From: Polaromonas sp.
Lineage (GTDB): Bacteria; Pseudomonadota; Gammaproteobacteria; Burkholderiales; Burkholderiaceae_C
Length of the DNA: 64,000 nucleotides
Assembly: GCF_030689685.1 (NCBI RefSeq)
Contig: NZ_JAUYEY010000010.1
Coordinates: 1-64,000, forward strand
Reading direction: 5' to 3'
Within the stretch, counting starts at the first letter, position 1. Each line of letters opens with the position of its first letter. Under the pieces are notes generated by a model. That model saw nothing but the letters and a program-made list of their open reading frames with translations. It was not told where the DNA came from and made no database searches. This document shows positions 1 through 64,000 of the stretch, piece after piece. Both the position numbers and the translations under genes were made by a program.

Positions 1-79
1 CATCCATCGTTGTGGCTTGCGAGATCGCTATTTGCGCAATTTCGATCGTCTCATCATCCCCGGTAACTGGACGTGCCAT
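1..79 (-). CDS. N-terminus of a leftward ORF, possibly a transposase (partial)
   Basis: An ATG at 79 (minus strand) opens a frame running off the left edge for 26 codons, starting MARPVTGDDETIEIAQIA. It points away from the truncated corA and starts about 70 bases inside the presumed IS end, the usual position for a transposase start. There are too few residues to name the family. A helix-turn-helix N-terminus of an IS630-like transposase is a guess. Confidence 0.35.
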   Translation of the reverse strand, partial: MARPVTGDDETIEIAQIAISQATTMD

Positions 80-148
80 GACTTTCTCCATCAAGTATGA
101 TGGAGGATATTATTGCACTAATGTTGTGGAAATGGAATCACCACCCAG
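1..148. mobile_element. Terminal part of an insertion sequence
   Basis: The first ~148 bases carry the start of a leftward ORF and then about 70 AT-richer bases, ending exactly where corA coding homology begins. The junction is a CTAG tetranucleotide at 149-152. IS630-family elements are known to prefer CTAG or TA targets, so that family is a reasonable guess. The rest of the element lies outside the window, so terminal repeats cannot be matched. Confidence 0.45.
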
Positions 149-691
149 CTAGAGCACTGGCAGGGCGAATTGCTCAAACCCAACTCGCGTTTTATCAACT
201 GGGGCTCGCTGATGGACGCGCGCAGCCAGCTGCATGTGCTCGAAGACCTGTGCGACGAGCAGCACGATGCGATGCAGGAATGGCTGGACTCCTTGCGCGA
301 GCAACCGATGTCGTCGTTTGCCGCCGACGCCCAGCTCGCGCAGACGCGCCGCGACCAGATGGTGGCGCGCGCCCGCGACGTGATTGAGCACATCCAGCGC
401 GTGGTGCACCACGCGCGCCGGCTGGAGCAGTCGGCCGAAACCGTTGTGCAAATTCACTTCAGTGCACAGAGCAACCGCACCAACAGCATCATGCGAACGC
501 TGACGGCGCTGACAGCCATTTTTCTGCCCCTGAACCTGATCACCGGTTTTTTTGGCATGAACTTCGAGTTTCTGCCCCTGATCCACACGCGCTACGGCTT
601 CTGGTGGATCTTCGGCTTCATGCTTGTCCTGATCATCGTCGTGGGGACGGTGTTTTGGCGCAAACAGTATCTGGCCAGAACCGCGCGCTAG
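149..691 (+). pseudogene. corA: CorA-type divalent cation transporter, 5' part removed by IS insertion
   Basis: The C-terminal ~180 residues of a CorA-family Mg2+/Co2+ channel remain in frame from the CTAG at 149-152. They include the long stalk helix, a first membrane segment ending in the diagnostic GMN motif (GFFGMNFEFLP, about bases 550-580), and a second membrane segment rich in W, F and I. Full CorA proteins have about 310-330 residues, so about 150 N-terminal residues are missing. The frame continues openly into the IS end but has no good start, so this is a broken gene. Its TAG stop at 689-691 lies in a CTAGGAGCCTAGGGC sequence related to the repeat at 23110. Confidence 0.8.
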
Positions 692-717
692 GAGCCTAGG
701 GCAGCGCTGCGCCCGTC

Positions 718-1371
718 TCAGACAAACGGCGGGACCAGCGCTTCCGCCGCGAACACGCGCTGCACTGCGGGCCGCGCCAGCAGGCGCTGCAGGTAAGGCC
801 CCAAGTGCGGCCGGGTGCGGGCGGCGGGCGAGCTGAAATTGCGCGTCCAGCGACACAGCGTGAACACATAAGCGTCAAGCGCGCTGTAAGCCTGGCCCGC
901 AAACCAGGGGCCACCGTGGCGTGCCAGTTCTGCGTCGAGCTGGTTCAGCAAGCCGCCGATTCTGGCTTCGGCCTGCGCCTTGACCTCGGCGGCGCCGGCG
1001 GTGTTGCCCGGCGCCACAAAGCGCTCCGGATAGAAGTACACGATCAGCGAGGCCTGCAGCGTGTTGGTCAACCACATCAGCCATTTGTAGAAGTGCGCGC
1101 GCGCTGCCGTACCCAGGGCCGGGGCCAAGCCCGCTTCGGGATGGGTGTCGCACAGGTGCAGGCAGATCGCGGCGGTTTCGTACAGCACCAGTTCCGCGTC
1201 CACCAGCACCGGAATCAGTCCGTTCGGGTTGAGCTGGAGGTAGTCCGGCGTCTTGTGCGCGTTCTGCATGCGGTCTACCAGCACGCGCTGGTAAGGTGCG
1301 CCGATTTCTTCGAGCACGATGTGCGGCACCATAGCGGCGGTGCTCGGGTAGTAGTGGAGCTGCAGAGTCAC
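718..1371 (-). CDS. Glutathione S-transferase family protein
   Basis: A 217-residue cytosolic GST-like protein. The N-terminal thioredoxin-like half contains the cis-proline region (NPNGLIPVLV) and the E-T/S glutathione-contact motif (LYETAAICLHL). The C-terminal half is all-helical with the ALDAYVFTL segment typical of the domain. I chose the GTG start at 1371 because GGAAGG lies six bases upstream. A TTG two codons earlier would overlap that site. Such enzymes conjugate glutathione to electrophiles; the substrate is unknown. It stands alone on the minus strand after the corA remnant. Confidence 0.85.
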   Translation of the reverse strand: MTLQLHYYPSTAAMVPHIVLEEIGAPYQRVLVDRMQNAHKTPDYLQLNPNGLIPVLVDAELVLYETAAICLHLCDTHPEAGLAPALGTAARAHFYKWLMWLTNTLQASLIVYFYPERFVAPGNTAGAAEVKAQAEARIGGLLNQLDAELARHGGPWFAGQAYSALDAYVFTLCRWTRNFSSPAARTRPHLGPYLQRLLARPAVQRVFAAEALVPPFV

Positions 1372-1409
1372 AGGCAACCTTCCATTGAAACATCAGCAGC
1401 GCGATGCTG

Positions 1410-2336
1410 CTACTTCACCCCGAACAAACCAGCACCGTTGTCCCACCCGATTTTTCGCGCCACATCGGGAGGCAGGTCGCCGAGCCACACGCGGTAGCCC
1501 TTCATGAGCTCGTCGTAATACTGCCAGCGCTGGTTGACCCAGGTGTCCGAACCAATCATGAAGCGGCCGGGGTACTTGAGCAGCAGCGCTCGCCACTCGG
1601 GGCACAGCTTGCCACTGTCACAAGTCAGGCCGGGTCGGTATGACAGCTCGCCCATCAGCGCCGGGTACCGGGCCAGCAACGCGTCCACGCGCGCAACCGG
1701 CGCCCCGCCAATGCCGGTGTGCGCCCAGATCAGCCGCGCGCCCGGTGCATGCGCCATCAGCAGGTCAATCGCCACGTCGTCCACATGCGCGAGGATGGCG
1801 AGTTGGTTCTTCTCGGCAAACTGCATCAGTTTTTTTGCCACTGGCCCGTTCGCATTGGCGCTGTCGTACAGGTGAAACTCGCCGATGCCTTTGTACGGTC
1901 CAGCCTGCGCGCCAGTCACGCCGCGTGCAAACTCGGCCTGCACCATTTCGTAAATGGTCTCGTCGCGAAACCAGCCGTCATAGTCGGCGCGGTTGCGGTA
2001 CAGACGGATGAAAGGCACCACCGTCACACCGGCCTGGTGGGTCTGCGCCAGCGACGCCAGCGCCTTGGTGCCATCGTTGGGCCGCGAGTTGGCGACGATG
2101 GCCTTGACGCCGTTGCGCTGCATGCGCGCCAGCACATCGGCGGGGCTGTGCGGCCCAACGCTGCCATTCCACGCTTCCTCGTTGTAGTGCAGGTGCGCGT
2201 CGAACAGCGGGCCGGCGTAGTCAGCAGCTTCTGCCGCCAGCGGTGCAATTGCTATCAAAAATATAGCTGTTTGCGCCCGCCACCTATGGGCCAAGGTCCA
2301 AAAAGGCTTGAGAATTCGGCCGCAAGCCACGGTCAA
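1410..2336 (-). CDS. Exported amidohydrolase-family protein with repeat-derived signal peptide
   Basis: About 308 residues of a TIM-barrel metal-dependent hydrolase. The metal-ligand HxH is at residues 48-50 (FDAHLHY), with later histidines in LAHVDD and WAHTGIG and an acidic ligand in MIGSDTW. A hydrophobic stretch at about residues 24-38 followed by AEAADY looks like a cleavable signal peptide, so the enzyme is probably periplasmic. Residues 9-29 are encoded by a copy of the dispersed ~60-bp repeat. The TTG start overlaps the stop of the upstream dienelactone hydrolase (TTGA), which suggests translational coupling. No clear ribosome binding site is visible. The substrate cannot be told. Confidence 0.75.
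2251..2312 (+). repeat. Dispersed ~60-bp palindromic repeat (family A), inside a gene
   Basis: The sequence starts GCTATCAAAAATATAGCTG, continues with a TTGCGCCCGCC segment and a TATGGGCC segment, and ends in AAAAAGGCTTGAG. The same modules recur at 7234, 11071, 29261, 31571, 42023, 54501 and 61266. This copy encodes the N-terminal signal region of the amidohydrolase. Confidence 0.8.
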
Positions 2337-3106
2337 CCCAGGTGCTTGGTGAAGAAGTCCAGCGTGCGCTGTTTCGCCAGTTTGGCTGCGGCTTCGTTGT
2401 ACGAGCCGCGCTGGTCGCAGTTGAAGCCGTGGTTGGCTTCGTAGACATGCACCTCCACGCCGGGTTGCGCCTTTTTGAAGACCTCGACGGTGTCCAGCGG
2501 AATCCAGTGGTCCTGGTTGCCGAAGTGGGCCATCACCGGGCAGGCCGGTTTGCGCGTCGGCTCATCGCCCGCCGTCATGCCGCCGCCGTAATAAGGCACG
2601 GCCGCTGACAGGCCCGACAAGGTGCAGGCCGCGCGCCAGGTCAGCAGTCCGCCCCAGCAGAAACCCACGATGCCCACCTTGCCCTCCGAGGTCTGCGCTG
2701 CATGGCTGATCGCGGCCTGGATGTCCTGCAGCACCGGTGACAGCCCCCACGCTTGGCGCTTCGCGTCCTGCGCTGCCCCCTCAAGGGGCTGAACTTGCTC
2801 GGGGCGGCCCGTCGCTGCGTTCGGCGCCGGCAGCGCCTCGACTGCGGTCTTGAGCGCAAAGCCAGCGTTCATGTCGGGCTCCGTGTAGCCCATCTCGACA
2901 CCGGGTTTGGCGCGGTGGAAGGTGGCCGGCGCAACAGCCAGGTAGCCGGCGGCGGCATACCCATCGGCGACCGAGCGGATGTGCGAGTTGACGCCGAAGA
3001 TCTCCTGCAGCACCACGACGGCGCCTTTGGGCTTGCCGGCCGGTTCGGCCACATAGGCCGGAAAGACGAATCCGTCGGCGGATTGGAGGTCGATCAAGTT
3101 GGCCAT
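2333..3106 (-). CDS. Dienelactone hydrolase family protein
   Basis: 257 residues of alpha/beta hydrolase fold. The catalytic triad is visible: nucleophile Cys150 in GFCWGG, Asp199 in FGNQDHWIP and His226 in NHGFNC, with the supporting Glu35 (LQEIFG). Classical dienelactone hydrolase has its Cys near 123, so this protein is about 27 residues longer before the nucleophile. Those extra residues (about 93-121) are encoded by a GC-rich repeat of family B. A good ribosome site (AGGAG) precedes the ATG. The class hydrolyses dienelactones from chloroaromatic breakdown or related esters; the actual substrate is unknown. Confidence 0.88.
2744..2830 (+). repeat. GC-rich palindromic repeat (family B) inside the dienelactone hydrolase gene
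   Basis: The stretch contains CTGCCCCCTCAAGGGGCTG followed by AACTTGCTCGGGGCGGCCC and a CGCTGCGTTCG end. Nearly the same sequence occurs in a histidine kinase gene at 62905-62990, and related units lie between genes at 5250 and 25380. It is a multiple of three in length and stop-free in the reading frame. Confidence 0.75.
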
Positions 3107-3165
3107 GATTGGGTCTCCTGATTCAGTGGATGGGTTGCAATGGGGTGATCGCAGGGGCGAAGAAT

Positions 3166-3768
3166 TTACCGGCGCGCGAGCCTTTGCTGCAGGTAATCCA
3201 GCCGGTCCTGGCCCCAGAAAATCTCGCCAGCGACCACATAGCTGGGTGCGCCGAACACACCGGCATCAATCGCCTGCTGCGTGTGCGCTTCATACAGCTG
3301 CTGGATCTCAGCTCCCTGCGATTGCAGCAGCCGGGCGGGGTCCCCGCCACCGGCGTGAAGGATTTCCGCCAGCACCTGCGCGCTGGCAATGTCGCGCTCT
3401 TCGACCCAGACCGCGCGAAAGATAGCACCCGCCAGCGTCATGGCCGCAGCGCTGCCGTCCTGCTGATCCACCGCAGTGATCAGCCGCGCAGCCGGGTCGC
3501 CGCCCACGGGGAAGTATTTGGGTTGACGGTTCAACGGCATCTGCAGGTGCTCGCTGAACCGCTGCAACTCGACCAGCCGGTAGGCTTGGCGTTGCGGCGC
3601 GCGCTGGCCCAGCGGCAAGCCGCCGGAGATCGGGAAAATCTTTCCGAAGTCCACCGGCAGCACCCGAACCGCAGCACCCGCTGCATTGGCGATCTGCGCA
3701 AAGCGCTGGTGGCCCAGGTAAGTCCACGGGCTTTGCGGCGTGAAGTAATAGTCAATGGTGATGCTCAA
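3166..3768 (-). CDS. 2-hydroxychromene-2-carboxylate isomerase family (DsbA-like fold)
   Basis: About 200 residues of kappa-GST/DsbA-like fold. The N-terminal SPWTYLGHQRF motif carries the Ser that replaces the thioredoxin Cys in HCCA isomerases. The C-terminal GAPSYVVAGEIFWGQDRLD motif holds the cis-proline loop and a conserved W-G-Q-D-R. I chose the TTG start at 3768, which has AGGAG six bases upstream; an ATG at 3807 adds 13 residues. The open frame continues far upstream only as a shadow of the SDR gene. Characterised members isomerise a chromene carboxylate in naphthalene breakdown; the role here is unknown. The divergent SDR starts about 100 bases away. Confidence 0.82.
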   Translation of the reverse strand: MSITIDYYFTPQSPWTYLGHQRFAQIANAAGAAVRVLPVDFGKIFPISGGLPLGQRAPQRQAYRLVELQRFSEHLQMPLNRQPKYFPVGGDPAARLITAVDQQDGSAAAMTLAGAIFRAVWVEERDIASAQVLAEILHAGGGDPARLLQSQGAEIQQLYEAHTQQAIDAGVFGAPSYVVAGEIFWGQDRLDYLQQRLARR

Positions 3769-3864
3769 GGGTGTCTCCTGTTGGCTCTGCTGCCGATTGA
3801 TGTACATTGATTCGGGTCCCACCGGTTTGTAACCGGGATTGCTTTTTTTTGCTGGAGGCAGGCT

Positions 3865-4611
3865 TTGTCCCAAGTTGTTTTGATCACCGGCGCCTCGCGC
3901 GGCATTGGCGCCGCCACCGCCTTGTTGGCAGCCCGGCAGGGTTACGCAGTGGCCGTCAACTACACGGCCAATTCGCTGGCTGCCGACGAGGTGGTGCGGC
4001 AGATCCGAAAGAAAGGCGGCACGGCCCTCACGGTGCAGGCCGATGTGGCCGACGAGGCCCAGGTGCTGGCCATGTTTGAAAAAGTCGACGCCAAGCTGGG
4101 CCGACTGACGGCGCTGGTGAACAACGCCGGGGTGGTGGACCAGACGGCGCGGGTGGATGGCATGAGCGTGGCACGCCTCAAACGCATGTTTGACATCAAC
4201 GTCATCGGCACCATGGTCTGCGCGCGCGAGGCCGTCAAACGCATGAGTACACGCTACGGCGGCGCGGGCGGCGCCATTGTCAACGTCTCCAGCGTGGCCG
4301 CGCGGCTGGGCGCGCCCGGCCAGTATGTGGACTACGCGGCGGCCAAGGGCGCGGTCGATGTGTTCACCCTGGGCCTGGCCAAAGAAGTCGCGGCCGAAGG
4401 CATACGCGTCAACGCGGTGCGGCCCGGCATCATAGCCACCGACATCCACGCTTCGGGCGGCCTGCCAGATCGCGCGCGCGACCTGGCGCCGCAGGTGCCG
4501 ATGCAGCGCCCCGGCACCGCCGAGGAAGTCGCGCAAAGCATTTTGTGGCTGCTGTCGAATGAGTCGAGCTACACCACCGGCGCCCTGCTAGATATTGCAG
4601 GTGGCCGTTGA
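3865..4611 (+). CDS. Short-chain dehydrogenase/reductase (FabG-like)
   Basis: 248 residues of classical SDR. The NAD(P)-binding TGASRGIG is at residues 8-15, NNAG at 86-89, the catalytic Ser near 142 and YxxxK at Y157/K161. The RGIG context and lack of a specific signature point to a general 3-oxoacyl/glucose-type reductase. The start is TTG with GGAGG eight bases upstream. The stop overlaps the start of marC (TGATG), so the two are probably co-translated. It is divergent from the HCCA isomerase gene. Confidence 0.87.
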   Translation: MSQVVLITGASRGIGAATALLAARQGYAVAVNYTANSLAADEVVRQIRKKGGTALTVQADVADEAQVLAMFEKVDAKLGRLTALVNNAGVVDQTARVDGMSVARLKRMFDINVIGTMVCAREAVKRMSTRYGGAGGAIVNVSSVAARLGAPGQYVDYAAAKGAVDVFTLGLAKEVAAEGIRVNAVRPGIIATDIHASGGLPDRARDLAPQVPMQRPGTAEEVAQSILWLLSNESSYTTGALLDIAGGR

Positions 4612-5243
4612 TGGACTTCAAACCTTTGGTCACCTTGCTGGCCATCGTCAACCCGCTGGCCATCGTGCCGTTTTTTATCCACTACACGCAGGGTTTTTCA
4701 AGCGCGCAGCGGCGGCGCACCATCGTCACCGCGTCGTTCAGCGCGTTTGTGGTGATTGCCACCAGTGCGCTGCTGGGCCTGCAGATCCTCGACTTCTTCA
4801 GCATTTCGCTGGCGAGTTTTCAAGTCGGCGGTGGCATGCTGCTGCTGCTCAGTGCTATGAACATGCTCAACGCACAACCGGCCGAGGCCAAGCCGCAAAC
4901 CCACGAGCTGGAAGACGGCGCTGCCAAGGCGGCCATGGGCGCCAGCATTGCGGTGGTGCCGCTGACCATTCCGCTGCTGACCGGGCCGGCCACCATGTCC
5001 ACCGTGGTGATTTACGCCGAGAAAGCCAAAACTTTTTTTGACCTGGGCTTGCTGGTTGGCTACGGCGTGGTTATCGGTTTGGCCACAGCCGTGTGTTTTT
5101 CATTGGCCGAACCGATTGCCCGCGTGCTCGGCAAAACCGGCATCAACGTCATGACCCGTTTGATGGGCCTGATTCTGGCGGCGCTGGCGGTGGAGGTGAT
5201 GGCCGACGGGCTGCACAAGTTGTTTCCCATTCTCGGCCGCTGA
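4611..5243 (+). CDS. MarC family integral membrane protein
   Basis: 210 residues with about six hydrophobic segments. The family-typical openings LLAIVNPLAIVPFF and IPLLTGPATMSTVVIY are visible, the second being the repeated N-P / G-P signature of MarC proteins. The family sits in the inner membrane; its transport function is not established, and the old link to multiple antibiotic resistance has been withdrawn. The ATG overlaps the SDR stop, so it forms an operon with that gene. Confidence 0.88.
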   Translation: MDFKPLVTLLAIVNPLAIVPFFIHYTQGFSSAQRRRTIVTASFSAFVVIATSALLGLQILDFFSISLASFQVGGGMLLLLSAMNMLNAQPAEAKPQTHELEDGAAKAAMGASIAVVPLTIPLLTGPATMSTVVIYAEKAKTFFDLGLLVGYGVVIGLATAVCFSLAEPIARVLGKTGINVMTRLMGLILAALAVEVMADGLHKLFPILGR

Positions 5244-5247
5244 ATAG

Positions 5248-5440
5248 ATGGAGCCCCCACGTTCGTTCACTGCGTGTAGCCCTCAGCCCTCCGGGGGGCT
5301 GAGTGCCGCGGCTCCGAGCCTGCCAGTGCAGGCTTGGACGGAACTCAGAGGGGCTGCGTCTCGCAGCCCGGCGGCCTGCAAGGCCTGCGCCTGCGGCCCG
5401 GCAAAGCCGGTTCCGCAGCTCCGGTTGAAATTTTCCGGGT
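5248..5440. repeat. Intergenic GC-rich repeat region (family B and small hairpins)
   Basis: This non-coding stretch between marC and creB contains GCCCCCACG, CACTGCGTGTAG and CCCTCCGGGGGGCTGAG, matching in inverse orientation the unit at 25380-25435. Several short stem-loops follow (GCCTGCCAGTGCAGGC, GGCCTGCAAGGCC). It may attenuate transcription between the two units. No promoter is obvious. Confidence 0.6.
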
Positions 5441-5455
5441 AGCGCGGTGGGTCAA

Positions 5456-6139
5456 ATGATCAGTGCACGCATTCTGCTGGTCGAGGACGACCCGGCCATC
5501 GCCAGGTCCATCATCTACACACTGGAGCGCGACGGCCTGACCGTCACACACAGCCTGCTGCTCAGCGATGCGCGCCGTCAGCTTGCCATGCGCCCGCCCG
5601 ACGTGTTGATTCTCGATGTCGGCTTGCCCGATGGCAGCGGCCTGGATTTGTGCCGGGAGGTACGCAACAGCGGTAGTCTGCCGGTGTTGATGCTCAGCGC
5701 CCACGGCGAAGAGATCGACCGTGTACTCGGCCTGGAACTGGGCGCCGACGACTACGTGAGCAAGCCCTTCAGCCCGCGCGAGTTGCTGGCACGAGTACGC
5801 GGCATGCTCAGGCGGGCGCGCATGCAGGCTCCGGCAGCGGCGCATTCCTCGGGCATCAGCCCTTTCGACCTGGACATGCCCGGCCAGCGCGTCAGCCTGC
5901 GCGGCCGGCCGCTGAATCTGACGCGGCGCGAGTTTGGCCTGCTGGCCGATCTGCTGCGCCACCGGGGGCGTATCCGCTCGCGCGAAGAACTGCTGGTCTC
6001 CGTATGGGGTGCTGATTCGGACAGTACCGACCGCACCGTCGATACCCACATCAAAACCCTGCGCGCCAAACTGCAGGAGGCCGCGCCAGACCACGACTAC
6101 ATCGTGACCCATCGCGGCATGGGTTACTGTGTTGAGTGA
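5456..6139 (+). CDS. creB: Response regulator CreB, OmpR family
   Basis: About 227 residues: a receiver domain (acidic pocket E10-D11-D12, phosphoacceptor D54 in LILDVGLPDGSG, conserved K in VSKPF) followed by a winged-helix Trans_reg_C DNA-binding domain (about 130-225). The order creB-creC, a CreD homologue next door and an exact CreB box upstream of creD identify it as CreB rather than a generic OmpR regulator. Starts are possible at ATG 5456 or GTG 5447; neither has a strong ribosome site. In enteric bacteria and Aeromonas, CreBC responds to metabolic state or PBP4 inhibition and controls creD. Confidence 0.85.
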   Translation: MISARILLVEDDPAIARSIIYTLERDGLTVTHSLLLSDARRQLAMRPPDVLILDVGLPDGSGLDLCREVRNSGSLPVLMLSAHGEEIDRVLGLELGADDYVSKPFSPRELLARVRGMLRRARMQAPAAAHSSGISPFDLDMPGQRVSLRGRPLNLTRREFGLLADLLRHRGRIRSREELLVSVWGADSDSTDRTVDTHIKTLRAKLQEAAPDHDYIVTHRGMGYCVE

Positions 6140-6145
6140 TGAAAC

Positions 6146-6200
6146 ACCCCGTTGCGCACTCACTGCGTGTGGCCGCCTCTCCCTCAAGGGCCAGGCCGCA
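6146..6200 (+). repeat. Short repeat fragment between creB and creC (family B related)
   Basis: CACTCACTGCGTGTGGCCGC followed by CTCCCTCAAGGG resembles the left part of the family B units at 5250 and 25380. It occupies most of the 99-base gap between creB and the creC ATG. Confidence 0.5.
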
Positions 6201-6238
6201 GCGTATGCTGGCATGGCACCGCGTTCGGTGCGGCTGAC

Positions 6239-7636
6239 ATGCGTCTAGGCATACGCCTGCTGTTCGGCTTTTTTCTGGTTGCTGGCCTGGCGGCCTTCTT
6301 TGTGTTGCGCGTCTTCATGACAGAGGTCAAGCCCAGCGTGCGCGAAGTCATGGAAGACATGATGGTGGATACCGCCAACATTCTGGCCGAACTCGCCAGC
6401 GACGACCTGGCGGCGGGCCACATGGCTGAGGGGCGGTTTGCGCAGCAGGTGCGCGGTTATGCGCGCCGTCCTATCGACGTGCAGATCTGGGGCATGACCA
6501 AACAGTCGCTGGATTTTCGGGTCTATATCACCGACAGCAAAGGCACCGTGATGTTCGATTCGGAAAACACCGCGATCGGACAGGATTATTCGCGCTGGCG
6601 CGATGTGGCGCGCACTCTGCGTGGCGAGTACGGCGCGCGCGCCACCCGCGAAATCCAGCATGACGACCGGACATCCGTGATGTATGTCGCCGCGCCGGTA
6701 CAACACGCTGGCAAGACGATTGGGGTGTTGACGGTGGCCAAGCCGATGTCCACCATCCAGGCCTTCATCGACCGGGCCGAACGCAAGATTTTTCTCAGTG
6801 GCTTGCTGCTACTGGCCCTGTCACTGGCGATTGGTGTGGCGGTAACCTTGTGGGTGGTGTGGAGCATTCGCAAGCTGCGCCACTATGCCAACGCCGTCGG
6901 CCAGGGCGCCAAACCTGCGGTGCCGCAAATACCGGGCGAGCTCGGAGAGCTGGCGATGGCAGTGGACGCCATGCGCCTGAAGCTGGAGGGCCACGAGTAC
7001 ATAGAGGCTTATGTACGTGCATTGACGCATGAGCTCAAAAGCCCGCTGGCCGCGATTCGCGGGGCGGGCGAGTTGCTGCAGGACGAACTGCCCGATAACG
7101 CGCGCCGCGAGTTTGCCGGGCAGGTGCTGAGCCAAACCAGCCGCCTGCAAGCGCTGGTGGACCGCATGCTGGAGCTGACCAAGCTGGAGCAGCGCCATGC
7201 ACAAGTGCAGCGTAAAAAACTGCTGTGGGCCGATTTTTTGAAGCCTTTTCAGGCTGTAGCCCATGTCAATTATGCGGAGTACGCTATCAATATGATAGCA
7301 ACCCCCGAATTGAGCGGGGTTGATGCAGAGCCCGAACTGCTGGGTCTGGCACTCGGCAACCTGCTGGAAAACGCCTGCTCGTTTGCGCCTGCGGGCTCCG
7401 TCATCACGGTAGAGGCGCGCGAAGGCCAGGTCGCCGTGCAGGACAGCGGGCCCGGCGTGGCTGACTACGCCCTGGTGCGGCTGGGAGAGCGCTTCTTCTC
7501 GACCGTGCGCCCGGACGGCATAACCAAGGGATCGGGCCTGGGCCTGGCCATCGTGCGGCAGATCATGGTGCTCCATGGGGGCCGGATGGTGGTGCGCAAC
7601 ACCCACCCGGGGTTGCGGGTCGAGTTGCACTTCTGA
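6239..7636 (+). CDS. creC: Sensor histidine kinase CreC
   Basis: 465 residues: an N-terminal membrane segment (LLFGFFLVAGLAAFFVLRVF), a periplasmic sensor region of about 150 residues, a second membrane segment (SGLLLLALSLAIGVAVTLWVVW), HAMP, the DHp helix with His in ALTHELKSPLAAIRGAGELL, and an HATPase domain (NLLENACSFAP, DSGPGV, GSGLGLAIV). This matches CreC in length and layout. Residues 332-354, at the junction of the DHp and ATPase domains, are encoded by a family A repeat. The ATG at 6239 is chosen because the first membrane segment follows directly; the open frame extends upstream only through repeat sequence. It is the probable partner of creB. Confidence 0.85.
   Translation: MRLGIRLLFGFFLVAGLAAFFVLRVFMTEVKPSVREVMEDMMVDTANILAELASDDLAAGHMAEGRFAQQVRGYARRPIDVQIWGMTKQSLDFRVYITDSKGTVMFDSENTAIGQDYSRWRDVARTLRGEYGARATREIQHDDRTSVMYVAAPVQHAGKTIGVLTVAKPMSTIQAFIDRAERKIFLSGLLLLALSLAIGVAVTLWVVWSIRKLRHYANAVGQGAKPAVPQIPGELGELAMAVDAMRLKLEGHEYIEAYVRALTHELKSPLAAIRGAGELLQDELPDNARREFAGQVLSQTSRLQALVDRMLELTKLEQRHAQVQRKKLLWADFLKPFQAVAHVNYAEYAINMIATPELSGVDAEPELLGLALGNLLENACSFAPAGSVITVEAREGQVAVQDSGPGVADYALVRLGERFFSTVRPDGITKGSGLGLAIVRQIMVLHGGRMVVRNTHPGLRVELHF
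7234..7300 (-). repeat. Family A repeat inside creC
   Basis: The unit lies in inverse orientation: TTTTTTGAAGCCTTTTCAGG, then GCTGTAGCCCATG, ending in GCTATCAATATGATAGC. It is read through in frame between the kinase DHp and ATPase domains. The spacer after the ATGGGCTAC part differs from other copies, so this copy is diverged. Confidence 0.75.
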
Positions 7637-7662
7637 GCCGGCACGGGTACGAGCGGCAGGCA

Positions 7663-9042
7663 TCAGTCTGTCACCTCTGCTGCCTGCTTGGTCTGCCCAG
7701 CTTGGTCGGCTTGCCGAAAGCGTGCATACCAGTCAATCCGGCACGTCAACATCATGATGGCGGTCAGTACAACGAATAAGGCCACGGCACCCAGCACCAG
7801 GGCAGTCTGCTCCATCTGCAGCAGCACAAAAAGCATGCCATACAGACCCGCAATGCCCAGGCCAAAGGGCACGCCGCGCCCCCAGCTTTTGAGCATGTAG
7901 CTGGCGTAATAGGCCAACAGCAGCACGCAGGCCGACGAGGCGATGGCGTAGGCAGCGTCAAATCGCATGTGCTCCGACAAACTGACCAGCAGCAGGAAAA
8001 ACAGGCTCATGGCCGCGCCCACCAGGAAGTACTGGATGGGGTGCACGCGCAGCGCTTTCATGAACTCGAACAGGCCGACCGCGAGAAAGGTAAGGCCGAT
8101 GAATAACAGACCATATTTGGTCGCCCGGTCGCTCAGGGCGTAGGTGTTGGCCGGGTCGACAAAGGTCACGCTGAAGGCTTCAACACAGGAGCCCCTGATG
8201 GCTCCGTCAACGGCCGGTGGACACACGCTTTTTCCTTTGGAAGCGTCCGTGCGAGTCACGTCCTGCTGCGCCGTGCTGGCCAAGGCGCTCACGCGCCAGG
8301 TCGCTTCAAAACCGTCATCAGTGATCTTGCGCTCGACCGGCAGAAATTGACCGCCAAAACTCGGGTGCGGCCAGTTGGAGCTGAGCTGCATGCGGGTGTC
8401 GCCACCAAGCGGCACGACGGAGATGCTTTCGGTGCCGACCAGCTCGATTTCAAGCTGCGCTTCGATCGGCGTGCTGCGCCCCAGGCCAGGCGGCAGCGGT
8501 GCATGCACGCCGCGCGGGTAACTCCCAAAAAAGGTCCCGGGCTTGAGCGGCAAGACCTGCCCGTCAATCTTCACGCTGGCATGGCGTATGCCCCGCGCGT
8601 CGGACACCGCCATCATCAGCAGCGGCTGGCCGCAGTTCATGCGTGAGCCGACATGCAGGGCCACCGGCTTCAGCGCTTCGGTATCCGCCCACTGCGCGAC
8701 AAGCTGCGCCTTGAGGCTGAATACCTGGGTCGCATGCAGGCCACGGGAGCGCGGCTCGAGCTGGCTACTCCCCTTGACCGTGAGCACGGCGGGCGCAGCC
8801 ACCAGGATGAACTCGCGCCGCTCGACGCGCACCTCCTTGTCCACTTTGACATTCCACTCTTCTGTGCAGGACATGTGAATCAGCGGCCCGGTCAGCGTCT
8901 GCGCACCGGCTAGGCTTTGCGCCACGCTCTGGATGGCGATTTGCCGGTAGTTCTGGCGGTCGTGCACCACACCACTGATCTGCATCAGCGCGGCAATCAG
9001 TAGCACCAGGACCAAGGCAATCGAGATTAATTTTGACTTCAT
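7663..9042 (-). CDS. creD: Inner membrane protein CreD
   Basis: 459 residues, close to the ~450 of known CreD. A start-proximal membrane helix (ISIALVLVLLIAALMQISGVV) is followed by a large periplasmic region beginning RQNYRQIAIQSVAQSLAGAQTL, as in the family, and a C-terminal cluster of five or six membrane segments (about residues 300-430). ATG 9042 has AAAGGA six bases upstream and is preferred over the ATG 13 codons earlier. The gene converges on creC. CreD is the best-known target of CreB and affects envelope properties such as colicin E2 tolerance; its exact activity is unknown. Confidence 0.85.
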   Translation of the reverse strand: MKSKLISIALVLVLLIAALMQISGVVHDRQNYRQIAIQSVAQSLAGAQTLTGPLIHMSCTEEWNVKVDKEVRVERREFILVAAPAVLTVKGSSQLEPRSRGLHATQVFSLKAQLVAQWADTEALKPVALHVGSRMNCGQPLLMMAVSDARGIRHASVKIDGQVLPLKPGTFFGSYPRGVHAPLPPGLGRSTPIEAQLEIELVGTESISVVPLGGDTRMQLSSNWPHPSFGGQFLPVERKITDDGFEATWRVSALASTAQQDVTRTDASKGKSVCPPAVDGAIRGSCVEAFSVTFVDPANTYALSDRATKYGLLFIGLTFLAVGLFEFMKALRVHPIQYFLVGAAMSLFFLLLVSLSEHMRFDAAYAIASSACVLLLAYYASYMLKSWGRGVPFGLGIAGLYGMLFVLLQMEQTALVLGAVALFVVLTAIMMLTCRIDWYARFRQADQAGQTKQAAEVTD

Positions 9043-9119
9043 GAGCGTCCTTTCGTTTTGACAACGAAATGGAGTGTGCAAACGCCGTGTGAAGCCGGTA
9101 TGAGAAAAGACGGGCTTGT

Positions 9120-9135
9120 GTGAAGCGAGTGTGAA
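9120..9135 (-). promoter_or_regulatory. CreB binding site (cre-tag) upstream of creD
   Basis: On the minus strand the bases read TTCAC-N6-TTCAC, an exact match to the direct-repeat CreB box. It lies 78 bases upstream of the creD ATG and in its orientation. A partial second copy (GTGAA-N6-ATGAG on the plus strand, 9089-9104) lies 31 bases nearer the gene, about three helical turns away. Confidence 0.8.
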
Positions 9136-9320
9136 ACCGCCTCACTTTTCGATGCGAATGCTCGATTGACCCTGCCACCGCCAACTCTGCGCCCGAGCTG
9201 GTTTCAAGCTGCCCGCTTTTTCCTTTTCTACATCATTCGTGAACGCGAAGGCGAAGCGACGACAGTACAGACGTACGGCTAGCGAAGCCGACAAAGTGCA
9301 CGGATGATCTAGAAATGGAA

Positions 9321-9677
9321 TCACCCATGCCGATGCTGGTGGTGCGCATCCGGCACATGCGGGTGGGTGTGGGCCTGCGCTTCGTGGTGGTGCAGGTGGC
9401 TATGCGTATGCTGGTGATGGCCATCGGCGTGGTCGTGCGCATGTTCGTGGTCCAGCGCCGCATGCTCATGCCCATGGCCGTGCGACTCCACCAGGTGCAG
9501 CAACACGCCGCCCAGCATGAGCAGGCCACCGGCCACCGCAGCGCCGGCATACAACAGGGCCGGTGTTGTCAGTGCGCCCAGGCCGACGCCGAAGTACTGA
9601 ACCAGCGGCGTGCTGACGCCAAACAGCGTGGCTGCCAGCAAGGCCAGCAAGCCGCCGCGCAGGGCCGGTGTTTTCAT
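9321..9677 (-). pseudogene. EamA/DMT-type transporter reduced by internal deletion, His-rich tail kept
   Basis: The ORF encodes 118 residues. The N-terminus (GGLLALLAATLFGVSTPLVQ) is the first helix of an EamA drug/metabolite transporter, then a short hydrophobic stretch runs into an extremely His-rich tail (HGHGHEH... HPHVPDAHHQHRHG). From family knowledge, full-length relatives of about 340-350 residues carry such a histidine tail after ten helices. About 200 residues therefore seem lost at the AGAAVAG/GGLLMLGG join without a frame break. It could still be a small His-rich membrane protein that binds metal, but a deletion remnant is more likely. Confidence 0.6.
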
Positions 9678-9716
9678 CGGTTTGTCTTCATGAATTGAAT
9701 AAAAACTCTGTACTCC

Positions 9717-9842
9717 CTGGATTGTCATCCCGAGCTTGACCCGGGATCCATGGCGCATGAGCCACCGCCGCAGGGTGTGCATACATGGATTGCGGGTCAA
9801 GCCTGCCCCGGACCACGATCCGGGGTCCGCAATGACAAAAGG
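9717..9842. repeat. Inverted repeat of the GTCATCCCGAGC...GCGGGTCAAGC type
   Basis: ATTGTCATCCCGAGCTTGAC and GGGATCCATGG on the left are answered by CATGGATTGCGGGTCAAGCC and GGGGTCCGCAATGAC on the right. This gives a palindrome of about 125 bases upstream of the EamA remnant. Similar units are common between genes in proteobacterial genomes and probably form a strong hairpin. Confidence 0.65.
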
Positions 9843-9909
9843 GACGGGTTGAGCGGGTAAAAATTTATACGAAATATGCCTGTAGCCCTTATTAGACATG
9901 CGCCAACAG

Positions 9910-10473
9910 CTATTGTTTTTGTAGCATTTTGACCAGCCTGTTGCTGGTGTTGCGCAGCCGCTGCGCCAGCAGCTGGGTGATTTTGACGACCAGCTTGGCG
10001 CCGACGCCGGGGTGCTGGCGAATCAGCTGCCCAATCGCTGCGCGGCTGAGCACGGCGGCTTCCACGGTGTCGATGGCGGTGCAGGTGGCGTAACGCACAT
10101 CGCGGTCGAACATCGACATCTCGCCCAGGGCCGCGCCTTCGGTGGCCACGCCCAGGCGCGAGAAGCTCTCCTGCGATTCGGGCTCATCTTCGCTGAGCGG
10201 CGTGGTCTTGGTCACATCGACCGTGCCGCTGAGCAGCAGCAGCATCCAGTCGCCCTTGTCGCCTTCGCTGATCAGCACCTGGCCCGGCTGCGCGCGGACC
10301 AGCAGCATGGCCTCGCCCAGGGTGTCGAGCTCCTGCGGCGTGAAGTCTTCCAGCATTGCCGAATGTTCGAGCAGGTCAGGCCCGCGCCCGGACATCTTCT
10401 GGCAGTTGCCGAGCAGTTCCAGCCCGGCCTGCCGAAGCTTGTCTTCAAGGTTCACGGCACCTGTTGCAGCCAT
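9910..10473 (-). CDS. Cyclic nucleotide-binding domain protein without DNA-binding domain
   Basis: 187 residues. A helical N-terminus precedes a CRP-type beta-roll: EFTPQELDTLGEAM-like start, PGQVLISEGDKGDWMLLLLSGTVDV, and the phosphate-binding cassette region EGAALGEMSMFDRDVRYAT. A C-helix follows (LVVKITQLLAQRLRNTSNRLVKML). No helix-turn-helix follows, so it is an effector or regulatory subunit, not a transcription factor. It overlaps the 3' end of the lipoprotein gene by 22 bases and is the last gene of the Mla-like operon, suggesting a link of cAMP- or cyclic-di-nucleotide sensing with lipid transport. The ligand is unknown. Confidence 0.8.
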   Translation of the reverse strand: MAATGAVNLEDKLRQAGLELLGNCQKMSGRGPDLLEHSAMLEDFTPQELDTLGEAMLLVRAQPGQVLISEGDKGDWMLLLLSGTVDVTKTTPLSEDEPESQESFSRLGVATEGAALGEMSMFDRDVRYATCTAIDTVEAAVLSRAAIGQLIRQHPGVGAKLVVKITQLLAQRLRNTSNRLVKMLQKQ

Positions 10474-11147
10474 GTCGCAATCTCGTCAATCGCGGCGTCG
10501 GTGGCCGCCGTGAGCGCACGCACGCCGCCGGGGGCGTCAGCGCTGGGCGCGGGGCGCTGCACCGTGACGCTGCGCTGGGCCAGCAACTTTTCGCCGGTGG
10601 GCGTGGGCTCCACCAGGGTGGCGCGCAGGCGAACCAGCCCGACACTGCTGCCGGGCGACTCAAAGAAGTGGCTGAACTCTTCCAGGTCGAGCTGCAACAC
10701 GCGCGGCAGCACCCCTTGGTTGACGCTGCGGTTCAGCGCCGGGCCTTCACCGGCATTGAGCACAGCGCGATTGCGACTGAGCACGTCGCGCAGGCGCTGG
10801 CGCAGCAGTTGCGCCGGCGGCATGCTCCAGCGCGCCTGCGAGTAAGGCCTCAATTGCTGCGCATCGTCGTAGCCCAGCCGGTACAACACGGCCTGGTTGT
10901 CCAAGGCGCCGCCAGCGGTGGAGATGTGGGCCAGCGCAATCGGTGGCAGCGACGCCAGCCGCGTGCTCGGCTGCGAGGTCAGCGCGCCGGGGCCGAAGTC
11001 GTACAGCGCGGCGCGCACCGGCTTGTCGGGCAGGGCCGAACACGCGCCCAGCAGCAGGGCCATCGAAAATATCAAGCCAAATCGACCTCCAGCCCTTGCG
11101 TGGCGGGCGCAAGCAGCTATTTTATTGATAGCAAAAAAATAGTTCAT
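10452..11147 (-). CDS. ABC-type transport auxiliary lipoprotein (PqiC/ABC_trans_aux family)
   Basis: 231 residues. A lipobox LLLGAC puts the lipidated Cys at residue 36. After it come ALYDFGPG, IALAHIS and the ALNRSVNQGVLPRVLQLDLEEFSHFF pattern typical of the auxiliary lipoproteins of MCE transport systems. The start ATG overlaps the stop of the MCE gene (ATGA) and has GGAGG five bases upstream, so this start is firm. Residues 2-26, just after the start codon, come from a family A repeat that lengthens the signal peptide's n-region. The protein is expected on the outer-membrane inner leaflet or periplasmic face, working with the MCE protein. Confidence 0.85.
   Translation of the reverse strand: MNYFFAINKIAACARHARAGGRFGLIFSMALLLGACSALPDKPVRAALYDFGPGALTSQPSTRLASLPPIALAHISTAGGALDNQAVLYRLGYDDAQQLRPYSQARWSMPPAQLLRQRLRDVLSRNRAVLNAGEGPALNRSVNQGVLPRVLQLDLEEFSHFFESPGSSVGLVRLRATLVEPTPTGEKLLAQRSVTVQRPAPSADAPGGVRALTAATDAAIDEIATWLQQVP
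11071..11142 (-). repeat. Family A repeat at the start of the lipoprotein gene
   Basis: The unit is in inverse orientation: ATCAAGCCAAA, CTCCAGCCCTTGCG, GGCGGGCGCAAGCAGCTATT, ending TTGATAGC. It begins within three bases of the ATG and is translated as the N-terminal part of the lipoprotein signal sequence. Confidence 0.8.
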
Positions 11148-12097
11148 GGTTGTCCTCCGGGAGCGGTGAAGCCTTTTTCACCCGGGCCGGGTGCGGGCGG
11201 GCCATTGCCGAAAATCAGCGACTGCGGGTTGTCGTCCACCGCATTGACGGTGCGCCGGAGCTGGCGCATGGCACGGGCGGTTTCCTCCGCCACCTCGCCC
11301 AGTCGCGGCAAGGTGGCGGCGCTGAAGGTCTCCACCGTGGCCGCCAGCGCGGCGCCGCCTTCGGCCACCTTGTCGATGGGGCCACCCTTGGCGTTCAGGC
11401 GTTCGGCGGTGGCGGTCACGCTGGTAGCGGTTTTGGACACGTCGTCGGCGGCGGTCTTCAGAGACTTCATGGTTGCGCTGGTTTCCTGGCTCAGTTTGGG
11501 CAAGCTGGCCACCACCGGGTCAAGCTTGAGCACCACCTTGTTGATGTTGTCGGCGGCCTGGCCGAACTGCGTGACCGCGTTCATCAGCGCCTGCTGGTTG
11601 GCGTCGCCCAGCAACTTGTTGAGTTGGGTGCTGGCTTGCTCCACCTGGTCCATGATCACCTCGCTTTTGCCGAGCAGCTTGTCCAACAAACCGGGCTTGA
11701 GCGGAATACGCGGTGGGTCGTCGTCATTGGGCACCAGCAGCACAGTGAGCGGGCCATCGTCTTCGAGCTGGATAAAACCCAGGCCGGTCACGCCCTGGGA
11801 GCTGAGGGTGGCAAAAGTGGACTGGGTCAGCGGCGTACCCACATCGACCGAGATGCGGATCAACACGTTGCCCTTGGTCTCGTGGTCAAAACCGATGAAC
11901 TCGACTTTGCCAACCGGCACGCCGCGAAAACGCACCTGCGCCTGCGGCTGCAGGCCGGAGATGGTTTCCCGGGTGGACAACTCATACAGGTGGCGCTCGC
12001 TGCTGTCGCGCGTCAGCCAGATGGCCAGCAGGCCCAGCAGGGCAGCGACCACCAGCACAAAAGCGCCGGCGGCCAGGGCGTGGGCTTTGTTTTCCAT
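11144..12097 (-). CDS. MCE-family (MlaD-like) lipid-transport protein
   Basis: 317 residues. The N-terminal membrane anchor (LAAGAFVLVVAALLGLLAIWL) is followed by one MCE domain (about 40-120: GLQPQAQVRFRGVPVGKVEFIGFD ... GVTGLGFIQLED) and a long helical, coiled-coil-like C-terminus (about 150-290). The last part is Pro/Gly-rich. The ATG at 12097 is preferred over an upstream TTG because the anchor follows directly and the upstream part is repeat-like. MCE rings carry lipids across the periplasm. The ATPase and permease precede it and the lipoprotein overlaps its stop codon. Confidence 0.88.
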   Translation of the reverse strand: MENKAHALAAGAFVLVVAALLGLLAIWLTRDSSERHLYELSTRETISGLQPQAQVRFRGVPVGKVEFIGFDHETKGNVLIRISVDVGTPLTQSTFATLSSQGVTGLGFIQLEDDGPLTVLLVPNDDDPPRIPLKPGLLDKLLGKSEVIMDQVEQASTQLNKLLGDANQQALMNAVTQFGQAADNINKVVLKLDPVVASLPKLSQETSATMKSLKTAADDVSKTATSVTATAERLNAKGGPIDKVAEGGAALAATVETFSAATLPRLGEVAEETARAMRQLRRTVNAVDDNPQSLIFGNGPPAPGPGEKGFTAPGGQP

Positions 12098-12263
12098 TTT
12101 TAAAGTCCTTAATCTCTCTGTGAGGTGGTTCCAGAAATTCGTTGCTCGGGATGCAGTGCAAGGCGCCCGGCGCGCAGGACACCGGAATGCACTTTGGTGC
12201 ATGAGGATTCCGAGCACCGCGCAACGCAGCAATGCGCCCGAGCAGCGGATTTATGGAGGCACC
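12098..12263. other. Gap between the ATPase and MCE genes with imperfect palindrome
   Basis: About 165 non-coding bases in an otherwise tight operon. GTTGCTCGGGATGCAG on one side and CGAGCACCGCGCAAC on the other form a rough inverted repeat around AATGCACTTTGGTGCAT. It looks like another inserted palindromic unit, but I found no second copy in this window. Confidence 0.4.
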
Positions 12264-13097
12264 TCATACGGTGAAGGGGTATTCGCGCAGCAACTCTGCC
12301 GCGCGCTGGCCACGCTCACCCAGAAAAAAGCTCCGAATAAACGGGTGCGAAAAAGCAATCACATCGCGCGGCGCACCGACCACAATGACCTGGCGGTCGG
12401 CGAGTACAGCAATTCGCGTGCTGAGCTCAAACAGCGTGTCCAGGTCATGCGTGACCATCACCACGGTCAGCTCCATGCCCTTGTGCAGCGAGCGCAGCAG
12501 GGCGCAAAAACTGTCTGCGCTTTCGGGGTCCAGACCGGCGGTTGGCTCGTCCAGCAGCAGCAGCGGCGGGTCCATGATCAGGGCGCGTGCCAGCGACACC
12601 CGCTTGACCATGCCACCCGACAGGTCGGCCGGCATTTTGTCGGCATGTTCCGGCGCCAGGCCCACCATCTGCAACTTGACCATGGCCGCCTCGCGGATCA
12701 GCGCGTCTGGCAGCGTTTTGAGCTCGCGCAGCGGGAAGGCAATGTTCTCCAGCACCGTGAAGGCAGAAAACAGCGCGCCCTGCTGGAACAACATCCCCAC
12801 GCGACGCGACGCGCCGTGTTTGCCCAACTCGGCAACGGGTTTGCCGAGCACGGTGATCTCGCCGCGCGTCGGGTCTTCGAGCCCCAGCATCTCGCGCAGC
12901 AGCACGGTTTTGCCGGTGCCCGAGCCACCCACCAGCGACAGGAACTCGCCGCGCTTTATACACAGGTCGAGGTCCTGGTGAATGACGGATTCCTTGTCGC
13001 CATTGGTGAACACGGTAGACAAGCCGGCGATGTCGACGATCACGTCGTCGTTCGGCTGACTGCGGGGGGCTGTCGTGTTCCTGTTGTCCGTATCCAT
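12264..13097 (-). CDS. ABC transporter ATP-binding protein, MlaF-like
   Basis: 277 residues with Walker A GGSGTGKT, Q-loop MLFQQGALFSAFTV, signature LSGGMVKR, Walker B LLLLDEPTAGLDP and the switch histidine in MVTHDLDTL. The GMVKR signature and QQGALFSA Q-loop are characteristic of MlaF-type lipid transporters. The ATG at 13097 lies right after the permease stop (TGACATGG), which fixes the start. It energises the MlaE-like permease at the inner membrane. Confidence 0.9.
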   Translation of the reverse strand: MDTDNRNTTAPRSQPNDDVIVDIAGLSTVFTNGDKESVIHQDLDLCIKRGEFLSLVGGSGTGKTVLLREMLGLEDPTRGEITVLGKPVAELGKHGASRRVGMLFQQGALFSAFTVLENIAFPLRELKTLPDALIREAAMVKLQMVGLAPEHADKMPADLSGGMVKRVSLARALIMDPPLLLLDEPTAGLDPESADSFCALLRSLHKGMELTVVMVTHDLDTLFELSTRIAVLADRQVIVVGAPRDVIAFSHPFIRSFFLGERGQRAAELLREYPFTV

Positions 13098-13098
13098 G

Positions 13099-14256
13099 TC
13101 AGGTCCCGATGCTCTTGAACAGCACGGCAAAAAGCGCATCGACCAAAATCACCACGGTGATGGAGGTCACGACGGACGCGGTGGTGCCGCGACCCAGGCT
13201 TTCGGTATTGGGTTTGACACGCAGGCCGAAGTGACAGCCGATCAGCGCAATCAGCACGCCAAATACCACCGACTTGGCGCTGGCCAGCGCAAGATTGGCG
13301 ACATCCACGGCGGCAGGCAGGGCGTTGATGAAAAACGAGGGCGTGATGCCCATGACCAGATCAGCCGCCAGCATGCCGCCCAGCAGCGCCGCCACGGTGG
13401 TCCAGACACTGATCAGCGGCATCACGATGGCCAGCGCTATGGCACGCGGCATCACCAGCCGGTAGCTGTGCGCAATACCCATGACACGCATCGCATCGAG
13501 CTCTTCGGTCACGCGCATCACGCCGATCTGCGCCGTGATGGCCGATCCCGAGCGCCCGGCAATCAGAATGGCGGCCAGCACTGGCCCGAGCTCGCGGATC
13601 AGCGAGATGCCCAAGATATTGACGATGAAGGCGTCGGCACCAAACTGCTTGAGCTGCTGCGAGATCAGGTAGGCCAGCACCACGCCAATTAGGAAGCCGA
13701 CCAGCGCGGTGATCGGCAAAGCCGTGGCGCCAATGTGATACAGATGGCCGGATATGTCACGCCACGGGCCTTCGCGCGGGTTGCTGACCAGCTTGCCAAG
13801 GTTGAGCACCAGGCGGCCCACCAGGGCCACCAGGCCCGTGAAATGGTCGACAACTTCCAGCAACCCCTCGCCCAGCTTCAGGAAGGCCTGCCTGAAGCCT
13901 TGAGGCGGCGTCGCTGGCCGCTCCACGCTGAACTCGGCCACACGCTCCAGCACCGCGCGTTGCGCGGGCTCAAGCTCGAATTTTTCAGGCCATTGCCGGC
14001 CCCAATGGTCCCAGAGCACCTGTGCGCCCAGATGATCAAGCTGCTCGATCTGGCGCAAGTCCCACAACACGCTCTGACCCGAAGCTTCAGCACCGAGGGA
14101 TTGCAGGTGGGCGCTCAGCGCATCCCACACTGGCCGCGCGGTCAGTTCACTGGCTGTCCACGGACCCAGCACCAAATAACACGCGCCTTCCGGCGTGTCC
14201 TGCGACTCGATATGCGGAGTGGATTCGCTGACAGCGGTTTCCTCCGGAAGTGGCAT
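13099..14256 (-). CDS. MlaE-family ABC permease with N-terminal STAS-like domain
   Basis: 385 residues. The N-terminal ~110 residues (LVLGPWTASEL ... VLWDLRQIEQLDHLGAQVLW) look like a STAS/MlaB-type domain fused to the permease. The permease follows with GRLVLNLGKL, VGFLIGVVLAYLISQQL, ELGPVLAAILIAGRSGSAITAQIGVM (the MlaE signature) and several helices. ATG 14256 is chosen over ATG 14325; neither has a strong ribosome site. The fusion means no separate MlaB is needed. It is the first gene of the minus-strand operon. Confidence 0.87.
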   Translation of the reverse strand: MPLPEETAVSESTPHIESQDTPEGACYLVLGPWTASELTARPVWDALSAHLQSLGAEASGQSVLWDLRQIEQLDHLGAQVLWDHWGRQWPEKFELEPAQRAVLERVAEFSVERPATPPQGFRQAFLKLGEGLLEVVDHFTGLVALVGRLVLNLGKLVSNPREGPWRDISGHLYHIGATALPITALVGFLIGVVLAYLISQQLKQFGADAFIVNILGISLIRELGPVLAAILIAGRSGSAITAQIGVMRVTEELDAMRVMGIAHSYRLVMPRAIALAIVMPLISVWTTVAALLGGMLAADLVMGITPSFFINALPAAVDVANLALASAKSVVFGVLIALIGCHFGLRVKPNTESLGRGTTASVVTSITVVILVDALFAVLFKSIGT

Positions 14257-14620
14257 GTTTTTGATGGTGCGAGAGTCAGAAGGTGATTCGGCAGAACAGG
14301 CAGCGGCCGGCGCACGGGTGCGCATGGCTCAGGCGCTCAAGAGCATGGTAATGCAGCTACAGGTGCCACGGCTACCGGCATTTGGCTTCAAAACGCCCTC
14401 TTGCTGTCCTACAGAAGCGGCCGCCAGCGGCCAAGTGGCATCCGGGTGCAAAGACGTCCGGTGGCCTGTCAGGCCCGTGGCAGCTTGCCAGCCTTTAATC
14501 CATCAGTAGCCTTGCACCGCGCCACCCTTTGTCAGCGTTTGCCCAGACACTGCGGGATACCATTCTGGTACATCGCGCCGCCATCCGATAATCTGGGCAC
14601 TTACCCCTGGAGCCTGAGAA
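14257..14620. promoter_or_regulatory. Divergent intergenic region with a short palindrome before mmsA
   Basis: About 360 bases separate the Mla-like operon from mmsA. TACCA-TTC-TGGTA at 14558-14570 is a perfect 5-3-5 palindrome about 50 bases upstream of the mmsA ATG and could be an operator. Otherwise I see no repeats or RNA genes, only low-complexity GC-rich sequence. Confidence 0.4.
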
Positions 14621-16162
14621 ATGAATGATATGAGTCGCCCTCTTTTAAGCAACACCGCGCAGGCCATCGGTCACGCCATCAACGGACGCAGCGCCGCAGG
14701 CAGTTCCGGCCGCGCGCAAGACGTCTTCAATCCCGCCACAGGCGCGATCACCGGCCGCGTGGCCCTGGCCAACGCTGCCGAGGTCGATGCCGCCGTGGCC
14801 GCTGCGCAAGCCGCCTTCCCGGCCTGGGCCGACACGCCGCCGATTCGCCGCGCCCGGGTGATGTTCAAGTTCCTGGAGCTGCTCAACCAGAACAAAGACA
14901 AGCTGGCCCATCTGATCACCGCCGAACACGGCAAGGTCTTCACCGACGCCCAGGGCGAAGTCTCGCGTGGCATTGATATTGTTGAATTTGCCTGCGGCAT
15001 CCCGCAACTGCTCAAAGGCGACTTCACCGACCAGGTGAGTACCGGGATTGACAACTGGACCCTGCGCCAGCCGCTGGGTGTGGTGGCCGGTATCACGCCG
15101 TTCAACTTTCCGGTGATGGTGCCGATGTGGATGTTCCCGGTGGCCATTGCTGCGGGCAACTGCTTCATCCTCAAACCCAGCCCGATTGATCCGAGCCCCA
15201 GCCTGTTTATCGCCGAACTCCTGAAACAAGCCGGCCTGCCCGACGGTGTCTTCAACGTGGTCCAGGGTGACAAGGAGGCGGTCGATGCGCTGCTTGTGCA
15301 CCCGGACGTCAAAGCCGTGTCTTTCGTCGGCTCGACGCCGATTGCCAACTACATCTATGAAACCGGGGCGCACCACGGCAAGCGTGTGCAGGCCCTCGGC
15401 GGCGCGAAAAACCACATGGTGGTCATGCCCGACGCCGACCTGGAGCAAGCCGTTGACGCGCTGATCGGCGCCGGTTACGGCTCGGCCGGTGAGCGCTGCA
15501 TGGCGATCTCGGTGGCGGTGCTGGTCGGCGATGTCGCTGACAAGCTGGTTCCCATGTTGGCCGCCCGCGCCAAAACCCTGGTCGTCAAGAATGGTGTGCA
15601 CCTGGATGCGGAGATGGGCCCCATCGTGAGCGCAGCGGCGCACAGCCGGATCACCGGCTACATCGATGCAGGCGTCAAGGAAGGCGCGCAGTTGCTGGTC
15701 GACGGTCGCAGCTTTACCGGCAAGGATGCGGGCAGCGGCTGCGAGAGTGGTTTCTGGATGGGTGGCACGCTGTTTGACCATGTGACGCCCGAGATGAAGA
15801 TCTACAAGGAGGAGATCTTCGGGCCGGTGCTGGGCTGTGTGCGGGTCAAGGACCTCAAGGAAGCGGTGGAGCTGATCAACGCGCATGAGTTTGGCAACGG
15901 GGTGAGCTGCTTTACCCGGGACGGCCATGTGGCGCGTGAGTTCAGCCGGCGCATTCAGGTGGGCATGGTGGGCATCAATGTGCCGATTCCGGTGCCCATG
16001 GCCTGGCATGGCTTTGGCGGCTGGAAGAAGAGTCTGTTTGGTGACATGCATGCCTACGGTGAGGAGGGTGTGCGTTTTTACACCAAGCAGAAGTCCATCA
16101 TGCAGCGCTGGCCCGAAAGCATTGGCAAAGGCGCGGAGTTTGTGATGCCGACTGCGAAGTGA
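14621..16162 (+). CDS. mmsA: CoA-acylating methylmalonate-semialdehyde dehydrogenase
   Basis: 513 residues of the aldehyde dehydrogenase family. The NAD-binding [23 protein letters not shown] is nearly diagnostic for MmsA. The catalytic Cys lies in [16 protein letters not shown], and [14 protein letters not shown] and [27 protein letters not shown] also match. It converts methylmalonate or malonate semialdehyde with CoA to propionyl-/acetyl-CoA in valine, beta-alanine and inositol breakdown. The next gene starts four bases after its stop. Confidence 0.92.
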
Positions 16163-16165
16163 TCA

Positions 16166-16732
16166 ATGGCGATTTCGCGCTTCTTATTGCCCAAACCTCA
16201 TGGTCTAAAGGCACGGACTTCGTCGATCACAAATGCATTCATCAACGGTGTATTGCCTGTGGAAGTCCCCACAGACGACGAAATAAATGAAGCTCTCAGT
16301 TTTTTTAATCAGCAGCATGGAAGTCCACTAACCTGCGTCTATTGCGGCAATCCGGCTAGCGAGTGGGACCATTTGCGCCCGCTTATCAAGGACAAGCGGC
16401 CTACCGGCGAATATACGCACATCAGAAATTTGGTGCCCGCGTGCGGCAAATGCAACCAATCCAAAGGCAACAACGATTGGAAGCGTTGGATGCTCAGTCG
16501 CGCGCCGCTTAGTCCGACGACTCGCTGTGTAGTTGATGTGATTGAACGAATTGCTCGGCTCGAGCAGTTCGAGGAGTGGGGGACATCCCGAGTGGCGACC
16601 CATCTGGAGTTGCAGGTTGGAACTGAACTCTGGCAGGAATACGAGGAAGCTCTAGCGCAGGTCTACTTGGCAATTAACAGGGCCGAAATTGTGGCGTTAA
16701 AACTAAAAATTATTACTCGAAAAAAAGCATGA
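16166..16732 (+). CDS. HNH-type nuclease-like protein
   Basis: 188 residues with two CxxC knuckles: CVYCG at about 57-61 followed by EWDHLRP (the DH of an HNH active site) and CGKCNQSKGNNDW near 92-104, the N of HNH. The rest is helical and unrecognised. Base composition is clearly lower in GC than its neighbours and codon use is different, which suggests recent acquisition. It is wedged tightly between mmsA and the GMC oxidoreductase, so it is co-transcribed with metabolic genes. The role (restriction-like defence, homing remnant or repair) cannot be decided. Confidence 0.75.
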   Translation: MAISRFLLPKPHGLKARTSSITNAFINGVLPVEVPTDDEINEALSFFNQQHGSPLTCVYCGNPASEWDHLRPLIKDKRPTGEYTHIRNLVPACGKCNQSKGNNDWKRWMLSRAPLSPTTRCVVDVIERIARLEQFEEWGTSRVATHLELQVGTELWQEYEEALAQVYLAINRAEIVALKLKIITRKKA

Positions 16733-16742
16733 GACAACACCC

Positions 16743-18482
16743 ATGAACGAAAACACTTTTGACTACATCATTGTCGGAGGGGGAACCGCCGGCTGCCTGC
16801 TGGCCAACCGCCTGAGCGCCGATGCGTCGAAACGCGTGCTCCTGATCGAGGCCGGCCGCAAGGACGACTACCACTGGATTCACATCCCTGTCGGCTACCT
16901 GCACTGCATTGGCAACCCGCGCACCGACTGGCTCTACAGCACCGAGCCGGAGGCCGGCCTGAACGGCCGCAGCCTGCGTTACCCGCGCGGCAAGACGCTG
17001 GGCGGCTGCTCCAGCATCAACGGCATGATTTACATGCGGGGTCAGGCGCGCGACTACGACCAGTGGGCACAACTGACCGGCGACGATGCCTGGCGCTGGG
17101 ACAACGCCCTGCCCCACTTCATGCTGCATGAAGACCACTACAAAGGCGCCAACGCCATGCACGGTGCGCGCGGCACGGCGCCGACACTGATGCAGGATCA
17201 GGGCGCTCCCTATCAACAAACGCTGCGACACCGCAACTCGGGCGGGGAATGGCGTGTCGACAAGCAGCGGCTTCGCTGGGACATCCTCGACGCCTTTGCC
17301 GAAGCTGCGCAGCAAGCGGGCATTCCTGCGACCGATGACTTCAACCGCGGCGACAACGAAGGTGTGGGTTACTTTGAAGTCAACCAGAAAAACGGCTGGC
17401 GCTGGAACACCGCCAAGGCTTTTCTGCGCCCCGCCTGCTTTGGTCGCCCCAATTTTGAAATGTGGACCAGTGCGCAAGTCAGCAAACTCGTGATTGAGCG
17501 GCAGGACGACGGCAGCCAGCGCTGCACTGGCGTCGAGGTCTGGACGGGCCAGGAAAGTGTCCCGGCTTTTGCCACGCGCGACTCCGGCAAGGCACAAGGT
17601 AAATTGGGCGAAGTCATTCTGAGCGCGGGCAGCATAGGCTCGCCGCAAATTCTGCAGCTCTCGGGCATAGGGCCGGCGGCGCTGCTGCAAAAACACGGCA
17701 TACCCGTTGTGGTGGACCTGCCCGGGGTGGGCGCCAACTTGCAGGACCACCTGCAAATCCGTTCGGTGTACAAGGTCAAAAGCGCCGCCGCCAAACACTT
17801 CACGCTCAACACGCTGGGTACATCGCTGTGGGGCAAGGCAAAGATCGGCCTCGAATATGCGTTGAAGCAAACCGGCCCGATGAGCATGGCGCCCTCGCAG
17901 CTCGGCGCTTTCACCCGCAGCTCCCCCGACCAGCCTTACCCCAATATCGAGTACCACGTGCAACCACTGTCGCTGGACGCTTTTGGCGAGCCCCTGCACA
18001 CCTTCAACGCGTTCACCGCCAGTGTCTGCAACCTGAACCCGACCAGCCGGGGCTCGGTGCAGATCAAAAGTGGCCGTTTTGAGGACGCCCCGGCGATTGC
18101 GCCCAACTACCTGAGCACCGCCGAAGACCGCCAGGTGGCGGCCGATTCGCTGCGCATCACGCGCCGCATTGTGGGCCAGAGCGCCCTGGCGGCTTATCAG
18201 CCGGAAGAGTTCCGCCCAGGTGTGCAGTTCCAAAGCGATGAAGACCTGGCCCGGCTGGCCGGCGACATTGCCACGACCATCTTCCACCCGGTGGGCACCA
18301 CCAAAATGGGCAGGGCCGATGACCCGCTGGCGGTGGTGGACGCGCACTTGCGGGTGCGCGGAATCACGGGCTTGCGTGTGGTCGATGCCGGCGTGATGCC
18401 ACTCATCACCAGCGGTAACACCAACTCACCCACACTGATGATTGCCGAGAAGGCTGCCCAATGGATTCAGGACGGGGTATAG
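16743..18482 (+). CDS. GMC-family FAD oxidoreductase (choline/alcohol dehydrogenase-like)
   Basis: 579 residues. The N-terminal dinucleotide-binding motif is YIIVGGGTAGCLLANRLS. GMC signature 1 is in PRGKTLGGCSSINGMIYMRGQ and signature 2 in GSIGSPQILQLSGIG. The catalytic His lies in FHPVGTTKMG and the Asn/His region in SGNTNSPTLMIAEKAA. The family oxidises alcohols such as choline, polyethylene glycol or long-chain alcohols. The mmsA neighbour suggests an alcohol whose aldehyde is then processed, but the substrate is unknown. It starts 10 bases after the HNH gene. Confidence 0.88.
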   Translation: MNENTFDYIIVGGGTAGCLLANRLSADASKRVLLIEAGRKDDYHWIHIPVGYLHCIGNPRTDWLYSTEPEAGLNGRSLRYPRGKTLGGCSSINGMIYMRGQARDYDQWAQLTGDDAWRWDNALPHFMLHEDHYKGANAMHGARGTAPTLMQDQGAPYQQTLRHRNSGGEWRVDKQRLRWDILDAFAEAAQQAGIPATDDFNRGDNEGVGYFEVNQKNGWRWNTAKAFLRPACFGRPNFEMWTSAQVSKLVIERQDDGSQRCTGVEVWTGQESVPAFATRDSGKAQGKLGEVILSAGSIGSPQILQLSGIGPAALLQKHGIPVVVDLPGVGANLQDHLQIRSVYKVKSAAAKHFTLNTLGTSLWGKAKIGLEYALKQTGPMSMAPSQLGAFTRSSPDQPYPNIEYHVQPLSLDAFGEPLHTFNAFTASVCNLNPTSRGSVQIKSGRFEDAPAIAPNYLSTAEDRQVAADSLRITRRIVGQSALAAYQPEEFRPGVQFQSDEDLARLAGDIATTIFHPVGTTKMGRADDPLAVVDAHLRVRGITGLRVVDAGVMPLITSGNTNSPTLMIAEKAAQWIQDGV

Positions 18483-18620
18483 CCCCGACCTTCGTTCAAT
18501 CCGTTTGAACTCTGCACCTTGCGGGCTGACGCAGGCCAGAGGCTCGCTTCTGATGCCTGACCTGAACCTTCCGTTCTTCCTGAGCAGGCTAACGCGGCGA
18601 AGAAGGGGTAGGCACTGACC

Positions 18621-19409
18621 TCAGTTGGCGTCTGAATCGTCGAGCAGGGCCGCGATGGTCAGAACGTCCGCCTTCTGATTGCGGGCCCTGAGCTCGTCGG
18701 CGCACCCCATCCAGCGCTTGATCTGCGCGCCCCAGCCTTTTGCCTCTTCCTCGGTCATGGGGGTTTTGTCCTTGACAGCGGCCGCATAGGGTTCTGGCCC
18801 GCAATGCATCTGGGCCGCGTCCATGAACCCCATGCGGTAAGACAGTGCGACCAGCAGTTGCTGATCGGCCAGCCAGCGCTGGTTGATCACAAACATATTG
18901 GCCGAAGCGGTGGCGTTCATCTTGTCCAGAATAGTACGCGGTGTGCCAAGCGCGGCCATGTAATTTTCGACGATGCGGGCGATGCTGGCAAAGCGTTCAG
19001 ACGCCGGGTCCATGGGTTGACCATTCACTTTCACATTGATCCGGTGCACCCCCAGGCTTGCACTGCTGGGGACATGACGACTGACGCCGCTCATCCACAA
19101 AATAAAACAGGCGCTGTAACAACGGGCACCAGGAACCACATGGGTTGCTGCGTGACTTTTCTCAAGCAGCCGGGCAATCTTGACGGTCTCATCGAAATCC
19201 CCGCCAGGAGAGTCCAGAAAAACAGATCGCGCAAAACGCTCGTAGTTGTCGGCGTGCCGGACAAACTGGATGATTTTGGCGTAATCGCCTTTCTGGATCG
19301 GCCCCTTGATCAGCACGCCCTGCTGGTGGGCGGAGATATCGGCGGCCAGGGCAGGAGCAAGCCCATTGAAAAATAGCCACGCAAAAAGAACAAAAGCGGC
19401 TCGTGACAT
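18621..19409 (-). CDS. Periplasmic ClpP-like serine protease/peptidase family protein
   Basis: 262 residues with a signal peptide (AAFVLFAWLFFNGLAPALAAD). The core resembles the ClpP/crotonase fold: FLDSPGGDFDETVKIARLL matches the LNSPGG oxyanion strand, GARCYSACFILWMSG holds the predicted nucleophile Ser, and ASLGVHR the His. ATG 19409 has AGGAG seven bases upstream and is preferred over the start eight codons earlier. The substrate is unknown. Known families of this kind are exported predicted proteases. Confidence 0.75.
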   Translation of the reverse strand: MSRAAFVLFAWLFFNGLAPALAADISAHQQGVLIKGPIQKGDYAKIIQFVRHADNYERFARSVFLDSPGGDFDETVKIARLLEKSHAATHVVPGARCYSACFILWMSGVSRHVPSSASLGVHRINVKVNGQPMDPASERFASIARIVENYMAALGTPRTILDKMNATASANMFVINQRWLADQQLLVALSYRMGFMDAAQMHCGPEPYAAAVKDKTPMTEEEAKGWGAQIKRWMGCADELRARNQKADVLTIAALLDDSDAN

Positions 19410-19564
19410 GGATGTACTCCTGCTTGCAGACAAAACCTGAATGTCAGCGAATGTTACGAGCCTTGGACGCGTTTGTCAGTCATGAATTACCGGGGCAGCT
19501 GTAACTTATTACCCTGTGGATGCCCGCCTGTCGTCCGTTGCGGCCATTTTTCCCTCACCTGAGA

Positions 19565-20083
19565 CTATTTGGGACGCAAAATCATGGTTTCTCCGGACAA
19601 AACCAGTTCAAATTTGGACAAAAAACTCTGCCCCAGCAAGGCCACGCCGGCGTCCGGGCCGACCAGCCCCACGCCGACCCGTGTGCCGGAAACACTGGCC
19701 GGCCCGACCGAGACGGTCAGGCCGGAAACAATCCGGCCCCGCAGCTCGCCATTGGCCGTCCGAAATGTCGTCGGCTCGCCAGCCGCCAGGCCGGCGTCAC
19801 GCGCAAATGCCTCGCTAACCACCACCAGCGAGGCGCCTGTGTCGACAAGAAAAGTCACCGGCTTGCCCTGAATATGCCCCTGCGCATAAAAATGGCCATC
19901 GCGTGCCCTGGGGATCAACAGCTCTCCCGTCGCTGAAACCACCAGAGGCGGCGGCTTCAGTACCTGCGTCATCAAGGCATACAACACCGCCATGACCACC
20001 AGCCAGAACAGCACGATGGCCAGCGGGCCCCAAGCCAGACCGGCGCCGACCCGACCCACTTCTTTCGCACTGTTGTTGCTCAT
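19565..20083 (-). CDS. Membrane-anchored retropepsin-like aspartic protease (clan AA)
   Basis: 172 residues: a cytoplasmic start, one membrane helix (GPLAIVLFWLVVMAVLYALM), then a retropepsin-like domain. The catalytic motif is FLVDTGASLVVVS, and a second hydrophobic-hydrophobic-Gly motif is VALLGQSFLSKFELVL. This is the layout of the bacterial TIGR02281-type clan AA proteases, which are active as dimers. ATG 20083 is chosen because the membrane helix follows closely. It lies downstream of, and divergent from, the hybrid kinase, and near the ClpP-like protease. Confidence 0.85.
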   Translation of the reverse strand: MSNNSAKEVGRVGAGLAWGPLAIVLFWLVVMAVLYALMTQVLKPPPLVVSATGELLIPRARDGHFYAQGHIQGKPVTFLVDTGASLVVVSEAFARDAGLAAGEPTTFRTANGELRGRIVSGLTVSVGPASVSGTRVGVGLVGPDAGVALLGQSFLSKFELVLSGETMILRPK

Positions 20084-20213
20084 GCCAATATCCAAGTGGG
20101 CATACACGCCGTTTCCGCTGCCGCGGGCCAGCAAACATGATACGGGCCCACGCCTGGCGAAATGACGGCGGGGTCTTCGGCGGGGCACATAATTGTTCAA
20201 GCCAAGGAATTCG

Positions 20214-22490
20214 ATGTCGCAAACCCGCCTCGCCCTCTTCATGCAAACGCAGCGCGAGCTTTATCTGGCAAGCCTACCGGCAAAGGTCGCCGAGGTGGGC
20301 ACAGCCTTGCAGCAATACCTGCATGCGGGCGATCACGCAGCAGGACTTTCAGCCCTGGCAGGAGCGCACAAGCTGGCGGGTTCGGGGGGCACCTTCGGGT
20401 TTCCGGCCATCAGTGAGGCGGCCACCAGCATCGAAACGCTTCTGTCTGCAGCCACGGCCTTGGGCCGGCCTGTGGGCGCGGCTGAACGCCGTTCGCTGCA
20501 GGTCAGCGAACAGGCCTTGTACGACGCCATGACACAGGTCAGCGGCACTTCTGCAGCTCTTTCTTTGTCAGTGCCTCGAGTTCGCAGCTGGGCGGCGCCA
20601 CAACTTCGCACACAGACCGGGGGCCTGATCTTTATTGTTGAAGCAGACGTGCAAGCGGCCAGCCGGCTGAGTGCCCAGCTCCAGCACGCCGGATACCCCA
20701 GCCGCATCGTTGACCAGCCGGATCAGCTCCCGGTGCAGACGCGGCCTGTTGCGATTTTGGCCAACGCGGTTTTTAACGCCGACCCCCAACTAAAGCAGTA
20801 CACCCAGACCGTCCCCGAAGGCGCCAACCCGGTCCCCCTGATTTTTATCACGGGCAGCAACGATTTCGAGGCCCGACTGGAAGCCGTGCGCGCCGACGCA
20901 GCCGGTTATTTTGCGCACCCGCTCGATGTGCCCGCACTGCTTGGCCTGCTGGACCAGGTCACGTCCGGGGAACCCGTCCGACCCTACCGTGTGCTGATCG
21001 TGGACGACGACGATCTACTGGCCGCCTTTTATGCCGGCGTGCTTGAAGCGTCCGGCATGGAAACCTGCATCGTCACCGACCCCAGCCAGGTGATGGCGCC
21101 CTTGATCGACTTCCAGCCCGACCTGATCACTTGCGACATCCACATGCCGCAATGCAGCGGGATTGAGCTGGCCGCGCTTATTCGCCAGCAGCAGGCCTTT
21201 GTGCGCATCCCGATTGTTTTCCTGTCGGCTGAAACCAGCCTGGACAAACAGGCGCAAGCGCTCCGGCAAGGCGGAGATGACTTCATCGTCAAGCCGGTGG
21301 AGCCGGCCGCGCTGGTCTCGGCGGCGCAAAGCCGCGCGCGCCGCTACCGCAGTTTGCTGGCGGCGGAAGACACCTTGCGCATCAGCGAAGAGCGTTTTCG
21401 CCTGGTGTTCGAGACCAGCCTCGACGGATTCATCCAGGCTCTGGCAGACGGCACGGTGATTGCTGCCAACCCGTCCGCTTGCGCCATGTTCGGGATGGAT
21501 GACACCCGGATCAAGGCCACCGGCCTCACCGGTCTTATGGATGCCGCTGATCCGCGTGTGGCGGCGATGCTCCAACAGAGAAGCCGTACCGGTGAGTTTC
21601 GCGGGGAGATCAATTGCGTGCGCGGCGACGGCGCACGTTTTCCGGTTGAGATCTCATCCTCACAACATGTCGGCAGCCATGGCGATGTCCAGGTCAGCGT
21701 GATCCTGCGCGACATCACCGAGCGCAAACTCGCCGAGCAACAAATCATGCAGCTCAACGCCGAGCTCGAAAGCCGGGTGGAGCAGCGCACCATCGAGCTC
21801 ACTGCGGCCAACCAGGAGTTGCAGGCCTTCTCGCAGTCGCTCGCGCACGACTTGCGTCAGCCCTACATCGCTGTGAACGGACTGGCCGGCCTGCTCGAAA
21901 GAGAGATGGGCGCCGGTGCCAGCGAGCGCGGCAAGCACTACCTTCAGCGCATCCGCGCCGGTGTCAACCAGATGAATGAGCGAACCGACAGTCTGCTGGC
22001 GTTGGCGCAACTGTCTCGCACCGATATCCGGCGCGGACCCCTGGACCTGGCCGCCATGGCAGAAAAGGAGATTGAAACGCTGCGGCAACAGGCGCCTGAC
22101 CGCCAGGTCCACACGCATGTGCATGCGCCCTTGCCCGCGTCTGCCGACGCCGCACTGGTGCGCCACCTCCTGAAGATTTTGCTGGGCAACGCCTGGAAAT
22201 TCACCTCGCGGCAGGCCCATGCCGACATCTCGGTAGGCGCTGAAACCAGCTCGGACGGCGACACGGTTTTTTTTATCAAGGACAACGGCGCAGGCTTTGA
22301 CATGGCCTATGCGGACAAACTGTTTGGCGCCTTCCAGCGTCTGCACGCACCGGAAGATTTTCCAGGCGCCGGTATTGGCCTGGCGACGGCGCGCAGGATC
22401 GTGTCGCGCCACGGCGGGAAAATCTGGGCAAAATCTGCGCCGCAAGAAGGTGCCTGTTTTTTCTTCACCCTTGGCAAGCCAGCCCGATAA
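20214..22490 (+). CDS. Hybrid sensor kinase: HPt - receiver - receiver - PAS - histidine kinase
   Basis: 758 residues, no membrane segment. In order: an N-terminal HPt domain (AHKLAGSGG, His52), a degenerate receiver-like region (about 135-250), a full receiver (RVLIVDDDD, acceptor Asp in DLITCDIHMPQCSG, Lys in VKPVEPAAL, about 258-380), a PAS domain (about 395-510), a coiled-coil linker, a DHp domain with His in SLAHDLRQPY and an HATPase domain (NAWKF, DNGAGFDM, GAGIGLATA). Having the HPt at the N-terminus before the receivers is uncommon. ATG 20214 has AAGGA seven bases upstream. There is no output domain, so it presumably signals to a partner. Confidence 0.85.
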   Translation: MSQTRLALFMQTQRELYLASLPAKVAEVGTALQQYLHAGDHAAGLSALAGAHKLAGSGGTFGFPAISEAATSIETLLSAATALGRPVGAAERRSLQVSEQALYDAMTQVSGTSAALSLSVPRVRSWAAPQLRTQTGGLIFIVEADVQAASRLSAQLQHAGYPSRIVDQPDQLPVQTRPVAILANAVFNADPQLKQYTQTVPEGANPVPLIFITGSNDFEARLEAVRADAAGYFAHPLDVPALLGLLDQVTSGEPVRPYRVLIVDDDDLLAAFYAGVLEASGMETCIVTDPSQVMAPLIDFQPDLITCDIHMPQCSGIELAALIRQQQAFVRIPIVFLSAETSLDKQAQALRQGGDDFIVKPVEPAALVSAAQSRARRYRSLLAAEDTLRISEERFRLVFETSLDGFIQALADGTVIAANPSACAMFGMDDTRIKATGLTGLMDAADPRVAAMLQQRSRTGEFRGEINCVRGDGARFPVEISSSQHVGSHGDVQVSVILRDITERKLAEQQIMQLNAELESRVEQRTIELTAANQELQAFSQSLAHDLRQPYIAVNGLAGLLEREMGAGASERGKHYLQRIRAGVNQMNERTDSLLALAQLSRTDIRRGPLDLAAMAEKEIETLRQQAPDRQVHTHVHAPLPASADAALVRHLLKILLGNAWKFTSRQAHADISVGAETSSDGDTVFFIKDNGAGFDMAYADKLFGAFQRLHAPEDFPGAGIGLATARRIVSRHGGKIWAKSAPQEGACFFFTLGKPAR

Positions 22491-22846
22491 CCAGCCGGCG
22501 AAAAATCAGCCCAACCCTTTGACATAACGCGGCGCGTGAACGTCTCGGCGCTCACGCTGGCGATGGGTCTCACTGTCGCCGAAGATGGCGCCTGCGGTCC
22601 ATAGTGATTCCCGTTTTTGTGCGAATAAACCCAACGACAGGTGGCAAGAGGCATAAGTCATGCCAGCAAGCTGGAACCCTCGCATACGAGGAGTGCGCGC
22701 CCCAGGGGAGGGAAAATGCTGATGCACTAAGTGGGTGCGCGACCTACAGTTAATGACCTGCAGACGGGCCACGGTGCTCGCAGAGGGGCCGAGGAGACAA
22801 ACAGATTGACTAGAAAATATTGGCATCCTCTGGGATGTTTTTGACA
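22491..22846 (+). ncRNA. Non-coding region ending in a strong terminator; possible RNA gene
   Basis: About 355 bases after the hybrid kinase contain no convincing ORF but several short stem-loops (CCTCGCATACGAGG, GGCATAAGTCATGCC) before an intrinsic terminator. TTGACA at 22517-22522 could be a -35 box but no good -10 box follows. I compared it by eye with 6S, 4.5S, tmRNA and RNase P consensus features and saw no match. It may be an unknown small RNA or a long 3' leader. Confidence 0.3.
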
Positions 22847-22877
22847 AAAGCGTCGGGCTTTCCCGGCGCTTTTTTTT
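22847..22877 (+). terminator. Rho-independent terminator
   Basis: AAAGCGTCGGG and CCCGGCGCTTT pair around a short CTTT loop and are followed by a run of T. It ends the transcript that comes from the hybrid kinase or from the possible RNA upstream. Confidence 0.8.
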
Positions 22878-22957
22878 GCCTCCCGCGTACCGAATCAGTG
22901 GATGCTCCCCACCCGTCGGATCCGCAGGTCCCGCAGGCTCGATGAGACCATCCAGCC

Positions 22958-23113
22958 ATGGAGTTGCTGATCGTGACGATGGCCTCGCTGCCGGTGGGTT
23001 TTGTGGACGCCATCGTCGGCGGCGGCCTGATTCTGGTACCCGCATTGTTTGCTGTCTTTCCCACCACTCACCCGGCCACGCTGTTTGGTGTCAACAAGGG
23101 GACGTCGGTCTAG
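22958..23113 (+). pseudogene. TauE/SafE (TSUP) permease remnant, only the first helix left
   Basis: The ORF gives 51 residues starting MELLIVTMASLPVGFVDAIV with GGGLILVPAL, then FPTTHPATLFGVNKGTS. This is the typical start of a TSUP sulfite/organosulfonate exporter, which normally has 240-270 residues. The frame stops at a TAG that is the first base triplet of the CTAGGAGCCTGGGCGGCAG inverted-repeat element. The rest of the gene has therefore been lost at that element. Confidence 0.7.
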
Positions 23114-23203
23114 GAGCCTGGGCGGCAGAAGGTACGTCGGCTGCAAAGCGGCCGCGACGGGGCCACTTTTCGCTTCGACGCCTTCTGCCGCCCAGACTCC
23201 TAG
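23110..23203. repeat. 94-bp inverted-repeat element with CTAGGAG ends
   Basis: The ends CTAGGAGCCTGGGCGGCAG and CTGCCGCCCAGACTCCTAG are near-perfect inverted repeats, continuing inward (AAGG/CCTT) around a central hairpin-rich core. The left CTAG supplies the stop of the TSUP remnant and the right CTAG supplies the stop codon of mrdA. Related end sequences occur at 689-705 (after corA), 57020-57038 (end of the MFS remnant) and 63541-63556 (end of the last kinase gene). Confidence 0.75.
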
Positions 23204-25275
23204 TCTGCGTTGGCCTCGACGGCAGACGCGGTGGGGATCAGTTTGGCAACGGCTTCCGCAAGTGCCGCCGCCCTGGCCGCCCTGACCTGGGCCGCCGCCG
23301 CGCTCACTGGCCCGGCAGACGCGGCGCTGGTGGCCAGCAGCCCGGCCATCTCGGCGGCCGAGCGTGGCTTGCCGATGGGCGCAGCAGCCAGCCCCTTTTG
23401 TACGGCAAGCATGTCTTCCTCACTGGGGTACTGGCCCTGCAGCACATAGTCAAACACGCGCCGCGCAATCGGCGCCGCCACGCCAGCGCCCCAGCCGGCA
23501 TTTTCAACAATCACCGCCAGCGCAATTTTGGGCTGGTCGGCCGGTGCAAACGCCATGTAGACCGCGTGATCACGCTGATGCTCCTCCAGCTTGGCACTGT
23601 TGTACTTGTCTTTCTGCCCGACCGTTGAGGCCTGGGCAGTGCCTGTCTTTCCGCCGCTCAAGTAACCGGCGCCCGCAAACACCCGCGTTGAGGTGCCTTC
23701 CTGTGTCACCCCCACCAATGCCTTGCGAATCACGGCCAGGTTCTCGGGCTTGTAGCCGAGGTTTTCTGGCGCATCGGCCGCCACCGGGTGGGTGGCTCGC
23801 GTCATGGAGTCCTGGGTTGCAATCACCAGGCGTGGCTTGTGTTTGACGCCATCGTTGGCGAGGACCGCCGTTGCCTGGGCCAGTTGCAGCATGGTGAAGC
23901 TGTTGTAGCCCTGCCCGATCCCCAGCGAGATGGTTTCACCGGGGTACCATTTTTTAATCTGCTCGGTTTTTTTCTTGAAGTATTCGCGCTTCCAGGCCTG
24001 GCTGGGCAGCACGCCGCGCACCTCGCCCTGGATGTCGATGCCCGTCAACTGGCCGAAGCCCAGCGGCCTCATGAAATCATGCATGGCGTCCACGCCGAGG
24101 TCGTTGGCCAGCGAGTAGTAGTAGACATTGCTCGATTTGACAATGCTCTGGTACATGTCCACCGGCCCCATCGCTGAGCCGTGGCTGCGGAACTGGTGGC
24201 CGCCGAACATCCAGGAGCCGGTGTCGTTGGTGATGCTGCCGGGCTGGCGCTTGCCGGACTCGAGTGCCGCCATGGCCATGAAAGGCTTGTAGGTAGAACC
24301 CGGCGGGTAGGTGCCGCGCAAGGCCCGGTTCAGCAGCGGTTTTTCGATGGACTCGTTGAGGGCCTGCCAGCTTTCGCTGTCGATACCGTCAACAAACAGG
24401 TTGGGGTCGAAGGTCGGCTTGCTGACAAAGGCCAGCACCTCGCCGGTGCGCGGGTCCAGCGCCACCAGCGCACCGCGCCGCTCGCCGAACAGATCTTCCA
24501 CCAGTTTCTGCAGTTTGATGTCGATCGACAGCATGACCGTGTCGCCCGGCGTAGCTGGGCTGCTGGCCAGCTTGCGCACCGCCCGGCCACCGGCGGAGGT
24601 TTCCACTTGCTCGACGCCGGTGTTGCCATGCAGTTGCTGCTCAAAGCTCTGCTCGACACCGAGTTTTCCGATGTAGTCGGTGCCGCGGTAATTGCCTTCC
24701 TCGTCGTTTTCCTCGATGCGCTCTTTTTCCGCCTGGTTGATGCGGCCGATGTAGCCCACCACATGGCTGGCCAGCTCGCCGTAGGGGTAGCTGCGAAACA
24801 GCCGCGCTTTGATGTCCACGCCGGGAAACCGAAAACGCTGGGCCGCGAAACGCGCCACTTCCTCGTCGCTCAGTCGGGTGCGGATCGGCAAGGATTCGAA
24901 ATTTTTGGATTCATCACGCAGTTTTTTGAAGCGTCGCTTGTCGCGCGGTGTGATCTCCACCAGACGTCCCAGGGCCTCGATGGTGTCGTCGAGGTCGCCG
25001 ACTTTGGAGGGCGTGATCTCCAGCGTGTAGGCGGAATAATTGGTCGCCAGCACCACGCCGTTGCGGTCCAGAATCAGGCCACGGTTGGGCACGATGGGGA
25101 CCACGGCCGTGCGGTTGCTTTCGGCCTGCGCGTTGAGGTCGTCGTGCCGCACCACCTGCAAATAAACGAGGCGGGCGGCGACCAGCGAGAAGGCCAACAG
25201 GACGACCAGGCCCACCACCAGTACCCGCGCGCGAAAGCGGGACAGGTCGGCTTCAACATCCCGGAGTTCAGTCAT
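23200..25275 (-). CDS. mrdA: Peptidoglycan transpeptidase, penicillin-binding protein 2
   Basis: 691 residues. An N-terminal membrane anchor (VLVVGLVVLLAFSLVAARLVYLQVV) is followed by the PBP dimerisation domain with RGLILDRNGVVLATN and the transpeptidase domain: nucleophile in PPGSTYKPF, SSN motif in KSSNVYYYS, KTG in GGKTGTAQ. The Ala-rich C-terminal tail of about 60 residues is a low-complexity extension. PBP2 builds side-wall peptidoglycan with MreBCD. rodA, often next in the operon, is missing; the TSUP remnant and the CTAGGAG element lie there. Its stop codon overlaps that element. Confidence 0.95.
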   Translation of the reverse strand: MTELRDVEADLSRFRARVLVVGLVVLLAFSLVAARLVYLQVVRHDDLNAQAESNRTAVVPIVPNRGLILDRNGVVLATNYSAYTLEITPSKVGDLDDTIEALGRLVEITPRDKRRFKKLRDESKNFESLPIRTRLSDEEVARFAAQRFRFPGVDIKARLFRSYPYGELASHVVGYIGRINQAEKERIEENDEEGNYRGTDYIGKLGVEQSFEQQLHGNTGVEQVETSAGGRAVRKLASSPATPGDTVMLSIDIKLQKLVEDLFGERRGALVALDPRTGEVLAFVSKPTFDPNLFVDGIDSESWQALNESIEKPLLNRALRGTYPPGSTYKPFMAMAALESGKRQPGSITNDTGSWMFGGHQFRSHGSAMGPVDMYQSIVKSSNVYYYSLANDLGVDAMHDFMRPLGFGQLTGIDIQGEVRGVLPSQAWKREYFKKKTEQIKKWYPGETISLGIGQGYNSFTMLQLAQATAVLANDGVKHKPRLVIATQDSMTRATHPVAADAPENLGYKPENLAVIRKALVGVTQEGTSTRVFAGAGYLSGGKTGTAQASTVGQKDKYNSAKLEEHQRDHAVYMAFAPADQPKIALAVIVENAGWGAGVAAPIARRVFDYVLQGQYPSEEDMLAVQKGLAAAPIGKPRSAAEMAGLLATSAASAGPVSAAAAQVRAARAAALAEAVAKLIPTASAVEANAD

Positions 25276-25431
25276 CTCAGTCGGACCCCGCGCAGATCAA
25301 TAAGTGCCCGAACCGGAGTTGAACTCCCATCCCCTTCAAGCAAGGGCCGCGGGTCCGGCTCCGCCGGCCCGCAGGCGCAGCGGCCCCCTCGGGGGGCAGG
25401 GAACTACGCGCAGCGAGTGACCGTGGGGGCG
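25276..25431. repeat. Family B repeat between mreD and mrdA
   Basis: GGCCCCCTCGGGGGGCAGGG, then TACGCGCAGCGAGTGACCG and TGGGGGCG, match in inverse orientation the unit after marC (5250). Upstream short hairpins (GGGTCCGGC/GCCGGCCCGC) fill the rest of this 155-base gap within an otherwise compact operon. Confidence 0.65.
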
Positions 25432-25950
25432 TCATAAAGGCCGGTTTTCGTCGGGGTTGGGCGCCCGCCGCTGCGGGGCCAGCAGCATCACGCTGACCAC
25501 CGGCCACAGCAGCGACTCGGCCAACGGGGCCAACAGCAGTGTCCAGCCCGGAAAAATACCGCCGCTGCTCATGCGGATGAGGATCTCGACCCCGTGCGCC
25601 CCGGCAAACATCGGCAGTACCTGCAGGGCTTGCGAAGGCACCGTGAACCAGAGCAGGCGGCGGTGAATCATGGTGGCGAAAAAACTCAGCGCGGTATAGG
25701 CCAGCGCATGCTGTCCCAGCAAGGCCGACTGGTGCACGTCCATGCCCAGACCGAACATGAACGCCAGGCCGATGCCCACGCGCTGCGGCTGGTGCACGTT
25801 CCAGAACACCAGCACCAGCGCCAGAAAATCGGGCATCCAGGGCACACGTCCGAGCGGCAGCATGTCCAGCAGCAGGGCAACGATCAGGCTGGTCCAAATG
25901 AAAACGGGGTTGGCCGGCAACAACAGTTGCTGGCCCGACGGCATGATCAT
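25432..25950 (-). CDS. mreD: Rod-shape determining protein MreD
   Basis: 172 residues with about five membrane segments, including the family-typical VFIWTSLIVALLLDMLPLGRVPWMPDFLALVLVFW start and the GLGMDVHQSALLGQHAL motif. The ATG overlaps the mreC stop. It is an inner-membrane part of the elongasome, linking MreC with PBP2/RodA. Confidence 0.92.
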   Translation of the reverse strand: MIMPSGQQLLLPANPVFIWTSLIVALLLDMLPLGRVPWMPDFLALVLVFWNVHQPQRVGIGLAFMFGLGMDVHQSALLGQHALAYTALSFFATMIHRRLLWFTVPSQALQVLPMFAGAHGVEILIRMSSGGIFPGWTLLLAPLAESLLWPVVSVMLLAPQRRAPNPDENRPL

Positions 25951-26867
25951 TTTCCGGCTCCTTTCTTCACCGGGCTCGGCGCGGCCTCGTCAACCGGCCG
26001 CTGCGGAATCTGGCCCGACACCGGCGCGATCACCATGACATGCACGGCCGCGCCGACCTGGGCTTCGGGCGTGCAGTAAATGCGGGCAAAAGCCGATTCG
26101 GCACGGCGTTCAATTTTCTCGATTTTGGCCACCGGCAACCCCGGTGGGTAAACCCCGTCCACACCGCTGGTCGTCAGCAAATCGCCCTGCTGCACATCCG
26201 AGTTGCTGCCCATGAAACGCAGCTCCAGCCCACCGCCCGAAGCCGAGGGCTCGCCATACGCAACGCTGCGCGCGCCAGTACGGGTGTTGAGCACCGGAAT
26301 GGCCAGTTCGCGGTCGATCACCAAGGTCACTTCGCTGACCAGGGGATGCACGCGGGTAACCTGGCCGAGTACGCCAGACTCATCCACCACCGGCGAGCCG
26401 AGGGCAACGCCATGGGCCAGCCCCTTGTCGATAATGATCTTGCGGGTGTAGGGATCGGGCGCGTCGTACAGCACTTCAGCGGCCAGGCCGTTGATGGCTT
26501 TTTGCTCACGCAGATCGAGCAGCTTGCGTAGGCGCGTGTTCTCCAGCGCCAATTGCTCGACCTGGCCGGCCCGCAGCGACTGCAGCGCAAGTTTTTTGCG
26601 CGCTTCTTCCTCGCTGGTTTTGGCCTGGTTCAAGGCGGTGAAATAACCGCCGCCGTTTTGCACGGCCCGCACCGGCTGCAGCGCCAGCCATTGCACAGGA
26701 TAGAGCGCAGTGGCCAAGGCGGCACGAATCGGCTGGGTGACCCGGAAGCGCATGTCGGCGACCATCAGGAACAGGGCCAGCGCACTGAAAAACATCAGCT
26801 TGGACAAGGCCGACGGCCCCTGTTTAAAAAAGGGCGGCGGGGTTCTGTCGAGGGTTCCTAAGGGCAT
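25947..26867 (-). CDS. mreC: Rod-shape determining protein MreC
   Basis: 306 residues: a short cytoplasmic N-terminus, one membrane helix (LMFFSALALFLMVADM), a coiled coil (about 75-120) and the beta-barrel periplasmic domain with PYTRKIIIDKG, GSPVVDESGVLGQV and DLLTTSGVDGVYPPGLPVAKI. The tail is short and proline-rich. It stops four bases into mreD. It scaffolds PBP2 and activates RodA-PBP2. Confidence 0.94.
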   Translation of the reverse strand: MPLGTLDRTPPPFFKQGPSALSKLMFFSALALFLMVADMRFRVTQPIRAALATALYPVQWLALQPVRAVQNGGGYFTALNQAKTSEEEARKKLALQSLRAGQVEQLALENTRLRKLLDLREQKAINGLAAEVLYDAPDPYTRKIIIDKGLAHGVALGSPVVDESGVLGQVTRVHPLVSEVTLVIDRELAIPVLNTRTGARSVAYGEPSASGGGLELRFMGSNSDVQQGDLLTTSGVDGVYPPGLPVAKIEKIERRAESAFARIYCTPEAQVGAAVHVMVIAPVSGQIPQRPVDEAAPSPVKKGAGK

Positions 26868-26917
26868 GGTCTGCGGTCAATCATGCGCCCATTCGGCGGC
26901 ATCGAGAAGGATGCGTG

Positions 26918-28211
<1,294 letters not shown>

Positions 28212-28511
28212 ATGGCATTGACACCCCAAGACATCATGCGCGTCGCCAACCTGGCCAGGCTGGAGTTACGCCCCGACGAAACCGAACACACACGCAGTCA
28301 GCTCAACGGCTTTTTCGCGCTGGTAGAACAGATGAACGCCGTCAATACCGAGGGCGTGGAGCCGCTGGCGCACCCGGCGGCGGTGCTGGGGCAGGTGGCC
28401 CTGCGTCTGCGCGACGACATTGCCAGTGAACCGAACCAGCGCGAGGCCAGCCAGGTCAGCGCGCCCGCTGTCGAGCGCGGCCTCTTCCTCGTGCCCAAGG
28501 TGATTGAATGA
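28212..28511 (+). CDS. gatC: Asp-tRNA(Asn)/Glu-tRNA(Gln) amidotransferase subunit C
   Basis: 99 residues, standard GatC length. Typical motifs are [35 protein letters not shown] and LRDD. It overlaps gatA by four bases. It stabilises the GatAB complex that makes Gln-tRNA(Gln) and Asn-tRNA(Asn) by transamidation. Confidence 0.93.
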
Positions 28512-30010
28512 GCACCGATTTGCACGACCTCGGGGTCGCCCAACTCGCGGCCAAACTCGCCGCCCGCAACGTCTCCAGCGTCGAAGTGACGCAGCACTTC
28601 CTGGCCCGCATTGAACAAAACGCCGGCCTGGGCGCTTTTCTTGCCACCGACAGCGCGGTGTCACTGGCGCAGGCCAAGGCGGCCGATGCGCGCCTGGCCG
28701 CCGGGGAGCGCACGCCGCTGCTCGGTGTGCCGCTGGCGCACAAGGATATCTTTGTCACGCGCGACTTCCCAACCACCGCCGGTTCAAGAATGCTGGAGAA
28801 CTACCGCAGTCCGTTCGATGCCACCGTGGTGGGCAAACTGGCTGGCGCGGGCATGGTCACGCTGGGCAAGCTCAACTGCGACGAGTTCGCCATGGGTTCG
28901 GGCAACGAGAACAGCGCCTACCAGCCAGTGCTGAACCCCTGGGACCGCACGCGGATTCCCGGTGGTTCGTCGGGCGGCAGCGCAGCCGCTGTGGCTGCGC
29001 GCCTGGTGCCTGCGGCGACCGGCACCGACACCGGTGGGTCGATCCGCCAGCCCGCCTCGCTGACCGGCATCACCGGCATCAAGCCGACCTATGGCCGCTG
29101 CTCGCGTTACGGCATGGTGGCGTTTGCCTCCAGCCTGGACCAGGCCGGCCCGATGGCGCGCTCTGCGCTCGATTGCGCCCTGCTGCTGTCGAGCATGGCT
29201 GGGCCGGACCTGGACCGCGACTCGACCTCGCTGGACCTGCCGGTGGCCGATTACGCTACAGATTTGATAGCTGCTGGCGCAGGTGGGACAGGGGCTACAG
29301 CCCCAAAAAGCTTGAAGGGTCTGCGGATTGGCCTGCCCACCCAGTTTTTCGGCGCTGGCTGCTCGGCCGACGTGCTGCAGGCCGTGCGCGCCGCGCTGGC
29401 CGAGTTTGAAAAGCTGGGGGCGACGCTGGTTGATGTCGATCTACCGCTGACAGAGCTGTCCATCCCGGTGTATTACGTGATCGCACCGGCCGAGGCCAGC
29501 AGCAACTTGAGCCGCTTCGACGGTGTTCGTTACGGGCACCGCGCCGCCAGTTACGGCGACCTGACCGACATGTACAAGAAGTCGCGCAGCGAAGGTTTTG
29601 GCGACGAAGTCACGCGCCGCATCATGATTGGCACTTATGTGTTGTCGCACGGGTATTACGACGCCTACTACCTGAAGGCGCAGAAAATCCGCCGGCTGAT
29701 TGCCGAGGACTTCCAGAAGGCCTTCGCACAGTGCGACATCATTGCCGGCCCGGTGTCGCCCACCGTCGCCTGGAAGATCGGCGAGAACGCCAGCGACCCG
29801 GTGGCCAGCTACCTGGCCGACATCTACACACTGTCGAGCAGCCTGGCGGGCCTGCCCGGCATGAGTGTGCCGGCCGGTTTCGGCGCGCACAACATGCCGG
29901 TCGGCCTGCAACTGATCGGCAACTATTTCAAGGAAGCGCAGTTGCTGGGCGCGGCGCACCAGTTCCAGCTCGCGACCGACTGGCACCTGCGCCAGCCCCC
30001 AGGCCTTTGA
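28508..30010 (+). CDS. gatA: Asp-tRNA(Asn)/Glu-tRNA(Gln) amidotransferase subunit A
   Basis: 500 residues with the amidase-signature triad: Lys79 in LAHKDIF, Ser154 in [10 protein letters not shown] and Ser178 in [11 protein letters not shown]. It releases ammonia from glutamine for GatB. Residues about 252-270, just before [12 protein letters not shown], are encoded by a family A repeat inserted in frame. The position lies between the second conserved block and the C-terminal part, a surface loop in known GatA structures. gatB follows after 10 bases. Confidence 0.95.
29261..29316 (+). repeat. Family A repeat inside gatA
   Basis: GATAGCTGCTGGCGCAGG, GGGCTACAGCCCC, ending AAAAAGCTTGAAGGG. It lacks the first GCTAT arm that opens the other copies and stays in frame. 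Confidence 0.7.
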
Positions 30011-30020
30011 GTGATTTGAC

Positions 30021-31556
30021 ATGAGCCAGACCCAACCCACCGTCAACCCCTTCGCCCAGATGCAGGCAGGCAGACCCACGGGGCCGCTGGTGCTGGGCTA
30101 TGAAGTCATCATCGGCTTCGAGACCCACACGCAGCTCACCACGCAATCGAAAATTTTCAGCCGCGCCTCGACCGCCTTTGGTGCAGAGCCGAACACCCAG
30201 GCCTCGGCAGTGGACTTTGCCCTGCCCGGCGCTTTGCCAGTGATGAACAAGGGCGCAGTGCAGCGCGCCATCGAGTTCGGCCTGGCCGTCAATGCGCACA
30301 TCGCCGAGAGCAGCGTGTTCGCACGCAAAAATTATTTTTACCCCGACCTGCCCAAGGGCTACCAGATCAGCCAGTTTGAAATTCCGGTGGTGCAGGGCGG
30401 CACGGTCGAGTTTTTCCTCGGCGATGAAAAAAAATCGGTGCGCCTGGTGCGTGCGCATCTTGAGGAAGATGCCGGCAAGTCGCTGCACGAAGACTTTGTA
30501 GGCATGAGTGGCATCGACCTGAACCGCGCCGGCACGCCGCTGCTGGAGATCGTCACCGAGCCCGACATGCGTTCATCTGCGGAAGCGGTGGCCTATGCGA
30601 AAGAGCTGCACAAGATCGTGACCTGGATAGGGATTTGTGACGGCAACATGCAGGAAGGCAGCTTCCGCTGCGACGCCAACGTGTCGGTGCGCAAGCCCGG
30701 CGCGGAGCTGGGCACACGCCGAGAGATCAAGAATCTGAACAGCTTCCGCTTCATGCAGCAGGCCATCGACTACGAAGTACGCTGGCAGATCGAGCAAATC
30801 GAGGACGGCAAAACCATCCAGCAAGCGACCGTGCTGTTCGACCCGGACACCGGCGAGACGCGCGCCATGCGCACCAAGGAAGATGCGGCGGATTACCGCT
30901 ATTTTCCTGACCCGGACCTGCCTCCGCTGGTGATTTCGCGCGAGTGGGTTGAGGAAACGCGTGCGGCTATGAAGGAGCTACCTCGAGCAATGGCTGCGCG
31001 ATTTCGGAGCCAGCACGGTTTATCGGAGCACGACGCCGCTCAACTAACCTGTAGCTGGGGTATCGCTGCAGATTATGAAGATGCAGCCAAACTGAGCAGC
31101 GAACCTAAACTCGCAGCGAATTGGTACATCAACGCAGTGTTACCTGCACTAAATTCATCAGACGCTTTACCTGAAATCAGTGTTTACGAATTGACGAGCA
31201 CCAAAGCACCAGCAAAAATCGCAGCGCTTATTTCACGCATTTCTGACAATACGATTTCCAACAAAGCAGCTCGGCAGGTTTTTGAGTTGCTGTGGTCGAG
31301 AAATACTGTGGATGCTGAGCCCATCGCGCAAGTGGATGCGTTAATCGAACAGCTTGGCCTCAAACAAATGAGCGACACCAGCGAGCTCGAAAAGATCATC
31401 GACGATGTCCTCGCGGCCAACGCTAAAAACGTCGAGGAAGTGCGCGCCGGCAATGCCAAGGCCATGAACGCGCTGGTCGGTCAGGCCATGAAAGCCACCA
31501 AGGGCAAGGCCAATCCGGCGCAGGTCAATGAATTGCTGAAGAAAAAATTGGCTTAG
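30021..31556 (+). CDS. gatB: Asp-tRNA(Asn)/Glu-tRNA(Gln) amidotransferase subunit B
   Basis: 511 residues. The kinase-like catalytic part has [40 protein letters not shown] and the conserved [19 protein letters not shown]. The C-terminal part carries the YqeY-like tRNA-binding tail ending [16 protein letters not shown]. From about 30960 to 31365 (residues ~314-448) base composition becomes AT-rich and codon choice changes, while the frame stays intact. This is the helical and start of the tail domain, and it looks like a recombined segment. It phosphorylates and amidates the mischarged tRNA. Confidence 0.95.
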
Positions 31557-31570
31557 CGCAGATCGAAATC

Positions 31571-31629
31571 GCTAGCAAAATAATAGCTGCTTGCGCCCGT
31601 CCAATATGGGCCAGAGCCATTTTTGATCA
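31571..31629 (+). repeat. Family A repeat after gatB
   Basis: This is the most complete intergenic copy: GCTAGCAAAATAATAGCTGC, TTGCGCCCGTCC, AATATGGGCCAGAGCC, TTTTTGATCAC. It abuts the longer repeat starting at 31631. Confidence 0.8.
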
Positions 31630-31630
31630 C

Positions 31631-31745
31631 TATCGAGCGCTCCAAATTCATCATTGTCGAAGCGCCCAACCCCTCACCCCAACCCTCTCCCGAAGGGCGA
31701 GGGTGAGAGCAGTCCAATTCACTGTCGTGTATTTGAAAAAGATCG
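31631..31745 (+). repeat. ~115-bp dispersed repeat, inverse copy at 59718
   Basis: CTATCGAGCGCTCC, CCCTCACCCCAACCCTCTCC, a GGGCGAGGGTGAGAGCAGTCC hairpin arm and ACTGTCGTGTATTTG align over the full length with the reverse complement of 59718-59836. The hairpin between gatB and the convergent DUF4124 gene may also stop transcription. Confidence 0.75.
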
Positions 31746-31751
31746 GTACTC

Positions 31752-32453
31752 TTATTTTTTGGCGGCCACCGGCGCAGGCGCAGGCTTGCCCGGCACAACA
31801 GCACCGGAAGTCGCCCACAGCTGTTTGAGCTTGAGCAACTCGTCGTCGAAGCGCCGGTTCACCCGTTTTTTCTCGGCGTCTTGCTCGCTGATGAAGCGTT
31901 TTTGCATCGCAACGCTGCTGTCGTTTTCTTCCAGCCGACGTTTCAGGGAGGCCGGCGCCCGGCCTGGCGTGTCTTTGTAAAACTCCAAATCCGCATGGAT
32001 GGCCTTGCGCTGCTCGGCAAGCTCCTGCGAGCGTTTGTTCGAGGCCTTGATGACTTCGCCCACCTGGCTCAGCGCTTCGGCGCGCTCTTTGTCATGCAGG
32101 TCACGCGTGGGATAACGCAGCAACAAGGCGCGGTCACGGCGCTTGTCTTCAGCCTCGCGGGCCCGCACTTCGGCGGCGACCTTTTCCTTTTCTTCCAGCG
32201 CGGCGCGCTCTGGGGGGGTCAGCTGGGGGGGCAGCACCCGCCGGACCGTGCCTGACGGGTTGATTTCGCGCTGAACCCGGTCTAGGCATTCAGCAATCGG
32301 GCGGTCAGAGGTAATCTTGCGGCCGGTGCCGTCAACGCAGGTGTAAATGCCTTGCACGGTGGGCACGCGGGTTTGTGCGACCGCGATTTCGCTCAGGCAG
32401 GCGGCTACCAGGGCAAGGCCTGCCTGGGTCACGGTGTACAACTGCAGGGGCAT
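31752..32453 (-). CDS. Exported DUF4124-type coiled-coil protein
   Basis: 233 residues. An N-terminal signal peptide (AGLALVAACLSEIAVAQ) precedes a DUF4124-like beta domain (GIYTCVDGTGRKITSDRPIAECL), then a long charged helical region (about 75-205) rich in E, K and R, ending in a Pro/Ala tail. The domain is common in beta- and gammaproteobacterial periplasmic proteins of unknown role. It is followed on the same strand, upstream, by pyrE. Confidence 0.8.
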   Translation of the reverse strand: MPLQLYTVTQAGLALVAACLSEIAVAQTRVPTVQGIYTCVDGTGRKITSDRPIAECLDRVQREINPSGTVRRVLPPQLTPPERAALEEKEKVAAEVRAREAEDKRRDRALLLRYPTRDLHDKERAEALSQVGEVIKASNKRSQELAEQRKAIHADLEFYKDTPGRAPASLKRRLEENDSSVAMQKRFISEQDAEKKRVNRRFDDELLKLKQLWATSGAVVPGKPAPAPVAAKK

Positions 32454-32465
32454 GTGCTTGATTCC

Positions 32466-33245
32466 TCAATCAACGCCGTAGCGCTGCCGGTAGTCCAGCA
32501 CCCGCTGGTAATGAGTCTGAAGCAAGTCGCCGCCGTTTGACTCCAAACCACCAGCAGGCGCCTTGCCCGCCTCAGCCAGATACTGCAACAAGTCGGTCAA
32601 GCGGGCAATCGCAAAAACGTGAAGACCCAGCTCGCGGGTGACAAACTGTACGGCGCTGTAAGCCACATCCTGGCCGTTTTCGACTGCCTTCTCCTGCCGG
32701 TCCAGCGCGATGGCCACCGCATGCGGCGTGGCGCCAGCGGCGCGGATGATGGCAATCGACTCGCGTGTCGCGGTGCCAGCCGAAATCACGTCGTCAATGA
32801 TCAACACCCGGCCCTTGACGGGTGCGCCGACCAGCGTGCCGCCCTCGCCGTGGTCCTTGGCTTCCTTGCGGTTGTAGGCAAACGGCACATTGCGGCCGAG
32901 ACGCGCCAGCTCCACCGCCACCGCGGCGGCCAGCGGGATGCCCTTGTAGGCCGGGCCGAAAATCATGTCGAACTGCAGGCCGCTGGTTTTCTCCTGCAGC
33001 AGCAGGCCGCGCGCATAAAATTGCGCCAGCCGGCCCAGCTTGGCGCCGTCGTCGAACAGGCCCGCATTGAAAAAGTAGGGGCTCATGCGACCAGCCTTGG
33101 TCTTGAACTCGCCGAAGCGCAACACGCCGGAGGCGATGGCGAACTCGACGAATTCCTGCGCCAGCGTCCGGCGCTCGTCGTCTGGCGTGCCGTCCCGGGG
33201 TAAAGGATTGCCGGCCGGCGCTGGCGTGCCCGTTGTTATGCTCAT
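32466..33245 (-). CDS. pyrE: Orotate phosphoribosyltransferase
   Basis: 259 residues, somewhat longer than the usual ~215 owing to an N-terminal extension of about 30 residues and a C-terminal one. The PRPP-binding motif is [37 protein letters not shown] and [14 protein letters not shown] are the OPRT hallmarks. It converts orotate and PRPP to OMP in pyrimidine synthesis. The ATG at 33245 lies nine bases from the divergent xth start, so the two ribosome sites lie almost on top of each other. Confidence 0.93.
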
Positions 33246-33254
33246 TGGAGTCCC

Positions 33255-34133
33255 ATGTTTAAGTTGACCAGTCTGAACCTCAACGGCATCCGTTCTGCCG
33301 CCAGCAAGGGCATGACCGAATGGGTGGCCCAGACCCAGCCGGATTGTATTTGCATGCAGGAACTCAAGGCCCAGGCCGCCGATGTGGCCGGGCGCTTCGA
33401 GGACATCGCCGGCCTCAAGGGGCACTTTCACTTCGCGGAGAAAAAAGGCTATTCCGGCGTCGCCATCTACACGCGCCACGAACCCAGCGACGTGATCACC
33501 GGTTACGGCTCCCATGAATTCGACGCCGAAGGCCGTTATGTGGAGCTGCGTTTTGACCGGCCCGGCCGCAAGCAGGCGCCCAGACTGTCCATCATCAGCT
33601 GCTACTTCCCCAGTGGCTCTTCCGGCGAGGAGCGCCAGGCCGCCAAGTTCCGCTTCCTGGCCGAGTTCTACCCCTACCTCGCCAAGCTGAAGAAGACGCG
33701 CGACTTCGTGCTGTGCGGCGACATCAACATCGCGCACCAGGAGATCGACCTGAAGAACTTCAAGGGCAACAAAAAGAACAGCGGCTTCCTGCCCGAAGAA
33801 CGCGCCTGGATGTCGGAACTGCTGCGTGACGCGGAGGTGGCGGATGAAGCCATTGAAGAAATGACAGGCGGCACCGGGCAGCCAACGACAACAGCCACAC
33901 GCGGCGGCGGCATGGTCGATGTCTACCGCAAGCTGCAACCCACGGCCACCGACGAGGCCTACACCTGGTGGAGCAACCGCGGCCAGGCCTATGCGAAAAA
34001 TGTCGGCTGGCGGCTGGACTACCACCTGGCCACGCCGGCGGTGGCGGCGCTGGCCCAAAGCGAGACAATTTACAGGGCGCAGCGGTTTTCCGACCATGCA
34101 CCGATCACCGTGGACTACGCCCTCACACTTTGA
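33255..34133 (+). CDS. xth: Exodeoxyribonuclease III (AP endonuclease)
   Basis: 292 residues of the EEP nuclease fold. Motifs: [12 protein letters not shown] (Asn ligand), CMQELKAQ (metal-binding Glu), [31 protein letters not shown] (Asp/Asn) and [10 protein letters not shown] (catalytic His). A Thr/Gly-rich stretch at about residues 198-216 is an unusual loop. It repairs abasic sites. Its 3' end overlaps the convergent kinase gene by 11 bases. Confidence 0.93.
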
Positions 34134-35550
34134 CACCGGCAGCAGGCGCCTGGACGGCCGGCAGGCGCAAGCTGGCACGCAATCCGCCGCCTGCGGCTGG
34201 CTGCAGGCTGAGCTCACCGCCGTACAAGCCGACCAGGTCCTGCACGATGGCCAGGCCCAGCCCCGTACCGGGAACCGACTCGTCCAGGCGCACGCCCCGG
34301 GCGCCCACCAAAGCAAGATGTGCGGCGTCAATTCCGGGACCATCGTCCTCGACATCAACCTGCAACTGAAGGGGCCGGACGCCGGTCAGCGGTCGGGCGG
34401 CAATCGTCACCGTTGAACGGGCCCACTTGCAGGCGTTGTCCAGCACATTGCCCAGCATTTCCTGCAAGTCCTGCTCCTCGCCGGCAAAAAACAGCGCTGC
34501 GCCACCGGCTTGCAGGGTGATGGTGATGCCTCTTTCGGCGTGGACCCGCGCCATCACCCGCACCAGGCCGGCCAGCACCGGCCCGACCGCGGTGCGCTGG
34601 CCGGGCAGGCGCTGCGTCGCGGCCACCCGGGCGCGGGCCAGGTGCCAGTCGATGTGGCGGCGTGACAGCCCCACCTGTTCCCTCACCAGCCGGGCCAGTT
34701 CGCTGCCCGGCCCTGCCAGCGTCCCCGCCGCGGCCTGGTCCAGCACCGACAGCGGCGTCTTCAGCGCATGGGCCAGGTTGCCCGCCTGGGTGCGCGCGCG
34801 CGTCACCACCTCGGTGTTGCGGTCAAGCACGTCGTTGAAGTCGTCGATCAGGGGCTGCACCTCGGCGGGAAAGCGGCCCTGCAGGCGCTGCGCCCGCCCC
34901 TCATGCACATCGGCCAGCGCGCGCTGCATGGCGCGCAGGGGTGCCAGTCCCACCGCCACCTGCGCCAGCGCCGCCAGCACCAGCAAGACCAGCAGCACCG
35001 CCAGCGACGCCGCCATCACGCCATTGAAGCTGTCCACCGCCCCGGTGACTTCCTGCATGTCGGCCGCGACCACGATGCGCCAGCGGTCATCGGGTTGTTC
35101 GGCGATCCGCACCTTGCGCTCGAGCATCAGCAAGGGGGCGTCCAGCGGACCCTTGCCCTGATGCACATGCACCGCGCCATCGGCCAGTTCGTCGGCGAGC
35201 AGCGACAGGCTGGTGTCCCACAGCGAGCGCGAGCGCAACACGCCCGCGCGGGACAGGCCGTCGGCGGTGATGCGGTCCAGCTGCCAGTACAGCCCCGAAT
35301 AGGGTTTCAGCCAGCGCGGGTCGGACAGGGTCCGGGTATCGATCAGCGGCTGGCCGCTGGCATCCAGCTCGAGCCGGGCGGTCAGTTGGTCAAGCTGCTG
35401 GGTCAGGGTGGCCTCGAACTGCCGCATCACGTGATCGCGAAACAGGCCGCTGAGCAACACGCCCGCGAGCAGCAAGGCCAGCGCCAGTGCGGCCAGTGTC
35501 GCGGCCAGCAGCCGCAAACGCAGCGACGTGGCCCGGCGCCAGATGGTCAT
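34123..35550 (-). CDS. Sensor histidine kinase (PhoQ/QseC-like)
   Basis: 475 residues: a membrane helix at about 10-30 ([22 protein letters not shown]), a periplasmic domain of about 150 residues, a second helix ([20 protein letters not shown]), HAMP, DHp His in [14 protein letters not shown], and HATPase motifs [17 protein letters not shown] and [12 protein letters not shown] 35550 overlaps the regulator stop (ATGA), which fixes it. It forms an operon with the regulator and a PepSY protein, divergent from the SHP cytochrome genes, which are the likely targets. Confidence 0.9.
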
Positions 35551-36209
35551 GGCGGCGGCACCAGCCGGTAACCCAGCCCGCGCACCGTCTCGATCAGCTC
35601 GGGCGGCAGTTTGCGGCGCAGGCGGCCTACGAAAACCTCGATGGTGTTGGAGTCGCGCTCGAAGTCCTGGGCGTAAATGTGTTCGGTGAGTTCGGTGCGC
35701 GACACCACGGCGCCGGGTCGGTGCATCAGGTAGTCGAGCACCTTGTACTCGTGGCTGGTCAGGTTCACCGGCTGGCCGGCCAGCGTGACGCGACCGCTGC
35801 GTGTGTCCAGCGCCAGCGCGCCGCACTGCAGCACCGCCGAGGCCAGGCCGCCAGCGCGGCGGATCAGCGCGCGCACACGCGCCAGCAGCTCCTCCATGTG
35901 AAAGGGCTTGGTGAGGTAGTCATCGGCCCCGGCGTCGATGCCGGCCACCTTGTCGTGCCAGTTGTCACGCGCCGTCAGGATCAGCACCGGCATGGTTCGC
36001 CCGCCGTCACGCCAGCGCTGGAGCACGGTCAGGCCATCGAGCACCGGCAACCCCAGGTCGAGGACCACGGCGTCGAAGGCTTCGGTGTCTCCCAGGAAGT
36101 GGGCGTCGCGGCCGTTGTCGGCCTCGTCCACCGCATAACCGGCTTCCACCAGCCCGGCACGCAGCTGGGCACGCAGCGTGGGTTCGTCTTCAACCAGGAG
36201 GATGCGCAT
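35547..36209 (-). CDS. OmpR-family response regulator
   Basis: 220 residues: a receiver with acidic pocket E7/D8, acceptor Asp51 (VVLDLGLPVLDG) and Lys in LTKPF, then a winged-helix domain (about 125-218) ending YRLVPPP. It overlaps its kinase gene by four bases and follows the PepSY gene by 17 bases. By position it probably regulates the divergent cytochrome operon. Confidence 0.92.
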   Translation of the reverse strand: MRILLVEDEPTLRAQLRAGLVEAGYAVDEADNGRDAHFLGDTEAFDAVVLDLGLPVLDGLTVLQRWRDGGRTMPVLILTARDNWHDKVAGIDAGADDYLTKPFHMEELLARVRALIRRAGGLASAVLQCGALALDTRSGRVTLAGQPVNLTSHEYKVLDYLMHRPGAVVSRTELTEHIYAQDFERDSNTIEVFVGRLRRKLPPELIETVRGLGYRLVPPP

Positions 36210-36226
36210 GGGCTGGCAGCGGGGTG

Positions 36227-36619
36227 TCAGGGGCGCGTGTCACGGCCGCTGCGCGCGTCGCTTGTGCTGCCGCCCCTGGTGGACAACAGGGCGGCAGTCC
36301 GGGCATCCAGCTTGAGCTTGACCAGCTGGCCCTGCGGCTGCAGCAGCTTGACTTCGTAGACCCAGCGGCCTTCCTCCTGCTCCAGTTCGACTTCCATGAC
36401 CTGGCCCGGGTGCTCGCGCTCAAGCAGCTCGAGCACTTTGCCCAGTGGCAACACCTCACCGGCCTGGAGCGCCTGGCGCGCACGGTTGTGGTCGTCCCTG
36501 CCGCCCGACCAGGCTGGCTGCAGCCCCAGGCTGCCAATCAGCAGCGCCAGCACCCACAAGGCGCCCCGCAGCGGGCGGCGGCGCTTGCCGACAAGGACGA
36601 AAGGCAGGATGAAGGTCAT
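36227..36619 (-). CDS. PepSY-domain periplasmic protein
   Basis: 130 residues. An N-terminal hydrophobic segment (GALWVLALLIGSLGLQPAWS) acts as signal peptide. The PepSY-like domain follows: QALQAGEVLPLGKVLELLEREHPGQVMEVELEQEEGRWVYEVKLL. Small PepSY proteins often accompany such two-component systems and may modulate the sensor. ATG 36619 is chosen because the longer frame adds only an unlikely Cys-containing N-terminus. Confidence 0.8.
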   Translation of the reverse strand: MTFILPFVLVGKRRRPLRGALWVLALLIGSLGLQPAWSGGRDDHNRARQALQAGEVLPLGKVLELLEREHPGQVMEVELEQEEGRWVYEVKLLQPQGQLVKLKLDARTAALLSTRGGSTSDARSGRDTRP

Positions 36620-36759
36620 GACGGGATTGTCCTGCAGCCATTGTGAACCGCAGATGAACGACGTCTTCAGGAAGGGTTCAAGCGCCTTTGCCAAAAATAC
36701 ATGCCATCCCCTGCAAGACCTGCCAACACCCACTCAACCCGAACGCAGAAAGCCCAGCC

Positions 36760-37182
36760 ATGACCCCGATACGCAGCTTCTTTCCCGCAGCCTTGCTGCT
36801 TGCCGCCACGCTGGCCAGTGCGCTGCTGCCCGCCACCAGCCAGGCCGGCGACACCACGCCTGCAGAGCAGCTCAGCCACTGGAGCGCCCAGGCCGGGTCC
36901 CCCGGCAACGCCGACAAGGGCCGGGTATTTTTTTCCGCCAGACACGGCGGTGAATGGTCCTGTGCCTCATGCCACGGCGCGCCACCCACGGCGCAGGGCA
37001 AACACGCCAGCACCGGAAAGTCGATCACACCGCTGGCTCCGGCTTTCAACCCCAAGGCATTCACCGACAGCGCCAAGGTGGACAAATGGTTTCGCCGCAA
37101 CTGCAAGGATGTGCTGAGCCGCGAATGCAGCGCTGGCGAAAAGGCCGACGTGCTGGCCTACCTCAACAGCCTCAAGCCCTGA
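36760..37182 (+). CDS. shp: SHP (sphaeroides heme protein)-like cytochrome c, DUF1924
   Basis: 140 residues with signal peptide cut after TSQA29. One heme c site is CASCH at 68-72. After it RRNCKDVLSREC contains Asn114 flanked by Cys115 and Cys123. In Rhodobacter SHP an Asn in this position is the heme ligand displaced by oxygen, next to a disulfide, so the key residues are kept. Pfam DUF1924 covers SHP. The following diheme cytochrome and cytochrome b genes repeat the known SHP-DHC-cytochrome b arrangement. It is periplasmic. Confidence 0.85.
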   Translation: MTPIRSFFPAALLLAATLASALLPATSQAGDTTPAEQLSHWSAQAGSPGNADKGRVFFSARHGGEWSCASCHGAPPTAQGKHASTGKSITPLAPAFNPKAFTDSAKVDKWFRRNCKDVLSRECSAGEKADVLAYLNSLKP

Positions 37183-37211
37183 GCCATGCTTTTCCCCACC
37201 GGAGTTTCTTC

Positions 37212-37730
37212 ATGAACACCCTCCCCCCTGTCCGCGGCCTGCTGATCGCCGCCACCTGCGCCCTCGCTGCGCTGCCCGCCCTGGTCCGGGCCGACAGCAG
37301 CCGCTTGCTGCCGGGCAACATGCCTGCGGCCTACACCCAGGAGTGCGCCGCCTGCCACACCGCCTATCCGCCGGGCATGTTGCCTGCCCGCTCCTGGGAA
37401 CGCATCATGACCAACCTGGACAAGCACTACGGCACCGACGCCTCGCTGGACGCGGCCACGGTGCAACAGCTCAGCAGCTGGCTGAAGGTCAACGCGGGCA
37501 CCTACAAACGCGTGGCGCAAGAGCCGCCGCAGGACCGCATCACCCGCGCGGCCTGGTTTGAACGCAAACACCGCAAGGTCGATCCCGCTGTCTGGAAACA
37601 CGCCAGCGTCAAGAGTGCTGCCAACTGCGCGGCCTGCCACACCGCGGCCGACAAGGGCGACTACAACGACGACAACATCCGCTTCCCGGCCGGGCTCGAT
37701 ACCCGTTATCGCCGGGCCTGGAACGACTGA
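37212..37730 (+). CDS. dhc: Diheme cytochrome c (DHC type)
   Basis: 172 residues with signal peptide (LLIAATCALAALPALVRAD). Two heme sites are CAACHTAYPPGM at 45-49 and CAACHTAADKGD about 100 residues later. The sequence SWERIMTNLDKHYGTDASLD between them is typical of DHC proteins. In other bacteria DHC passes electrons between the membrane cytochrome b and SHP. It lies 29 bases after shp. Confidence 0.88.
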   Translation: MNTLPPVRGLLIAATCALAALPALVRADSSRLLPGNMPAAYTQECAACHTAYPPGMLPARSWERIMTNLDKHYGTDASLDAATVQQLSSWLKVNAGTYKRVAQEPPQDRITRAAWFERKHRKVDPAVWKHASVKSAANCAACHTAADKGDYNDDNIRFPAGLDTRYRRAWND

Positions 37731-37747
37731 CTCGAAAGACAACCACC

Positions 37748-38503
37748 ATGCATGCCACCCCTTCCATCCACACCACCGCGCTGGCCGCGCCCGCAGCGGC
37801 CACCCCAGGCCGCCGGGTGATCGACGCGCCCACGCGCATGTTCCACTGGCTGTTTGCGCTGAGCTTTCTGGGCGCCTACCTGACCGCTGACGGCGAAAGC
37901 TGGCGTCTGTTGCATGTCACGCTCGGCTACACCCTGGCCGGCCTGCTGGTGTTTCGTGTGTTGTACGGCCTGCTGGGTCCGCGCCAGGCGGGCCTGGGCC
38001 TGATGTGGCGCAAGCTGGCCGGCGCACCGGCGTGGCTGCGCTCGCTCACGCAAAGCCGGTCCTTGGCCGACATCAACTGGCGGCAGGGCCAGAACCTGTT
38101 GATGGCGCTGGCCGTGGTGGCGCTGCTGCTGATGGTGCTGCCGCTGACGCTCAGCGGCTATGCCACTTACAACGACTGGGGCGACTTTCTCGGCGGCGAC
38201 TGGCTGGAAGAGGTTCACGAATTTTTCGGTGAAGCGTTTTTGTTTGTCGTGCTGGCCCACCTGGCGCTGATCGCGGGCCTGAGCCTGCTGCGGCGGAAAA
38301 ACCAGGCCCTGCCCATGCTGACCGGCAGGATAGCCGGCAAGGGACCGGACCTGGTGCAGAAGAACCGTGTCTGGCTGGCCGCCCTGCTGCTGCTCGCCGT
38401 GCTGGCCTACGGTGGCTGGGAGTGGCAGCAATCACCGAACGGCCTGATCTCCAGCAAGACCTGGAACGACGCGGCAACCGGGCAGGCCCACGATGAAGAC
38501 TGA
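37748..38503 (+). CDS. Cytochrome b561-type membrane protein
   Basis: 251 residues with four to five membrane helices. The first histidine block is [19 protein letters not shown], the next [22 protein letters not shown], and the later [23 protein letters not shown] gives two more His, matching bis-His heme b coordination. The last helix is followed by a short periplasmic or cytoplasmic tail. It probably links the quinone pool to DHC and SHP. It starts 17 bases after dhc. Confidence 0.9.
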
Positions 38504-38561
38504 CAGGGTGCGCGCCCCACTCCCATCACTCGATCACTCCATTACTCCCGGTGAGGAATCC

Positions 38562-38726
38562 ATGAACGTCTACCTGTGTGTCGTCTGCGGTTTCATCTAT
38601 GACGAGGCGGCTGGCCGGCCCGAAGACGGGATCGCCCCGGGCACGCCCTGGGCCGCCGTGCCCGCCAACTGGACCTGTCCGGAATGCAATGTCGGCAAGA
38701 GCGACTTCAGCATGGTGCTGATCTAA
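38562..38726 (+). CDS. Rubredoxin
   Basis: 54 residues, standard size. The iron is bound by CVVCG and CPECN motifs, with the conserved [18 protein letters not shown] between them. ATG 38562 has GAGGA upstream, while the longer frame overlaps the cytochrome b gene. It is a soluble one-electron carrier. Its place at the end of the SHP operon is unusual and suggests a cytoplasmic redox link or only shared regulation. Confidence 0.92.
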
Positions 38727-38825
38727 AGCCTGTCAAGGCTGGCCGGGCAGCCTGAAGCACCGGACTTCAATCCCGAGTCAAAGCCGCGTCCGCTGACCCA
38801 GCCATCCAGCCGGAGCGGAACACGT

Positions 38826-38872
38826 CCTCTGTGGGGCCTGCACCAGGGCCTGTAGGGAGGCCCCTACAGAGG
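38826..38872 (+). promoter_or_regulatory. Inverted repeat upstream of the TRAP operon (possible enhancer-binding site)
   Basis: CCTCTGTGGGGCCT (38826-38839) is answered by AGGCCCCTACAGAGG (38858-38872), one base short of perfect. An inner CTGTAGGG adds a second symmetric arm with CCCCTACAG. It lies about 56-100 bases before the predicted sigma-54 start, the usual place for an activator site. Confidence 0.6.
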
Positions 38873-38900
38873 GAAAACCGCCTGTTGTTTAACCCTTCCG

Positions 38901-38916
38901 TGGCACGCTGTTTGCA
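38901..38916 (+). promoter_or_regulatory. Sigma-54 promoter of the TRAP operon
   Basis: TGGCACGCTGTTTGCA matches the -24/-12 consensus TGGCACG-N4-TTGCW at every fixed base. It lies 78 bases before the dctP ATG with no gene between. Confidence 0.85.
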
Positions 38917-38993
38917 TGCTAACCCTTGGCGTAACCATCCCGTTTGCGCAGCAGGCCCTGTCTTATCAGCCTCACTACTTCAAGGACTACCGC

Positions 38994-40091
38994 ATGACTT
39001 CCACACGCCGCTCCATGTTGACCCGGGCCTCTGTCGCCGCCGCTGCCGGCACGGCGCTCGGCTTTCCGATGATTGCCCGCGCCCAGCAGAATTTCAGCTG
39101 GAAGATGACCAGCGCCTACGGCAAGGGTTCCCCCTTCTACATGGAAGGACCGGGCAGTGCGACCGACCTGGCCAAACGCATCGACACGATGTCGGGCGGG
39201 CGCCTGAAGATCCAGGTGTTTGGCGCGGGCGAGCTGATACCCGCGCTGGAAGGCTTCGACGCGGTGCGTGCCGGCACGGTGGAAATGAACCATGCCAACA
39301 GCTACTTCTGGACCGGCAAGACCTTTGCCGCGCAGTACTTCACCGCCGTGCCTTTTGGCCTGAACTTCCAGGGCATCAACGGCTGGCTCTACGACGGCGG
39401 CGGCCAGCAGTTGTGGAACGAGGTGTATGCGCCCTTCGGCATGGTCGCCATGCCCTGCGGCAACACCGGCGTGCAGATGACCGGCTGGTTCAAGAAGGAG
39501 ATCAAGTCCAGCGCCGACCTCAAGGGCCTGAAGATGCGTATTCCCGGCCTGGCCGGCCGTGTGTATGCGGCCCTCGGCGTCGATGTGAAACTGCTGCCCG
39601 GCGGCGAGATCTTCCCCGCGCTGGAGCGCGGCGTGATCGACGCGGCCGAGTTCGTCGGCCCCTTCCAGGACCGCAAGCTGGGCCTGCACAAGGCAGCCAA
39701 ATACCTGTACACCACGGGCTGGCACGAGTCGGCGACGGTGTCGGAACTGCTGATCAACAAGGCCGCCTGGGACAAGCTGCCCAAGGACCTGCAGGCGGTG
39801 GTGGAAAACGCCGCGGCCGCGTGCAACGTCATCAGCGAGGCCTGGTGCCAGCGCAACAATGCCGAGGCCATGGACGACCTGGTGAAAAACCAGGGCGTGA
39901 TCGCCAAGCCGCTGCCCGCCGAGGTGCTCAAAAAGCTGCGCGAAGTCACCAATCAGGTGCTGGCCGAGGCAGTGGCCAAGGATGCCATGACCAAAAAGGT
40001 GCACGACTCCTACATGGCGTACAAGAAAAAGTACGACGCCTGGGCCGGCTACAGCGAAGGCCCGTACCACGACAAGATCCTGACGGCCTGA
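38994..40091 (+). CDS. dctP: TRAP transporter substrate-binding protein, TakP-like
   Basis: 365 residues. The export signal carries TRRSMLTRAS followed by a hydrophobic stretch and PMIARAQ, resembling a twin-arginine type signal. The mature part (NFSWKMTSAYGKGSPFY ... MSGGRLKIQVFGAGELIPALEGFDAVRAGTVEM) resembles TakP-type proteins that bind 2-oxo acids or similar carboxylates, with the substrate-orienting Arg in KMRIPGLAGR. It is the first gene of the sigma-54 controlled dctPQM operon. The ligand is unknown. Confidence 0.9.
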   Translation: MTSTRRSMLTRASVAAAAGTALGFPMIARAQQNFSWKMTSAYGKGSPFYMEGPGSATDLAKRIDTMSGGRLKIQVFGAGELIPALEGFDAVRAGTVEMNHANSYFWTGKTFAAQYFTAVPFGLNFQGINGWLYDGGGQQLWNEVYAPFGMVAMPCGNTGVQMTGWFKKEIKSSADLKGLKMRIPGLAGRVYAALGVDVKLLPGGEIFPALERGVIDAAEFVGPFQDRKLGLHKAAKYLYTTGWHESATVSELLINKAAWDKLPKDLQAVVENAAAACNVISEAWCQRNNAEAMDDLVKNQGVIAKPLPAEVLKKLREVTNQVLAEAVAKDAMTKKVHDSYMAYKKKYDAWAGYSEGPYHDKILTA

Positions 40092-40098
40092 ACCAGTC

Positions 40099-40671
40099 AT
40101 GACGAATCTGACAACTGCCGGCGCCCCCGGGGGGGCCGCCGGGCTGGCCCGCGCCTTTGTGGCGCGTGTCGAGCGCACCGTGGACCTGATCGGCCGCGCT
40201 GCTTCCTGGCTCACGCTGGCCATCGTGGTGCTGATGGCCATTGATGTGCTGATGCGTTATGCCTTCAGCATCGGCTCGGTCTGGGCCCAGGAGCTCGAGT
40301 GGCACCTGCTGGCGCCGTTGGTGCTGTTCGGCATGACCTACGCGCTGCTCAAGGGTGAACATGTGCGTGTCGATGTTTTTTACGCGCGTTACACGCCGCG
40401 CGCGCAAGCCGCGGTGGACCTGCTGACGGCGCTGCTGGCCATCGCGATGGCGGCGCTGGTGATTCGTTATTCGATCCAGTTCGTGACCCAGTCTTATGTG
40501 ATCAACGAAATCTCGTCCGACCCGGGAGGCCTGACGCACCGCTGGATGCTCAAGGCACTGATCCCCGTGGGTTTTGCGGTGTTCGGCCTGATGGCAGCGG
40601 CGCAGGGTGTCGGCGCTGCGCTGCGCCTGTTCGACCCGCAACCGGCCCCCACCCCGGAGGGCACGCCATGA
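40099..40671 (+). CDS. dctQ: TRAP transporter small permease
   Basis: 190 residues with four membrane helices (WLTLAIVVLMAIDVLMRY, WHLLAPLVLFGMTYALL, ALLAIAMAALVIRY, IPVGFAVFGLMAAAQGV) and the typical GEHVRVDVFY loop. It overlaps dctM by four bases and joins the large permease to form the membrane unit. Confidence 0.92.
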   Translation: MTNLTTAGAPGGAAGLARAFVARVERTVDLIGRAASWLTLAIVVLMAIDVLMRYAFSIGSVWAQELEWHLLAPLVLFGMTYALLKGEHVRVDVFYARYTPRAQAAVDLLTALLAIAMAALVIRYSIQFVTQSYVINEISSDPGGLTHRWMLKALIPVGFAVFGLMAAAQGVGAALRLFDPQPAPTPEGTP

Positions 40672-41993
40672 GCATGAACGAATGGCTGGCAATCGGCCTG
40701 CTGATCGGCTTTTTCCTGATGCTGATGGGCGGCATCCCGGTCGGCATCACGCTGGCCGCCAGCGGCTTCATTTTTGGTTTCATGGGTTTCGGTGAATCGC
40801 TGTTCAACCTGCTGCCGGCGCGCATATACGGCGTGGTCGCCAACTACCAGTGGCTGGCGATCCCGCTGTTTGTCTTCATGGGCGTGATGCTGGAAAAATC
40901 GCGCCTGGCCGAAGACCTGCTCGACGTGATCGGCCACCTGGCCGGCGGGCTGCGCGGCGGCATGGCGCTGGGCATCATCGGCGTCGGCGTGCTGATGGGC
41001 GCGACCACCGGCATCGTCGGCGCGACCGTGATCACGCTGGGCCTGCTGACGCTGCCGACGCTGCTGCGGCGCGGTTACGACCCGGCGATCTCCTGCGGCG
41101 CCATCTGCGCCTCGGGCACGCTGGGCCAGATCATCCCGCCCAGCCTGGTGCTGATCCTGCTGTCCGACATCATGCAGCTGTCGGTGGGCACGCTGTTTGC
41201 CGCAGCGGTGCTGCCGGGCCTGATGCTGGCCGGGCTGTATGTGAGCTGGATCGTGGTCTACGGCATGATCCGGCCCGACTCCATGCCGCCGGTGCCGCAG
41301 GCCGAGCGCGACGCGGTGTCACGTGCGCAGCTGTGGCTGCGCGTGCTCAAGGTGGCGCTGCCGCCGGTGGCGCTGGTGCTGTCGGTGCTGGGCTCCATCA
41401 TCGGCGGCGTCGCGGCACCGACCGAGGCCGCCTCCATGGGCGCGCTGGGCTCCATCCTGGTGGTGGCACTGGCGCGCCGCCTCTCGCTGTCAGTGCTGCG
41501 CGACGTGATGCAGACCACCACGCGGATCTCTGCGATGGTGCTGTTCATCCTGATCTGCTCGCAGGTCTTCAGCCTGGCGTTCCGCGGCCTGCAAGGTGAA
41601 AAGCTGATCGAGGACCTGTTCGCGTTTTTGCCGGGCGGCATCAACACCGCGATCTGGTTCCTGATGGGCCTGATCTTCGTGCTCGGCTTTTTCATCGAGT
41701 GGATCGAGATCAGCTACATCGCCGTGCCGCTGTTCTTGCCGATCTTCGCGGCCGCCGGTGTCGACATGGTCTGGCTGGCGATGATGATCACCGTCAACCT
41801 GCAGACTTCGTTTCTGACGCCGCCCTTCGGCTGGGCGCTGTTTTTCCTGCGCGGCGTCGCGCCGCCCGGTGTGACCACGCGGCACATCTACCTCGGTGTG
41901 ATTCCGTTCGTGGGGCTGCAGATCCTGGGCATCGTGCTGGTCTTTTTCTTCCCGGCGATAGCGACCTGGCTGCCGAAGGCCATCGGCTGGTAA
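40668..41993 (+). CDS. dctM: TRAP transporter large permease
   Basis: 441 residues, about 12 membrane helices. Family landmarks are GGIPVGITLAASG at the start, GATTGIVGATVITLGLLTLPTLL, CGAICASGTLGQIIPPSLVLILL and LTPPFGWALFFLRGVAPPGV. It drives substrate import by the sodium gradient. It ends the operon. Confidence 0.94.
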   Translation: MSMNEWLAIGLLIGFFLMLMGGIPVGITLAASGFIFGFMGFGESLFNLLPARIYGVVANYQWLAIPLFVFMGVMLEKSRLAEDLLDVIGHLAGGLRGGMALGIIGVGVLMGATTGIVGATVITLGLLTLPTLLRRGYDPAISCGAICASGTLGQIIPPSLVLILLSDIMQLSVGTLFAAAVLPGLMLAGLYVSWIVVYGMIRPDSMPPVPQAERDAVSRAQLWLRVLKVALPPVALVLSVLGSIIGGVAAPTEAASMGALGSILVVALARRLSLSVLRDVMQTTTRISAMVLFILICSQVFSLAFRGLQGEKLIEDLFAFLPGGINTAIWFLMGLIFVLGFFIEWIEISYIAVPLFLPIFAAAGVDMVWLAMMITVNLQTSFLTPPFGWALFFLRGVAPPGVTTRHIYLGVIPFVGLQILGIVLVFFFPAIATWLPKAIGW

Positions 41994-42022
41994 GGCCTGC
42001 GGCATCGCCGGTCGGCGCAGGT

Positions 42023-42080
42023 GCTATTAAAAAAGTAGCTACCTCCTCCCACCAGTCATGGGCCAGCGGCATTTTTGATA
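42023..42080 (+). repeat. Family A repeat after the TRAP operon
   Basis: GCTATTAAAAAAGTAGCTAC, CTCCTCCCACCAGTCATGGG, CCAGCGGCATTTTTGATAC. It lies between dctM and the atzF promoter. Confidence 0.75.
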
Positions 42081-42172
42081 CATAAATGCAGGGCACCTGC
42101 GCTGAGCGCGCAGGCGCGCCCGGCTGTGGCGCGGGCAAGGTAGCACCGCTGGTCAGCGACGCCACCATCACT

Positions 42173-42188
42173 TGGCACGGCCCTTGCA
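42173..42188 (+). promoter_or_regulatory. Sigma-54 promoter of the biuret/ureide cluster
   Basis: TGGCACGGCCCTTGCA matches TGGCACG-N4-TTGCW at every fixed base, 48 bases before the atzF ATG. Start of transcription is expected near 42199. Sigma-54 control is common for nitrogen-scavenging genes through NtrC; no clear NtrC site was found just upstream. Confidence 0.85.
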
Positions 42189-42195
42189 TCTCATC

Positions 42196-42205
42196 TTGTA
42201 CACAA
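42196..42205 (+). promoter_or_regulatory. Possible GntR/FCD operator over the transcription start
   Basis: TTGTACACAA resembles the TTGTNNACAA-type sites of GntR/FCD repressors and covers the start predicted from the sigma-54 promoter. The GntR/FCD regulator gene at 56239 is the last gene of the same cluster. Confidence 0.5.
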
Positions 42206-42236
42206 GTATGGATGCTTTAAATTGGTGCACCCCGTC

Positions 42237-43982
42237 ATGACCCTCGATTCCGCCACATCCGACCCGGCCTGGGCGGATGAGGCCTGGATCCACAAACCGG
42301 CGCAAGCTGTCCTGTCGGCAGCCGACGAGGCGGGGACGGGCCCGCTCGCGGGGTTGCGTTTTGCCGTCAAGGACAATATTGATGCTGCCGGACTGCCCAC
42401 CACGGCGGCCTGCCCGGCCTTTGCCTACACGCCGCCAGCCCATGCCGCTGTCGTGCAAAAGCTGCTCGATGCTGGTGCACAGCTGGCCGGTAAAACCAAC
42501 CTTGACCAGTTTGCTTGCGGCCTGAACGGCACACGCTCACCGTTTGGCGCCGTGCCCAATGCGCTCAACCCGCTGTATGTATCGGGGGGGTCCAGCTCGG
42601 GCTCGGCCTATGTGGTGGCCACCGGTCAGGTGGACTTTGCGCTGGGTACCGACACCGCCGGCTCCGGCCGGGTGCCGGCCGGCCTGAACAACATCGTCGG
42701 CCTGAAACCCTCGCGCGGCCTGATCAGTGCGCGCGGCGTGGTGCCAGCCGCGCAAAGCGTGGACTGCGTGTCCATCTTGGCGCGTACCGTCGCCACCGCC
42801 GTGCGCGTGCTGGAGGCCGCCATGGGGCACGACCCGCTTGACGCCTGGTCGCGCAAACTGGTGATGGCCAGCAAAGCCTGGCCCGCTGCCTTCCGTTTTG
42901 GTATTCCGTCGGCGCCGGAGTTTTATGGTGACGCTGCTGCCGAGGCGGCGTTCGGGGACGCCATCGTTCGCCTGCAGGCTATGGGCGGCACCGCCGTGCC
43001 CGTCGATTTCCGCCCGCTCGCCGAGGTAGCGTCGCTGCTTTATGAAAGTGCGCTGGTGGCCGAGCGTTACACCGCCATCCGCGGTTTCTTTGATGCGCAC
43101 GAAGGCGAGGTGATCGAGCCGGTACGCAGCATCATTGCCGCCGGCCGCAACTACAGCGCCGCTGATCTTTATGAGGTGCAAACCCGCGTCAAGTTGCTGG
43201 GCCAGCAGGCCGATGCCATGTGGGCGCAGACCGATTGCCTGCTGGTGCCGACCGCACCTACGCATTACACGATTGCGCAGATGCAGCGGGACCCGGTGGC
43301 GCTGAACCGCAAGCTCGGCGCCTATACCAACTTTGTCAACCTGCTCGACTACGCAGCGCTGTCGGTACCCAGTTCAATGCGGGCAGACGGCCTGCCGTTT
43401 GGCATCACCCTGATCGGGCCCTCCGGCAGCGACTGGCAACTGGCCGAGCTTGGCCAGCGTTACCACCACCAGACAGGATTGCTGCTGGGCGCAACCGGGG
43501 AGCCCTTACCGGCCATGCAGCCGGTTGCCGGGCTCAGCCCTCACCCCACCCCTCTCCCAACGAGCGAGAGAGCTAAAACCGTGAAGGTGGCCGTCGTGGG
43601 GGCGCATTTGTCGGGCATGCCGCTAAACGGTCAACTGACCCAACGGGGCGCCACGCTGGTTTGCAACACTGAAACCGCAGCGCATTACAGGCTGTATGCC
43701 TTGCCCGGCACCACGCCGCCCAAACCCGGCTTGCTGCGCGTAGCCCCCAACCAGGGCGTGCGCATCGCGCTGGAAATCTGGGACATGCCGCTGACCGAGT
43801 ACGGCTCGTTTGTCGCCCTGATTCCCGCGCCGCTGGGCATAGGCACGCTGGAACTCGGCGACGGCAGCAGCGTTCAAGGTTTTGTCTGCGAGGTCCAGGC
43901 CCTGCAGGGCGGAGCTCGTGACATTTCTCACCTTGGCGGCTGGCGTGCCTATATCCAGTCGCTCAAACCCCTGGCGGTCTGA
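42237..43982 (+). CDS. atzF: Allophanate hydrolase
   Basis: 581 residues, close to AtzF of Pseudomonas ADP (605). The amidase-signature triad is Lys45 (FAVKDNID), Ser119 (GGSSSGS) and Ser143 (DTAGSGRVPA), with exactly the spacing of AtzF (K91, S165, S189). A C-terminal domain of about 130 residues (KVAVVGAHLSGMPLNGQL ... HLGGWRAYIQSL) is the AtzF accessory domain. Residues 435-447 between the two contain SPHPTPLP, encoded by a repeat fragment. It splits allophanate to ammonia and CO2 and is the first gene after the sigma-54 promoter. ATG 42237 is preferred over an in-frame TTG at 42222. Confidence 0.93.
   Translation: MTLDSATSDPAWADEAWIHKPAQAVLSAADEAGTGPLAGLRFAVKDNIDAAGLPTTAACPAFAYTPPAHAAVVQKLLDAGAQLAGKTNLDQFACGLNGTRSPFGAVPNALNPLYVSGGSSSGSAYVVATGQVDFALGTDTAGSGRVPAGLNNIVGLKPSRGLISARGVVPAAQSVDCVSILARTVATAVRVLEAAMGHDPLDAWSRKLVMASKAWPAAFRFGIPSAPEFYGDAAAEAAFGDAIVRLQAMGGTAVPVDFRPLAEVASLLYESALVAERYTAIRGFFDAHEGEVIEPVRSIIAAGRNYSAADLYEVQTRVKLLGQQADAMWAQTDCLLVPTAPTHYTIAQMQRDPVALNRKLGAYTNFVNLLDYAALSVPSSMRADGLPFGITLIGPSGSDWQLAELGQRYHHQTGLLLGATGEPLPAMQPVAGLSPHPTPLPTSERAKTVKVAVVGAHLSGMPLNGQLTQRGATLVCNTETAAHYRLYALPGTTPPKPGLLRVAPNQGVRIALEIWDMPLTEYGSFVALIPAPLGIGTLELGDGSSVQGFVCEVQALQGGARDISHLGGWRAYIQSLKPLAV
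43541..43576 (+). repeat. Repeat fragment forming the AtzF interdomain linker
   Basis: CCCTCACCCCACCCCTCTCC followed by AACGAGCGAGAGAGC matches the central hairpin part of the ~115-bp repeats at 31631 and 59718. It is read in frame between the amidase and C-terminal domains. Confidence 0.65.
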
Positions 43983-44031
43983 CGCCTTCTTTGCATCGTT
44001 TTATCAACCACTTCACTTCCAAGGAGCTTCC

Positions 44032-45039
44032 ATGACGACCCCCAGCTCAACTTCCACCGCCACGGCCACCCGTAGAAAAACCCTGGTCACAGGCGCTGCC
44101 CTGCTTGGCGTGCTGGGCATGCCCGCCATCGTCCGTGCCCAGGCCGGCCCCAATATCCGCATCGGCTACTGGCCTATCGCCGCCGGCCTGCCCTTTTATA
44201 CGGCGGTTGAACTCGGCTACTTCAAGGAAGCAGGGCTGAACGTGGAAGTATTGAAGTTCGCCGGCGCCCAGCAGATCATGGAAGGCATGCTGGCCGACCG
44301 TTGTGACGGCAGTGCCAATGGCACCGGCTCAGGCAATATTGCTGTGGGGGAGCTGGCAGCGCCCGGCAGTTTCAAGATTTTCTGCGCCAACCCCAGCAAC
44401 GTGAAAAACGTGCTGGATCAGGTGATTGTTCCTGTCGCAAGCACCGCCAAAATCATGGCCGACCTCAAGGGCAAGCGTATAGGCTCAGGCCCCGGTATCC
44501 AGAATGTGACATTGGCCAAGACGGTGCTGGAGCGCGGCGGCGCCACCGGCGCCACCGTGGTCGAGCTACCCATTGGCCAGCACATCGCAGCGCTGGCGGC
44601 AGGCCAACTAGATGGCGCCTACACACTGGAGCCCACCGGCACCATCGGCCGCCTCAACGGCACCACCCGCGTGCTGGAAGCCGGCGTGATCTCCCGCTAT
44701 GTGCTGGGCGACCCCATGGCGCCCTGGTTTGGCGGTTCCGCATCGCTGACATCGAGCTTCATCAAAAAGCACCCAGCCGAAACGAAAAAATTCATCACCG
44801 CCTACGGCAAGGGTGTCACCTATGTGCGTACCAAGGCGGTTGAGGCACGTCAGTACCTCAAGGGCTACACCGCCATCGAGGGCGCGCTGACCAGCGAGGT
44901 GCCGCTGGCGGCCTACACCATGTACAACGAGTTCACGCCAGCCGACGTGGCCCACTTTCAGAAGTTTTTTGACCTGTTTTTCGAGCGCGGCATTTTTGCC
45001 TCGCGCCTGATGGTTGACTCCATGCTTTACAAGGGCTAA
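44032..45039 (+). CDS. ABC substrate-binding protein, NMT1/SsuA type
   Basis: 335 residues. A twin-arginine-like signal (ATRRKTLVTGAALLGVLGMP) precedes an NMT1/SsuA-type binding fold (IRIGYWPIAAGLPFYTAVELGYFKEAGLNVEVLKFAGAQQIMEGML). Relatives bind taurine, sulfonates, nitrate or pyrimidines. Here the neighbours (allophanate hydrolase, AtzE trio) suggest a urea-like nitrogen compound. The start has AAGGAG close upstream. Confidence 0.88.
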   Translation: MTTPSSTSTATATRRKTLVTGAALLGVLGMPAIVRAQAGPNIRIGYWPIAAGLPFYTAVELGYFKEAGLNVEVLKFAGAQQIMEGMLADRCDGSANGTGSGNIAVGELAAPGSFKIFCANPSNVKNVLDQVIVPVASTAKIMADLKGKRIGSGPGIQNVTLAKTVLERGGATGATVVELPIGQHIAALAAGQLDGAYTLEPTGTIGRLNGTTRVLEAGVISRYVLGDPMAPWFGGSASLTSSFIKKHPAETKKFITAYGKGVTYVRTKAVEARQYLKGYTAIEGALTSEVPLAAYTMYNEFTPADVAHFQKFFDLFFERGIFASRLMVDSMLYKG

Positions 45040-45043
45040 AGCG

Positions 45044-45892
45044 GTGGATGCCCACTCTTCCATCGCCGCCGCAGCGACGGCGCCGGGCAAACCGTGGGCG
45101 CCGCCCGCGACAGCGCCGGTCGGCAGCGCGCCGCGCAAGCCGTCCTGGGGCAAGGCCTTGCCCTTCATTGGCCCGGTGGTGCTGTTTATCGTCTGGGACC
45201 TGGTGGTGCGCCTGGGCTTTATCAAGGCGATTTTGCTGCCACCGCCGCTCGATGCGATGGGCGCCCTGATCAACGGCCTGGCGGGTGGGCCGCTGCTCAA
45301 GGACTTTCTGGTGACGGTCTGGCGCACGGTTCAGGCCTTCCTGATTGCTGCCGCCGTGGGCATGCCGCTGGGGGTTTTGCTCGGCAGTTCAGAAAAAGCC
45401 TACCGCAGCGTCGAGTTTCTGATTGACTTCTTTCGCTCGACACCGTCCTCCGCGCTGATCCCGCTGTTCCTGATGATCTTCGGCGTATCGGACGTCAACA
45501 AGGTGGCCATTGCGGCCTTTGGCGCGCTGCTGATTGTGGTGTTCAACAGCGCTTACGGTGTCATCAATGCGCGCAAGCAGCGGGTGATGGCGGCCAAGGT
45601 CATGGGCGCCTCGCGCTGGCAGGTGTTCAAGGACGTGCTGATCTGGGAAAGCCTGCAGCCGAGTTTTGTCGGACTGCGCTCGGCGGTGTCGATGGCGCTG
45701 GTGATCGTGATTGTGGCCGAGATGTTTATTGGTGCCGACAGCGGCTTGGGCAACCGCATCATCAACTCGCAACAGGTCATGAATGTGAAAGACATGTATG
45801 CGTCGATTCTGGCGGCAGGTGCGCTGGGTTATGCGCTGAATATCCTCTTTCTCGTCGTCGAGCGCCGTATTGTTCACTGGAGTGGAAGGTAG
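45044..45892 (+). CDS. ABC permease, SsuC/TauC type
   Basis: 282 residues with about six membrane helices and the EAA-like loop AKVMGASRWQVFKDVLIWESLQPSFVGLRSA. The GTG at 45044, four bases after the binding-protein stop, is the likely start. It is the membrane part of the first transporter of the cluster. Confidence 0.88.
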   Translation: MDAHSSIAAAATAPGKPWAPPATAPVGSAPRKPSWGKALPFIGPVVLFIVWDLVVRLGFIKAILLPPPLDAMGALINGLAGGPLLKDFLVTVWRTVQAFLIAAAVGMPLGVLLGSSEKAYRSVEFLIDFFRSTPSSALIPLFLMIFGVSDVNKVAIAAFGALLIVVFNSAYGVINARKQRVMAAKVMGASRWQVFKDVLIWESLQPSFVGLRSAVSMALVIVIVAEMFIGADSGLGNRIINSQQVMNVKDMYASILAAGALGYALNILFLVVERRIVHWSGR

Positions 45893-45894
45893 CC

Positions 45895-46716
45895 ATGTCT
45901 GCAGTTCTCAACGCCCCTGTTTTTGCCGATGTGCCTGTGCCCCAGTTCAAGCCCGGCCCGGCCGGCACCCACATCACGATACGCGGACTGACCAAATACT
46001 TTGCCGGTTGGCCGCTGTATGAAGACTTCAATCTGGACATTCCGAAACACAAGATTGTTTCGGTGTTCGGCCCCAATGGCTGTGGCAAATCCACCCTGAT
46101 CAACATGATCGCCGGCCTGGTGCCGATTGACGCCGGTGAAATCCTGTTTGACGGCAAGTCGCTGAAAGACACCAAGATCGGCTACGTCTTCCAGAACTAC
46201 CGGGAGGCGATGTTCCCCTGGATGCGCACCATCGACAACATCGCCTACCCGCTCAAGCTGGAGGGCAAGTCCAAGGCTGAGGTGGACAGGCGCATGGCCG
46301 AACTGGTGGCGTCGTTTGACGTGAAGTTCGACCTGAGGCGTTATCCGTATGAGCTTTCTGGCGGACAGCAGCAGACCGCGTCCATCATGCGAGCGCTGGC
46401 GCCCAAGCCCGAGGTGCTGTTTCTCGATGAGCCGTTTTCTGCGCTTGATTTTGAAATGACATTGTTCATCCGCGAAAAACTGCAAGAGGTCTTCATGCAG
46501 ACCGGCACCACCATGCTGCTGGTCTCGCACGACCTGGAAGAGGCGGTGTACCTGGCCGACCAGGTGTTGCTGCTGACCAAGCGGCCGACCCGCGTCGCCG
46601 AGATCCTGCCCTACGACGATGCCCGGCCGCGCACGGTGGAGACGCTGTCCGAGCCGGGCTTCATCAGCGCCAAGAAACTGAGCCTGGAAATTTTCCAGCG
46701 CGAAGTGCGGCGCTGA
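45895..46716 (+). CDS. ABC ATP-binding protein, SsuB/TauB type
   Basis: 273 residues. Walker A is GPNGCGKST, Q-loop VFQNYREAMFPW, signature LSGGQQQTAS, Walker B VLFLDEPFSALD and switch VSHDLEEAVYLAD. It energises the NMT1-type importer and starts three bases after the permease. Confidence 0.92.
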   Translation: MSAVLNAPVFADVPVPQFKPGPAGTHITIRGLTKYFAGWPLYEDFNLDIPKHKIVSVFGPNGCGKSTLINMIAGLVPIDAGEILFDGKSLKDTKIGYVFQNYREAMFPWMRTIDNIAYPLKLEGKSKAEVDRRMAELVASFDVKFDLRRYPYELSGGQQQTASIMRALAPKPEVLFLDEPFSALDFEMTLFIREKLQEVFMQTGTTMLLVSHDLEEAVYLADQVLLLTKRPTRVAEILPYDDARPRTVETLSEPGFISAKKLSLEIFQREVRR

Positions 46717-46732
46717 GCCATCTGGAGAAACC

Positions 46733-46954
46733 ATGGACGAAGCAAAGATCGCGGCTTATGTCGGCAGCACGGCCGCCGTGCTGGGACTGCCGCTGCCGCC
46801 GGAGCGGGCGGCCCGCGTGCTTGCCCACCTCCAGCGCACCGCCGCCATGGCCGCGCTGCTGGATACCGCGCCGCTGGCGCCGCACGACGAACTCGCCGAA
46901 ATTTACAGTCCGGCAGCCTTTCCGCCCTTGAATGACGGGCGCAGTCAGCTATGA
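46733..46954 (+). CDS. AtzG-like small subunit (DUF4089)
   Basis: 73 residues: IAAYVGSTAAVLGLPLPPERAARVLAHLQRTAAMAALLD, a helical DUF4089 protein. In the s-triazine pathway AtzG of this family forms a complex with AtzE and is needed for its stability. HpxX of purine-degrading enterics is the same family. It overlaps the AtzE-like gene by four bases. Confidence 0.85.
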   Translation: MDEAKIAAYVGSTAAVLGLPLPPERAARVLAHLQRTAAMAALLDTAPLAPHDELAEIYSPAAFPPLNDGRSQL

Positions 46955-48348
46955 AAATCATAGCGTTTGACGCTGCCACCATGGCTGCCGCCGTTGCTGC
47001 GGGCGATCTCAGTGCACGCGAGCTGGTGGAGACCAGCCTGGCGTGTATCGCCGCCACCGACGGCCGGGTCAATGCCTTCACCGAAACAACCCGGGACCGC
47101 GCCCGCGCCGAAGCCGATGCCGTGGACGCCCGGCGAGCCCGCAGTGAGACCCTGGGGCCGCTGGCCGGTGTGCCCTATGCGGTCAAGAACCTGTTTGACA
47201 TTGAGGGCCTGACCACCCTGGCCGGCTCCAAAGTCAACCATGGCTTGCCGGCGGCGACCGCCGATGCGGTGCTTGTCACGCAGATGAAAGCCGCCGGCGC
47301 GGTGCTGGTCGGAGCGCTCAACATGGACGAATACGCCTACGGTTTCACCACCGAAAATACGCATTACGGTCCTTGCCACAACCCGCACGACCTGACGCGT
47401 ATCGCCGGCGGCTCCTCGGGCGGCTCCGGCGCAGCGGTGGCGGCCGGACAGGTGCCCGTCACGCTGGGGTCTGACACCAACGGCTCCATTCGTGTGCCGG
47501 CCTCGCTGTGCGGCGTCTGGGGGCTCAAGCCCACCTTCGGTCGCCTGTCGCGCCGCGGTACCTATCCCTTTGTACACAGCATCGACCACCTCGGGCCGCT
47601 GGCCAGCAGCCTGGCCGGCTTGGGCCTGGCCTACGACGCGCTGCAGCAGCCCGACCCGCTGGATCCGGGCAGCCATGCGCTGCGTGTGCAGCCGGTGTCG
47701 CCAGCCCTGGGCAAGGGGATAGCCGGCCTGCGCATCGGTGTGCTCGACGGCTACTTTCATGACAATGCCGGACCCGGCGCCCGTGAGGTGGTGGCGCTGG
47801 CGGCCCGCACCCTGGGTGCGCAGTCCGATGTGTTGTGGCCCGACGCCGCGCTGGCGCGCGCTGCGGCCTTCATCATCACCGCAAGTGAAGGGGGCAGCCT
47901 GCACCTGGGCGACCTGCGCACGCGTGCCGACGATTTCGAGCCGCTGTCGGTGGACCGTTTCATCGCCGGTGCGCTGCAGCCTGTGGACTGGTATCTGCGC
48001 GCGCAGCGCTTTCGCCGCGTTTACCGCGACAAGGTCAACACCCTGTTTCAGGACTGGGACGTGCTGCTGACCCCCGCCACACCCGTCAGCGCCACCGTGA
48101 TTGGCACCGAGTGGCAGGACATCAACGGTGTGCGTCAGCCTTGCCGCGCCGCCATGGGCCTGCTGACCCAGCCGATCTCCTTTGCGGGTTGCCCGGTGGT
48201 CACCGCGCCGATGTGGCCGGCGGGCACCGGTGGTTTGCCGATAGGCGTGCAAATCATTGCCGCGCCGTGGCGCGAGGACCTGGCCTTCCGGGTTGCGCAG
48301 GTGCTGGGCGACGCCGGTATTGCCCACGTTCAACCCGTCACTCTGTGA
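46951..48348 (+). CDS. atzE: AtzE-family amidohydrolase (1-carboxybiuret hydrolase-like)
   Basis: 465 residues with the amidase triad Lys79 (YAVKNLFD), Ser155 (AGGSSGGSG) and Ser179 ([11 protein letters not shown]). The [20 protein letters not shown] segment is typical of AtzE/HpxY proteins. AtzE deaminates 1-carboxybiuret; HpxY acts in oxalurate use. The missing ring-opening AtzD leaves the actual substrate open. It is translationally coupled to the DUF4089 gene. Confidence 0.87.
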
Positions 48349-48352
48349 AGCC

Positions 48353-48739
48353 ATGCATCCCACCCTCGCCATCAATCTTCCTGCGGTCCTGGCCGAAGTC
48401 ACGGCCGTGTTTGCGCGTTATGAGGACGCGCTGGTCAACAACAAGGTAGAGGTGCTTGACGAGCTGTTCTGGGACAGCCCGCACACCCTGCGTTACGGCG
48501 CCACTGAGAACCTCTACGGCTACGCCGCCATCCAGGACTTCCGTGCGGGACGGCCCGCGCAGGGGCTGCAGCGCAGCTTGCTGAAAACCGTGATCACCAC
48601 CTATGGACATGACTTCGCGACCGCCAACGTCGAGTTCCAGCGCGCCGGCAACGCCAAACCTGGCAGGCAGAGCCAGACCTGGGTACGCACGCCCGAAGGT
48701 TGGCGTGTGGTCGCGGCGCATGTGAGCCTTCTTGACTGA
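48353..48739 (+). CDS. AtzH/HpxZ-family protein (DUF3225)
   Basis: 128 residues of SnoaL/NTF2-like fold: [68 protein letters not shown] is nearly diagnostic for HpxZ/AtzH. AtzH acts between the AtzE product 1,3-dicarboxyurea and allophanate. With AtzG, AtzE and AtzF in the same cluster this gives all steps from carboxybiuret to ammonia. Confidence 0.85.
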
Positions 48740-48793
48740 GTTCATCCCTGTTCCCTTGACCACTGATTCCCCTTAACCCCTGGAGCACCAACC

Positions 48794-49897
48794 ATGACCA
48801 ACTTCATTAATCGCCGCGATTCGATCAAAACCCTGGCCGCGCTAGGCGCCGCAGCCGCCAGCCCGTTTGCCTTTGCGCAAAAGCCCCTGACCGTGGGCGT
48901 GATCTACGTTGGCCCGCGCGACGACTACGGCTACAACCAGGCGCAGGCGCAGGCTGCAGCCGAACTCAAGAAGATGCCCGGCGTCAAAGTGGTCGAGGAG
49001 GAAAACGTGCCCGAGACCGCCGCCGTGCAGAAGAGCATGACCGGCATGATTGCGCAGGACGGCGCGTCGCTGGTGTTCCCGACCTCCTTCGGCTACTTCG
49101 ATCCGCATGTGCTGGCGGTGGCGCCCAAATTTCCCAATGTGCGTTTTGCCCACTGCGGCGGGCTCTGGACCGAAGGCAAACACCCGAAAAATGCCGCCAG
49201 CTTTTTCGGCTACATCGAGGAGTGCCAGTACCTCAACGGCGTGATCGCCGGCCACATGACCAAGAGTAACAAGATCGGTTTCATCGCCGCCAAGCCGATC
49301 CCGCAGGTGCTGCGCAACATCAACGCCTTCACCCTGGGTGCCCGTTCGGTCAAGCCCGGCATCACCACCAGCGTGATCTTCACCGGAGACTGGTCCATGC
49401 CAGTCAAGGAAGCCGAAGCCACCAACAGTCTGGCCGACCAGGGCGTGGACGTTTTCACCATGCACGTGGACGGCCCGAAAGTCATCGTCGAGACGGCGGC
49501 CAAACGCGGCAAGATGGTCTGCGGTTACCACGCCAGCCAGGCCAAGCTCGCGCCCCAGGCCTACCTGACCGGCGCCGAGTGGAACTGGCTCACGGCTTAC
49601 ACCACCTTCGTGGAAGCCGCGCGCAGCGGCAAGCCGCATCCCAACTTCATCCGCGGCGGCCTGAAGGACGGCTACGTGAAGATGTCGGCCTACGGCCCGA
49701 CCGTGACCGATGCGGCGAAAAAGCAGGCCGACAGCGTCAAGGCGCAGATGGTAGCGGGCAGCTTCGACATCTTCAAGGGCCCGCTCAAGGACAACAAGGG
49801 CGGCACCATCGTCCCGGCCGGCAAGGTCTTCAAGCAGACCGACCTCGAGCTGGAGAAGATGAATTACCTGGTCGAAGGGGTGATCGGCTCGGTCTGA
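48794..49897 (+). CDS. BMP-family ABC substrate-binding protein
   Basis: 367 residues with signal peptide (RRDSIKTLAALGAAAASPFAFAQ) and a BMP/basic membrane protein fold (LTVGVIYVGPRDDYGYNQAQAQAAAELKK ... FFGYIEECQYLNGVIAGHMTKSNKIGFIAA). BMP proteins usually bind nucleosides, purines or related ureides. It begins the second transporter of the cluster. Confidence 0.9.
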   Translation: MTNFINRRDSIKTLAALGAAAASPFAFAQKPLTVGVIYVGPRDDYGYNQAQAQAAAELKKMPGVKVVEEENVPETAAVQKSMTGMIAQDGASLVFPTSFGYFDPHVLAVAPKFPNVRFAHCGGLWTEGKHPKNAASFFGYIEECQYLNGVIAGHMTKSNKIGFIAAKPIPQVLRNINAFTLGARSVKPGITTSVIFTGDWSMPVKEAEATNSLADQGVDVFTMHVDGPKVIVETAAKRGKMVCGYHASQAKLAPQAYLTGAEWNWLTAYTTFVEAARSGKPHPNFIRGGLKDGYVKMSAYGPTVTDAAKKQADSVKAQMVAGSFDIFKGPLKDNKGGTIVPAGKVFKQTDLELEKMNYLVEGVIGSV

Positions 49898-49900
49898 AGT

Positions 49901-49960
49901 TCCGTTTGCCCTGAGCCTGTCGAAGGGTCCTTGGCTTCGACAGGCTCAGCCCGAAACGGG
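49901..49960. repeat. Palindromic repeat with TTCGACAGGCTCAG arms between transporter genes
   Basis: CCGTTTGCCCTGAGCCTGTC, GAAGG and the inverse TTCGACAGGCTCAGCCCGAA form a long hairpin just before the ribosome site of the permease gene at 49972. A half copy lies at 55402-55425. Confidence 0.75.
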
Positions 49961-49971
49961 AGAAAACCCCC

Positions 49972-51063
49972 ATGCGCAACTCCCTCGCCAACGTCCTGTT
50001 GCCGGTAGGCGCCATCATCGCGGCGCTGGCGTTGTTCGGCGTCTTCGTCTGGTTCGCCGGCGTGAGCCCGCTGGAGGTCTGGCTGCTGTTGTTCAAGGGC
50101 GCCTTCGGTGACTGGTACTCGTGGCAGAACACCTTGCAGCGCGCCGCGCCGCTGATGCTGACCGCCCTGTGTGTGGCCATCCCGGCGCGCGCCGGCCTGA
50201 CGGTGATCGGCGGCGAGGGCGCGGTGGTGCTGGGCGGGCTGGCCTGCGCCGGGCTGGCGCAGGGCCTGCCGCTGCCCGCCAATGTGGCCGGCACGGTGAT
50301 GGTCTGCCTGGCCGCCGCAGTGGCCGGCGCGCTATGGATAACGCTGGCGGGCTGGCTGCGCCAATACCGCGGTATCAATGAAACGATCAGCAGCCTGCTG
50401 CTGGCTTATGTGGCCATCGGCTTGTTCAAGCACCTGGTCGAGGGGCCGCTGCGCGATCCGTCCAGCCTGAACAAACCCTCGACCTTTTCGCTGGACGAAG
50501 GTTTGCGCATCGGCGGCATCGCCGGCTCGGACGTGCACTGGGGGCTGGTGATCGGTGTGCTGGCCTGCCTGGCGGCGGGCCTGTGGATGCGTATCACGCC
50601 TTCGGGTTTTGCTGTGCGTGTGGTCGGCGGCAATCCGCGCGCGGCGCATCTGGTCGGCCTGCCGGCCTCCAAACTGATTCTGCTGGCCTGCGCGCTCGGC
50701 GGCGCCAGCGCCGGATTGGCAGGTGCCATCGAGGTGGCGGCGGTGCACACCAACGCCAACGCATCGCTGATCGCTGGTTACGGCTACGCTGGCATCCTGG
50801 TGGCTTTTATTGCGCGCCAGCATCCGGTGGCCATCATCCCGGTGGCGATTTTGTTCGGTGGCTTCGGCGCGGCCGGCAGCCTGCTGCAACGCCGCCTGGG
50901 TTTGCCCGACGCCTCGGTGCTGGTGCTGCAGGGCATTGCCTTTGTGCTGATCCTGGCCAGCGAAGCGCTGCGCGATGTGGACTGGCGAGCCTTCTTCGCA
51001 CGCATCAACCGCTTTGGCCCATCCGAACCCAGTCCGATTCCCCTGCCGCAGGGCAAGCCATGA
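49972..51063 (+). CDS. ABC permease of the BMP-type importer (first)
   Basis: 363 residues with about ten membrane segments and the sugar/nucleoside permease (BPD_transp_2) pattern: YRGINETISSLLLAYVAIGLFKHLVEGPLRDPS and FAVRVVGGNPRAAHLVGLPASKLILLACALGGASAGLAG. It overlaps the next permease (ATGA). GGGAG lies upstream of the ATG. Confidence 0.9.
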   Translation: MRNSLANVLLPVGAIIAALALFGVFVWFAGVSPLEVWLLLFKGAFGDWYSWQNTLQRAAPLMLTALCVAIPARAGLTVIGGEGAVVLGGLACAGLAQGLPLPANVAGTVMVCLAAAVAGALWITLAGWLRQYRGINETISSLLLAYVAIGLFKHLVEGPLRDPSSLNKPSTFSLDEGLRIGGIAGSDVHWGLVIGVLACLAAGLWMRITPSGFAVRVVGGNPRAAHLVGLPASKLILLACALGGASAGLAGAIEVAAVHTNANASLIAGYGYAGILVAFIARQHPVAIIPVAILFGGFGAAGSLLQRRLGLPDASVLVLQGIAFVLILASEALRDVDWRAFFARINRFGPSEPSPIPLPQGKP

Positions 51064-51983
51064 GCGCCGACCAGCTCCTGATTTTTTTTGCCGGCATCGT
51101 GGGCGGTGCCTTGCGCGTCGGTGCGCCTTTCCTGTTTGTCAGTCTCGGCGAATGCATCACCGAAAAATCGGGACGCATCAACCTGGGTCTTGAAGGCGTG
51201 CTGGTGCTGTCGGCCATGTCGGCCTTTGGCGCGTCGTACCTCTCCGGCTCGGCCTGGATCGGCGTGCTGGCCGCCGCCACCACCGGCGCATTGCTGGCCA
51301 CCTTGCACGGTGTGCTGTGTTCGCTGCCGCGCGTCAACGACATCGCCACCGGCATTGCGCTGATGCTGCTGGGCATGGGCCTGGCGTTTTACCTGGGCAA
51401 GCCGCTGATCCAGCCGCAGGCGCCGCAGTTGCCGGCGATTGCGCTGGGCAACTGGAGCGACTCGGCTGCGGTGCGCTCGGCCCTGCAAATCAACGCGCTG
51501 GTGCCCATAGGCATCGCGCTGGCGGTGGCGTTGTGGTGGGCCTTTGCCAACACCCGCGCTGGCCTGCTGGTGCGCATGGCCGGCGACTCGGCCAACGCCA
51601 CGCGCGCTCTCGGCTATTCGGTGTCCGCGATCCGGATTGCTGCCACCGCCGCCGGCGGCATGGTGGCCGGCCTGGGGGGCGCCTGCCTCACGCTGTTTTA
51701 TCCGGGCAGCTGGAACGAAGGTATCTCCAGCGGTCAGGGCTTGATCGCGGTGGCGCTGGTGATCTTCGCGCGCTGGAGCCCGATCCGCTGCGTTTACGCC
51801 TCGCTGCTGTTCGGCGGCGCCGGCGCTATCGGCCCGGCGCTTCAGTCCATCGGCATCAGCTGGGGCTACCACCTGTTCAACATCGTGCCTTATGTGCTGA
51901 CGCTGCTGATCCTGGTCATCACCTGCCGGCCAGGCACCACGGTGAGCGGTAGCCCGGGCGAACTTTCCTCCTCTACACAATGA
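51060..51983 (+). CDS. ABC permease of the BMP-type importer (second)
   Basis: 307 residues, about eight to ten membrane segments, with the characteristic GECITEKSGRINLGLEGVLVLSAM start and LLVRMAGDSANATRALGYSVSAIRI loop. ATG 51060 overlaps the previous stop. It pairs with the preceding permease. Confidence 0.9.
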   Translation: MSADQLLIFFAGIVGGALRVGAPFLFVSLGECITEKSGRINLGLEGVLVLSAMSAFGASYLSGSAWIGVLAAATTGALLATLHGVLCSLPRVNDIATGIALMLLGMGLAFYLGKPLIQPQAPQLPAIALGNWSDSAAVRSALQINALVPIGIALAVALWWAFANTRAGLLVRMAGDSANATRALGYSVSAIRIAATAAGGMVAGLGGACLTLFYPGSWNEGISSGQGLIAVALVIFARWSPIRCVYASLLFGGAGAIGPALQSIGISWGYHLFNIVPYVLTLLILVITCRPGTTVSGSPGELSSSTQ

Positions 51984-52002
51984 AACCAACCAAGGAAGCA
52001 GC

Positions 52003-52989
52003 ATGACAGGACTGGGTGGACTCAACAAATCGAAACATGGCGTGTGCATGGGCCTGGTGCAACTGCAATTGCCTGTGGTCGATACCGCCGCGCAACTCGC
52101 CGCGCAGACGCAGCGCATCTGCGACATGGTGGCCAAGGCGCGGCGCAACCAGGGCAATATGGACTTGGTGGTATTTCCCGAATACGCTCTGCACGGGCTG
52201 TCGATGTCGATCTCGCCTGAACTGATGGTGTCGCTCGACGGCCCCGAGGTCGCAGCCTTCAAGCGCGCCTGCGTGGACAATCACATCTGGGGCTGTTTTT
52301 CCATCATGGAGGCCAACCCCGGCGGCAACCCCTACAACAGCGGCCTGATCATCGACGACACCGGCGCTGTCAAGCTCTACTACCGCAAGCTGCATCCCTG
52401 GGTGCCGGTCGAACCCTGGGAGCCAGGCAACCTCGGCGTGCCGGTCTGCGACGGCCCGAACGGCAGCAAGCTCGCGCTGATCATCTGCCACGACGGCATG
52501 TTCCCCGAGATGGCGCGTGAGGCCGCCTACAAGGGCGCAGAAATCATCATCCGCACTGCAGGCTACACCGCACCCATCCGCCATAGCTGGAAAATCAGCA
52601 ACCAGGCCAACGCCTTCAGCAACCTCGCCATCACGGCCAACGTCTGCCTGTGCGGCAGCGACGGCAGCTTCGACTCCATGGGCGAGGGCATGTTCTGCAA
52701 CTTCGATGGCACCGTGCTGGTTGAAGGCGGCGGGCGTCCCGACGAAATCATCACGGCCGAAGTACGGCCCGACCTGGTGCGTGAAGCCCGTACCGGCTGG
52801 GGCGTGGAAAACAACATCTACCAGCTTTACCACCGCGGCTACGTGGCGGTGAAAGGCGGCGCCCAGGACTGCCCCTACACCTATATGCGCGACATGATGG
52901 ACGGCACGTACAGGCTGCCCTGGCCGGTGGACGTCACCGACGGGACCTCCTGCGGCTTCGACGCGCCGACCCGCAGCTACAAGGCCTGA
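52003..52989 (+). CDS. Formamidase
   Basis: 328 residues of the nitrilase superfamily with triad Glu60 (VFPEYALHG), Lys129 (YYRKLHPW) and Cys162 ([19 protein letters not shown]). [23 protein letters not shown] and SWGLENNIY-like [32 protein letters not shown] match AmiF-type formamidases rather than the aliphatic amidase AmiE. It would release ammonia and formate from formamide, fitting a nitrogen-supply cluster. It lies 19 bases after the permease gene. Confidence 0.88.
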
Positions 52990-53005
52990 GAAGGAAAACA
53001 ACCCG

Positions 53006-53701
53006 ATGCAACGCTTGGTCAACGCCAATCCCTACGCCTGGCCCTGGAACGGTGACCTGCAGCCGGGCAACACCGCGCTTGTCGTCATCGACATGCAGGT
53101 CGATTTCTGCGGCGAAGGCGGCTACGTGGACAAGATGGGTTATGACATCTCACTGACACGCGCGCCGATTGAGCCGCTCAAGACCCTGATGGCCAGTATG
53201 CGCGATAGGGGTTACCACATCATCCACACGCGCGAGGGCCACCGGCCCGACCTGTCGGATCTGCCGGCCAACAAGCGCTGGCGCTCGCGCCAGATCGGCA
53301 CCAACGGCGTGGGCATCGGCGACGACGGGCCTTGCGGCCGCATCCTGGTGCGCGGCGAGCCGGGCTGGGACATCATTTCTGAACTGACGCCCTTGCCGGA
53401 CGAGGTGGTGATCGACAAACCCGGCAAGGGCTCGTTCTACGCCACTGACCTGGAGATGGTGCTGCACACGCGCGGCATCCGCAACCTGATCCTGACCGGC
53501 ATCACCACCGATGTGTGTGTGCACACGACGATGCGTGACGCCAACGACCGCGGCTTCGAATGCCTGCTGCTGTCGGACTGCACCGCCGCCACCGACGCCG
53601 GCAACCACGCGGCGGCGCTCAAGATGATCACCATGCAGGGCGGCGTGTTCGGCGCCCATGCGACATCTGCGGCAGTGCTGGACGCACTGGCGCAGCCATG
53701 A
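53006..53701 (+). CDS. biuH: Biuret amidohydrolase-like cysteine hydrolase
   Basis: 231 residues of the isochorismatase-like family with triad Asp29 ([11 protein letters not shown]), Lys141 ([14 protein letters not shown]) and Cys171 ([12 protein letters not shown]). [19 protein letters not shown] and [25 protein letters not shown], and the overall 231-residue length, agree closely with BiuH of Rhizobium. BiuH hydrolyses biuret to allophanate and ammonia, so it feeds directly into AtzF. It overlaps the ATPase gene start by four bases. Confidence 0.85.
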
Positions 53702-55326
53702 GCACAGCCGCAGCCATCGGCAGCCTGCCGCCGGCCACCGGCGCGCTGGCGCTGGACACCTACCAGATGAGCATGCACTTCGGCAGCTTCACCGCGCTCG
53801 ACAGTGTCAGCATGAAGGTGGCGCCGGGCACGGTGCATGCGCTGCTGGGCGAAAACGGCGCTGGCAAAAGCACGCTGGTCAAATGTGTGGCGGGGTACCA
53901 AAGGCCCTCGGCAGGCAGCATCCTGATTGACGGCCGCGAGCAGGCGATTGACAACCCGGTGGTGGCGCGCACGCTGGGCATCGGCATGGTCTACCAGCAT
54001 TTCACGCTGGCGCCCGGCATGACAGTGGCCGAAAATCTGCTGCTGGCCAGCGGCCGGGCACCAGCGGTGATCAACTGGAAGAAAAAACGCGCCGAACTCC
54101 AAGCCTTTCTGCAGACCACGCCGTTCCGATTGGACCTGGACGCGCGGCCGATCGACATGGCGGCGGGCGAAAAGCAGAAGCTGGAACTGCTCAAGCAGCT
54201 CTACCTGAAGCCGCGCCTGTTGATCCTGGACGAACCGACCTCGGTCTTGAGCCCCCAGGAGGCCGACGAAGTGTTGGGCCACGTGCGCGACTTTGCGCGC
54301 GCCGGCCACTGCACGGTGCTGATCATCACCCACAAGTTCCGCGAAGTGATGGCCTATGCCGACGACGTGACGGTGTTGCGCCGTGGCAAGGCGGTGCACA
54401 CCACGTCGGTGGCAGGCACCGACCCGGCGCGGCTGGCGCAGGCCATGGTGGGCGATGCGACTGCCGCCCGTCCCGAAAGCCTGGATGAGAAGAAAAATAT
54501 GCCTCCAGCCCATAGCGAACATGAGCCATCAGCTATAAAAATAATAGCAACTACGGTCCTCCCCTTGGTCATAAAAAACCTCTCTGTGATGGGGGATCGC
54601 GGCACACTTGCGGTGCGTGACCTGAGCCTGTCGGTAGCGGCCGGTGAGATCCTCGGCATCGCCGGCGTCTCTGGCAACGGCCAGCGCGAACTTGTCGAGG
54701 CCCTGGTCGGCCAGCGCGCGCGCGCCGCCGGCAGCGTGCAGGTCAAGGGCCAGTCCTATGCCGCCACGCGCGAAGAAAACCATCGGCTGAAGGTGCGCAG
54801 CCTGCCCGAGGAGCCGCTGCGCAATGCCTGCGTCGGCGAGCTCTCGGTGGCCGAGAACATGGCGCTGCGCGACTTCGACCGGCCGCCGTTGTGCGCCGGC
54901 GGACGCTTGCGTTTCGGGCACTGGCGCAGCCGCGCGCGCGAATGGATCACTGGCTACGGCATCAAGACCCAAGGCGAAAATGCGCCGATCCGCAGCCTGT
55001 CGGGCGGCAACGTGCAGCGCGCCGTGCTGGCGCGTGAACTGCATGGCGAGATCAATGTGCTGATCGCCGCCAACCCGGTGTTCGGCCTCGACTTTGCCGC
55101 TGTCAAGGAAATCCACACCCGCCTGCGCGGCGTGGCGCAGCAGGGCGGCGCGGTGCTGCTGATCAGCGAGGACCTGGACGAGCTGCTCGAACTGGCCGAC
55201 CGCATCGTGGTGATGAGTGAAGGGCGCATCGTCTTCGAGACCGCTGCTGCGGGGGCGGAGCGGCAGGTGTTGGGGGCGCATATGGGTGGGGGGCATCACG
55301 CTCCTGTGCCAGAGAGCGTGGCGTGA
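53698..55326 (+). CDS. Double ABC ATPase of the BMP-type importer
   Basis: 542 residues with two ATPase modules. The first has Walker [10 protein letters not shown], the Q-loop [12 protein letters not shown], and Walker [14 protein letters not shown]; its signature ([12 protein letters not shown]) is degenerate. The second has GVSGNGQRE in place of Walker [15 protein letters not shown] and [14 protein letters not shown] in place of a full Walker B, as usual for this family. Residues 268-284 between the modules are encoded by a family A repeat. It completes the BMP transporter. Confidence 0.9.
54501..54550 (-). repeat. Family A repeat in the linker of the double ATPase
   Basis: In inverse orientation: GCCTCCAGCCCATAGCG, then CATCAGCTATAAAAATAATAGC. 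It is read in frame between the two ATPase modules. Confidence 0.75.
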
Positions 55327-55401
55327 ATTGCTTTGTGGCTTCTTGCTGGAAGCCGGGTTTCGCCCCGGCGGGCGAGGGGGTCTCATCCATGAAGTTGAAC
55401 A

Positions 55402-55425
55402 CCGTTCGGGCTGAGCCTGTCGAAG
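55402..55425. repeat. Half copy of the TTCGACAGGCTCAG palindrome
   Basis: CCGTTCGGGCTGAGCCTGTC followed by GAAG repeats the left arm of 49901-49960. It lies in the 210-base gap between the ATPase and the second isochorismatase-like gene. Confidence 0.6.
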
Positions 55426-55539
55426 CTGTCTTTCCCTCCAGCGTTGGAGGTGTGCCTGCAAGCCGGGGCTTGCCCGAAGTTCTGGCTACGCTGGCACTGG
55501 CACATACGCCAGCGGCAGCATGACGCCCAAAGAGCCCAT

Positions 55540-56229
55540 ATGCAACTAGCCGAAGCCCAACCCTTCCCCTTCAGCTTCGGGCTGAAGTCCACCGCCCTCG
55601 TCATCATCGACATGCAGCGCGACTTCATTGAGCCGGGCGGCTTTGGCGAAACGCTGGGCAACGATGTCTCGTTGCTGCAGGCCATCGTGCCGGCCTGCCA
55701 GGCCGTGCTGGAGGCCTGGCGCCGCGCCGGCGGCCTGGTGGTGCACACGCGCGAGGCGCACAAGGCCGACCTGTCGGATTGCCCGCCCGCCAAGCGCAAC
55801 CGCGGCAACCCGGCACTGCGCATCGGCGACAGGGGCGCGATGGGCCGCATCCTGGTCGCTGGCGAGCCGGGCAACCAGATCATCCCCGGACTTGCGCCGC
55901 AGCGCGGCGAGATCGCCATCGACAAGCCTGGCAAAGGCGCCTTCTACGCCACCGGCCTGCACGAGCAGCTGCAGCACGTCGGCATCACGCACCTGCTGTT
56001 CATGGGCGTGACCACCGAGGTCTGCGTGCAAACCTCAATGCGTGAAGCCAACGACCGGGGTTATGACTGCCTGCTACTGGAAGACTGCACTGAAAGTTAT
56101 TTCCCCGCCTTCAAAACGGCGGCTGTGGCGATGATGTGCGCCCAGGGCGCCATCGTCGGCTGGACCGCGACCAGCGCCCAGTTGCTGCCGGCGCTGGCGG
56201 CCCTGCCGGCACAGCCCCAACACTGCTAG
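55540..56229 (+). CDS. Second isochorismatase-like cysteine hydrolase (BiuH paralogue)
   Basis: 229 residues with triad Asp24 ([14 protein letters not shown]), Lys132 ([15 protein letters not shown]) and Cys162 ([11 protein letters not shown]). It shares the [22 protein letters not shown] block with the biuret hydrolase at 53006 but is clearly diverged. It may act on another ureide or amide in the same pathway. The ATG at 55540 has only a weak AAAGAG upstream. Confidence 0.82.
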
Positions 56230-56238
56230 AGTTTCGCC

Positions 56239-56967
56239 ATGCCCACCGCCGCCAGCCATCTAGCCGCCCTCGGGGCTGCGCCCGTTCACCGCTCGCGTGC
56301 CGACGAGGTGTATGAGCAGCTCAAGCGCGATGTGTCCGAGTTCAAGCTCGTTCCGGGCGACCGTTTCACCGAAACCGAAATCAGCGAGCGGCTGGGCGTG
56401 TCACGCACGCCGGTGCGGCAGGCGCTGTTCCGCATGCAGCATGAAGGTTTTGTCGAGGTGCTGTTTCGCAGCGGCTGGCGCGTGCTGCCGTTTGACTTCA
56501 ACCAGTTTGAGGAGCTGTACGACCTGCGCATGGTGCTGGAGACCACGGCGGCGCACCGGCTTTGCGAAGACGCCTTGAAAGTCAATCCGGCAGTGCTGGA
56601 TGAACTGGCTGCCATCTGGCTGGTCAGCCCGGAGCAACGCAGCAGCGACACCGTGCAGGTGGCGCAGTGGGACGAGGCTTTTCACTGCGCGCTGGTGGTG
56701 GCGGCCGGCAATGCCGAGATGGCGCGCGTACACCGCGACGTGACCGAACGCATACGCGTGATCCGTCGGCTTGACTTCACCAAGCAGCCGCGCATCGACG
56801 CCACCTTCGAGGAGCACGCCAAGATCCTCAAGGCGATCCAGCGCAAGCGCGGCGACCAGGCCGCCCTGCTGCTGCGCTCACACATTCAGACCAGCCAGGC
56901 CGAGGTGCGCAAGATCACGCTGCATCAAGTGCATCTGGCGCGGCAAATGGGGGCCGGGACTGGCTGA
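56239..56967 (+). CDS. GntR-family transcriptional regulator, FCD type
   Basis: 242 residues: an N-terminal winged helix (VYEQLKRDVSEFKLVPGDRFTETEISERLGVSRTPVRQALFRMQHEGFVEV) and a helical FCD effector-binding domain (about 90-230: YDLRMVLETTAAHRL, WDEAFHCALVVAAGNAEMARVH, HAKILKAIQRKRGDQAALLLRSHI). Such regulators respond to small acids or ureides. It closes the cluster and probably controls it through the palindrome over the atzF transcription start. Confidence 0.9.
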   Translation: MPTAASHLAALGAAPVHRSRADEVYEQLKRDVSEFKLVPGDRFTETEISERLGVSRTPVRQALFRMQHEGFVEVLFRSGWRVLPFDFNQFEELYDLRMVLETTAAHRLCEDALKVNPAVLDELAAIWLVSPEQRSSDTVQVAQWDEAFHCALVVAAGNAEMARVHRDVTERIRVIRRLDFTKQPRIDATFEEHAKILKAIQRKRGDQAALLLRSHIQTSQAEVRKITLHQVHLARQMGAGTG

Positions 56968-57037
56968 CGTGTCCCGCAGCGGGTGGCCCTGAAACGCAGT
57001 GCGACGCCGAAAAACCCCCGACTCCTAGAAGCCTGGG

Positions 57038-57788
57038 CACCGGCCCCGGCAGCGCTGGCGCCCATGATGGCCATCTGGAAGATCGACATGCCGCGCGCCT
57101 GCACCCAGTCGGGCAGCGCCACCTGGGCCGACACACTCAGGGTGTTGGCGGTGGTCAGCCAGGCCGCGCTGGCCAGCGCCATCGCAGGCGCCGCGATATA
57201 GATGCTGGACGACAGGGCCACCAGCGCGGTGGCGCCTGACTGCAGCAGCACACCGCCCAGCACCAGCGCATCGCGCGACAGCCGCTGGCGCAGCTACGGC
57301 AGCACACAAACCAGCGCAATCGCACCCACACCCATGGACGCCAGCAGCAAGGTGAAGCCGCCGGCGCCGCCCCCCAGGCCACGCACCACCAGCGGCAGCA
57401 GGCACCGGCCAACGCATCGCCAGTCCCACGCCGTTGGCAAAAGTCAGCGCCAGCAGCAGCGGCGCGGTCATGCCGCCCATCACGATGGTGAGGCACAGAA
57501 TCACGGCGACGGCCGCCGCCCAGAACTGCGTGATGATGAAATAACGCCGCCGGTCCAGGATGTCGGCCAACGCGCCGCTGGGCAGGCCCAGCAAAAACAC
57601 CGGCAGGGTTGAGGCCGACTGGACCAGCGCCACCCAGATTGGCGAGGTGGTCAGCGAGGTCATCAGCCAGGCCGCCGCCACGTCGTTCATCTACATGCAG
57701 ATATTGGCCGCCAGCCAGGTGAACCACAACATCCGGAACACCGGAGAACTCAGCGGCGCCCAGGCCGACAAGGGAGCGTGTTGCCGCC
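57038..57788 (-). pseudogene. Decayed MFS transporter (EntS-like)
   Basis: On the minus strand the frame reads [22 protein letters not shown], then a TAG at 57688-57690 where a Trp codon is expected, then [20 protein letters not shown] and on to ANGVGLAMRWPV. There the sequence jumps into LPLVVRGLGGGAGGFTLLLAS in another frame, so roughly 130 residues are missing. A second stop interrupts near 57296, and the gene ends early near 57038 at a CTAGAAGCCTGGGC sequence. Three independent lesions mean the gene is dead. Confidence 0.8.
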
Positions 57789-57854
57789 GGGGCTGGGTTC
57801 TGGCACGCGGCTATTGTCCCCAAACTTTCATGCGCCGTCCCCGGCGGCAGTTCC

Positions 57855-58244
57855 TCACCCGCCTTTGAGTTCCCAGATGCGGCTGATCTGGGCCGACAGC
57901 TCCATCGGGTCAAACGGTTTGTGGATCACGTCGATGGCGCCAAGCGCCATGTACTGGGCCACCTCGGCGGCCTGCACCTTGGCGGTCATGAAAATCACCG
58001 GCGTCTGCGCCGTGGCCGGCAAGTCCCGCAAGGCCTTCAGCGTGCTGGGCCCGTCCATGCCGGGCATCATCACGTCGAGCAACAGCAGATCAGCGGAGGC
58101 GGCGGGCGCGGCGGCCAGCGCCTCGCTGCCAGAGGCGCAGGCGATCACGGCAAAACCACCAACGGCTTCCAGCGCCATCTGGGCAACCATGCGGATATCG
58201 GGTTCGTCTTCCACATACAGGATGCGGGCAAGAGGTTGGGGCAT
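57855..58244 (-). CDS. CheY-like response regulator (receiver only)
   Basis: 129 residues: acidic pocket E12/D13, acceptor Asp57 ([13 protein letters not shown]), Thr in FMTAK and Lys in IHKPFDP. There is no output domain. AAGGA lies seven bases upstream of the ATG. The HPt protein gene upstream on the same strand suggests a phosphorelay pair. Confidence 0.9.
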
Positions 58245-58316
58245 GCGTGAGTCCTTGTCAGTATCTGCGGGCCAGTAGGCGGTCGAAAGTACGCACCGGC
58301 AAGCCAGTCTACCCGC

Positions 58317-58652
58317 TCAGTCGCGGGGCAGGCTGGCCTGCAGCGCGGCAACGGCCAGCGAAATCCCGGACTGGTGCTCGGGCGTCAACACCCCACCGCC
58401 CTCGCCAGCCTGGGCCAGCAGCACTTCGAGCGACTTGGCGGCCAGGCCCACCTCGCGCAGACCCAGGGTGCCGGCCGTGCCCGCCAGCGTGTGCGCCAGG
58501 CGCTCCAGTTCGGCCAGCGCGCGCGGCGCGGCGCCTGCCTCCACCGCCGCCCAGAGTGTCTGGAGATGCGCCAGTTTTTCCGGCAAGCCACGTTTGTAAT
58601 CAGCGCGCTGCAGATCGAGAAATTGCTGAAACTGCTCTTGCGGCGTGCTCAT
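58317..58652 (-). CDS. HPt-domain phosphotransfer protein
   Basis: 111 residues of a four-helix HPt bundle with phospho-accepting His54 in RLAHTLAGTAGTLG. ATG 58652 overlaps the stop of a short upstream ORF. It lies 72 bases before the CheY-like gene. A stand-alone HPt and receiver without a kinase nearby may serve the hybrid kinase at 20214 or one elsewhere. Confidence 0.82.
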   Translation of the reverse strand: MSTPQEQFQQFLDLQRADYKRGLPEKLAHLQTLWAAVEAGAAPRALAELERLAHTLAGTAGTLGLREVGLAAKSLEVLLAQAGEGGGVLTPEHQSGISLAVAALQASLPRD

Positions 58653-58834
58653 GGCGTCGCCTCGCGAAGCGGCGTCGATGGCCCGACCAGGGCGGCCACC
58701 CTGCCGAACTGGGCGATGACGCCCACCCGCCGGGCCAGGCTGGCCAGTCCCGGACGCAGCGATTGCAGCCACGAAAAAGCGCGCGCCAGCAAAGGCTCGC
58801 GCGCGACATCAGCGTGGGGGGAGAGAGAACTCAT
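58649..58834 (-). CDS. Small ORF overlapping the HPt gene, unknown
   Basis: 61 residues, no recognised domain: SSLSPHADVAREPLLARAF followed by a basic amphipathic helix region. The stop overlaps the HPt start (ATGA), which is typical of coupled genes, and no other ORF occupies the strand. It could also be the tail of a lost gene. Confidence 0.35.
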   Translation of the reverse strand: MSSLSPHADVAREPLLARAFSWLQSLRPGLASLARRVGVIAQFGRVAALVGPSTPLREATP

Positions 58835-58884
58835 GGTGCAAGGCGCAGCTTACCGCAGCGCCTCGGTCGCCCCAGATGGGGCGT

Positions 58885-59703
58885 TCAGCCCTTGGGTGCA
58901 CGCTCGTACAACGGCATCACACGCGGCAGGTTGCGCTCCATGTCCGCAATCCGGGTGGCGCCGGCCGGGTGGGTGCTCAGCCACTGGGGCGGGGCACCCT
59001 TGTTGGCCGCCGCCATTTTTTGCCACAGCGTGATGCCGGCGCGCGGATTGAAGCCGGCGCGCGCGCCCAGCTCCATGCCGACCAGATCGGCCTCGGACTC
59101 GTCCTCGCGGCCGAAGCGCAGGTTGAGCAGTTGCACACCGTAGCTGGCCACCGTCTGGCCCAGGTCGCCCAGGCCAAACAGTTGCGACAGCACACTGGCG
59201 CCTATGCTGGTGGCGGCCGACTTGCCCATGCGTTCGCGTGCATGCTCGCGCAGGGCATGCGCCATTTCGTGGCCCATGATCATTGCCACCTCGTCGTCGG
59301 TCAGTTGTAGCTGTTCGAGGATACCGGTGTAGAAAGCAATTTTTCCGCCGGGCATGCAAAAGGCATTGATCTGCTTGCTGCCGATCAGGTTGACCTCCCA
59401 CTGCCAGGCCTTGGCGCGCGGGTTCCAGGCTTCGGCATGCGGAATGATGCGCTGGGCAATCCGGCGCAGGCGCTGGAGCTGGGCGTTGTTTGGCGGCGCC
59501 AGCGTTTTCTGCGCCGCCGCCTCCTGCATCATCTTGGCGTATTGCTGTTTGGCAGCCTGCTCGATCTCTTCAGCCGGGACCAGCTTGGTGAAGCCGGAAT
59601 TGCCCCCCACCTGAACACCGTCGTTCTGGGCCAATGCCGGGACGGCGCCCAGCAACAGGGCGGTGGACAAGGCGGCAAGGTACAGCGTCGAAGCGATTCT
59701 CAT
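58885..59703 (-). CDS. M48-family zinc metalloprotease (exported)
   Basis: 272 residues with signal peptide (LYLAALSTALLLGAVPALAQ). The zinc motif is HEMAH in MIMGHEMAHALREHA, and the third ligand Glu in EDESEADLVGMELGARAGFNP. The WQWEVNLIGSKQINAFCMPGGKIAFYTGIL segment is typical of the LoiP/YcaL-type periplasmic M48 proteases. It degrades misfolded envelope proteins. It ends within 50 bases of the small ORF. Confidence 0.88.
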   Translation of the reverse strand: MRIASTLYLAALSTALLLGAVPALAQNDGVQVGGNSGFTKLVPAEEIEQAAKQQYAKMMQEAAAQKTLAPPNNAQLQRLRRIAQRIIPHAEAWNPRAKAWQWEVNLIGSKQINAFCMPGGKIAFYTGILEQLQLTDDEVAMIMGHEMAHALREHARERMGKSAATSIGASVLSQLFGLGDLGQTVASYGVQLLNLRFGREDESEADLVGMELGARAGFNPRAGITLWQKMAAANKGAPPQWLSTHPAGATRIADMERNLPRVMPLYERAPKG

Positions 59704-59717
59704 GGCAGCTCCAGATT

Positions 59718-59836
59718 ATTGATTTTTTCCAAATACACGACAGTAAACCGGACTGCTCCCACCCTCGCCCCCTGGGAGAGGGTCGAGGCGAGGGATTGAG
59801 CGTTCTGCCTGTCATGATTTCTGAAGCGCTCAATAG
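59718..59836 (-). repeat. ~115-bp dispersed repeat, inverse copy of 31631
   Basis: The reverse complement starts CTATTGAGCGCTTC, passes CCCTCTCCCAGGGGGCGAGGG and GGGAGCAGTCC, and ends ACTGTCGTGTATTTGG, aligning with 31631-31745. It lies between the divergent M48 and ampG genes, so it also occupies their promoter region. Confidence 0.75.
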
Positions 59837-59857
59837 GTCACAGCGTATTATTCCCGC

Positions 59858-61261
59858 ATGAGCGACACCGTACCCGAGAATCCGCAGGCCCCGCGTCAGC
59901 CGCCGCCGCATTCAGCCGTCGCTCTGGTGCCCGAAGCGGTGCCCGAAGTCGCCGCGCCAAAGCCCGGCTGGGGCGAGACGCTGCGGGTCTACCTGGAGGC
60001 GCCGACGCTGCGCATGCTGCTGCTGGGCTTTTCCGCCGGCCTGCCGCTGCTGCTGGTCTTCGGCACGCTGAGCTTCTGGCTGCGCGAGGCCGGCATCGAC
60101 CGCACCACCATTGGCTACCTGAGCTGGGTCGGGCTGGCTTACGGCTTCAAGTGGGTCTGGGCGCCGCTGGTGGACCGGCTGCCGATTCCGGTGCTGACGC
60201 GCTTGCTGGGGCGTCGGCGTAGCTGGCTGCTGCTGTCGCAGGCCGTCATCATGGCCGCGCTGGTCAGCATGGCGCTGACCGATCCGCAGGCTGCGTTGCT
60301 GCCGATGGTCTGGTGCGCGCTGGCGGTGGCCTTTGCCTCGGCCACCCAGGACATTGCGCTGGACGCGTTTCGCATCGAGTCGGCCGACATACGACGTCAG
60401 GCAGCGCTGGCCGCCACCTACCAGACCGGTTACCGCATCGCGATGATCTGGGCGGGTGCCGGCGTGCTCTGGATTGCCGCACGCGCTGAGGTGGCCGGCG
60501 CAGGCAGCTACCAACACGGCGCCTGGCAGACCGCCTACCTGGTGATGGCCGCCTCCATGCTACTGGGCATGGTGACGGTGCTGTTTTCGCCGGAACCGGC
60601 GGGGCGCGACATGCCACCGGCACGCAATGCCGCCGAATGGCTCAAAAGCGCGCTGGTCGAGCCGTTTGCCGACTTCCTGCGCCGCTACGGCAAACACGCG
60701 CTGCTGATCCTGGCGCTGATTGCCGTGTACCGCATCAGCGACGTGGTGATGGGCATCATGGCCAACCCCTTTTATGTTGACATGGGTTACACCAAGGACG
60801 AGGTGGCCAGCGTTACCAAGGTCTACGGTGTGCTGATGACACTGGTCGGCGCCTTTGCCGGCGGCGCGCTGGCCATGCGTTTCGGTGTGATGAAGGTGCT
60901 GATGCTGGGCGCGGTGCTGAGCGCTGCCAGCAACCTGCTGTTTGCCTGGCTGGGCTCGCGCGGGCACGATGTCCAGGCGCTGGTCTTTGTGATCTCGGCC
61001 GACAACCTGTCCAGCGGCATCGCCTCGGCCGCCTTCATTGCCTACCTGTCGAGCCTGACCAACATCAACTATTCGGCCACGCAGTACGCACTCTTCAGCT
61101 CCATGATGCTGCTGCTGCCGAAGTTTCTGGCCGGTTATTCCGGCAGCTACGTGGACAGTTTCGGTTACAGCCACTTCTTCACTGCGACGGCGCTGCTGGG
61201 TGTGCCGGTGCTGCTGCTGGTGTGGCTGGCTTCACGCATGAAATCGCCCTCCAGCCCATAA
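59858..61261 (+). CDS. ampG: AmpG-type muropeptide permease (MFS)
   Basis: 467 residues. A ~40-residue proline-rich N-terminus precedes about 12 membrane helices with the AmpG landmarks LLLGFSAGLPLLLVFGTLSFWLREAGIDRTTIG, KWVWAPLVDR, ATQDIALDAFRIE and YALFSSMMLLLPKFLAGYSG. AmpG imports anhydro-muropeptides for cell-wall recycling and beta-lactamase signalling. Confidence 0.92.
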   Translation: MSDTVPENPQAPRQPPPHSAVALVPEAVPEVAAPKPGWGETLRVYLEAPTLRMLLLGFSAGLPLLLVFGTLSFWLREAGIDRTTIGYLSWVGLAYGFKWVWAPLVDRLPIPVLTRLLGRRRSWLLLSQAVIMAALVSMALTDPQAALLPMVWCALAVAFASATQDIALDAFRIESADIRRQAALAATYQTGYRIAMIWAGAGVLWIAARAEVAGAGSYQHGAWQTAYLVMAASMLLGMVTVLFSPEPAGRDMPPARNAAEWLKSALVEPFADFLRRYGKHALLILALIAVYRISDVVMGIMANPFYVDMGYTKDEVASVTKVYGVLMTLVGAFAGGALAMRFGVMKVLMLGAVLSAASNLLFAWLGSRGHDVQALVFVISADNLSSGIASAAFIAYLSSLTNINYSATQYALFSSMMLLLPKFLAGYSGSYVDSFGYSHFFTATALLGVPVLLLVWLASRMKSPSSP

Positions 61262-61265
61262 CCCA

Positions 61266-61295
61266 CGGGCGCAAGCAGCTATTAAAAAAGTAGCA
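61266..61295 (-). repeat. Partial family A repeat after ampG
   Basis: CGGGCGCAAGCAGCTATTAA followed by AAAAGTAGC is the GCTATT-arm half of the repeat in inverse orientation. It lies just after the ampG stop. Confidence 0.65.
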
Positions 61296-61401
61296 GATTG
61301 GCACCGCTAACCGCAACGGTTTACCTAACTTTACAGCCGCTTCAACGCGACTTGTTGCTTCGGGCGCAGCATGGCCAGTCTGGTCATCGACGGAGAACAC
61401 C

Positions 61402-62253
61402 ATGAGCGAACACCGCAGCAGCGCAACTTACCCAGCCAACCCCCCCAGCCCTTTCACGGGCGCGGACGTGCTGGCGCCCAACAGCACCGAAGCCAGTGGC
61501 TACACTGGTCCTCACGCATCCCAATGTCCAGCGAGCCAGACCATGACGCAGCAACTCTTGATGATCGAGGACGACACCCGCCTGGCCACCATGGTGGGCG
61601 AATACCTGCGCCAGTCCGGTTACGGCTTCACCCACGCGGTGGACGGCGCGAAAGGTCTGGAGGCGATGCAAACCAGCAAACCGGACCTGGTGATCCTGGA
61701 CCTGATGCTGCCCGACATGGACGGCCTCGAAGTGTGTCGGCGCATCAAGAACCTCGGCGGCGACAGCGCCCGCACCGCCGTGCTGATGTTGACCGCCAAG
61801 GGCGACCCGATGGACCGCATCGTCGGTCTGGAAATCGGCGCCGACGACTACCTGCCCAAACCTTTCGAGCCGCGCGAGCTGCTGGCCCGAATCCGCGCTG
61901 TGCTCCGCCGCAGCGGTGAGACCGGCGCGACCGCCGGCACGCAGAAAACCATGCGTTTCGGCTCCCTCGAAATTGACCGCGACGCGCGCACCGTGCAGGT
62001 CACCGGCAAAACCTGCGACCTGACCTCTTACCAGTTCGACCTGCTGGTGGCGCTGGCCGAGCGCGCCGGCCGCGTACTCAGCCGTGACCAGATCATGGAA
62101 GCCGTGCGCGGCCGCGAGCTCGAAGCCTTTGACCGCTCCATCGACGTGCACATGGGCCGCATCCGCAGCGCCATCGAACTCGATGCCAAGGACCCCAAAC
62201 GCATCCTGACCGTGCGCGGTGTGGGGTATGTGTTTGCCAAGCAGCAGGACTGA
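61402..62253 (+). CDS. OmpR-family response regulator with N-terminal extension
   Basis: 283 residues if the first ATG is used: a 47-residue low-complexity extension, then a receiver (LLMIEDDTR, acceptor in LVILDLMLPDMDG, Lys in LPKPFEPRE) and a winged helix ending VRGVGYVFAKQQD. The first ATG has a good GGAG seven bases upstream, while the canonical start at 61543 has none, so the extension is probably made. It is followed five bases later by its kinase gene. Confidence 0.88.
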   Translation: MSEHRSSATYPANPPSPFTGADVLAPNSTEASGYTGPHASQCPASQTMTQQLLMIEDDTRLATMVGEYLRQSGYGFTHAVDGAKGLEAMQTSKPDLVILDLMLPDMDGLEVCRRIKNLGGDSARTAVLMLTAKGDPMDRIVGLEIGADDYLPKPFEPRELLARIRAVLRRSGETGATAGTQKTMRFGSLEIDRDARTVQVTGKTCDLTSYQFDLLVALAERAGRVLSRDQIMEAVRGRELEAFDRSIDVHMGRIRSAIELDAKDPKRILTVRGVGYVFAKQQD

Positions 62254-62258
62254 CCGGC

Positions 62259-63572
62259 GTGTGGAGGCGTTTTACGTCGCACCTGTATGTGCGCATCTGG
62301 CTGGCCGTGGTCGCCACTGTGCTGGTGCTCACCTTTCTGGTGGGAGCAGCGTGGCGGCTTACTACCGCTCCGCCCCAGTTGCCAATACGTGAAGTCCTGA
62401 TCCTCAATGGGGTCGGCGAGATCATTGGCACGGCCCAATCCCGGACTGATCGCAAACCCAGGGACGGCCTGGAGTTCAGTGTGCAGACCAAACACGGGGA
62501 GACGCTGCATCTGGTGCTACCCCGTCCACAACGCCCGTCCGGCAATCCGTGGAACCGTCCTCCGTTTGGTTTTGGCTGGATGCTGGTGTTGGTAGGACTG
62601 GCGGTAGCACTCGGAACCTATCCCATCGTGCGACGCCTGACGCAACGGCTTGAAGGTCTGCAGCGCGGCGTGGAGCGCTGGGGCAGCGGCGACCTGTCGG
62701 CACGGGTGACGGTGCACGGCAGCGACGAGGTGGCCTTTCTGGCAGAACGCTTCAACCACGCGGCCGAGCGCATTGAAACGCTGATGGAGACGCAAAAATC
62801 CCTGCTGGTGTCGCACAAATCCCTGCTGGCCAACGCCTCGCACGAGCTGCGCTCGCCCCTGGCACGCATACGCATGGGGCTGGAGCTACTGACCCCCACG
62901 CTTGTCGCTTCGCGTACTGCGCTGCCCCCCGAGGGGGCTGAACTTGCTCGGGGCGGCCCTTCGCTGCGTTCGACGGCGCTTGAACCTTCGACAGTCGCCA
63001 TGCAGGAAATCTCGCGGAGCATCCAGGAGCTGGACCAGCTAATCGACGAAATCCTGCTGGCCAGCCGGCTCGATGCACGCCAGGCCGACGCCGAGCCGTT
63101 TGAAACCCTGGACCTGACCGGCCTGGCCGCCGAGGAATGCGCCCGTGTGCAGGCCGAGCTGGGCACCGCCGCCCAAACCCACAGCCTGACGGTGCAAGGC
63201 TCGGCGCGCCTGCTGCGCCGCCTGATTCGCAACCTGCTGGAAAACGCCAGGCGTTACGGCACCGGCGAGATCAGCCTGGAGCTGTCGCAATCAGGCATGG
63301 GCACGCAGGAACGTGTGGTGATCCGGGTCAACGACCGCGGCCCCGGCGTGCCGGCCAGCCAGCGGGAACGCATCTTCGAGCCCTTCTACCGCCTGCCGGG
63401 TGCCAGCGAGCGAGAGGGCGGCGTAGGCCTGGGCCTGGCGCTGGTCAAGTCCATCACCGAGCGCCACGGCGGCAAGGTGCGCTGCGAAGACCGGCCGGGC
63501 GGCGGCGCGTCCTTCGTCGTGGAACTGCCGGTGCTGGCTGCCGCCCAGGCTCCTAGTCTTACTATGTCATAA
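62259..63572 (+). CDS. Sensor histidine kinase
   Basis: 437 residues from a GTG start: a first membrane helix ([23 protein letters not shown]), a periplasmic part of about 70 residues, a second helix ([20 protein letters not shown]), HAMP, DHp His in [18 protein letters not shown], then HATPase motifs [17 protein letters not shown] and GVGLGLALV. Residues 216-244, inside the DHp helical hairpin, are encoded by a family B repeat in frame. The C-terminus [12 protein letters not shown] runs into CTAGGAG-type and IS sequence. Confidence 0.88.
62905..62990 (+). repeat. Family B repeat inside the histidine kinase gene
   Basis: CTGCCCCCCGAGGGGGCTGA, ACTTGCTCGGGGCGGCCC and CGCTGCGTTCGACG match the unit inside the dienelactone hydrolase gene at 2744-2830. 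It is open in the kinase frame. Confidence 0.75.
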
Positions 63573-63616
63573 AATATGCTATTATTTCAATAGCATCAAT
63601 TCTGACCGGAGGCTTT
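63541..63616 (+). mobile_element. Left end of an IS701-like element
   Basis: The coding part of the kinase gene runs into CCGCCCAGGCTCCTAG at 63541-63556, after which an AT-rich segment with a small palindrome (GCTATTATTTCAATAGC, 63578-63594) leads to a transposase start. IS701-family elements duplicate a 4-bp YTAR target, and CTAG fits. The exact terminus cannot be fixed without the other end. Confidence 0.5.
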
Positions 63617-64000
63617 ATGGACGCAGCCAAGGAGTTCAATCGTTACATCTCTCATTTGTCCGAGGGACTCGGGCATGCTGACCGCCACGCGGGACTCAGA
63701 GGGTATTGCACCGGCCTCATGCTGCCTTTGTCGCGCAAAAGTGTCGAGCCCATGGCCGCGCGCGTTGATCCCCTGCATGCCAGCGCGCGCCATCAGGCGC
63801 TGCATCACTTTGTGGCCACGTCCGAGTGGCCAGACTCAAGCGTGATGGTTCGTGTGCGCGATTGGGTCATGCCCTGGCTTGGGCTCGATAGCGGCTGCTA
63901 CTGGATCATCGACGACACGGGCTTTCCCAAGAAGGGCAAACACTCGGTGGGTGTTGCCCGCCAGTATTGCGGCCAGTTGGGCAAGCAAGACAATTGCCAG
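63617..64000 (+). CDS. IS701-family transposase, N-terminal part (runs off the window)
   Basis: 128 codons are visible, starting [20 protein letters not shown] with CCGGAGG just upstream of the ATG. The block [20 protein letters not shown], followed by [13 protein letters not shown], is the first Asp region of the IS701 (DDE_5-type) transposases. The rest lies beyond the right edge. Confidence 0.9.

Follow-up and report, generated by a model that had tools for sequence, protein, structure and literature searches.

Gene organization of the cluster

The window, by which we mean the whole stretch of 64,000 nucleotides of Polaromonas sp. DNA that was analysed, carries a gene cluster at positions 42173-56967. 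A preliminary description of this DNA had claimed a sigma-54 controlled ureide cluster feeding allophanate. This was borne out, as the promoter core is exact at 42173 and all the parts named are present in place and on the plus strand. The following features were found:

42173..42187, plus strand: sigma-54 promoter core (-24/-12), TGGCACGGCCCTTGC, exact consensus TGGCACG-N4-TTGC
42186..42215: imperfect palindrome that overlaps the -12 element, a predicted operator for the cluster's GntR regulator
42222..43982, plus strand: atzF, allophanate hydrolase carrying an AH_C domain at its C terminus (NCBIfam TIGR02713, 742.7 bits, cut-off 511.05; PF21986 AH_C)
44032..45039, plus strand: substrate-binding protein, SsuA/NMT1 type (PF09084 over cut-off; TIGR01728 under its cut-off)
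45014..45892, plus strand: ABC permease, SsuC/TauC type (under equivalog cut-offs)
45895..46716, plus strand: ABC ATPase, SsuB/TauB type (under equivalog cut-offs)
46733..46954, plus strand: atzG, predicted small subunit of 1-carboxybiuret hydrolase (Pfam AtzG-like PF13318, 53.8 bits, cut-off 24)
46951..48348, plus strand: atzE, 1-carboxybiuret hydrolase (NCBIfam TIGR02715, 688.7 bits, cut-off 425.75)
48353..48739, plus strand: atzH, predicted 1,3-dicarboxyurea decarboxylase, DUF3225 (Pfam AtzH-like PF11533, 200.8 bits, cut-off 27)
48794..49897, plus strand: BMP-family substrate-binding protein (PF02608 over cut-off)
49972..51063, plus strand: ABC permease of the BMP importer (PF02653 over cut-off)
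51060..51983, plus strand: ABC permease of the BMP importer (PF02653 over cut-off)
52003..52989, plus strand: formamidase, AmiF type, optional accessory (NCBIfam NF009803, 550.7 bits, cut-off 406)
53006..53701, plus strand: biuH, biuret hydrolase (NCBIfam NF050097, 414.9 bits, cut-off 370)
53698..55326, plus strand: two-domain ABC ATPase of the BMP importer (under equivalog cut-offs; placed between importer and hydrolase genes)
55540..56229, plus strand: trtA, predicted triuret hydrolase (67% identical to Herbaspirillum TrtA 6XIX over 213 residues)
56239..56967, plus strand: GntR/FCD regulator (PF00392 and PF07729 over cut-off)

The two ABC importers that had been announced are of the SsuABC type and the BMP type, and the formamidase and the GntR/FCD regulator were recovered as well. 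Among 137 related loci listed, 61 contain the formamidase gene. The start codon of atzF is likely TTG; this position aligns with the ATG of relatives, and in some rows with GTG or TTG. A TRAP transporter encoded upstream (38994-41993) was left out of the cluster: in the 31 loci whose AtzF reaches 65% identity and whose upstream sequence exceeds 2.5 kb, no DctM or DctP match above 150 bits was found upstream of AtzF.

The second cysteine hydrolase resembles triuret hydrolase TrtA

The gene at 55540-56229 had been taken for a paralogue of biuH. It does encode a second cysteine hydrolase, but the BiuH model gave it only 245.2 bits (cut-off 370); the cluster is real, and judged by its sequence this protein is the triuret hydrolase TrtA. 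Comparison with the residues that the available passages of PMC7948467 name for catalysis, binding, conformational change or discrimination revealed that 13 of 13 are kept. The catalytic triad (D24, K129, and C162) is found in this protein, as are the triuret-type residues F35, N41, E160, and I205 plus Q202. All 13 residues are also kept in 98 of the 100 related loci of the family set, and outside this family many distant TrtA-like matches have no biuH or atzF nearby. From the kept residues the protein is predicted to hydrolyse triuret. For BiuH (53006-53701), the nearest solved chains are the BiuH entries 6AZO and 6AZN, and Y, Y, D, and V occupy the four positions that discriminate TrtA from BiuH. 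The proposal that BiuH provides a second entry into allophanate agrees with its score over the NF050097 cut-off.

According to the accessible part of PMC7948467, published in 2020, the substrate of TrtA is triuret and its product carboxybiuret (13C NMR), every other substrate tested gave at most 0.5% of the triuret activity, and AtzEG is named as hydrolysing carboxybiuret. A natural substrate that is new to these enzymes, as had been suggested, need not be assumed, since triuret and carboxybiuret have already been linked to TrtA in print. A cluster serving biuret and another ureide, with the TrtA-like protein and AtzGEH acting on a different substrate, is favoured by the formamidase and the second importer, which triuret alone does not explain, and all these proteins are known here from sequence. 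The complete set of TrtA residues, the narrow specificity reported for TrtA and the ADP-type residues retained in AtzE and AtzH make such a substrate unlikely.

AtzG, AtzE, and AtzH occur without AtzD

The atzG gene overlaps atzE by 4 bases, so that AtzG adjoins AtzE as expected of AtzEG; AtzG matched no NCBIfam family. AtzE and AtzH of the window are nearest to the enzymes of Pseudomonas sp. ADP, with identities of about 74% (AtzE, 6C62) and 67% (AtzH). Moreover, AtzH keeps 9 of 9 published pocket residues (Y22, R46, R63, R66, R73, F94, R96, Q106, and Q108), and it is the one DUF3225 protein of the genome, with Arg66.

The trio had also been equated with HpxXYZ, and NCBIfam indeed calls the DUF3225 protein HpxZ, but the pADP-1 record gives this name to the protein at the AtzH position too. 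An oxalurate cluster is nevertheless highly improbable and was rejected: AtzE is only 54% identical to the Klebsiella protein encoded between hpxX and hpxZ, against 74% to ADP AtzE, and no HpxW is encoded beside the trio. In the AtzE tree, which was rooted on it by choice, the branch of the Klebsiella protein is long (1.25) and joins no supported group. No PF01019 gene lies on the contig of the window; the three such genes of the genome, of the GGT family, are on the contigs C87, C103, and C54 only, and one of them scores 336.1, under the NCBIfam GGT cut-off of 357.85.

The claim of AtzG-AtzE-AtzH-AtzF without AtzD held, with family models over their cut-offs. The genome search for AtzD outside the window, proposed in the preliminary description, was a profile search that gave 0 matches in the 4.11-Mb genome (completeness 100, contamination 0.22); its control comes from a separate search, in which the same model gave matches in 4 of the 369 class genomes. 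A cyanuric acid pathway of the atzDGEHF type with AtzD located elsewhere, to which the closeness of AtzGEH to the ADP cyanuric acid enzymes would point, is hardly tenable as far as the assembly is complete and was rejected, since no AtzD-family gene was found in the genome with a model that works on genomes of the class and TrtA within the cluster would provide the same intermediate.

A conserved sigma-54 promoter and a putative operator

The genome contains rpoN. For the promoter count, 103 of the 215 annotated loci (see below) were skipped, as atzF was absent or too close to an edge. Of the 41 loci whose AtzF is 65% identical or more, 36 carry a sigma-54 site with at most one mismatch within about 450 bases upstream of AtzF; such a site occurred in 9 of 71 loci with a less similar AtzF and in 3 of the 224 stretches that were taken as controls from inside atzF. 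This demonstrated that the promoter upstream of atzF is more than chance. Across 37 rows, the mean column identity was 0.83 over the 40 bases after the promoter core, compared with 0.38 over the 60 upstream bases. The palindrome pattern (at most 3 mismatches) occurred in the 4.11-Mb genome at this site only, once per strand. Transcription would start at the sigma-54 promoter under presumed nitrogen control, and the GntR protein would probably bind the palindrome at 42186..42215 and repress there, over the -12 element. One pattern scanned over 600 bases gave no convincing NtrC site but a poor candidate at 42093.

Proposed pathway for triuret and biuret

Triuret and biuret are by-products in urea fertiliser, and triuret is also natural; the AtzGEH-type enzyme steps are familiar mainly from atrazine breakdown. 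Based on the gene content, we propose with a probability of about 0.84 that the cluster is a nitrogen-scavenging operon for triuret and biuret. The two ABC importers would take up ureides. TrtA would convert triuret to 1-carboxybiuret and ammonia, AtzEG would hydrolyse 1-carboxybiuret to 1,3-dicarboxyurea and ammonia, AtzH would decarboxylate 1,3-dicarboxyurea to allophanate, and AtzF would release ammonia and carbon dioxide from allophanate. BiuH would convert biuret, either external or arising from spontaneous decarboxylation of carboxybiuret (published half-life about 20 minutes), to allophanate, the same product as that of AtzH. In the triuret pathway as published, this place belongs to the decarboxylase TrtB, for which AtzGEH would stand in. 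Since TrtA would make 1-carboxybiuret, the substrate of AtzEG, AtzGEH would therefore need no AtzD, and its occurrence without AtzD would be explained. The substrates and the order of the reactions in Polaromonas sp., like the regulation, are what we infer from these assignments.

The AtzH residue Arg66 accompanies AtzE

In total 215 loci were annotated, of which 100 (family) and 3 (AtzD) came from searches, 80 were named loci, the best 80 of at least 575, and 32 lay outside the family; some records were duplicated. For the module comparison, 65 of the 215 loci were dropped because they lacked one of the four tree genes (trtA, biuH, bmpA, and nupA), which left 150, of which 137 were distinct (138 with the window). 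Among the 137 loci listed, AtzE was present in 73, an AtzH-like protein lacking Arg66 occurred with no AtzE in 34, and a small cupin took the place of AtzE and the AtzH-like protein in 14. The stretch seen contained no AtzE, AtzH-like or cupin gene in 15 loci, several of them on short contigs, and the AtzH-like gene was cut in one (L146). Because of these 15 loci and of 6 with AtzE but no AtzH, AtzGEH appears not to be essential for triuret use, and the carboxybiuret step can go otherwise or by spontaneous decay.

Within the 138 distinct loci listed, every one of the 68 that have AtzE and whose AtzH can be read carries Arg66 in the AtzH pocket, and another residue occupies position 66 in each of the 34 that have an AtzH-like protein and no AtzE. 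AtzE and Arg66 consequently agreed in 102 of 102 judgeable loci, window included; among independent pairs resting on supported branches, the agreement was 7 of 7 (p = 0.016). The AtzH tree alone, from which L146 was dropped and to which ADP was added with its known state, gave 5 changes; supported branches force only 2 of these, a number at which the pair test cannot reach significance. This co-inheritance is observed directly, and exchange of whole cassettes may explain part of it. The locus L035 retains ssuB and atzH but lacks AtzG and AtzE in the space between these flanks, and its AtzH carries Leu at position 66.

AtzH without Arg66 is predicted to decarboxylate carboxybiuret directly, a reaction not expected of the window's own AtzH, and is possibly the product of the gene published as trtB. 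A small Cupin_7 gene (Pfam for one) comes after trtA in 16 loci and is a second TrtB candidate; neither AtzE nor DUF3225 was found in any of these loci. AtzD neighbourhoods, namely 5 class loci of the AtzD family and 9 stretches taken from the family of G1062, did not identify TrtB; among them DUF3225 occurred near AtzD only together with AtzE (L138, L139). Arg66 offers a testable one-residue prediction that would separate two decarboxylase specificities.

Possible origin of the atrazine-plasmid module

In the AtzE tree, the protein of the atrazine plasmid pADP-1 groups within the clade of the triuret clusters; except for L138, pADP-1, P. putida, and Klebsiella, the rows of this tree were chosen near trtA, so that other AtzE contexts are under-sampled. 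The AtzGEH module of pADP-1 may therefore derive from triuret catabolism. In one locus (L139), AtzGEH is accompanied by both an AtzD-family gene and a TrtA-like gene. AtzG-AtzE-AtzH would have evolved on carboxybiuret from TrtA; replacement of TrtA by AtzD as the carboxybiuret source would have given rise to the atrazine/cyanuric acid operon of pADP-1. DUF3225 proteins with Arg66 would act on dicarboxyurea from AtzEG, and clusters would switch between the two DUF3225 types on gain or loss of AtzEG. We give this scenario of origin, two specificities set by residue 66, and switching an even chance; if true, triuret clusters would be a candidate source of the downstream half of atrazine mineralisation.

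Comparison with known systems

The enzymes and the logic of the pathway are already published, and what we put forward from sequence is AtzGEH as a variant of it, the tie between Arg66 and AtzE, and a triuret origin of the pADP-1 module. In the literature joining "triuret" and "AtzE", a search outside which most subscription papers lay, no report of trtA and atzGEH in one cluster was found. The pathway of Herbaspirillum sp. BH-1 and Rhizobium leguminosarum 3841, as given in the available passages of PMC7948467, combines TrtA, BiuH, and AtzF as here, but has TrtB where the present cluster has AtzG, AtzE, and AtzH and a carboxybiuret to dicarboxyurea route is possible. For Herbaspirillum itself a single locus was seen (L220): it yielded no AtzE, and its trtA is followed by the gene for an AtzH-like protein without Arg66. 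The HpxXYZ proteins of Klebsiella form a homologous trio, and the solved relative 2RCD also has Arg66, but the neighbours differ and the identities to the window proteins are 54% (AtzE) and 61% (AtzH). The contigs of nitrifiers with trtA-biuH-atzF-bmpA-nupABC share the same enzymes, the BMP importer, and an annotated GntR gene, whereas in the passages available from PMC12625717 carboxybiuret is given to TrtB or left open and here it would go to AtzGEH; the abstract of that paper has "trtA, biuH, and atzH", where its passages place atzF. In pADP-1 atzDGEHF, AtzG, AtzE, AtzH, and AtzF serve the same reactions (PMC6219798, accessible part), but AtzD instead of TrtA is the carboxybiuret source and the two AtzF are only 51% identical. 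Finally, the allophanate hydrolase-ABC-AtzGEH-ABC-amidase clusters of Rhodoferax, Variovorax, and others are very likely of the same kind as the present one; the section of PMC6219798 that describes them does not name trtA or biuH and left their specific role unknown in 2018, and triuret is proposed here as the substrate of such AtzGEH clusters.

Gene content of the cluster and identification of TrtA

The genes form one plus-strand run, in the order AtzF, an SsuABC-type importer, AtzG, AtzE, AtzH, a BMP-type substrate-binding protein, two permeases, formamidase, BiuH, an importer ATPase, a second isochorismatase-like cysteine hydrolase and a GntR/FCD regulator.

42222-56967, plus strand: predicted triuret/biuret cluster, whole run (gene calls and profile matches)
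52003-52989, within the plus-strand run: formamidase

The most likely start codon of AtzF is the TTG at 42222, since the aligned relatives have start codons there (mostly ATG, GTG or TTG in some rows). Among the loci scanned, the closest named relative by cluster genes was a Polaromonas MAG (89% over 1324 columns, four proteins), which would place the source organism in the Comamonadaceae.

The second cysteine hydrolase had been described as a BiuH paralogue. Against the BiuH equivalog model (cut-off 370 bits) it scored 245 bits; the true BiuH of the window reached 415 bits. Its best solved relatives were 6XIX and 6XJ4, both triuret hydrolase TrtA, and its identity to 6XIX is 67% across 213 residues. 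It retains 13 of the 13 catalytic, substrate-binding, mobile and discriminating TrtA residues named in the portion of PMC7948467 consulted, and was reassigned to TrtA. At the four positions discriminating TrtA from BiuH, the window BiuH carries Tyr, Tyr, Asp and Val. In the same portion of that 2020 study, 1-carboxybiuret is the TrtA product and AtzEG is named as the carboxybiuret-hydrolysing enzyme (PMC7948467). Thus, the substrate of AtzGEH would be produced within the cluster without AtzD, and triuret replaces the ureide "not yet linked to these enzymes" proposed in the preliminary description. AtzD, noted there as missing from the cluster, was not found elsewhere either: the AtzD/TrzD family model gave no match in the window's own genome; that search ran without a working control, and the model, run over the class as a control, matched in 4 of 369 genomes. 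The cluster as originally observed also stands, as a little-described combination of known enzymes.

Related loci and their carboxybiuret modules

The TrtA protein search gave matches in 122 of the 399 genomes of the family (E at most 1e-20). Among the matches listed, 102 other TrtA-type hits were chosen by score (at least 268 bits); 100 of these loci were fetched at up to 20 kb and the remaining two were added later. All 13 TrtA residues are retained in 98 of the 100 family-set loci, L058 differing at one and L122 at two. The L122 hit is possibly a mixed-specificity enzyme: two of its discriminating positions hold a BiuH-type Tyr and the rest hold TrtA-type residues. Further loci comprised 80 named ones (the best 80 of 575) and 32 stretches outside the family, many of the most distant of which carry TrtA-like genes with neither biuH nor atzF in the vicinity.

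Over all 215 loci, repeats counted, AtzE and AtzH occurred together in 93; 6 had AtzE but lacked AtzH, 47 had an AtzH-like gene but lacked AtzE, and 69 had neither. The restricted set of 137 distinct loci with trtA, biuH, bmpA and nupA contained AtzE with an Arg66 AtzH in 67, AtzE but no AtzH in 6, an AtzH-like protein without AtzE in 34, a small cupin after trtA in 14, and no AtzE, AtzH-like or cupin gene in 15; the AtzH-like gene was cut in one. An ORF of 50-120 residues abuts AtzE in 67 of 73 AtzE loci, and three divergent ones tested by Pfam were AtzG-like. Formamidase, found in 61 of the 137 distinct loci, was spread over the module types; slight formylurea activity is recorded for the published TrtA in the consulted part of PMC7948467.

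L202, 10653-10982: small cupin gene 3' of trtA; 15 other loci alike

The cupin, assigned to Cupin_7 in one tested locus, follows trtA at the place of the AtzGEH or AtzH-like genes and is a candidate carboxybiuret-handling protein. Neither AtzE nor an AtzH-like gene was found in any of the 16 cupin loci, of which the named ones are mostly Alphaproteobacteria.

The Enterobacter hormaechei plasmid pRHBSTW-00040_4 (L302) carries an atzF-BMP importer-formamidase-biuH-trtA-gntR cluster, with no AtzGEH within the stretch read. Hits resembling trtA also occur on other Enterobacterales plasmids; complete E. coli genomes gave no near match to the L302 trtA.

Arg66 of AtzH and the presence of AtzE

The AtzH pocket around dicarboxyurea contains nine residues, including five arginines, according to the part of PMC6219798 consulted. 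Position 66 is the sole variable one of the nine in the family set, the other eight being invariant; in the wider set position 96 deviates in three rows, and one row deviates at position 94. Over all loci, Arg66 was present in 93 of 93 AtzH proteins accompanied by AtzE and absent from 46 of 46 readable AtzH-like proteins without AtzE. The agreement held in 140 of 140 rows of the AtzH tree (ADP added) and in 102 of 102 distinct complete loci (window included). On a tree of neighbouring genes the trait changed eight times, and all seven independent pairs on supported branches agreed (p = 0.016). The AtzH tree itself needs five changes, only two of them forced by supported branches, so cassette exchange may account for part of the agreement.

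In L035 the AtzG-AtzE pair is absent between ssuB and atzH, the flanks are in place and residue 66 is Leu. We read this pattern as suggesting that, without AtzEG, the AtzH-like protein would act on carboxybiuret, which has one carboxylate, the arginine for the second carboxylate having been lost. In Herbaspirillum L220 the gene directly 3' of trtA encodes an AtzH-like protein that lacks Arg66; as the published trtA enzyme comes from this genus (PMC7948467, portion consulted), the protein may be TrtB, the carboxybiuret decarboxylase.

Promoter of the cluster

An exact sigma-54 core lies at 42173. Allowing at most one mismatch, the site was present in 36 of 41 loci that had sufficient upstream sequence and an AtzF of 65% identity or more, in 9 of 71 loci with more distant AtzF, and in 3 of 224 control stretches inside atzF. 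The 40 bases 3' of the core are conserved like the core (0.83) and the 60 bases 5' of it are not (0.38). These 40 bases contain a palindrome that was not found at any other place in the genome. No activator site was identified. With the GntR gene closing the operon, the simplest reading would be repression at the promoter, under predicted GntR control, combined with sigma-54 dependence.

A second exact sigma-54 consensus (38901-38915) precedes the gene of a TRAP transporter substrate-binding protein, whose likely start (38994) is about 80 bases further on; TRAP genes were not found adjoining atzF in the relatives.

Relation to the atrazine and triuret pathways

Among 37 AtzE rows forming a supported clade (99), those of pADP-1 and of a Pseudomonas putida plasmid, which also carries a ring-opening amidohydrolase, lie inside, and all other members come from trtA loci; the tree was sampled chiefly from trtA loci and hardly included AtzE genes of other contexts. 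The exact places of these two within the clade are weakly supported (87 and 86). In L139 an AtzD-family gene, a TrtA-like gene and AtzGEH occur in one locus. The ADP operon looks composite, as its AtzF is only 51% identical to that of the window. We infer that the atrazine module of pADP-1 may have derived from triuret catabolism. Judged by its genes, the Polaromonas cluster is probably a triuret/biuret system in which AtzGEH occupies the position of TrtB in the published pathway.
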